IMG/VR virus record: IMGVR_UViG_3300009151_000300
Span: 1-27,960 of that record
DNA: 27,960 nucleotides
Source of the DNA: a virus
Reading direction: 5' to 3' (one strand)
The stretch's first letter is position 1; every line of letters begins with the position of its first letter. Of the stretch, positions 1 to 27,960 are shown one piece after another. A program made the translations under genes and the position numbers. The notes under the pieces were generated by a model. That model did no database searches. It was not told the origin of the DNA and saw only the letters and a list, made by a program, of their open reading frames with translations.

Positions 1-1553
1 ACACGTCCGGTCATTGCAACTGGAGGATGTGTGTCGTCTTCGCCAGCACCACCATTCATCAAGTATGCCGCTCTAGTACTTATCACACCAAATACATTTT
101 CGCTTAATTCTGTAACGGATCTAGTGATTTCTTGTGTGCCGCCTAGTTCAACCACTGTGCCTGCTTCAAGCACTTCGTCTGCGGCAAAGCGTTCTGCAAC
201 GTCAGCATAAAGTGCTGTGGTAGCAGTGGCAAACAATCTGTTGAAGTAACTGCTGGAACTACCAATGTTGCCCACAGCGTTGGTACCTGTGTGTGCAATA
301 CTTTGTGCGCTGACCACGTTGGCGTACATTGTGCTAGTATCAACCACAATCACGTTGGCTGTGCCGCCAATACTGACGGTGAAATTGCCCCCGCTGGTAC
401 CAATTAAGGCATTGGATGTACCATTTTGAATTTGGCTCACGCTGACCGCGGCGCTGATACCTGTCAATTGGCTACCGTTACCAATGATGTAGCTGCCGGT
501 TACGTTGCCAACAGCACTTACCAACCCACTGGTTAAAATATTGCCAGAAGTGATGTTGCCAGTTGTCGATACAGGAGCTCCAGCTGGTATAGTTATATTA
601 CCAATAAAGTTTGCGCCATATACATTACCGCCTGCTGAGACTATACCTGCTGTTAAAATGTTTCCATGTATGGCATTACCAGTACTGGACATTATACCGG
701 TGCTGAAAGTGTTGCCAGAAGTGATGTTGCCAGTTGTGGAAACTGGGGCTCCAGCTGGTATAGTTATATTACCAATAAAGTTTGCGCCGTACACATTGCC
801 AGCGGCTGATACCACGCCTGCAGTCAATACATTACCACCAGCGATGTTACCGGTAATGTTGCCATAGCCAGTGATGTTAGCACCGGTGCTGGTAAATGTA
901 GCGGTTGTTGCTCCTCCAGCACTGACTACTACGTTTCCTGCGCCAATTAAATTGCCACTGATGTTAGTACCAGCGGCATTGCTCATGGTCATACCTTTGT
1001 AAACTGTTGGGAACAAGGTAGATGTAGGAGCTGCCGCAGTAAATGTAGAGTCGTTATTAAAGATTGCTACTCGCACGTTGTTAACATATAGTGTTGTTAC
1101 ATAATGTGGGGTGGCTCCTGAATCATTAACAGTTTCGGGGATTGCACCTGCTGTGCCAGTTGAACTAGAATAGGCGGGCCCTACTACAAGGAAACCAGTT
1201 CCTGTATAAACTTTTACTTGTTGATTAACTGTGTCATACCATAGGTCGCCTGTGACATTTGATGTTGGAGCTGTGGCGCTGGCTGTTGCCGCGCTGATTG
1301 TTTTGAATGTTGAACCGTTATAAACTTTGAGCAAACTGTTGGTTTTATCCCACCAAAGTTGTCCAGTTAATGGTGCTGGCGGGGCGGTGGTATTTGATCC
1401 ATTTTCAAGCAGGTGTATAAAGTTATCATCTAAGAACTGCCCGTACCCAGCATAGTTTTTACCCACTAGCGTCATGCTACTGGCGGTGTTTATGGTTCCA
1501 TCGTTGACGGTAGCAAAAACTGTTCCGTCTGTAAGATTAATTGTATATGCCAT
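1..1553 (-). CDS. Tail-fiber-like virion structural protein (3' end beyond window)
   Basis: The reading frame begins at ATG 1553-1551 and stays open to the left edge: 517 codons without a stop, so the C-terminus is missing. The start follows CAGGAAACTGAA, an AGGA ribosome site about 6 bases from the ATG, with a T4-type late promoter just upstream. The N-terminus (MAYTINLTDGTVFATV) and two copies of a 'GQLWWD...LLKVYNG' motif (about residues 55-85 and 96-126) resemble virion proteins of marine T4-like phages. The middle (about 200-370) is a Gly-Asn-rich stalk of GNI/GNV units and holds a 57-residue in-frame repeat. From about residue 440, 'ALYADVAERF', 'AGTVVELGG' and 'AAYLMNGG' resemble the conserved C-terminal region of many phage fiber proteins. 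A role as distal or side fiber, or other host-contact protein, is inferred. The gene is certain; the exact structural role is not. Confidence 0.85.
   Translation of the reverse strand, partial: MAYTINLTDGTVFATVNDGTINTASSMTLVGKNYAGYGQFLDDNFIHLLENGSNTTAPPAPLTGQLWWDKTNSLLKVYNGSTFKTISAATASATAPTSNVTGDLWYDTVNQQVKVYTGTGFLVVGPAYSSSTGTAGAIPETVNDSGATPHYVTTLYVNNVRVAIFNNDSTFTAAAPTSTLFPTVYKGMTMSNAAGTNISGNLIGAGNVVVSAGGATTATFTSTGANITGYGNITGNIAGGNVLTAGVVSAAGNVYGANFIGNITIPAGAPVSTTGNITSGNTFSTGIMSSTGNAIHGNILTAGIVSAGGNVYGANFIGNITIPAGAPVSTTGNITSGNILTSGLVSAVGNVTGSYIIGNGSQLTGISAAVSVSQIQNGTSNALIGTSGGNFTVSIGGTANVIVVDTSTMYANVVSAQSIAHTGTNAVGNIGSSSSYFNRLFATATTALYADVAERFAADEVLEAGTVVELGGTQEITRSVTELSENVFGVISTRAAYLMNGGAGEDDTHPPVAMTGR
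541..831 (-). repeat. 57-codon in-frame direct repeat in the fiber gene
   Basis: Bases 541-660 and 712-831 are near-copies, offset by 171 bases (57 codons), so the frame is kept. They share an exact 26-base block (541-566 and 712-737) and an exact 41-base block (577-617 and 748-788). Similarity falls away toward the right end of each copy. Both encode 'GNVYGANFIGNITIPAGAPV' followed by 'STTGNITSGN'. The likely meaning is extension of a repetitive fiber stalk by duplication, or homogenisation by recombination. Confidence 0.9.
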
Positions 1554-1571
1554 TTCAGTTTCCTGTTTCTA

Positions 1572-1579
1572 TATTTATA
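1572..1579 (-). promoter_or_regulatory. T4-type late promoter box TATAAATA
   Basis: On the minus strand the bases read TATAAATA, the exact -10 box of T4 late promoters, which is recognised in T4 by the gp55 sigma factor. The box ends 18 bases before the ATG of the fiber-like gene (1553). That would give a leader of roughly a dozen bases containing the AGGA ribosome site. The box overlaps the stop codon of the upstream 201-residue gene (TAA at 1577-1575). Match and spacing are seen directly; use as a promoter is inferred. Confidence 0.65.
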
Positions 1580-2180
1580 CAGCGTTGATATTGCTCAAGG
1601 TCTGTATTCTAAGCGTGTAATCAATCTGAATTTGTCGATTCAAGCTCTTTTGTACCGGGTGAAAAATCACGTGTGTAATCAGGCGCAGATTATCTGCGCT
1701 ACCGTTCCAAGTTTTAAGTCCCAGCTCATCAAACACGTATTCACCGTTGTAATTGGTAGAATTGTCAAATGCTTGCTGTTGTGGGGGTTCACCGTAGTCC
1801 AACAAACAAGTTACCAGGATATCAGTGTAAAGATTACCTGCTGTGTGTAACACAGTCATTTTGTTGTTTTCGGGGTCTGTATCAGCGGCTGAGTTGTCGT
1901 CTACTACTTTTTGGTATGTTTGGTTATACAAGTCAGCGTTCTGTCCTGTGGTATTTGGGGGCAAATATGTAATAACACCTGTGGGGTCTACACTACTGCC
2001 GCCATTGCCAAATGCCATTTGATAAATGTAGCCCAGATTACGATCTGCTAGGCTTTGGGCCATTGCTACTGAAATGTTTTCATAGTGAATGGCGTTGTGA
2101 TCATCATAGAATATTTCACCGCTTGCAGGGTCATAGATCTTGACATGCCCTGAAATTTTTGCTAGTCCAGGCTCAATCAT
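1575..2180 (-). CDS. Putative virion structural protein, 201 aa
   Basis: The start ATG (2180-2178) overlaps the stop of the preceding small gene as ATGA and follows GGAGGGGCGAGC, a strong ribosome site about 7 bases away. The protein has no signal peptide or membrane segment. Its start 'ISGHVKIYDPASGEIFYDDH' and its later 'YIYQMAFGNGGSSVDPTGVI', 'VTCLLDYGE', 'GEYVFDELGLKTW' and 'THVIFHPVQKSLNRQIQIDY' give the impression of a conserved structural protein found beside baseplate and fiber genes in marine T4-like phages. I know no biochemical function for it. Its place between the giant baseplate protein and the fiber gene suggests an attachment or junction role, which is inference only. The first 30 residues resemble the C-terminus of the 49-residue neighbour. 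Confidence 0.85.
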   Translation of the reverse strand: MIEPGLAKISGHVKIYDPASGEIFYDDHNAIHYENISVAMAQSLADRNLGYIYQMAFGNGGSSVDPTGVITYLPPNTTGQNADLYNQTYQKVVDDNSAADTDPENNKMTVLHTAGNLYTDILVTCLLDYGEPPQQQAFDNSTNYNGEYVFDELGLKTWNGSADNLRLITHVIFHPVQKSLNRQIQIDYTLRIQTLSNINAV

Positions 2181-2326
2181 GCTCGCCCCTCCACGTAAGT
2201 CTTTTGTGTTTTTGGATCAAACACTCTGAAGTATCCCTGCACGTTGACAGTGCCGGTTTCGTTGGGTTTGCTGAGCTTTTGCTCTTTTTTGGGCTCAACT
2301 TGTTGATTTTGCTGTGTATTTGACAT
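2177..2326 (-). CDS. Small protein, 49 aa, overlapping the next gene
   Basis: The frame runs from ATG 2326-2324 to TGA 2179-2177 and shares ATGA with the start of the 201-residue gene, a typical coupled arrangement. It starts 19 bases after the stop of the giant gene. The N-terminal half is hydrophilic (MSNTQQNQQVEPKKEQK). The C-terminal half, 'VNVQGYFRVFDPKTQKTYVE', follows the same pattern as 'AKISGHVKIYDPASGEIFYD' at the start of the downstream protein. That pattern, the overlap and the tight fit between two real genes argue for a genuine gene. The ribosome site is weak (AAGG about 13 bases upstream). Function is unknown; it may be a partner or truncated relative of the 201-residue protein. 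Confidence 0.75.
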   Translation of the reverse strand: MSNTQQNQQVEPKKEQKLSKPNETGTVNVQGYFRVFDPKTQKTYVEGRA

Positions 2327-2345
2327 GGTCTTTTATTTACCTTGT

Positions 2346-5300
2346 TTATAAGCCACGCAAGAACCTTGCGGCTTGGGTATTGGTATCTTGTAGCGCAATT
2401 CCATCGCTGGCTGTGCCATCTCCCTGTGCGTACCAATTAAGACCCTGGCGCACCAAAATTGTAACTTCTGCGCCTGCGGCAGGGGCAGTTAACGGTGGAG
2501 ATACAGCATCGTCTATAACAAACTCCACTGCCAACGGATCGTAGTCTGTTATAAAATAACGGTATCGACTGGTCGCTGAGGTATCGCTATAAGCATATTG
2601 GCGTTCGCCGCCTACATATACTTCAACTGCATCTGTTTCCACTGTGGAATCCGCAAAGTCAGCAAATGCTATGCTTGGTGCGTAGAATATTGTAGTGCTA
2701 TCATCACCCATGCTTGAATCGCTTACAACTGAATCTTGATACTTTATAGGCAATAAATTGTTACGTCCCATATCATATACACTAGCACCAGTAGTGTGAT
2801 CGGCTGCACTGGTTCCTGCGGTTCCTCGCAACAGGCTCGAAATTGTATTGAGTGCTGTACTTCTTTCGCGGTACATGATACGCTCGCCGTTGATTGTGAT
2901 TACGCCAAAGATTCCTAACACTAAATCAGGGGTGCTTAAACGACTTGCATCTGTTACGTAAATAATATCAGCAGTGCTTGACAAATCTTGTGCTAGAGTT
3001 GTGGTTGTAGCCTCAGTAATTCTATAGGTTGCCTGCACTCCACGCATGTCTTGGAATATGCGGAAAGCCATTGCTTCTGGCACAACGCTATTGGTAAATT
3101 CTTCAATTACCATAACTTGAGATGCGCCAATTGCACCACTGGCTAAAATTAAGTAATCGCCTTGGACAGAGTAATCCACACCTTCAAACAATCTGTAACC
3201 ATCTAATGTAACCCACAGTCTACTGGCATTGTTTAAACTTCGTTCTAGATAGAAATCATTTGAGGCGACAGAAGTACCTACAGCGTAGTCAAACGATCCG
3301 GAAGTAAAATCAGTTGTGGCTGGAGAATAAACTGTGCTATCATAAGGTTCTGTAATTGTTAGGCCTGAAGTAATTGGACCTTGAAACACCAAGGTCAATG
3401 GCCATAATTGTGCAGTATCATTCCAGGTAGTAATACCAAATATGTCATTCAAATTGACGGTGGCTCTAACTTGTAACTGATTGCCAACAATTATATAATC
3501 TGCCACGGTGCTTACAGCAATTAAAATTCTTGCGCCGCTGACCGGAGGAGTAGTGAACACCACCTGACGTCCTGGCGTGTTGCTACCTGTCCAGTTGGTC
3601 ACACTATATGTTCCTACTGTGGCGCCGGCATTTTGCACTTGTAGTATGTTGTCAACCCAGACGCTTATATCTGTTGTTGGATTGATAATTTGTTGGCTGT
3701 ATCCACCGCGTTGTGGCAATCCAAAGCTCACACTGGAATCATCGCCGATCCATTCAATACCTTCAGCTGGCCTTAGTCTCAGACCATTGCGTGTGACCAC
3801 TGCGTTGACTGAATTTGATCCTTGTAGACTATTGGTTAAAACTATGGTTTTGTTAGTTACAATACTGCTGTCAGCTACAGTATACTGTGTTTGTGGAGTA
3901 CTCCACGAATATGCTGTAGATGCATTTCCAGTACCAGATCCAATTCCAGTGGCAATAAAACTAACACTTAATGTACTGGATGCGGCGCTAATTGCTGTCC
4001 AGTTGGTTGTGCCCACTTCGGTAATTGTATATGATTTGCCTATTACAAAATTGCCAGCATCAATGGTGTTTACTCCAAATGCCACCAAGGCAACACCATC
4101 GGTTAGGCCAGGATCAGTACCAAGGTCAACTAGACTTTGTAAAGTTGGGGTAAATTCAAGCCAGTACAAAGGATTAGAGATGCTTGTGCCAACTGGTACA
4201 GTTTGTAGCGCACGATAGTAATTGCCGCTGTCGTTGACAACGTCTAGAGTGTTATAGGTATCTAGGATGTTCCAAGCGGTACTTTCAGTATATGGAATCC
4301 AACTCACACCACTAATGATGCTGCCATTTATAAAAACAGCCACACTGGTAATTTCAGCAGAGTTGACTGGAATTATCACAGTCTCTCCAATGTCTCCGCC
4401 AATATAGTTGGCGCGATATAATTGGCTGCCACCACCTAATTCAAACACATTGATTTGGAATTGGTCGCCTGATGATACTGTCACTGGTACTACAGTTTGA
4501 TTAACCCAGTCAATAGTGTAATCAACATCACGTGTGAGATCTTTTCCTGTAGTAATATCGCTTACTAATACTTCTACTGGGTGATCAACCACATTTGCCC
4601 AACTGTATTCAAGTGCAATAGCAGGGTCATATGTGTAGCGCACTGTGCTCCATTGGAAACCGTGTCCGTCTCTGTTCCAGTCAGCACCAGGGCGTGTGTA
4701 AACACGGAAGTCAAGGGTATCAAATTCTGCACCGTTGATCAATTCTTCAGGTGAGTGCCCTTCATACAAGCCAATGAATTCGCCGCCATCTATATTGATG
4801 TCTGTAGGCAGGTCGCCTAGTGTAGTGTCTGTAAATTCACTAGAGTAGGTAGCATCTATACTTAAAGGATCGCGCAAGAAGTAGTCGCCGTACACCTGTA
4901 CGCCAGGGTAGTCAACTCCATCAATTAACAATGGTAACTCAAGTCCTGGCTGATTAACTCCAGGTACATAGTATCCCATGGTACGATCAACACCTGTTAA
5001 GTTTCTAGCAGGTACTACAGTCCAATCTTCAAGATTAAATGCAGGGCCAACTACTGCGGTTGAATCAGCAGGTGTGGCTTGCCATACGCGATCTTCATAT
5101 CGTACCAACATACCAGATTGATATGTTCCATCTGGGTTCCAGGTCATTACATCACTGAAGTATTGGAATCTGTCGTATTTTATTACTGTGCGAAAACTAC
5201 GCACAAGATTGTTGTTCATTCTGGCATAGGCACGGGCTTCCGTTCCGTTGCCACCGTCAAATGTGATAGCAGGTGTTTGGCTATATCCAGATCCTGGATT

Positions 5301-8300
5301 TGTAACGTTTACTGCAACTACTTTTCCTAAACTGTTAATAATTGCAACTGCTTCAGCTGACTCAACAGCATCACCTGTGATAACCACTAGAGGTGGTTCT
5401 GTATACCCCGAGCCGCTGTCAATAATTTCTACGCTATCCAATACTAACAAATAATTGCTATACCACTGATTGTAAGGCCAAGTGGTCCATACAGCACTGG
5501 TTGCGGGCAAATCGCTTTGTGTATTTGTTTGAGAATTAAACGCATCGCCGTGAGCATATGGCAACAAGATTGGACTTGTAAACGTAGGTACTTCTAACGC
5601 GGTATTGTAATATGCCGGCAAATCAAAGTCAGTTAGATCACCAAAAAACTCGTCAAAGCCAGTGTACTTTAGATTGAACTCGCGAACACTAACGTGATAT
5701 GGTTTGACTTCTTGGATATAGTCTTGTACAAACTCCTGGTTGTCAATCACATAGTTTTGATACGGAATCAGTTGACGAATTCTGTGATCCACATCAATCA
5801 AACTGGTCTTGACCAGCCACTCTGGTGCTGAAAATTCACTCAACACAAAGTTAAACATTAGCACCAAGGCTTTGTTGCGTTGGATAGCAAGATCATCTAT
5901 TAGTAGTTCTTGATTGATGGCCTGAATGATTTTGCGAGTTTCTGTCACGGGCTCTTGATCAAAATATTGAGCATCAAAAACTTCAACGTCAAATCCAAAG
6001 CGTCCTAGTGCGTAGTCCCATAATTCAGCAGAGAATTCAATGGTGCCGTCTTGCAATGCAACTCGTTCCCATCCTAGATCAGTCAACAAATAAATTTCAA
6101 ATTTGCCTTGAGCATTAGCAGTGACTTTGACACTGCTACCAATAGGAACAGTAAGGGTTGCCAACACTGAATAAGTAGCAACTTCTGCCACAACCTTGGT
6201 ACTAGAATTGTAACCAGGACGATACCAATTGATATAACTCCAGTAATCTGGTGTGTTGTATCCTTGCACCCGAGTTAGAGTTAATACTCTTGTGCCAGGT
6301 GCGGTATCACTTTCTTCAACTGTGTAGATTGTCCACAGGCCGCGATTGAGACTGTCAGTGGCCACAAGGTATTTGTAACCTAGTGGAATAGATCCGTTGG
6401 GATTACTCCAGTATGGGGTTTGAAAACTCAGTATCTCTAGGTTGGCTACCTGTAGATCCCACAGAGTTTCAGTCACGCTATCAACTACCACAGTCTGCGG
6501 AGGAATAGGTTCGCTACTGTTGAGCAGATAGAATGATCTACTTTCACTAATAGGATACTGTGCTAATACTGCATTCACCCGCTTCAAATAGTTTTTCAAT
6601 GCAAGGAAGCGATCCACAAACATACTCTGACGCGGACGGAACTGAACCCCATAACGCTCCGACGGGCCAAGGTTAGGGTCAGGTACTTTGTTGCCAAATG
6701 TATCTACACCGCAAAAACTATCTTGAAGTTTGCGATACAAATTATCGCTCAAGAAACCGTCAGCACGATCTTGTGGGATTAACTCATATTCAACGTGAAC
6801 GTTATCATTATTATACTCACGATCATATTCAATACTAATGATAGTATCGCTGGCGCTGATGTAGTCCGCACTGTTGTACAATGCAATTGTACTGGCATTG
6901 ATTGGTGCCATATAAGGAATACCACTGGCCTTGGGATCGGTAATGTAGGATGCAACTGTACTTGCTGGCAATGTTTTGCCAAGTTGCGAGGATGTCACAG
7001 TAATACCACGCACCCAGAAATAATAATAGGTAGCAAATGTTCCATCTTGTGATAGATTGCTGTTTATAGTATAAGATGTTGTATTTAAAGGCGTGCCCTC
7101 ACCAACATAGTTTGCAGGCGGTGTATTGCTTTGCACCCATTGATACACATCAACTGTGCTACCAGGGAATAGTTGTGCCCAACGACGGCTGGCGTATGTG
7201 ATTGAATCTTGGTTAGGATCAATAAATCTTACCGAACTAATATCCCACCAAATTTCTCCCACGTGGCTTGCAAACCATGTGGTGTTGTTTAAGTTTGTGC
7301 TACCGGTATTGTAAGAGGCAGGATCTACTGCACTAACATAATCAATATTGGCGCGGGCCGCGCCAAGAATCTTGCCTTGCAACGGGTTGATAAAGTCCAA
7401 GAACTCTGTTCTAGCACTGGTGATTCTATCATACAAGAACACACTATTCAACAGTCGAATATCAACTGTGGGTTGTTCAATTTCTACCACAGCCCAGGCC
7501 GGTGAATTGGTTGGGTTCTCAAACACAAACACAGCACCAAAGTTGGCTGCACTATCGCCAGCATCATCTTTTGGTGCGCCAACCATTAGCACACCCGAAG
7601 TATAATTCACTGCCGCTCCGAATTGATCGTATGGTCCAACCTGACTATTGTTGACCTGTTGTCCAAACACAAACTTACCTGGATTGGTTATGCTCAATGA
7701 ATTGCTAGGCAAATAATCAAATGTATAAATTGCGCCGCTTTGAATGATTACCGAGAAAAATATGGTACTGCCAGCATCAAAATATGTTGTGCCATCATCA
7801 AATACAGTTTCAAGATATAATGTACCACGTGGTGCGCCAACTACTAAGTTAATAGCATTGTCGTTGATACTGATAGCACTGCCAAAGCCTGCATACTCTA
7901 CTGGGTACGGGCTGGTGATTGATTGTGTCCAGGCAAATGTATTAAATCCTAATGTAGTAAACGCTGTGCCTACACTGCCTGGAGCCACTTGCACTTTGTT
8001 AAATGGTGCGGCAGCGTCAGAATTTTTAACACTGATTGTGAGATAGCCTGTGGTGCTTACTGTGGCCAGCACGTTTGGCACTGTGTTGTTGATGGCTGTG
8101 GCCAAACTTGCCACTGTGGTACCAGTCAACATCACATCCTGGTTGTTGACTCTTAGAGTATTGCCCACGGTCAGCACAGGATTGGCCACTGTGGCAGTGA
8201 TTGTGCCGTAGATACGACTTTGATTTACAAAACGTTCAACTATGCCGCCTTTGAATATTTGCACACTACTCTGTGGCTCGCCCACATACAGGCTACAGTT

Positions 8301-11300
8301 GTTGTCACAGATGGCCACGGCCTGACCAAAGTTTGAATAGTTGGCCGCTGTGTTTTGTGCGACTGTTTGCAACAGGTTAAACTGGTTAGTTTCAATCTCA
8401 ACTATATCACCCACCTGCAAGTCCGCAAAGATTGTAACTGTGTTACCACTTACTGTGAACGAGTCCGGGGCGTTGATCACGCTGTTGGTTTGATTGATGT
8501 AGAATTCGTTGTTGACAATCACGCTTACAGGTGCAGTTGGGGTAGTTCCTAATACTGTGAAGCTCACGCTAGATGGATCTTCACCATAGATGAATCGTTG
8601 TACATTGCGATCAAATACGTAAACTTGTCCAGCTTCTGCATTGCCGTTGACTGTGGTATAAGGTGTACCTACCATGACCTGACGACCGTCTGTGGTGCAA
8701 GAAATGCTGTGACCAAAACGATCTGTTGCGCCAAGCCCAGCCACTGTCAACGTGTTTACATATTCAAAATAGCCTTCGGCTTTTACAACTATAATATTAC
8801 TGCTGATATAAGATCCAGTAAATGTTACAGTTGTGCCAGAGAATGTATAATCAATATTGGGACGTAATAGTGTTCCATCAACTGTGATACTAAACGAATA
8901 AATGTTTGTGGCAGTGAACAATCCCGGCAGCGACGAGGAAACTCCAGCAAGGTTGTATGTTGATACAGTGTATGGAATTTGGAAACTGTTGTATCGTGCA
9001 AATTCAATTATTATATTAGCAACGGCTGTTCCTGTGCCGGATCCAACACCAGTAGCAACAAATGTGACTCCTACTGTGTTTGAACTTGCACCAATTGCCA
9101 CATAGTCCGTGGTTCCCACGGTTAAAATAGTATATGTTGTCCCAATGTTAAACCCTCCAGCAGTAGTTTTGCCAGGAATAGATGTGAATGTAACAATATT
9201 AAAGTTATTGTCAATGGTGTAATCAACATTGACTGTTTGTACTTGTCCATTCAAAGTTACCTTGAGTTGGTACTCGTTGTTGATTTGAATAGTACTGTTT
9301 ATAGCATAAGAAGTTGTTGTGCCATCAGCAAAAACTTTGATAAACTGACTTTGCCAATCAACATACCCGTAGGCGTGTATACTGTTTAGGCCTGGAGCAC
9401 CAATATACATCCAACGTTCATCTAAACTCATTGCTACTGAATAACCAAACTCGCCTGCGCCAGTTAGTAGTGTTCCATAGCCTGCGGGTTGAGTGAGCAA
9501 CTGCCATTGACCATAAGGAATGACCCCAGGTGCTCCCAGTTGTGGATCACGATAAATCACACAGGCATAACCGTTGTTGGCTTGACTACCGGACCCTAAA
9601 CTGGCACTTGCACCTGCTACTGCCCAATTTTGATTGCCAAAGTCCACAGCATTACCATATCCGCGTACACCTGTTACATCTAATGTAAGGATAGCATCAC
9701 CTTGACCCACTGGGCTTACTGGAGTGTATTGATCGCCATAGCTCTTGACATACACATATATTGCACCTTTTGTGGTGCCGGTATTAAATCCATAATTTGG
9801 ACTGCCTACCAAGGCGGCCAGTTTATTTCTAGCCTGAGCAACACTTTGGCCGTATTGTTCGTTGGCGTCTAATAGTACAGGATTTAATGCAATGATGCTT
9901 GAGAATACATTGTTCTTTTGTAGTACTTCCCATAGCCCTGCACCATTGTCGTCAACCCAAACTTTGGCACCTGGCAAAATATTCAATGCGTACGGCAACG
10001 TGTCAACATCGCTGGCCTGACTTATTCTTGTGGTTTGTAAAGTAAATCCAATTCCCGATCCATTGGCCACAGAACGGTTGCTAGTAAATGTAAATGCAAT
10101 ATTCACTGTGTCAAGATTTGGCACGCCAAGTACTGTGTATACTCCATTGATTTCAGTATCAAAGAATTTGATGATTAGTTTATCGCCAACACTTAATTTG
10201 TGTTGGTCGTTAAAGATCACACGACTTGTGCCATTTAAGTTATCACAGACGTGCTGGATTTGCCCTGGCACTGCCTGGGCACGATAGATGCCCCAGTCAT
10301 AATTGTTAATCTTGGCAACCCAAATGCTAGTACCTACTTCAATTTTGTCTATATTGGCAGCAAGACTGCTTGGATTTGCAATGTCAAACACTGTGATATC
10401 AGTGTCGTCAAGACTCACATACCCGGCAGTCGGCAATCCAATATCAGTTGGCAGTTCAGTTGTGGTAGGAAGAATGTCAGTACTGGTAAGTTTATAACTT
10501 GAGCGCCACACATCAGTTAGATATATTTGTTGATCTGCTTGACTTGGTTCTTGTGGTACTGTAACTTGTACCAGACTAGGATTAGAACTTAATAGTGCTC
10601 TATCCAAACGCAACTCAAGGAAACTACGATTAGCATTAGCACCATACACCGCACGTTGCACTGCCCAGTTTTCGTAGATGGTGTAGTCGGCGGCTTCTTT
10701 GCCTAGATTGGCTGCTTTGAAAAGATCAGCGGCTAAGATGGTGCCTTTGGTTCCCAAAAACTGACGATACACGTTTACTTGACTCACATCGTCAAGGTTC
10801 AATGCGGCTAGATATTGTCGTGGTTTAAATCCTATCAGACCATATGCCAATAAATCATTGTCAGTCTCAATGTTTGCGGCGTTGATGTTGTAACTATTGG
10901 CCAATTGATCGGCCTTGTTGGCCAAGTTAGGTAACAGTCCGAGTTGAATTTGATTGTAGTTGCTTTGTGCCCAGACATTGAAGTCAAACTTTGTGCTAGG
11001 CTGAACAATGGTCAATGCCGACCAATACACATTTTTGTACTTGACAATTTGTCCTTTGGTGTATCGTTTTAGTCCAGTCCACTCTTGGACGTTGTCTTGA
11101 TTTAAAATAAATCCTGGAGTATCTACCGATCCATTCCAGTCATTGGTAGTAACTGCCACAAGGTTTAATCTATTTTGTCTTGCCCCAGTTATAGGATCGT
11201 AAATTAAGTCTCCAAACACACTCTTGTTACTTAATACAATCATATGTTCAAAATTAGTAAATCTTAAGTTGATGTAACTGATACTTTGTGTGCTCAATGG

Positions 11301-14300
11301 TTGTATAGTAAAGGTATTGCCTAATCGAACAACGTTCAGAGTCCGGGTGGGGATTTCATTTGAATTTTGGTCTAGCAATAAGTTTTCGCTGGTCTCAGTT
11401 ACAATGCTATCTACTACAGCACCTGGGCGAGTAACAGTCAGCCCCATAGCCAGTGGATTTAAATTAATAATAGCATTAGAACCCCAACCTTGTTGACTCC
11501 AATACAGGAACTCATTGACCATTCTTGACCAATCAAGAATATAACCATTAACTATATTAGTAAATGTTAAGCCTTGTTTTTCTAATAGTTTTCCGTAACT
11601 GAGCAAGAAATCACTCACCGCAGTTTCGTTTGCAAACACAAATCCATAAGGAACTTGTGTTACGTTATTTGAATAAAAAGTTGGTACTCGTACAGTAATA
11701 CCACCGGCACTGTATTCTTGTAATTTTCCTACTGCTTGACTTTGTAGTATTTCAAAATAGGCCTGTGATGAACCGTATCCAAATACGGCATAGCCGCCGC
11801 CGCCATCTACCTTTTGTACTGCTACACTACTGTACCTAATTTGATCAAATGGTTGGTTTTTGTACAACAAGATGTTGTAACTTTCGTCTGGGATTGTTAG
11901 TGTTGTATTGGTACTGTTAGGACTAGATTTTTCAGTCAACAATTTAATATATTGTTTGTCTGAATAACTGGCCATTCTGTAACACAATCTAACATCCAGC
12001 GCCTTGAGGTCAGCCGTTAACAAATCAGTTGAGTCTATGCCAGTTTGTCTATTGTAATCCACAATCCAGTTGATGTAACTGGCCTTGCTAGTGCCATTGC
12101 CATACACTTCAATACCGTTGGCATCTAGTCTATAACGTTGATTGTAAAGGAACTGATTATAGTCAGTATCAAATTTATATAAATCTCGATCAGCAAACAG
12201 CGCAAAGAACTTGGCAGGACGAGTCACTGCCAATACATGCATTACCGAGAATGGATATCCACTAGAGTTCCACCAAGATGCTTCAACTGGGCCACCGTCG
12301 CCAATTGCCCAACTCTTTTGGTATCTAGAACTGATGTTTTGATTTAATGGTACGCCTCCCACAACACTATCTCGTGGGCTCAATAGTTCACCTTCACCTC
12401 CTGTGGGAATAACCGAAGTTAAGCCAGGTCTTGAGTATTTGGGTTTGTAGTAAGGTGCAACCGGATCAGCCACAAGACCAGCTTCTAGGTCATCCCACAA
12501 CACCAAGTTGTCAGCGGTATATGGAGCTGGACCATAACGGCCGACCCACCATGAGGGTTCAACTTCTAATCCCAACATTTCCCAAGGTGAGTAACTGGGT
12601 TGTTGCGTGTCGTAAAAGTAGCGATAGATACCGCGCCAGGCGCCTAGTAAATTTTGCTTATTGAGTTTGTTGGTGTCACTGGTATAGTTCCATGTAAAGT
12701 CATTGGTGGCACTAAACACTTGTTCGTTATAGTTTAACTTGTTCCATCCGCAATAACTCAATAGATCTGTGCCAAAAATAGTATTGATTTCTTCAAAGGT
12801 ATATCCAGTGTCACGGAACTGTCCAGGTAACACATCTTCCACAGTGAGTGGTACAGGATTGCCATCTTGTTTGATGTTGCTGTAAATTCTAGTTTCAAAT
12901 TCTAACAACACCTGATCACGAATGTCACCAAACACCGGAGTTTCACTACCGTCGTGGCCGATGATAAATTCACCTGTACCGTTTGAGGTTACCAAGGTTG
13001 TGATTTCTGGTTGCCATTTTGGATATAACCCCATTTTACTAGGCGTATTAGGTACAAAACTTCCGTAGGTGGCGTTGTATTCGTTGATAATAACAGTATC
13101 GCCAATAGCAAGTGTAGCCGATATTGTCAAACGTGGACCGTCTACCGCCACAACATAATCTTTGTCTCTTGTTAAAATATCATTGTTTAGATATACACAA
13201 AGACCAAGATAGTTAGATGATGTGTAGTTGTACACCTGTACAGTATCAAATGTGGCCCGAGTTGTTAGGCCCACAGTATAGGTATTACTATAAGTTGTAA
13301 CACCTTGGGGAATCATATCGCCCCAATAGAATGGTTGGGTATCTAATTTTCCTAAAGTGATATCTTGTATGGCCTGATCAAGAATACTAGAGGTAGTTTT
13401 AAGCGCAATGTTATTTTGAATCAACACAGCATCCAGCATCTGTGCTTTGAACTTGATATATTCGCGACTGTTGTATTGTAATGATTCAAATATGTTGTAA
13501 CTAGGACTACGCATAAAGTAGCCGGCCAAAGTTAACGGGCTACTTTGTTGTAGAATTTCTAATCCGTAAGGAATGATGTTGCCAAGGTCTCTGCTGTTGT
13601 TTGATCCGTTGATTGGTCCAGTTAAGGTCAATAGATTTTCACAGATACTTTCATAGTGTGTGCGTATGGTGCCCAATGTAAATGCAGGACTGTTTGAATT
13701 GAAAGGATTGCTTTGTAAGTTGTTGGGTACTTGATAAAATCCCACATTGCTGGTTTGGTCGCTTAATGCCAATACTTCAATAACATCTGTGGGTAGATAT
13801 ATATCAGTTAATGTAATAACTGTGTTATCTGTTCCCACAGTATAAGTGTACATACTTGGTTCAATAAACACACTACCAACATAAACTTTTATTACAGGAA
13901 ATGCAATCGATGATTGTGCTAATACTGGAACATCAAGTTTAAGAGTTTGCCCTGTATAGGTAAACTTAAATTGTTGATAAATTTGCTGTGTTACAGCCGC
14001 AGTTTGCCAACCAATCAGTTTATGATATGTTACTCGATCTTCGTACTCTCTAGCGGCACCAGAACTGATAGGATAGGTAGTACTTACATTGTCAATAGTA
14101 TAAGTGAACGTGTCAACATACAAGTTATTGTCAAACAAAATATCACCAACGTTGTTGATGTTTAGATATTGTAAGGGGAATTGCAATACAGGATCAAGAA
14201 TGGTTGTGTCGCCCACAGCATAACTGAATAATTTTGATCCTGTAAAGTCACTTGATTGGTATTTGACTTTGTTGCCAAAGCTCACACCTTCCGTGTCATA

Positions 14301-16658
14301 CACATTGTACAAAGGTGCCTGTTGAACTGCAGTCTTTTGTTGTGCCTGGATCCAAGCAGTTCCATCGTACCAAAATGTTTTTCCAGCAATGGTTTCACCG
14401 TTCAAACAAACAGTAGATTCATCTAGCTGTACTGCACCGTCTGCGGCTTCGGTCAACACGATAATTGGCTGTGATATAAGTGGCGGTATAGTATCTGGGG
14501 TTGCAAAACTTACCACATAAATTTTATCACGCACACTGAGATCAGTGTCCGCGGCAAATATAACTCGCGACCCTTCAACCAATGTGTAACCATTGGTGGT
14601 GTAACTGGTGGTGCCTTCTACGTTTGAAAACGCATCAGTTTCTGCAAAGTCAATGATATCCACTGGTGCTTTGCCTTTGGTACCCATATTCCATAAACGA
14701 ATACCTGGACGGAACTGTATGATTGGCCGCTTGGCTCTAAAATTATTGTCTAGGTCGGCGACTGTGTTGTTGTATTTGGCTGTGGCATTGATTACATCAA
14801 TGTGGAACCAGCGGTTACTTCTTGTCCAGGCATTTAAGTCTCGGCTGGCACGACTAATGGTCAAGTAATCTATATCCCCTGGTTCTACTGCAATTGTGCT
14901 GTCATTATAATCTGAAGCATAACTTTCGTAGACTGCAAAGTCTTCAACTGGCAATAGATCAATTGCTGAGCCAACACCACTCACATAGTATTCGTGATCG
15001 CTAATGGCAATTGAATTCATTGTGCCTGTGCCGTTTAACAACGTTACCGCTGGGCCATTAGGCACTGCACTTACTGTAAACTTGATTCCACTGGCCGCAA
15101 TTGATCTCACATAGTATGTTGTACCAGCGGTCAAGCCGCCCAGTGTTGGTGTTAAGAATACAACTGCTTGTCCTACATACAAATGAGTAGCATTGTAGTA
15201 GGTGATATAGTTTGTGCCAGCTTCAGTAGCAGTACATTGAAAACTACTAGTTCCCGAAGCATAGCTGGCAGGAACAACATCGCCAGTAAATTTTACTTTG
15301 AGACCATTGGTAAATGTTACCCCGTTAGGACTTGTATATGTTTTTTTACCAATAATATTATCAATGTCAAGAGTGCTACTATTGCCCGGTTCAACTAGTA
15401 CAATTCGCCCAAAGATTTCTGAGTTAGTTCCAGACTGATAGTACAATGTGTCTTGTACCGCAGTCAGTAAAGGAATCTGTTGAAATGCTCCTACTGCATC
15501 TTTGTACCACTGAGTATTGCTGTATACGGCACCATAGCTGATGTTAAATTTATTAAGATTTGCAATATCTGACGTTTTGCTTAGGTTGATGTAGGTAACA
15601 CCGCCATTATCTACATAGGTAATGGTCCAGACTTGATATCTGTCTTCTGGTGGTATGTCTGTTGTTTGACTAAATGTTGTGGTGTCATAACTACCAACCA
15701 ATCCATTGTTGGCTGCACCGGCTGCCAACGGATCAAAAAAAGTAGTGCGTTGCCAGCCGCCTGCTTCGGCATCAGTAATAGGGTTGGTGAATATCAATGT
15801 GCGGTTGTTTAGATTGGTAATGCCATCTATGCCGCCATATTCTAAAATAAAGTCTGTTAGTGATCGATTATTGATTTGATCAAACTGTAAGTTAGTTACC
15901 AAGTCAATGGTGCCAATGCTGTTTAGGTTATAATAAAAACTTTGTGCGTCTTTGAGTGGTGCATTGAATACCACAGTACCAGAACTAGTACCGTTGTCAG
16001 CTACCCCATAAACATCTCTTGAGCTGATGTTAGGAGTGGCAGGCATGGTACCTGCGATTCCCGGTGCTGCCTGAATCCAAAATTGGTCAGTGACCTGGAA
16101 AGTGTAACTGCCGCCACGCACCAATTCGATTACAGGGTTGTTGCCAATTACACCTGAGAAGTTGTAGGCATTGCCATTGGTTGTGACCACGTAGTTAGCA
16201 GTGGTAGGTATTCCAGTAGAACTAACACTTACTGCCGCAGGGCCGCCTGGAATCCAATAGTATTGACTAAAGTTTATAAATGCATCAAAGTCAACAAACG
16301 GATCCCAGGTATAATATTCGCTTGAATACAGTCTATCTGGGCGACCACTGTTGCCACCTTGGAACCCCACAGCATCGTTGATGCCAGGATATGTAATGGC
16401 ATTTTTAATAGTGCTAGAATCAGGCACAAGACTGACCACGCCCGGTTCAAGCTGATAGTCAGCTCGTGTCTTGGTGGGTTCAATTACATATTTGTCGTTG
16501 GGGTTTATGCCCGGACCAACAGTACGACCAATAAAGCCTTGTGTTTTTCTAAAGTTAGGCTCTTGAATCAGTTGGTCAAGTGTGGCAGCCAAGAATTGCT
16601 TGTTGGCATCGGTCTGAAAAATTTCAGGAAGAAAATCTACGCTACGTGTGTTGGCCAT
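2346..16658 (-). CDS. Giant baseplate/tail structural protein, 4770 aa (gp7-position, multi-domain)
   Basis: One uninterrupted 14.3-kb frame. Its ATG shares one base with the gp6 stop (TAATG) and follows GGAGTAGTTTA, a good ribosome site. Approximate regions: 1-130, conserved N-terminus with 'FLPEIFQTDANKQFLAATLD' and 'YYTWDPFVDFDAFINFSQYY'; 490-525, a 'LYVGQAVVF...GTTYYVRSI' module; 1353-1373, 'PSYSPWEMLGLEVEPSWWV'; 2273-3053, seven FG-GAP-like segments; 3292-3353, 'LIPQDRADGFLSDNLYRKL' and 'RYGVQFRPRQSMFVDRF'; 3573-3686, a conserved stretch ending 'EVKPYHVSVREF'; 3740-3812, paired 'SGSGY...PP' units; 4560-4600, 'ADIIYVTDASRL' and 'ITINGERIMYRERS'. Small beta modules with a 'G...L....DY' core recur along the chain. 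T4 encodes the wedge protein gp7 after gp6, so the N-terminus may fill that role. The rest is probably peripheral baseplate or receptor-facing structure. The gene is certain; the role is inferred from position and domains. Confidence 0.88.
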   Translation of the reverse strand: MANTRSVDFLPEIFQTDANKQFLAATLDQLIQEPNFRKTQGFIGRTVGPGINPNDKYVIEPTKTRADYQLEPGVVSLVPDSSTIKNAITYPGINDAVGFQGGNSGRPDRLYSSEYYTWDPFVDFDAFINFSQYYWIPGGPAAVSVSSTGIPTTANYVVTTNGNAYNFSGVIGNNPVIELVRGGSYTFQVTDQFWIQAAPGIAGTMPATPNISSRDVYGVADNGTSSGTVVFNAPLKDAQSFYYNLNSIGTIDLVTNLQFDQINNRSLTDFILEYGGIDGITNLNNRTLIFTNPITDAEAGGWQRTTFFDPLAAGAANNGLVGSYDTTTFSQTTDIPPEDRYQVWTITYVDNGGVTYINLSKTSDIANLNKFNISYGAVYSNTQWYKDAVGAFQQIPLLTAVQDTLYYQSGTNSEIFGRIVLVEPGNSSTLDIDNIIGKKTYTSPNGVTFTNGLKVKFTGDVVPASYASGTSSFQCTATEAGTNYITYYNATHLYVGQAVVFLTPTLGGLTAGTTYYVRSIAASGIKFTVSAVPNGPAVTLLNGTGTMNSIAISDHEYYVSGVGSAIDLLPVEDFAVYESYASDYNDSTIAVEPGDIDYLTISRASRDLNAWTRSNRWFHIDVINATAKYNNTVADLDNNFRAKRPIIQFRPGIRLWNMGTKGKAPVDIIDFAETDAFSNVEGTTSYTTNGYTLVEGSRVIFAADTDLSVRDKIYVVSFATPDTIPPLISQPIIVLTEAADGAVQLDESTVCLNGETIAGKTFWYDGTAWIQAQQKTAVQQAPLYNVYDTEGVSFGNKVKYQSSDFTGSKLFSYAVGDTTILDPVLQFPLQYLNINNVGDILFDNNLYVDTFTYTIDNVSTTYPISSGAAREYEDRVTYHKLIGWQTAAVTQQIYQQFKFTYTGQTLKLDVPVLAQSSIAFPVIKVYVGSVFIEPSMYTYTVGTDNTVITLTDIYLPTDVIEVLALSDQTSNVGFYQVPNNLQSNPFNSNSPAFTLGTIRTHYESICENLLTLTGPINGSNNSRDLGNIIPYGLEILQQSSPLTLAGYFMRSPSYNIFESLQYNSREYIKFKAQMLDAVLIQNNIALKTTSSILDQAIQDITLGKLDTQPFYWGDMIPQGVTTYSNTYTVGLTTRATFDTVQVYNYTSSNYLGLCVYLNNDILTRDKDYVVAVDGPRLTISATLAIGDTVIINEYNATYGSFVPNTPSKMGLYPKWQPEITTLVTSNGTGEFIIGHDGSETPVFGDIRDQVLLEFETRIYSNIKQDGNPVPLTVEDVLPGQFRDTGYTFEEINTIFGTDLLSYCGWNKLNYNEQVFSATNDFTWNYTSDTNKLNKQNLLGAWRGIYRYFYDTQQPSYSPWEMLGLEVEPSWWVGRYGPAPYTADNLVLWDDLEAGLVADPVAPYYKPKYSRPGLTSVIPTGGEGELLSPRDSVVGGVPLNQNISSRYQKSWAIGDGGPVEASWWNSSGYPFSVMHVLAVTRPAKFFALFADRDLYKFDTDYNQFLYNQRYRLDANGIEVYGNGTSKASYINWIVDYNRQTGIDSTDLLTADLKALDVRLCYRMASYSDKQYIKLLTEKSSPNSTNTTLTIPDESYNILLYKNQPFDQIRYSSVAVQKVDGGGGYAVFGYGSSQAYFEILQSQAVGKLQEYSAGGITVRVPTFYSNNVTQVPYGFVFANETAVSDFLLSYGKLLEKQGLTFTNIVNGYILDWSRMVNEFLYWSQQGWGSNAIINLNPLAMGLTVTRPGAVVDSIVTETSENLLLDQNSNEIPTRTLNVVRLGNTFTIQPLSTQSISYINLRFTNFEHMIVLSNKSVFGDLIYDPITGARQNRLNLVAVTTNDWNGSVDTPGFILNQDNVQEWTGLKRYTKGQIVKYKNVYWSALTIVQPSTKFDFNVWAQSNYNQIQLGLLPNLANKADQLANSYNINAANIETDNDLLAYGLIGFKPRQYLAALNLDDVSQVNVYRQFLGTKGTILAADLFKAANLGKEAADYTIYENWAVQRAVYGANANRSFLELRLDRALLSSNPSLVQVTVPQEPSQADQQIYLTDVWRSSYKLTSTDILPTTTELPTDIGLPTAGYVSLDDTDITVFDIANPSSLAANIDKIEVGTSIWVAKINNYDWGIYRAQAVPGQIQHVCDNLNGTSRVIFNDQHKLSVGDKLIIKFFDTEINGVYTVLGVPNLDTVNIAFTFTSNRSVANGSGIGFTLQTTRISQASDVDTLPYALNILPGAKVWVDDNGAGLWEVLQKNNVFSSIIALNPVLLDANEQYGQSVAQARNKLAALVGSPNYGFNTGTTKGAIYVYVKSYGDQYTPVSPVGQGDAILTLDVTGVRGYGNAVDFGNQNWAVAGASASLGSGSQANNGYACVIYRDPQLGAPGVIPYGQWQLLTQPAGYGTLLTGAGEFGYSVAMSLDERWMYIGAPGLNSIHAYGYVDWQSQFIKVFADGTTTSYAINSTIQINNEYQLKVTLNGQVQTVNVDYTIDNNFNIVTFTSIPGKTTAGGFNIGTTYTILTVGTTDYVAIGASSNTVGVTFVATGVGSGTGTAVANIIIEFARYNSFQIPYTVSTYNLAGVSSSLPGLFTATNIYSFSITVDGTLLRPNIDYTFSGTTVTFTGSYISSNIIVVKAEGYFEYVNTLTVAGLGATDRFGHSISCTTDGRQVMVGTPYTTVNGNAEAGQVYVFDRNVQRFIYGEDPSSVSFTVLGTTPTAPVSVIVNNEFYINQTNSVINAPDSFTVSGNTVTIFADLQVGDIVEIETNQFNLLQTVAQNTAANYSNFGQAVAICDNNCSLYVGEPQSSVQIFKGGIVERFVNQSRIYGTITATVANPVLTVGNTLRVNNQDVMLTGTTVASLATAINNTVPNVLATVSTTGYLTISVKNSDAAAPFNKVQVAPGSVGTAFTTLGFNTFAWTQSITSPYPVEYAGFGSAISINDNAINLVVGAPRGTLYLETVFDDGTTYFDAGSTIFFSVIIQSGAIYTFDYLPSNSLSITNPGKFVFGQQVNNSQVGPYDQFGAAVNYTSGVLMVGAPKDDAGDSAANFGAVFVFENPTNSPAWAVVEIEQPTVDIRLLNSVFLYDRITSARTEFLDFINPLQGKILGAARANIDYVSAVDPASYNTGSTNLNNTTWFASHVGEIWWDISSVRFIDPNQDSITYASRRWAQLFPGSTVDVYQWVQSNTPPANYVGEGTPLNTTSYTINSNLSQDGTFATYYYFWVRGITVTSSQLGKTLPASTVASYITDPKASGIPYMAPINASTIALYNSADYISASDTIISIEYDREYNNDNVHVEYELIPQDRADGFLSDNLYRKLQDSFCGVDTFGNKVPDPNLGPSERYGVQFRPRQSMFVDRFLALKNYLKRVNAVLAQYPISESRSFYLLNSSEPIPPQTVVVDSVTETLWDLQVANLEILSFQTPYWSNPNGSIPLGYKYLVATDSLNRGLWTIYTVEESDTAPGTRVLTLTRVQGYNTPDYWSYINWYRPGYNSSTKVVAEVATYSVLATLTVPIGSSVKVTANAQGKFEIYLLTDLGWERVALQDGTIEFSAELWDYALGRFGFDVEVFDAQYFDQEPVTETRKIIQAINQELLIDDLAIQRNKALVLMFNFVLSEFSAPEWLVKTSLIDVDHRIRQLIPYQNYVIDNQEFVQDYIQEVKPYHVSVREFNLKYTGFDEFFGDLTDFDLPAYYNTALEVPTFTSPILLPYAHGDAFNSQTNTQSDLPATSAVWTTWPYNQWYSNYLLVLDSVEIIDSGSGYTEPPLVVITGDAVESAEAVAIINSLGKVVAVNVTNPGSGYSQTPAITFDGGNGTEARAYARMNNNLVRSFRTVIKYDRFQYFSDVMTWNPDGTYQSGMLVRYEDRVWQATPADSTAVVGPAFNLEDWTVVPARNLTGVDRTMGYYVPGVNQPGLELPLLIDGVDYPGVQVYGDYFLRDPLSIDATYSSEFTDTTLGDLPTDINIDGGEFIGLYEGHSPEELINGAEFDTLDFRVYTRPGADWNRDGHGFQWSTVRYTYDPAIALEYSWANVVDHPVEVLVSDITTGKDLTRDVDYTIDWVNQTVVPVTVSSGDQFQINVFELGGGSQLYRANYIGGDIGETVIIPVNSAEITSVAVFINGSIISGVSWIPYTESTAWNILDTYNTLDVVNDSGNYYRALQTVPVGTSISNPLYWLEFTPTLQSLVDLGTDPGLTDGVALVAFGVNTIDAGNFVIGKSYTITEVGTTNWTAISAASSTLSVSFIATGIGSGTGNASTAYSWSTPQTQYTVADSSIVTNKTIVLTNSLQGSNSVNAVVTRNGLRLRPAEGIEWIGDDSSVSFGLPQRGGYSQQIINPTTDISVWVDNILQVQNAGATVGTYSVTNWTGSNTPGRQVVFTTPPVSGARILIAVSTVADYIIVGNQLQVRATVNLNDIFGITTWNDTAQLWPLTLVFQGPITSGLTITEPYDSTVYSPATTDFTSGSFDYAVGTSVASNDFYLERSLNNASRLWVTLDGYRLFEGVDYSVQGDYLILASGAIGASQVMVIEEFTNSVVPEAMAFRIFQDMRGVQATYRITEATTTTLAQDLSSTADIIYVTDASRLSTPDLVLGIFGVITINGERIMYRERSTALNTISSLLRGTAGTSAADHTTGASVYDMGRNNLLPIKYQDSVVSDSSMGDDSTTIFYAPSIAFADFADSTVETDAVEVYVGGERQYAYSDTSATSRYRYFITDYDPLAVEFVIDDAVSPPLTAPAAGAEVTILVRQGLNWYAQGDGTASDGIALQDTNTQAARFLRGL
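3920..4062 (-). repeat. Protein module copy B (IGKSYTI...VGTT...ATGIGSGTG)
   Basis: Residues of about 4199-4246 in the giant protein read 'FVIGKSYTITEVGTTNWTAI' then 'SFIATGIGSGTG'. The segment matches a second copy at bases 9020-9165. This short module is, to my knowledge, common in phage structural proteins. The copies are clearly related in protein but diverged in DNA, so the duplication is old or the copies were acquired separately. Confidence 0.8.
5220..5440 (-). repeat. Paired GSGY modules in the giant protein
   Basis: Residues of about 3740-3812 hold two successive units: 'IIDSGSGYTEPPLVVITGDA' and 'VAVNVTNPGSGYSQTPAITF', the second followed by 'DGGNGTEARAYARM'. The form GSGY..PP.V.I.G...A.A is, to my knowledge, common in beta-rich phage structural proteins. 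No catalytic residue pattern is visible. Confidence 0.7.
7500..9840 (-). other. FG-GAP-like beta-propeller region inside the giant protein
   Basis: Seven segments of the giant protein fit the FG-GAP pattern (FG..V......D....VGAP....G.VYV). Approximate residues and text: 2273-2305 'LVGSPNYG...GAIYVYV'; 2332-2372 'WAVAGASASLG'; 2401-2431 'FGYSVAMSLDERWMYIGAPG'; 2643-2685 'FGHSISC...MVGTPYT...GQVYVFD'; 2771-2804 'FGQAVAICDNNCSLYVGEPQ'; 2919-2949 'FGSAISINDNAINLVVGAPR'; 3007-3053 'FGAAVNYTSGVLMVGAPKDD' then 'FGAVFVF'. The FG-GAP family is known from the seven-bladed propeller of integrin alpha chains, where some blades bind calcium. Here about 210 residues separate segments 3 and 4, with shorter insertions elsewhere, so other domains would project from the propeller. 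The fold is inferred from motifs. Confidence 0.65.
9020..9165 (-). repeat. Protein module copy A (IGTTYTI...VGTT...ATGVGSGTG)
   Basis: Residues of about 2498-2546 in the giant protein read 'FNIGTTYTILTVGTTDYVAI' then 'TFVATGVGSGTG'. It is the partner of the segment at 3920-4062, about 1700 residues away in the same chain. It lies in the insertion between FG-GAP-like segments 3 and 4, beside two beta modules of the 'DY' type. Confidence 0.8.
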
Positions 16659-19600
16659 TAAACTACTCCGCTACCAGGTGCGGTACGCAAGTTGGTACTG
16701 GTCAATGCTTCAATAACTTCAATGTTGTTGATTGTTGCACCATTTACAAATATTTCGTTTGGTGCTGAACGTATTTCATATAGATCACCAAAACTCTTTT
16801 GACTGTTGAGTGGTACCAAGACCACTGAACTGATAATTGTTCCAAGCTCTCTATGCAAGTAGGCTGCCAGTTCAGAGAAATAAAATGTGTCACCAAAGTT
16901 CCACTTGTCTATGCTAAAGTATGTGTTCATTGAGGCTACCACACTACTCTTGATCTCACTGGTACTGGCAGTGCTTCCTTGAGCACGAATCACTTTGATT
17001 GTGGCACGTAATTCTTGTGAGGCTTTCTGGCCAAACAAAGGCTTGAATACTACCGAGTTCAAAATAATATTGTCGCTCAACATTTTGTAATTTTGCAAGC
17101 CTTGGTACTCGGTTGATAGTTCATCAATAGTGGGCACATCAGGTTCCATCACAGTACCTGTTGTGTCACGGATCCAGTTTTGATAGGCAGTATAATAGCT
17201 CAATGTCACAACATACAGGTCAATGATATTGGTAGTGCCTGGATCAATTCTGGCTGTCAGTGGAGCATTATGTCTATATTGGAAATATAAACTTTGACGC
17301 CCAGTTCTGGCAATCCATTCATTAGTGACATTGATCAAAGTTCTGGCACCAGTATAACTTACTGATAATTGGTAAAAGGCACTTTGCTCATAGGCATAAA
17401 ATACTTGCCCTGGTGTCCAGGCGCTTTTTTGCAATTCAATTTCGTCGTATGTACCGTAGTCGCTGGTAACCAAGCCCGGCTCTACCAATAGGTAGCGTTG
17501 TAGGTTGTCGAAGTCCACCGTCTTTTGTAAGTACACGTACTTCTGTGTTGGGTTAGTAGTAGGCGCAACAATTTCACTAAAGAAATCTGGATTATCCGGC
17601 ACACCATCGTTGTCGTTATCACGGTAGCCTACTAACACCTGGAAGTCGTCAACATAGCCATCACTTTCCACCGGTTGTCCAGTAATAGTCATATAGATAT
17701 CGCCTGGTAAATGGTCAGTGGAGTCAGGCCGGGTGTTCACTGCCAATACATTAATAAAGTCCTTGATCACCGTGCCTGTACGGCTGTCGTAAATTTGTCC
17801 ATTGCTATAGTAGAAGAAACGTGTTTGGATAACTGATCCAAACGAGTATGCCAGGCCGCGGAAGGTAGTTGTGTAATTTTGATTTTGCACAACAAATTGT
17901 ATTAACCAACTTGCATCTAAGTTAGCGCCCGATGTGTTGCCGGCATACTGTTGACTCCAGGTACTATCTTGTGCCAAGTTAGTGCTAGAAATCAAATACC
18001 ACGAATATGGAGTACCAGTAATATCGCCGTTGTTGTCATAGCCCAAACCAAAGTTGCGATTTAACAAAATTTGTTCGGCAATACTTTGCTCTACCGATAC
18101 CGGTAGATCTGTAACAAACAATGGAATAATTGTGTTAACTAATGCACCGGTAGGCACAAAATTATTAAGTGCAACAGGACCGGCGCCTGAAGTAAGATTG
18201 CCAAGACCATTATTATATCCATTACCAACAATGCTGATTGGACTAGCCCAAATTTCTAACTTTTGATCTGCGGCAGTTGGAACACCTTGTTGTAGTTTAT
18301 TGTTCTTGTCAAAGTAATAACCAGCAGGAGGAACAAACTTGATCAGGCTACCTACGGCCACATATTTGAATGCTGTGGTTGTGGTTGTACCCACTGGAAT
18401 AGGCGAACCGGTAGGCCATTGAACAGAGTAAACATCATTTTTAAAGTATCCTGTGGTTTCGTTGGCCAGTGTGGTACTTTGTGTCCAGCTTGCACCAGGT
18501 ACCCAGACGGTACCACCATATGTGGGCAAGGTAGTGGCTGTGACCCTGGGAAAGTTTTCATAGTAAAACTGCCGCATTGTAGTTGTTGCAATTGATGGCT
18601 GTACTTGATTAGTAACAAAGTCGGCTATCTCATTGCGGTTGGTCCACGAAAACAACACAGTAGGAAGGATATTCTGTTCCCATAATCCGCCGTCACTACC
18701 GAAAGTATTAGTTGAACTGTATTTGCCAGTATTATCAACCAAATCAAGATAACGACTTGTGCCAATACTAGCACGGTTGAGAGCTTTTGACTTAACAATA
18801 GAATTGTATTGTGTATATGGAAAAAGGTTGTAATCCTCGCCATTGACCATACGGTCTTGGGTGTAATATCTTGCAGGAGCACGTTGCTTAATAGCTTCAA
18901 TTGGCTCACGTGCTTGGCTGTTACTTACTGGTTGAGTAATGCCACAAGTAAACGTTAGTGTTTCTAAGTTGCCAGAACGACTGATGTAACTGATTGGAAT
19001 AGTCACTGACTGCATTTCTTCAGGATTAATAATATATTGCAATCCGTTACTTGCGCGAACATACGCACGGAAAGTTCCTACTGGGATTTCTGAGAATACA
19101 CCATCGCCGAACACCATGGTAATCTGATCGTTAGTGCGGCTTGTTACTGAATAGATAGGGCGCAGATCTGTGGCTGTTTGTTCTGCACCAGCTGAGTAAA
19201 TGTTTTGAGTATACGCCCACTCTCGACTGACTGTGCCCACATTATCTAATTGAAACAACCAACGGTCTTCGTTGTTGACGCCTTCGATGTTGATGTTCAC
19301 TGTGCGGTTGCTGACTTTTTCACTCAAATTAAAGTCTTGATTCTGTAGCACACCTTGCTTGAACATAAAGAAGTAACCGGTGTTGGCTGATTGAAAACCC
19401 AGGCTATCGTTACGGAACAAGATATTGAATGGCACATTTGCTTGTGGTGGCGGCTCATACAAATATGTTTCGCCTGCTGACGTAGATGTCATTGCTTCAA
19501 AGGGCATGTTCACGCCGTCAACAGTAGCAGTATAAGGCACCACTGGCAAGTATCCAGGCACTAGATTAATGCCGTATTCACTGGTAACTACACCTAATAA

Positions 19601-20134
19601 AGTTTGTTTGTTACCTGGTCGACCAACTTTTTGTGTATCAACTAAACTGGCGTTGATGACTGCTGTAAATTGTTCTTGCCAATCTGGATTGGTCTGATCT
19701 GCCCAGTTGATTGTGTAATTTGCTAAATTTACACCTTGATAGTCTACTACATTTTCTGTGGTTTGAACTGAAAATACTTTGAGCAATCCCTGTGCGGCAA
19801 TATTGCGCTTGGCAGTGTAACTAACCAAGTTTGCTAAACGAACTACTGAGTCACGGCGCTCGGCTGTGTCCATGTAGTTTTCACGAGTGTTTAGATCTGT
19901 GCGGAAGGCCAGTGCCTGTCCCATGAACGCAATAACATCCAAGAGAGCAATGTATTCAGATGATTCAATATAGTCATTGAATGTTTCTGGATAATACAAG
20001 CGCAGGTAATCAACAAAACTTTTGCGCAGAGTTTCAAAATCATAACTTTGAAAGTCTGCTTCGCGATAGGTTTGATAGATTTGTTTCCAATCTTGTACAC
20101 CAAATATCGCTGTTTGTCTAGTTGTTTTTGCCAT
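16658..20134 (-). CDS. 6: Baseplate wedge protein gp6-like, 1158 aa
   Basis: In T4, gp6 forms the dimer at the core of each baseplate wedge, holding gp7, gp25 and gp53, and forms the inner ring that opens on contraction. The N-terminal 110 residues carry the family signature: 'LRKSFVDYLRLYYPETFNDY', 'SSEYIALLDVIAFMGQALAF' and 'RTDLNTRENYMDTAERRDSV'. At about 1158 residues it is much longer than T4 gp6 (about 660), with most extra length in the central and C-terminal parts. About residues 835-850 carry 'DNDNDGVPDNPDFF', an Asp-rich loop of the DxDxDG calcium-binding type. The ATG follows AGAGG, spaced 9 bases. A 47-base gap upstream holds a late-promoter-like box. The stop overlaps the giant gene as TAATG. 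Identification is firm. Confidence 0.93.
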   Translation of the reverse strand: MAKTTRQTAIFGVQDWKQIYQTYREADFQSYDFETLRKSFVDYLRLYYPETFNDYIESSEYIALLDVIAFMGQALAFRTDLNTRENYMDTAERRDSVVRLANLVSYTAKRNIAAQGLLKVFSVQTTENVVDYQGVNLANYTINWADQTNPDWQEQFTAVINASLVDTQKVGRPGNKQTLLGVVTSEYGINLVPGYLPVVPYTATVDGVNMPFEAMTSTSAGETYLYEPPPQANVPFNILFRNDSLGFQSANTGYFFMFKQGVLQNQDFNLSEKVSNRTVNINIEGVNNEDRWLFQLDNVGTVSREWAYTQNIYSAGAEQTATDLRPIYSVTSRTNDQITMVFGDGVFSEIPVGTFRAYVRASNGLQYIINPEEMQSVTIPISYISRSGNLETLTFTCGITQPVSNSQAREPIEAIKQRAPARYYTQDRMVNGEDYNLFPYTQYNSIVKSKALNRASIGTSRYLDLVDNTGKYSSTNTFGSDGGLWEQNILPTVLFSWTNRNEIADFVTNQVQPSIATTTMRQFYYENFPRVTATTLPTYGGTVWVPGASWTQSTTLANETTGYFKNDVYSVQWPTGSPIPVGTTTTTAFKYVAVGSLIKFVPPAGYYFDKNNKLQQGVPTAADQKLEIWASPISIVGNGYNNGLGNLTSGAGPVALNNFVPTGALVNTIIPLFVTDLPVSVEQSIAEQILLNRNFGLGYDNNGDITGTPYSWYLISSTNLAQDSTWSQQYAGNTSGANLDASWLIQFVVQNQNYTTTFRGLAYSFGSVIQTRFFYYSNGQIYDSRTGTVIKDFINVLAVNTRPDSTDHLPGDIYMTITGQPVESDGYVDDFQVLVGYRDNDNDGVPDNPDFFSEIVAPTTNPTQKYVYLQKTVDFDNLQRYLLVEPGLVTSDYGTYDEIELQKSAWTPGQVFYAYEQSAFYQLSVSYTGARTLINVTNEWIARTGRQSLYFQYRHNAPLTARIDPGTTNIIDLYVVTLSYYTAYQNWIRDTTGTVMEPDVPTIDELSTEYQGLQNYKMLSDNIILNSVVFKPLFGQKASQELRATIKVIRAQGSTASTSEIKSSVVASMNTYFSIDKWNFGDTFYFSELAAYLHRELGTIISSVVLVPLNSQKSFGDLYEIRSAPNEIFVNGATINNIEVIEALTSTNLRTAPGSGVV

Positions 20135-20137
20135 TAT

Positions 20138-20181
20138 ACTGAGCCTCTTCTTTTATTTATGGGATTCAAAAACCGCTCAGT
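20138..20181 (-). promoter_or_regulatory. Inverted repeat around a late-promoter-like box, before gp6
   Basis: ACTGAGC at 20138-20144 is the exact inverse of GCTCAGT at 20175-20181, enclosing a 30-base loop. The repeat fills most of the gap between gp25 and gp6. Its gp6-proximal arm directly follows the AGAGG ribosome site. In a message read through from upstream the stem could cover the start region. A message begun at the box inside the loop would lack the distal arm. T4 uses this kind of switch for some late genes. The stem is only 7 base pairs, so this is a suggestion. Confidence 0.35.
20154..20161 (-). promoter_or_regulatory. Late-promoter-like box CATAAATA before gp6
   Basis: The minus strand reads CCCATAAATAAAAG, a seven-of-eight match to the T4 late box TATAAATA (C for the first T). 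It ends 19 bases before the gp6 ATG, almost the same spacing as the perfect box before the fiber-like gene (18 bases). The gap is the largest between genes in the window. Promoter use is inferred. Confidence 0.5.
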
Positions 20182-20559
20182 TTATACGTATGATGCCGAA
20201 CGTTGCTGTAAGTCAAAGAAAATACTTAAACGTTGAGCATTGTCACTGGGTATTACTTGTAATTCAAGTTCAATTAGTATGCCATTCTCTTGTGGGAACA
20301 CCTGGGTATCACTGATATAGATGCGTGGATCGCCGCCGGCTACCCGTTGTACTTCAGTTATGATAGAATTTTGTAGTTCTTCCAATTGGTTCTCAAACAA
20401 GAAGTCCCATAGCACAGTACCGTATGCAGGACGTCCTGGCAATTGGCCTTGACGTATGTTAAAGGCATTTAGCAGGTCGCGTTTGATCAAGGCAAAGTCC
20501 GTGAGTGTGAACTTTTTGTATTGATTTTGTGTGTTAAATCCAATGAATGTTTGTGCCAT
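20182..20559 (-). CDS. 25: Baseplate wedge protein gp25-like, 125 aa
   Basis: This is a small wedge protein of the GPW/gp25 family, which links the gp6 core to the sheath in T4-type tails and is related to TssE of type VI secretion. Family features are the compact single domain of about 125 residues, 'FALIKRDLLNAFNIRQGQLP', 'GRPAYGTVLWDFLFENQ' and a C-terminal beta part ('GILIELELQVIPSDNAQRL'). The length matches T4 gp25 (132). Despite the family's 'lysozyme-like' label, a structural role is the established one. It lies directly upstream of gp6. No clear ribosome site is visible before ATG 20559; the leader is AT-rich (CCCATAAATATCATT), so coupling to the upstream gene 18 bases away is possible. 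Confidence 0.92.
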   Translation of the reverse strand: MAQTFIGFNTQNQYKKFTLTDFALIKRDLLNAFNIRQGQLPGRPAYGTVLWDFLFENQLEELQNSIITEVQRVAGGDPRIYISDTQVFPQENGILIELELQVIPSDNAQRLSIFFDLQQRSASYV

Positions 20560-20564
20560 AATGA

Positions 20565-20572
20565 TATTTATG
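20565..20572 (-). promoter_or_regulatory. Weak late-promoter-like box before gp25
   Basis: CATAAATA occurs again in the 18-base gap before the gp25-like gene and shares the longer string CCCATAAATA with the gp6 leader. It ends only 5 bases from the ATG, so transcription from it would start at or next to the start codon. It may instead be chance AT richness. Confidence 0.2.
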
Positions 20573-20577
20573 GGTGC

Positions 20578-21594
20578 TTAACCAGCGGTATATTTGGGAA
20601 TAGGTATTTTTGGATCGCCAACAATTCTGGTAACAGCCGCATCTAGTGTGGCACGATTCACTGTGTCAATCTTGGGAATAGGAACGTCTTGTTCTTTGAA
20701 TATTGTAGGGATTTTGTCAGCAACCAAGTTTACTGCGTATGCACCATCACGAACAGCACTAGAGAATGCTGATTGTATTGCACCTGTTGCATCACCTGGT
20801 ATGGGTAATCCTTTAGCAAATGCTTCTGCACTGGGCAAACTTTTGGCCGCATTCAATGCCATGCCTGCAATGCCTTGGCTTGATAAACCGGCTACAGGAA
20901 TACCCACGGCTGCTAGTCCTGCTACACCTTTGGTCATAAGATCTTGTTGTATCAAACTTTGTTTGGTATCACTGCCCAACAAATCACCCACACCTTTGAT
21001 GCCATCTTTGCCGGTCCAGGCTGCTGGGCTTTTAACCACATCTGACAGCACACTTCCGGCGGCTGCCATTAACGCATTTGTGCCAGGTTTAACATAGCCT
21101 GCTGTTTCTAATTGTTTTACATCAAAACCAAATGAACCAACGCCTTTGCTGTTGCTGATCACTGACGAGGCCTGGCCCACTAGATTTTTGGCCTGGGCTA
21201 ATACGCCATTTACTTCGGGTATGCTCATGGCCGCGATGCCACTTACAGCGCCTGACCCAGTGATACTGCTGGCAACCTTTGTAAAGTCTGCGGTGTTGAT
21301 AGGATTAGTAACTGGATAATCAGCAATGGTTTTTGTAATAGTTTCAATTGATTTTGTTGAAGTTGACCCTGGGAAGTAAAATCCACCTTTTGGCAAAATT
21401 GCGTTTTGAAGTCTAGATAGACCGCTCAAGTCGGACGTGGGCGCAGACAAAATAGTACCAGATGCAAGACCTACCAATGCACCAGTAGATTGTTGTTTAT
21501 CAAAGATTGCTTGAGCTTGATCTCTTGTGAGACTTTCGGGTCCTTTAATAGTAAATGTTTTTCCGTCAGGAGCAGTAAATGTAAATTCAGCCAT
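20578..21594 (-). CDS. Putative virion structural protein, 338 aa
   Basis: The gene starts 1 base after the gp5-like stop, with GGAAGGAG before the ATG. The N-terminus 'FTFTAPDGKTFTIKGPESLT' followed by 'RDQAQAIFDKQQ' looks like a small beta-hairpin and helix domain seen in phage structural proteins. The rest is rich in Ala, Gly, Ser and Val, with amphipathic repetitive stretches. Around residue 150-165 is 'FGFDVKQLETAGYVKPGTNA', a motif I associate with phage tail and cell-wall-related proteins without being able to name the domain. No signal peptide, clear membrane helix or catalytic pattern is evident. Its place between the gp5-like and gp25-like genes suggests a baseplate hub, needle or cell-puncture accessory role (inference). 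Confidence 0.75.
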   Translation of the reverse strand: MAEFTFTAPDGKTFTIKGPESLTRDQAQAIFDKQQSTGALVGLASGTILSAPTSDLSGLSRLQNAILPKGGFYFPGSTSTKSIETITKTIADYPVTNPINTADFTKVASSITGSGAVSGIAAMSIPEVNGVLAQAKNLVGQASSVISNSKGVGSFGFDVKQLETAGYVKPGTNALMAAAGSVLSDVVKSPAAWTGKDGIKGVGDLLGSDTKQSLIQQDLMTKGVAGLAAVGIPVAGLSSQGIAGMALNAAKSLPSAEAFAKGLPIPGDATGAIQSAFSSAVRDGAYAVNLVADKIPTIFKEQDVPIPKIDTVNRATLDAAVTRIVGDPKIPIPKYTAG

Positions 21595-21595
21595 G

Positions 21596-23152
21596 CTATA
21601 CTCCTTCCTCTGGTGGTGGATTTTCTGCAGGGGCGTCCGCTTGTACTTCTACCCCGTCCGGTAACGCTTCTGATCCTGGGGGTGGGCTAGGTATGCCTTC
21701 TTCAAACTTGACCGAGACATCCACACCTTTGTTGTGGTAAGGATAAGGTTCGTGTGTGGGTGCTCGAGTCACAATACTTTCAAGTCCTTCAGGCACAACC
21801 TTCCAACCTATACTAGTGTCCCATTCGGTATCATCTAACAAGGTTGTTGTTAACGGTTGTGGGTTTTCAACTTCGTCTGCGGCCGGGCCGTTTAGGTCAA
21901 TTCCGTCAGCTTCTAATACTAGTGCAGAGCCAGCGCCCCAAGAACCTGATGCGCTGTTTAGTGTAAGTGTGCCATCTGCCTTGACTCCAATGGTGTCTTT
22001 GCTGTATAAAGTAATATCTTCCTGAGCCTGTATACTCATAAATGTATCAGTTTCTATCTGCATATCTTCCATACTTTTCATTTTTAAATAACGTCCAGCA
22101 AACATATTGATGTCACGATCAGCATGCAAGTTGATATCGCCCTTGGTACGAACGTTCACACTGTTTGTAGCGTATACATCTACTGTGCCTTCTACTCCAA
22201 ACTCTAACCAGGTTTGTCCGTTAGCGTGAATGATATAGAAAAAGTTTCCGGTGTCGCTCATGGTAATTTGATGACCTTTACTGGTACGCAATCGTATCAG
22301 CGCATCGCCGCCTTCAAGATCGCCGTCGTCCATTACTAGGCTATGGCCGCCCACACGACCAATAACTTGTGCATCGCCTGGCTTGAGTGTTCCTGCGTTT
22401 AGTTTAGTTTTGATGTCATTGGGTTTCATGCCGCCAGAATAAATTGGTGTTCCGGGTGTGCTTACACCAAATACTGCGCTGGGAGTTTCTCGTTGACTAC
22501 TGGAATTTATAGTGCCACGTTCGTTGTCTGTTATAAGTCCTTGTTGTAGTAAGGCCTGTGCTACTACACTTTGAACAGGTTTTATACCATCAAAAAATCT
22601 TGGATTGTTAAAAAGTTTTGTGCTGTTGGTATTAATTTCGGCTACAGGCAAGCGCGAGGCACCTGCAAAATATATTGCTTGATTTTGATTTTGTATTTTT
22701 GCTTGTGCCTTGGGAACCGAGCCAAGAGCCGGCACCATTCTACCTAGGCCTTGATCTGGAATTGTACCGATATAGTATCCTTGGCTACGGTCGCCATTGA
22801 CAAACACACACATGACTGTGATCCCCACGTCAGGTGGAGTAAACCACATACCGTAACTGTTTTGATTGCCTGGGTACTTGCCATATTCACCTGCATTGGC
22901 TGTGCCTTGCAGTGGTGTTGATCCATAGAACGACGGCAAATAACTTACCGTGGTCCAGGTTGCTTCATCTTCCATATTTTGATCAGTACCGGCTGCAAAT
23001 GCATCAATGTATACCCGCAGGCGGCCGGCACGTACAGGATCCACTGTGCTCATAACTATTCCAGCAAATGGGCCAAACTCTGCGGGTACCCCCCCGCGAT
23101 CCATTTTGTAATTACTGGGACGCCCTTTACTGCGTTGTACACTTTCTGCCAT
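21596..23152 (-). CDS. 5: Baseplate hub/needle protein gp5-like, 518 aa
   Basis: In T4, gp5 forms the trimeric membrane-puncturing needle at the hub centre. About residues 25-130 look like the OB-fold ('GIVMSTVDPVRAGRLRVYID', 'GMWFTPPDVGITVMCVFVNG', 'QGYYIG'). About 200-230 carry 'SSSQRETPSAVFGVSTPG', which I recall from marine gp5-like proteins. About 318-422 form a needle with short repeats: 'VNVRTKGDINLHADRDINMF' and 'LKMKSMEDMQIETDTFMSIQ'. A tail of about 95 residues follows, with 'RAPTHEPYPYHNKGVDV' and a Pro/Glu-rich end. T4 gp5 has a lysozyme domain between OB-fold and needle; I see no such domain or its Glu-Asp-Thr catalytic pattern. The ribosome site GGAGG lies 7 bases before the ATG. 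The assignment is good; loss of lysozyme activity is inferred. Confidence 0.87.
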   Translation of the reverse strand: MAESVQRSKGRPSNYKMDRGGVPAEFGPFAGIVMSTVDPVRAGRLRVYIDAFAAGTDQNMEDEATWTTVSYLPSFYGSTPLQGTANAGEYGKYPGNQNSYGMWFTPPDVGITVMCVFVNGDRSQGYYIGTIPDQGLGRMVPALGSVPKAQAKIQNQNQAIYFAGASRLPVAEINTNSTKLFNNPRFFDGIKPVQSVVAQALLQQGLITDNERGTINSSSQRETPSAVFGVSTPGTPIYSGGMKPNDIKTKLNAGTLKPGDAQVIGRVGGHSLVMDDGDLEGGDALIRLRTSKGHQITMSDTGNFFYIIHANGQTWLEFGVEGTVDVYATNSVNVRTKGDINLHADRDINMFAGRYLKMKSMEDMQIETDTFMSIQAQEDITLYSKDTIGVKADGTLTLNSASGSWGAGSALVLEADGIDLNGPAADEVENPQPLTTTLLDDTEWDTSIGWKVVPEGLESIVTRAPTHEPYPYHNKGVDVSVKFEEGIPSPPPGSEALPDGVEVQADAPAENPPPEEGV

Positions 23153-23155
23153 TTA

Positions 23156-26100
23156 TTAACCTCCGTCTGTAGCAATTTCTTGATTGCTTGGATTTGTTGG
23201 ACTGTCAGGATAGTCCCCGCCAGCTGGAATACCGTCTTCCAGTTGCGCCATTTGGGTATCTGTCAATGTGTCTTCTCCAGGCGCCACACCCGGCAACTTG
23301 GGTGGACCTGTACCAACTGATTGAGATAGATCCAATGGATTGCCGTAATCATCTGTCACCGGCTGTGGTGGTCCAGCACGACCAACAGGTACTATTTGTC
23401 CATTCTCGTCTATTGTTGTTTGCCCTGTTGTAGACGAAGGAATCAAAGGTGACGCTTGTTTTCCAGCGGACTGTTGTGCGCCCATCATGGCCGCTGTTCC
23501 ACCGTCAGCACTCAACAACGAGCGTGGATCGGTTGTGCCTGTACCTTGTATTCTATTTTGCAAAGCCTGGGCAGTTCGAAGATTACTGGCAGGATTAGCG
23601 TTTGTTCTTGCACCGGCAGCACTTAAATTTCCAGCCTGAGTAAGTGCCCGTGCATTATCTAATTCAGTGCTGTTAGTACCGCCATTGGATGCTTGAACTG
23701 TATTTTTCTTGCTAGGCAATGGGAATTGATATAGAGTACCTTCAACAGTTTGATAGAATGCACCTTGTCTGAATTCACTAATAACTTTAACCACTTGATA
23801 TACTCGGCTCTGGATAGGCTCTCGTGACTTGTTGGCACGGCCACTGTACCCGCCACCGTAAGGATCTGCTACACCTGTATTGAGATCATAATCTTCTGGG
23901 CGCTGCCATACTATTTCAAACAGTACATCTCCGGTTTCAAAACTGATACTACCGTCTTCTCCAAATCCAGTAGCATCGGCCACTTGACTTTCACCTGCTT
24001 TGATTTCTTTAAACAAACTGCCTTGTTGTATCCAATCAGGATCGCCAAGGATTTTTACTTTTGCATTGGCTAGATCACCAGGGCTGAACAAATAATCAGC
24101 CGCATTGGCTGAAACTTCATTGAGCCTAGTATCACTAGAACCTTGAGTGCTTTGTCCACTGGTCACAGCGTAATTGTATTTGGCAATATCACGCAGGCTC
24201 GAAGTGGCGGCTTCGCGTATTTTTGCTGCCGCACTATTTTTAGGATCACTACCGCTCACAGTGATACTATACAAAGCATTCATAGTTTCTTGATATTCGA
24301 CCACCGCGGTATTTTGTCCCGTGAACCAATATGGATAACTCTTGTGTACTCCAGCAAATCTGCTAGGTGGAAAATATTTGCTGTTGAAATTTTGCAATCG
24401 GTAAGGCTTAATAATATAGGTAATGTCAAACGCATGATCGTTGCGCTTGGGATCGATACCACCCGGGCGTGGTGCGGCACTCATGATAATGTTAAACCAT
24501 GTCATAGGCGAATTTCTTTTGTCAGGATTTGGCACTTGATATCCGTCACTGTTTTCCATTACTAGTGCTTGGTTTTTAATATAACTGCTGTTACGAATAG
24601 CAAGTTCAATAGCCTGTGTGATCATTTGTCCGGCAGTGATACTAAAAGTGTGAGATGCATTGTCTATTGCTTGTTGGTTGCCATTGAGATTTTTAGCATC
24701 GCCGTTTTTACCAGCGGCTGGTTGTCCAGACGCGGTAGTTGTATTGTCTCTTTTGGGGCTTTGTGGTAAAATTTCAGCATTTTCAATTGCTGATGCAGGA
24801 ATTACCTTGCCATCATAACCGATACCATCAACAAATTTAATGAAGTATCTGTCGGCTATGTTGAATATAGCTTCGCTTTGTCCTTTTTGTGGCAGAGTTA
24901 ATTCTTCTTGAAACTTGGTGAGTGCGCCCATCAGTCCTTGTGTAATAGTTTTTTTAGAAGTAGGTGCGGCCTGGGCAGTTGGCGGTGCTAGATTAGCGGC
25001 TGCAATTTGTTCAGCATCACTTATATAACCTACAGAACTGTTTGTAGTTGATTGTCCTGGATTGGCTGCCGCAGACGCAGTACCAGCATAGGCCACTGTG
25101 CCTCCCAACAACTTGCCCACGGTGGTGCTGGCAATTTGCATATCGTGCGGAATAGATCCACGAGCAGTATACCCTGCAATCAGTTGTCCTTGCGGCACAC
25201 AGTCCCACTCATAGGTAACCATCTTGCTACCAATACTCCAGTTGATTGCGGCCAACTTGAATGGTATAAATTTTTCAATTGCAGGGCCACCGCTGGCGTG
25301 TACCTGTACAGGATTGCCGTCAGCACCTTGTCCATAGAATCGTATCACAGCCAGGTAGTCAGCCGCAGTATAATTGACTTTGCCGCTGCCATCTTTTTGT
25401 TGTAGATTGGCCACAGCTGAATACAAGTTGTCAATTAGTGTAATACCGTTGGGTTCGTTTACAACTAGTTTCATTGTGGCAGTCATGTGACTGGCACCAG
25501 TGGCTTTGCCTAGTGGGCTAGTATCTAGTGTGAGTGAATCAATATAGTAGTCGTATGGAAAGAATGGATTACGTCCACTATCACCAGCAGAGATGTCTGC
25601 AGTCCCCATGCCTTGTTTTTCACCACCGCGGTTGACAGGTGCTCCGCCATCTTGGAATAGCAAAAAGTATCCGTCAATCTTTTTTGTTTTGCTACGCAAT
25701 AGTCTTTCGTACTGTGTGGCACTCAGTAGGTACACTGATATAGAATAAGTGTAACTGGCAAATTGATCTAGTGGGTTAGGACGCGGTTGTATTTTTAATG
25801 CATTGCCGGCTGCATTTGTGTCAGCCTGAGTATTTGCTTTACTGGGCATCACCCCATCTTCTGGGGGGGCCGCGGCACCTGGCTGAGTTTTTAGGTCGAC
25901 TCCACCAGGCAAGCCGCCTGGATCATACAATTCGCCTGTTTCAGGATTTATTCTAGAGTTAGACAGTGTGCCATCTTCGGCTCTGACATTGATACCTTGT
26001 GCATATGGATCTGTGGCTTGCGTTTGTTCAGTAGTGCGCACTGGTCCATCAGTACCTGTGGTACCACCTGTATCAGACGTTGTGACAGTATCTGCGTTGG

Positions 26101-26218
26101 TAGGTGCAGTATTGTCTGATATTGGTACTATGCGGCCAAACTCATCAACTTGGGTCTGCTCGGGTGCATTAGGCCCTTGCGGTGCATCATCTTGTGCGGC
26201 TTGACTAGCTGTGGCCAT
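23156..26218 (-). CDS. Large virion structural protein, probable baseplate hub, 1020 aa
   Basis: About residues 1-140 and 838-1020 are low-complexity, rich in Pro, Gly, Thr, Asp, Asn and Gln, and look disordered. They contain 'VDEFGRIVPIS' near the start and 'TIDENGQIVPVG' near the end. The core (about 141-838) includes 'NPLDQFASYTYSISVYLLSA', 'GRNPFFPYDYYIDSLTLD', 'MTATMKLVVNEPNGITLID' and 'SEFRQGAFYQTVEGTLYQFP'. This last form resembles the end of hub proteins of the gp27/late-control-D type ('...GKFTQTLE...'). It directly precedes the gp5-like gene, where a gp27-type platform would be expected, so I infer a hub role. It is far larger than T4 gp27 (391 residues). The start follows a modest GGGA site after the gp53-like stop. 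The gene is firm; the role is tentative. Confidence 0.8.
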   Translation of the reverse strand: MATASQAAQDDAPQGPNAPEQTQVDEFGRIVPISDNTAPTNADTVTTSDTGGTTGTDGPVRTTEQTQATDPYAQGINVRAEDGTLSNSRINPETGELYDPGGLPGGVDLKTQPGAAAPPEDGVMPSKANTQADTNAAGNALKIQPRPNPLDQFASYTYSISVYLLSATQYERLLRSKTKKIDGYFLLFQDGGAPVNRGGEKQGMGTADISAGDSGRNPFFPYDYYIDSLTLDTSPLGKATGASHMTATMKLVVNEPNGITLIDNLYSAVANLQQKDGSGKVNYTAADYLAVIRFYGQGADGNPVQVHASGGPAIEKFIPFKLAAINWSIGSKMVTYEWDCVPQGQLIAGYTARGSIPHDMQIASTTVGKLLGGTVAYAGTASAAANPGQSTTNSSVGYISDAEQIAAANLAPPTAQAAPTSKKTITQGLMGALTKFQEELTLPQKGQSEAIFNIADRYFIKFVDGIGYDGKVIPASAIENAEILPQSPKRDNTTTASGQPAAGKNGDAKNLNGNQQAIDNASHTFSITAGQMITQAIELAIRNSSYIKNQALVMENSDGYQVPNPDKRNSPMTWFNIIMSAAPRPGGIDPKRNDHAFDITYIIKPYRLQNFNSKYFPPSRFAGVHKSYPYWFTGQNTAVVEYQETMNALYSITVSGSDPKNSAAAKIREAATSSLRDIAKYNYAVTSGQSTQGSSDTRLNEVSANAADYLFSPGDLANAKVKILGDPDWIQQGSLFKEIKAGESQVADATGFGEDGSISFETGDVLFEIVWQRPEDYDLNTGVADPYGGGYSGRANKSREPIQSRVYQVVKVISEFRQGAFYQTVEGTLYQFPLPSKKNTVQASNGGTNSTELDNARALTQAGNLSAAGARTNANPASNLRTAQALQNRIQGTGTTDPRSLLSADGGTAAMMGAQQSAGKQASPLIPSSTTGQTTIDENGQIVPVGRAGPPQPVTDDYGNPLDLSQSVGTGPPKLPGVAPGEDTLTDTQMAQLEDGIPAGGDYPDSPTNPSNQEIATDGG

Positions 26219-26221
26219 AAA

Positions 26222-26521
26222 TTAGAATCCCAGAGCTGACTTCAGCGTGGTAATTTTTGGCAAGTAGATCATGGTGCCTGATTTGAAATCCATGGGAGGT
26301 GCTTGTAGTGTGTTAGGGTTGCGTTGATAAAACACCCACCACAGGCCAGCAATGCCATACAGGTCAAATGCCAACAGGTCTGGTCTATACTGGTAGGTAG
26401 TATTAATAACAAAGGTCAAATCGTCACTTTGTTTGGGTATGGGCCTATTGACCATACTGTCAAGAAAAAATTGACTGTAAGGAGTTTCAAAATATGGACT
26501 GGTTGCGTCGTATTGTGCCAT
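26222..26521 (-). CDS. 53: Baseplate wedge protein gp53-like, 99 aa
   Basis: In T4, gp53 joins neighbouring wedges around the hub. The family look is clear: 'TYQYRPDLLAFDLYG', 'GLWWVFYQRNPNTLQAPPMD' and 'FKSGTMIYLPKI', with a LysM-like order of elements. At 99 residues it is about half the length of T4 gp53 (196), so it keeps mainly this core. The ATG shares one base with the stop of the upstream gene (TAATG) and follows AGGAGG, spaced 9 bases. The downstream gene starts 3 bases after its stop. Confidence 0.82.
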   Translation of the reverse strand: MAQYDATSPYFETPYSQFFLDSMVNRPIPKQSDDLTFVINTTYQYRPDLLAFDLYGIAGLWWVFYQRNPNTLQAPPMDFKSGTMIYLPKITTLKSALGF

Positions 26522-27960
26522 TACCAGAATCCTCCTTTGAGTAGGTCACCGTTGGCAAAGCCTTTGAGGCTGAACTGCTGGCTAACTTGACTGCGTGATT
26601 GTACAGGTATCAATGTAACGTCTATTTCCATCTTGGTTGGTACGTAGCTGGCTGGCACATTGTTTGTGACACTGCCTGCCACTGTGTTAGGTGCCGGAGT
26701 TCTTGGCAATGCGCCTTTTGATAATCCCCCGGGTATGGCATTTAGCAATCTATACACACCAGCCAGTGCACCGCCTGCTGGCAAACTGGCACCTGATGGG
26801 TTGTAGCGATTGGCCAAATTCAAACCAAAGTTGTTGGGATTGGTTGTTCTTATGTAGTCCACATCATTGGGCAAGGTGTAATTAAACGAGCTTACCACAA
26901 CTGGGTGATCCGAAAACTGGTATCCACCAAAGCCGTTCAACAAACAGATTGGGGGAGGTGTGCCGCGTTCGGCATCTTGACCATAGAACATTTTGGTCAC
27001 ACTTCTAAAGAAATGTATCACTGCCAACAGGTAGTTGGCTTCGGTAGTGTCTTGTGCTGTGAATGTTCCACGCAATTGAATATCGCCCACACGAGAGTTT
27101 TTGTAGAACAATCCACGATAGTTTGAGTGTATCAAATCATACTGTTCGTAGTTGGCTGAATAAGTTGTGGTAATACTTGGTGTGTAAGGAAATATCACAC
27201 CGTCAGTACCACCATTGGCCTTGAGTGGTGCCAGTGGCCCAGCTGGGGTAGCATTATACAAATATTGGGCGCCTGGACCAAGGCTCAATCTCACACGCCA
27301 GTCGGTGTTGCCTGGTTGCTTGTAACGTGCTTGAACTGTGGCTTGTTTTTGTGCCGATGTTCGCATTGCGGCAGTCTGGGCACCTTCTTCAGCCACAGCA
27401 TTGTTAGCGCCTTGGCCAAGATCTACAGTAGCACCATTTTCTTGGACACCAACTCCGTCGATTGCAACATCTGCTGGTGGGTAGGTTGTGGGTTGTACAG
27501 CCTCTATAGGCATGCCAAATTGATCAACTGGGTTTCCGGCTGCATCTGTGTATCCACCATTGCCATCTGGGGTAACTGAAAAACCTTCGCCGCCAGTACC
27601 AGGGTCAACCAGTGCGGCTGATTGGGTTACATTATCACCGGTAGGTATTAACGATCCATTGGCGTCAACTGGCTGACCATCGCCATTGACAAATCCACCA
27701 AAGCCATCTGGAAATACATTGCCAAATCCTTCGCCACTGTTGTTTGTATCAACTGGTGGGGGATATTCAACAAAATTTTCTGATGCCAGTTGATCTCTTT
27801 GATCTTGTTGGTATGCTTCTTGTACTGCAAGTTCATTGTCAGTCTGTGGATCAACATCTAAATTAGTATCAGCAGGTTGGTCGTTGGCCAACTGTGCTTC
27901 AAATCTTGCTTGTTCAAATGGATCAGTGTTGGGATCAACTCCTGCAGGATCAAATACACT
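26521..27960 (-). CDS. Tail/baseplate structural protein (5' end beyond window)
   Basis: The frame is open to the right edge. The codon at 27891-27889 is TTG, and 23 sense codons precede it in frame ('SVFDPAGVDPNTDPFEQARF' and so on), so the true start lies outside and this is not a complete 456-residue protein. The visible N-terminal part is a low-complexity arm with two repeats of the form 'GEGF..V.PDG.GG'. The core includes 'GVIFPYTPSITTTYSANYEQ', 'LIHSNYRGLFYKNSRVGDIQ', 'AVIHFFRSVTKMFYGQDAER' and 'GTPPPICLLNGFGGYQFSD', forms I recall from structural proteins beside gp53 in marine T4-like phages. The end carries 'MEIDVTLIPVQSRSQVS'. It may be a baseplate or tail-tube junction component; I cannot match it confidently to gp48 or gp54. 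Confidence 0.82.
   Translation of the reverse strand, partial: SVFDPAGVDPNTDPFEQARFEAQLANDQPADTNLDVDPQTDNELAVQEAYQQDQRDQLASENFVEYPPPVDTNNSGEGFGNVFPDGFGGFVNGDGQPVDANGSLIPTGDNVTQSAALVDPGTGGEGFSVTPDGNGGYTDAAGNPVDQFGMPIEAVQPTTYPPADVAIDGVGVQENGATVDLGQGANNAVAEEGAQTAAMRTSAQKQATVQARYKQPGNTDWRVRLSLGPGAQYLYNATPAGPLAPLKANGGTDGVIFPYTPSITTTYSANYEQYDLIHSNYRGLFYKNSRVGDIQLRGTFTAQDTTEANYLLAVIHFFRSVTKMFYGQDAERGTPPPICLLNGFGGYQFSDHPVVVSSFNYTLPNDVDYIRTTNPNNFGLNLANRYNPSGASLPAGGALAGVYRLLNAIPGGLSKGALPRTPAPNTVAGSVTNNVPASYVPTKMEIDVTLIPVQSRSQVSQQFSLKGFANGDLLKGGFW
27505..27745 (-). repeat. Two-copy protein repeat in the N-terminal arm
   Basis: Bases 27642-27745 encode 'GEGFGNVFPDGFGGFVNGDG' then 'QPVDANGSLIPTGD'. Bases 27505-27603 encode 'GGEGFSVTPDGNGGYTDAAG' then 'NPVDQFGMPIEAV'. 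The shared form is GEGF..V.PDG.GG...(G/A).G.PVD..G..I. The repeat has not been kept closely at the DNA level, so the duplication is not recent. Confidence 0.75.

Follow-up and report, generated by a model that had tools for sequence, protein, structure and literature searches.

In pelagi- and cyanomyophages, T4 Gp7 "appears to be substituted" by VrlC (PMC7029224), which means that a giant protein standing in for gp7 has already been proposed in print for another lineage. T4 gp10 carries the domains XD2 and XD3, which bind gp11 and gp12; XD2 of the CBA120 protein TSP4 shares their fold, and XD-type domains in CBA120 bind other tailspikes (PMC8825819). Very large proteins are also known from particles of jumbo phages. 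CBB_236 gave 21 peptides (7.72% coverage) and adjoins CBB_237, the gp6, with 13 peptides (12.47%) (PMC5259590, Table 4). In the phAPEC6 virion, gp245 (381.88 kDa) was detected with 17 peptides and 7.6% coverage, and gp244 (131.18 kDa), numbered beside it and named "baseplate wedge", with 21 peptides and 24.2% (PMC7247149, Table 1). AP-J-162 has a 4,455-aa "structural protein" listed after the wedge proteins (PMC11242549), and the database record of the PA5oct giant, gp355, notes ESI-MS/MS. The CBB giant's membership of the family treated below is backed by a tblastn match; for phAPEC6 gp245 we infer it from position and size only. This mass spectrometry evidence places relatives in the virion and does not specify the baseplate; the published tail map of phAPEC6 is at near 25 A. 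Whiskers or hairs on CBB and phAPEC6 are reported without explanation in the portions of the papers used here (PMC7247149, PMC5259590), and no function is given for the giants in database records or in those portions of the cited particle and genome papers.

The giant gene and its place behind gp6

The window, meaning the whole 27,960-base viral fragment analysed here, carries on its minus strand (16658-2346) one unbroken ATG frame of 4770 aa, for which 522 kDa, a pI of 4.4 and 12 cysteines were computed from the translation. The length of the frame is not due to chance, because the longest other listed frame within it has 213 aa. The product is a new member of PHROG 10938, a widespread and already catalogued family of giant virion proteins: it has the whole-protein profile match, the place after gp6 and the backbone blocks in order. 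The giant and its neighbours are as follows.

2346..16658, minus strand: giant virion protein, 4770 aa (PHROG 10938 "virion structural protein", E 2.8e-285)
16658..20134, minus strand: gp6-like baseplate wedge protein, 1158 aa (PHROG 10646, E 4.6e-280; PHROG 219, the T4 gp6 family, E 1.5e-21)
20182..20559, minus strand: gp25-like baseplate wedge protein, 125 aa (gp25-type families; Pfam match under the curated cut-off)
1575..2180, minus strand: conserved 201-aa protein, directly after the giant (PHROG 11259)
3..1553, minus strand: fibre-like protein, cut by the contig end (PHROG 14394 "virion structural protein", E 9.8e-11)

Read along the minus strand, the genes encode an open-ended virion protein, a 99-aa wedge protein (PHROG 7145), a 1020-aa protein, a gp5-like protein (PHROG 13211), a 338-aa protein without a family match, gp25, gp6, the giant, the 201-aa protein and, at the contig end, the fibre-like protein. 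The 99-aa protein is taken as gp53-like by analogy with the annotation of a Vibrio phage gene in the equivalent place. The gp6-like gene and the giant overlap by one base. A first-pass annotation made from the sequence had described a single 14.3-kb frame directly after gp25 and gp6, in agreement with the ATG frame and the wedge-family matches upstream; it had also listed three genes downstream (small, structural and fibre-like), where the window has two (1575-2180 and 3-1553). "Fibre-like" is a reading by eye that we share with that annotation. The 201-aa neighbour gave no match by hhalign to gp8, gp9, gp10, gp11 or gp53, for which the T4-side profiles are thin. Similar-looking neighbours were seen by eye beside the giants of PA5oct, Atu_ph07, SCTP-2, Vibrio 2.275.O and Phosso. 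Since the window is a fragment, only its relatives allow a test of whether other genes are absent.

An artefactual origin of the frame, through a fusion in the assembly or through read-through across several genes, could be suggested by its length and by one relative (L276) in which the frame is split in two. The same single frame is present in other contigs and in isolates, and a 382-kDa relative was found by mass spectrometry (PMC7247149). One contig, L011, has a gp6 that is 100% identical and a giant that is 99.97% identical over the first 3,332 residues, which makes a local assembly accident unlikely. The artefact reading has a negligible probability and is refuted for practical purposes.

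The first 1,686 residues of the giant matched 57 phage records by tblastn at E ≤ 1e-5, with lengths of 284-490 kb among the matches listed (40 of 57). Sharanji, a 121Q-like phage, is recorded on the E. coli K-12 strain MG1655. Giants of the eight named jumbo phages span 3,323-4,555 aa (Phosso 4555, Atu_ph07 4449, PA5oct 3857, SCTP-2 3807, Vibrio 2.275.O 3771, GAP32 3341, XaC1 3332 and 121Q 3323 residues). PHROG 10938 giants are unusually large virion proteins that are common in uncultured viral contigs, where one scan gave at least 593 confirmed stretches of the family; scans seeded with the SCTP-2 and Vibrio 2.275.O giants gave no relatives. A set of 89 diverse loci was examined, drawn from several scans, the largest of which contributed the best 80 of 593. 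Complete frames in 32 of the 89, near-duplicates included, measure 2,072-4,720 aa between stop codons, with a median of 4,301.5; the lower end is set by one of the two halves of a split frame. Five other diverse frames lack a 3' end and still run to more than 5,480 aa, the longest to 5,612, and in five of six near relatives a module match falls in an open frame of 4,774-4,911 aa. At 4,770 aa, the window giant is large yet ordinary for the family.

A gp6 match lies directly ahead of the giant in seven of the eight named jumbo phages (phmmer with the window gp6, E 7e-170 or better), and a gp6 profile match does so in 84 of the 89 diverse loci; four of the remaining five loci start inside the giant at a contig edge, and in the fifth (L267) an 815-aa frame shows no match. 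By gene order the giant therefore occupies the gp7 slot, as the first-pass annotation had it. Gp25 was found by tblastn in six of the eight named regions, that of PA5oct being known by annotation only. In SCTP-2, a 3,096-aa gene precedes the giant and gave no gp6 match by phmmer; gp6 lies at 231230-234964, some 92 kb from the giant, which shows that the two can be separated. The place directly behind gp6 is usual in the family, not universal.

Conserved blocks and variable modules

Pairwise searches of the window giant against the eight named giants found blocks in common at about residues 1-147, 524-2126, 3015-3390 and 3472-3690, and little in common at 190-520, 2130-3010 or after 3690. Block profiles matched the 32 complete diverse frames in all cases for A, B, C and D, in 31 for E, H and J, in 30 for I, in 24 for K and in 14 for M. 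Among close relatives (34 N-terminal and 77 C-terminal sequences, residues 3121-3360 left out), mean identity to the window was 0.90 at 1-60, 0.41 at 301-360, 0.48-0.51 at 2461-2580 and 0.36-0.48 at 4081-4260. As judged from these sequence comparisons, the giant is a conserved scaffold with a fixed block order and exchangeable inserts. The N-terminal 130 residues had been singled out as conserved in the first-pass annotation; the N-terminus is conserved, up to about residue 189 among close relatives and about residue 147 among distant ones, but conservation is not confined to it, as the blocks in about 524-2126 and 3015-3690 are also common to the eight named phages. The beta-rich modular build noted there is borne out by the alternation of variable and conserved blocks and by predicted beta modules. 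The parts of the giant are listed below, with residues numbered from its N-terminus.

16092..16658, minus strand: block A, residues 1-189, most conserved N-terminus (32/32 complete diverse giants; identity profile)
15393..16211, minus strand: region holding a predicted cupredoxin-like beta-sandwich, residues 150-422 (rusticyanin 2cal, VIA-align Z 9.4, rmsd 2.0, 91 residues)
14997..15251, minus strand: small beta domain, residues 470-554 (phage head-to-tail protein 9jlf_E, Z 8.1, tied with an unrelated enzyme)
10281..15089, minus strand: backbone blocks B-E, within residues ~524-2126, common to named jumbo phages (pairwise and profile searches)
13749..13982, minus strand: predicted jelly-roll module like TSP4 XD2 / T4 gp10-type docking domain, residues 893-970 (7rfv 187-250)
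13074..13316, minus strand: second, homologous jelly-roll module, predicted, residues 1115-1195 (cyanophage A4 9k09_U 741-821)
7629..10271, minus strand: variable region, residues 2130-3010, with FG-GAP_2 repeats, best stretch 2637-2682 (Pfam FG-GAP_2, 40 bits)
9180..9326, minus strand: weak XD-like copy, residues 2445-2493 (i-E 1.9e-5)
8979..9161, minus strand: mobile module copy 1, residues 2500-2560
8778..8912, minus strand: weak XD-like copy, residues 2583-2627 (i-E 5.1e-4)
8388..8486, minus strand: weak XD-like copy, residues 2725-2757 (i-E 3.1e-4)
5589..7616, minus strand: backbone blocks H-J, residues 3015-3690 (30-31/32 complete diverse giants; model pLDDT 77.7)
2349..5591, minus strand: C-terminal variable modules, residues 3690-4770 (block K 24/32, block M 14/32)
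5178..5441, minus strand: GSGY-type beta module, residues 3740-3827 (PHROG 460, E 4.2e-11; PHROG 1922, E 1.2e-9)
4443..4547, minus strand: weak XD-like copy, residues 4038-4072 (i-E 3.1e-4)
4242..4376, minus strand: weak XD-like copy, residues 4095-4139 (i-E 7.7e-3)
3882..4061, minus strand: mobile module copy 2, residues 4200-4259

The FG-GAP_2 match, at 40 bits, lies above the curated Pfam cut-off of 23, and the repeat region is possibly a beta-propeller. The GSGY-type module also occurs in neck and gp5-like families.

Structures were predicted with AlphaFold2 for residues 1-1195 (79 sequences, mean pLDDT 86.2, pTM 0.68) and 3000-3720 (60 sequences, mean pLDDT 77.7, pTM 0.57). Foldseek against the PDB gave 0 matches at E ≤ 0.001 for both models, and the PDB gave 0 matches by sequence at E ≤ 1 with the window giant and alignments A2 and A3. 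In the cupredoxin-like domain, the copper ligands would presumably fall within columns 241-262. Of the 79 rows, 45 have residues there, with no Cys in any of them and a His in a single one, and the other 34 are mostly gaps; a loss of copper binding is no more than likely. The 3000-3720 model is confident over model residues ~62-555, with a best VIA-align Z of 4.1, and its stretch 487-543 resembles collagen XVIII trimerisation and P22 tailspike folds (Z 3.7-4.0); it may represent a new fold, or a common fold missed in a 721-residue search. In BFVD this model had 16 matches at E ≤ 0.001, which we take to be further giants, from Atu_ph07 and from uncultured phages, several of them nameless; nothing named gp7 stood among the 50 matches listed. 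T4 gp7, gp8 and gp10 are absent among the VIA-align matches listed, in fold tables that do not exclude them.

A tail-surface adhesin, whisker or fibre protein, encoded behind gp6 by chance, would fit the beta-rich and acidic composition, the FG-GAP and mobile modules and the variable C-terminus, as well as the whiskers or hairs on CBB and phAPEC6 (PMC5259590, PMC7247149) and the SCTP-2 giant away from gp6. Against chance placement stands the gp6 linkage in 7/8 named phages and 84/89 diverse loci; further, no collagen family appears among the Pfam matches, and GAP32, treated as possibly without whiskers (PMC5259590), carries the gene too. We regard such an adhesin as improbable.

Comparison with T4 gp7 to gp11

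Sixteen records were screened, namely 14 relatives (the eight named jumbo phages and six IMG/VR records, the latter possibly fragments), T4 and S-PM2. PHROG 964 (gp7) matched T4 only, with no match in the 14 relatives. PF09215 (gp8) likewise had no match in the relatives' records, T4 being above the cut-off and S-PM2 matching weakly. PF07880 (gp9/10 N) was above the cut-off only in T4 and sub-threshold in five of the six IMG/VR relatives, SCTP-2 and Vibrio 2.275.O. The same three families matched in 1, 1 and 2 of 14 control genomes, never above a cut-off where one exists. PHROG 17744 matched T4 and S-PM2 only, and none of the 14 relatives or the controls. For the window giant there was no gp7-family match (PHROG 964, Pfam Gp7 domains) in Pfam at E ≤ 0.1 or in PHROGs at E ≤ 10, a search whose filters drop most matches above ~0.1. 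PHROG 438, the cyanophage-type gp8, matched giants and other frames in 8 of the 14 relatives' records and was considered as a gp8 candidate. It was rejected because the matches always lie within model 163-301, a GSGY-type stretch, and do not cover the ends matched by T4 gp8.

Thirteen segments of the giant and alignments A2 and A3 gave no match by hhalign to the T4 gp7-gp11 set, and the scores against the T4 gp7 family or the S-PM2 core lay within the range of a reversed-gp7 control. Neither sequences nor profiles show the giant to be homologous to T4 gp7, gp8, gp9, gp10 or gp11. The T4-side gp7 profile holds 5 sequences only, and the positive control, the S-PM2 giant against the T4 gp7 core, reached E 0.002-0.003 at a probability of 10-13%, so a more distant gp7 could be missed. 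Gene order allows a gp7 identity, for which the sequence gives no evidence.

The giant could still be a true, extremely diverged T4 gp7 that comes from the gp7 ancestor, forms the same core with gp6 and was enlarged by inserted modules. It sits in the same slot behind gp6, and T4 gp7 is a monomer present in 6 copies against 12 of gp6 (PMC3004832), a place that would suit one long chain. Moreover, part of the N-terminal region of the 3048-aa slot protein of S-PM2 is related to the core of T4 gp7 (PHROG 17744, E 1.7e-13 in S-PM2 and 3.5e-6 in T4), so giant gp7 proteins exist. Such descent, which we consider possible though unlikely, has against it that neither the 13 segments nor A2 and A3 matched the T4 gp7 family or the S-PM2 core, and that PHROG 964 and 17744 are silent in the records of the 14 relatives. 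An identity with VrlC was also considered and dropped: against one VrlC sequence, the window giant matched in the generic K module only (E 0.0013, prob 18), the backbone was not found, and homology over the whole protein is lacking.

Some likeness to T4 peripheral proteins lies in two predicted folds. Residues 893-966 match TSP4 187-250 (7rfv) with a VIA-align Z of 8.6 (62 residues, rmsd 1.6 A) and the LME-1 tail protein 9efk_AE with Z 8.3, and residues 1121-1195 match the cyanophage A4 tail chain 9k09_U with Z 8.6 (70 residues, 2.6 A); these and the cupredoxin match, at Z 8-9, are close to the level that the tool calls common. TSP4 187-250 is taken as XD2 because the N250 construct is without XD3. 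The 1115-1195 module is homologous to the 905-970 module (hhalign prob 96, E 4e-9). The two profiles of the XD-like modules were run on 41 giants, 32 of them diverse and 9 named, the window giant being counted with the latter and near-duplicates retained. They gave 123 matches, with 0-8 per giant and a median of 3, against 2 for shuffled and 7 for reversed giants; as many members had contributed their first two modules to the profiles, matches to those are circular. Four of the 41 (L309, Atu_ph07, Vibrio 2.275.O and 121Q) had no XD-like match, so docking modules are not universal, and one match each in four of the nine proteins of the gp6 set means that the weak XD-like copies may be background. 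Profile comparison of the XD-like modules with T4 gp10 by hhalign was not significant. A strict regular expression for the module, with 2 sites against an average of 0.01 over 200 shuffles, missed T4 gp10 itself and was therefore not kept as a test.

Pieces of gp10 do occur outside the giants. In PA5oct, the C-terminal part of gp10 is matched by gp358 (435-604, E 2.2e-17), which is encoded three genes downstream of the giant, and a gp10-like N-terminal motif is present in proteins outside the giant in all six IMG/VR relatives (best E per record 1.6e-7 to 3.2e-4), the motif family also being matched in 1 of 14 control genomes. These findings bear on the full reading of the first-pass annotation, in which one chain replaces gp7, gp8, gp9 and gp10 together and no separate gp7, gp8, gp9 or gp10 is recognisable. 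In its favour, gp8 (PF09215) was unseen in the relatives' records, as was gp7 (PHROG 964), the gp9/10 N-terminal family passed its cut-off in T4 only, and two gp10-type docking folds are predicted in the giant. The gp10-like pieces in PA5oct and the six IMG/VR relatives speak against a full replacement of gp9/gp10, and at such a distance a gp8 that goes unseen in sequence searches is not proven absent; replacement of all four proteins is very improbable. The broader claim, that the giant replaces several proteins, has partial support from the predicted gp10-type folds and is in part contradicted by these pieces.

Proposed role and described counterparts

The reading we prefer, at somewhat better than even confidence, is that the giant is a wedge component or scaffold on gp6 of T4-related jumbo myophages, with its place, copy number and gp6 contact inferred; the separation of the two genes in SCTP-2 lowered this confidence slightly. 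The giant would be bound to the gp6 ring as a baseplate wedge component and would form a long multi-domain arm, fixed to the baseplate by its backbone blocks. The jelly-roll modules could offer docking places for fibres or spikes, by analogy with T4 gp10 and TSP4, and the variable inserts (the FG-GAP region, mobile modules and C-terminal modules) would face the host or the medium. Such a protein would stand where T4 has gp7 and would assume some of the docking done by gp10, without proven descent from either of them. If the giants are a wedge arm, T4-like baseplates can be rebuilt through modular growth of one protein, and there would be a defined place in which to seek receptor-binding modules in uncultured phages. 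A bolder version, which we hold to be distinctly unlikely, is that one half-megadalton chain per wedge, unrelated to gp7, took over the outer baseplate, holding gp6 via new folds and carrying a string of built-in gp10-type docking jelly rolls; fibre attachment sites that are separate trimers in T4 would then be strung on one polypeptide.

Among described systems, T4 gp7 (1032 aa) has the gene position after gp6 in common with the giant, none of whose segments showed homology to it. T4 gp10 XD2/XD3 and CBA120 TSP4 XD2 may share the jelly-roll fold predicted for the modules, but T4 gp10 and TSP4-N are trimers, and the giant has no significant profile match to gp10. S-PM2 YP_195115 (3048 aa) is, as in the window, a giant after gp6 in the gp7 slot; S-PM2 keeps gp8 and the gp7-like core stretch, whereas the backbone of the window giant is not found there, and YP_195115 and VrlC (2747 aa) have single beta modules (K and M regions) in common with it. 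The closest counterparts are the PHROG 10938 giants PA5oct gp355, Atu_ph07 gp180, GAP32_230, 121Q gp582, XaC1_312, CBB_236 and, by position and size only, phAPEC6 gp245. They lie behind gp6 as in the window, those compared have the backbone blocks in common with its giant, and several are known from virions. The window giant is longer than the eight measured named members, though not than some uncultured ones, and differs from them in its variable modules.

Modules and neighbor of the giant protein in the window

The giant 4,770-residue virion protein contains two copies of a module of about 60 residues.

Window 8979-9161: module, copy 1
Window 3882-4061: module, copy 2

In close relatives, 44 copies were found in 37 of 79 C-terminal frames (L097-L176), the module was present in 21/70 N-terminal frames, and its location varied among several different sites. 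Outside this group, it was rare (6/89 diverse giants), and none was found in the other eight named giants, those of jumbo phages. The varied sites, together with this distribution, make the module look mobile. Directly 3′ of the giant gene lies a 201-aa protein that is strongly conserved within the window's lineage, with 83-100% identity across the best 80 of 594 confirmed loci.

Window 1575-2180: 201-aa protein

Gene arrangement in relatives

In Salicola phage SCTP-2, gp6 lies about 92 kb from the giant, and the 3,096-aa product encoded upstream of the giant had no match to gp6; this protein is a second giant adjoining the first. The L276 giant is in two frames of 2,072 and 2,855 residues that overlap by a few bases, and the break, which falls within conserved backbone block D, may be a frameshift, a sequencing error, or a true split. 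Three annotated radical SAM genes lie a few genes 3′ of the giant on the same strand in Atu_ph07, and radical SAM genes are likewise placed in Phosso.

L007:10633-19923: 3,096-aa gene, SCTP-2
MF360958.1 231230-234964: gp6, SCTP-2
L276:5861-20622: split giant
L004:6909-13070, giant's strand: radical SAM genes, Atu_ph07 (annotation)
L006:36870-43792, giant's strand: radical SAM genes, Phosso

Beta module and cyanophage gp8

In the records of 8 of the 14 relatives, GSGY-type stretches, a beta module also present at giant residues 3740-3827, are matched by model positions 163-301, the middle part of the cyanophage gp8 profile.

L096:16810-18714: gp8, cyanophage S-PM2

Since the matched frames include giants and other frames, different tail proteins have one beta module in common.
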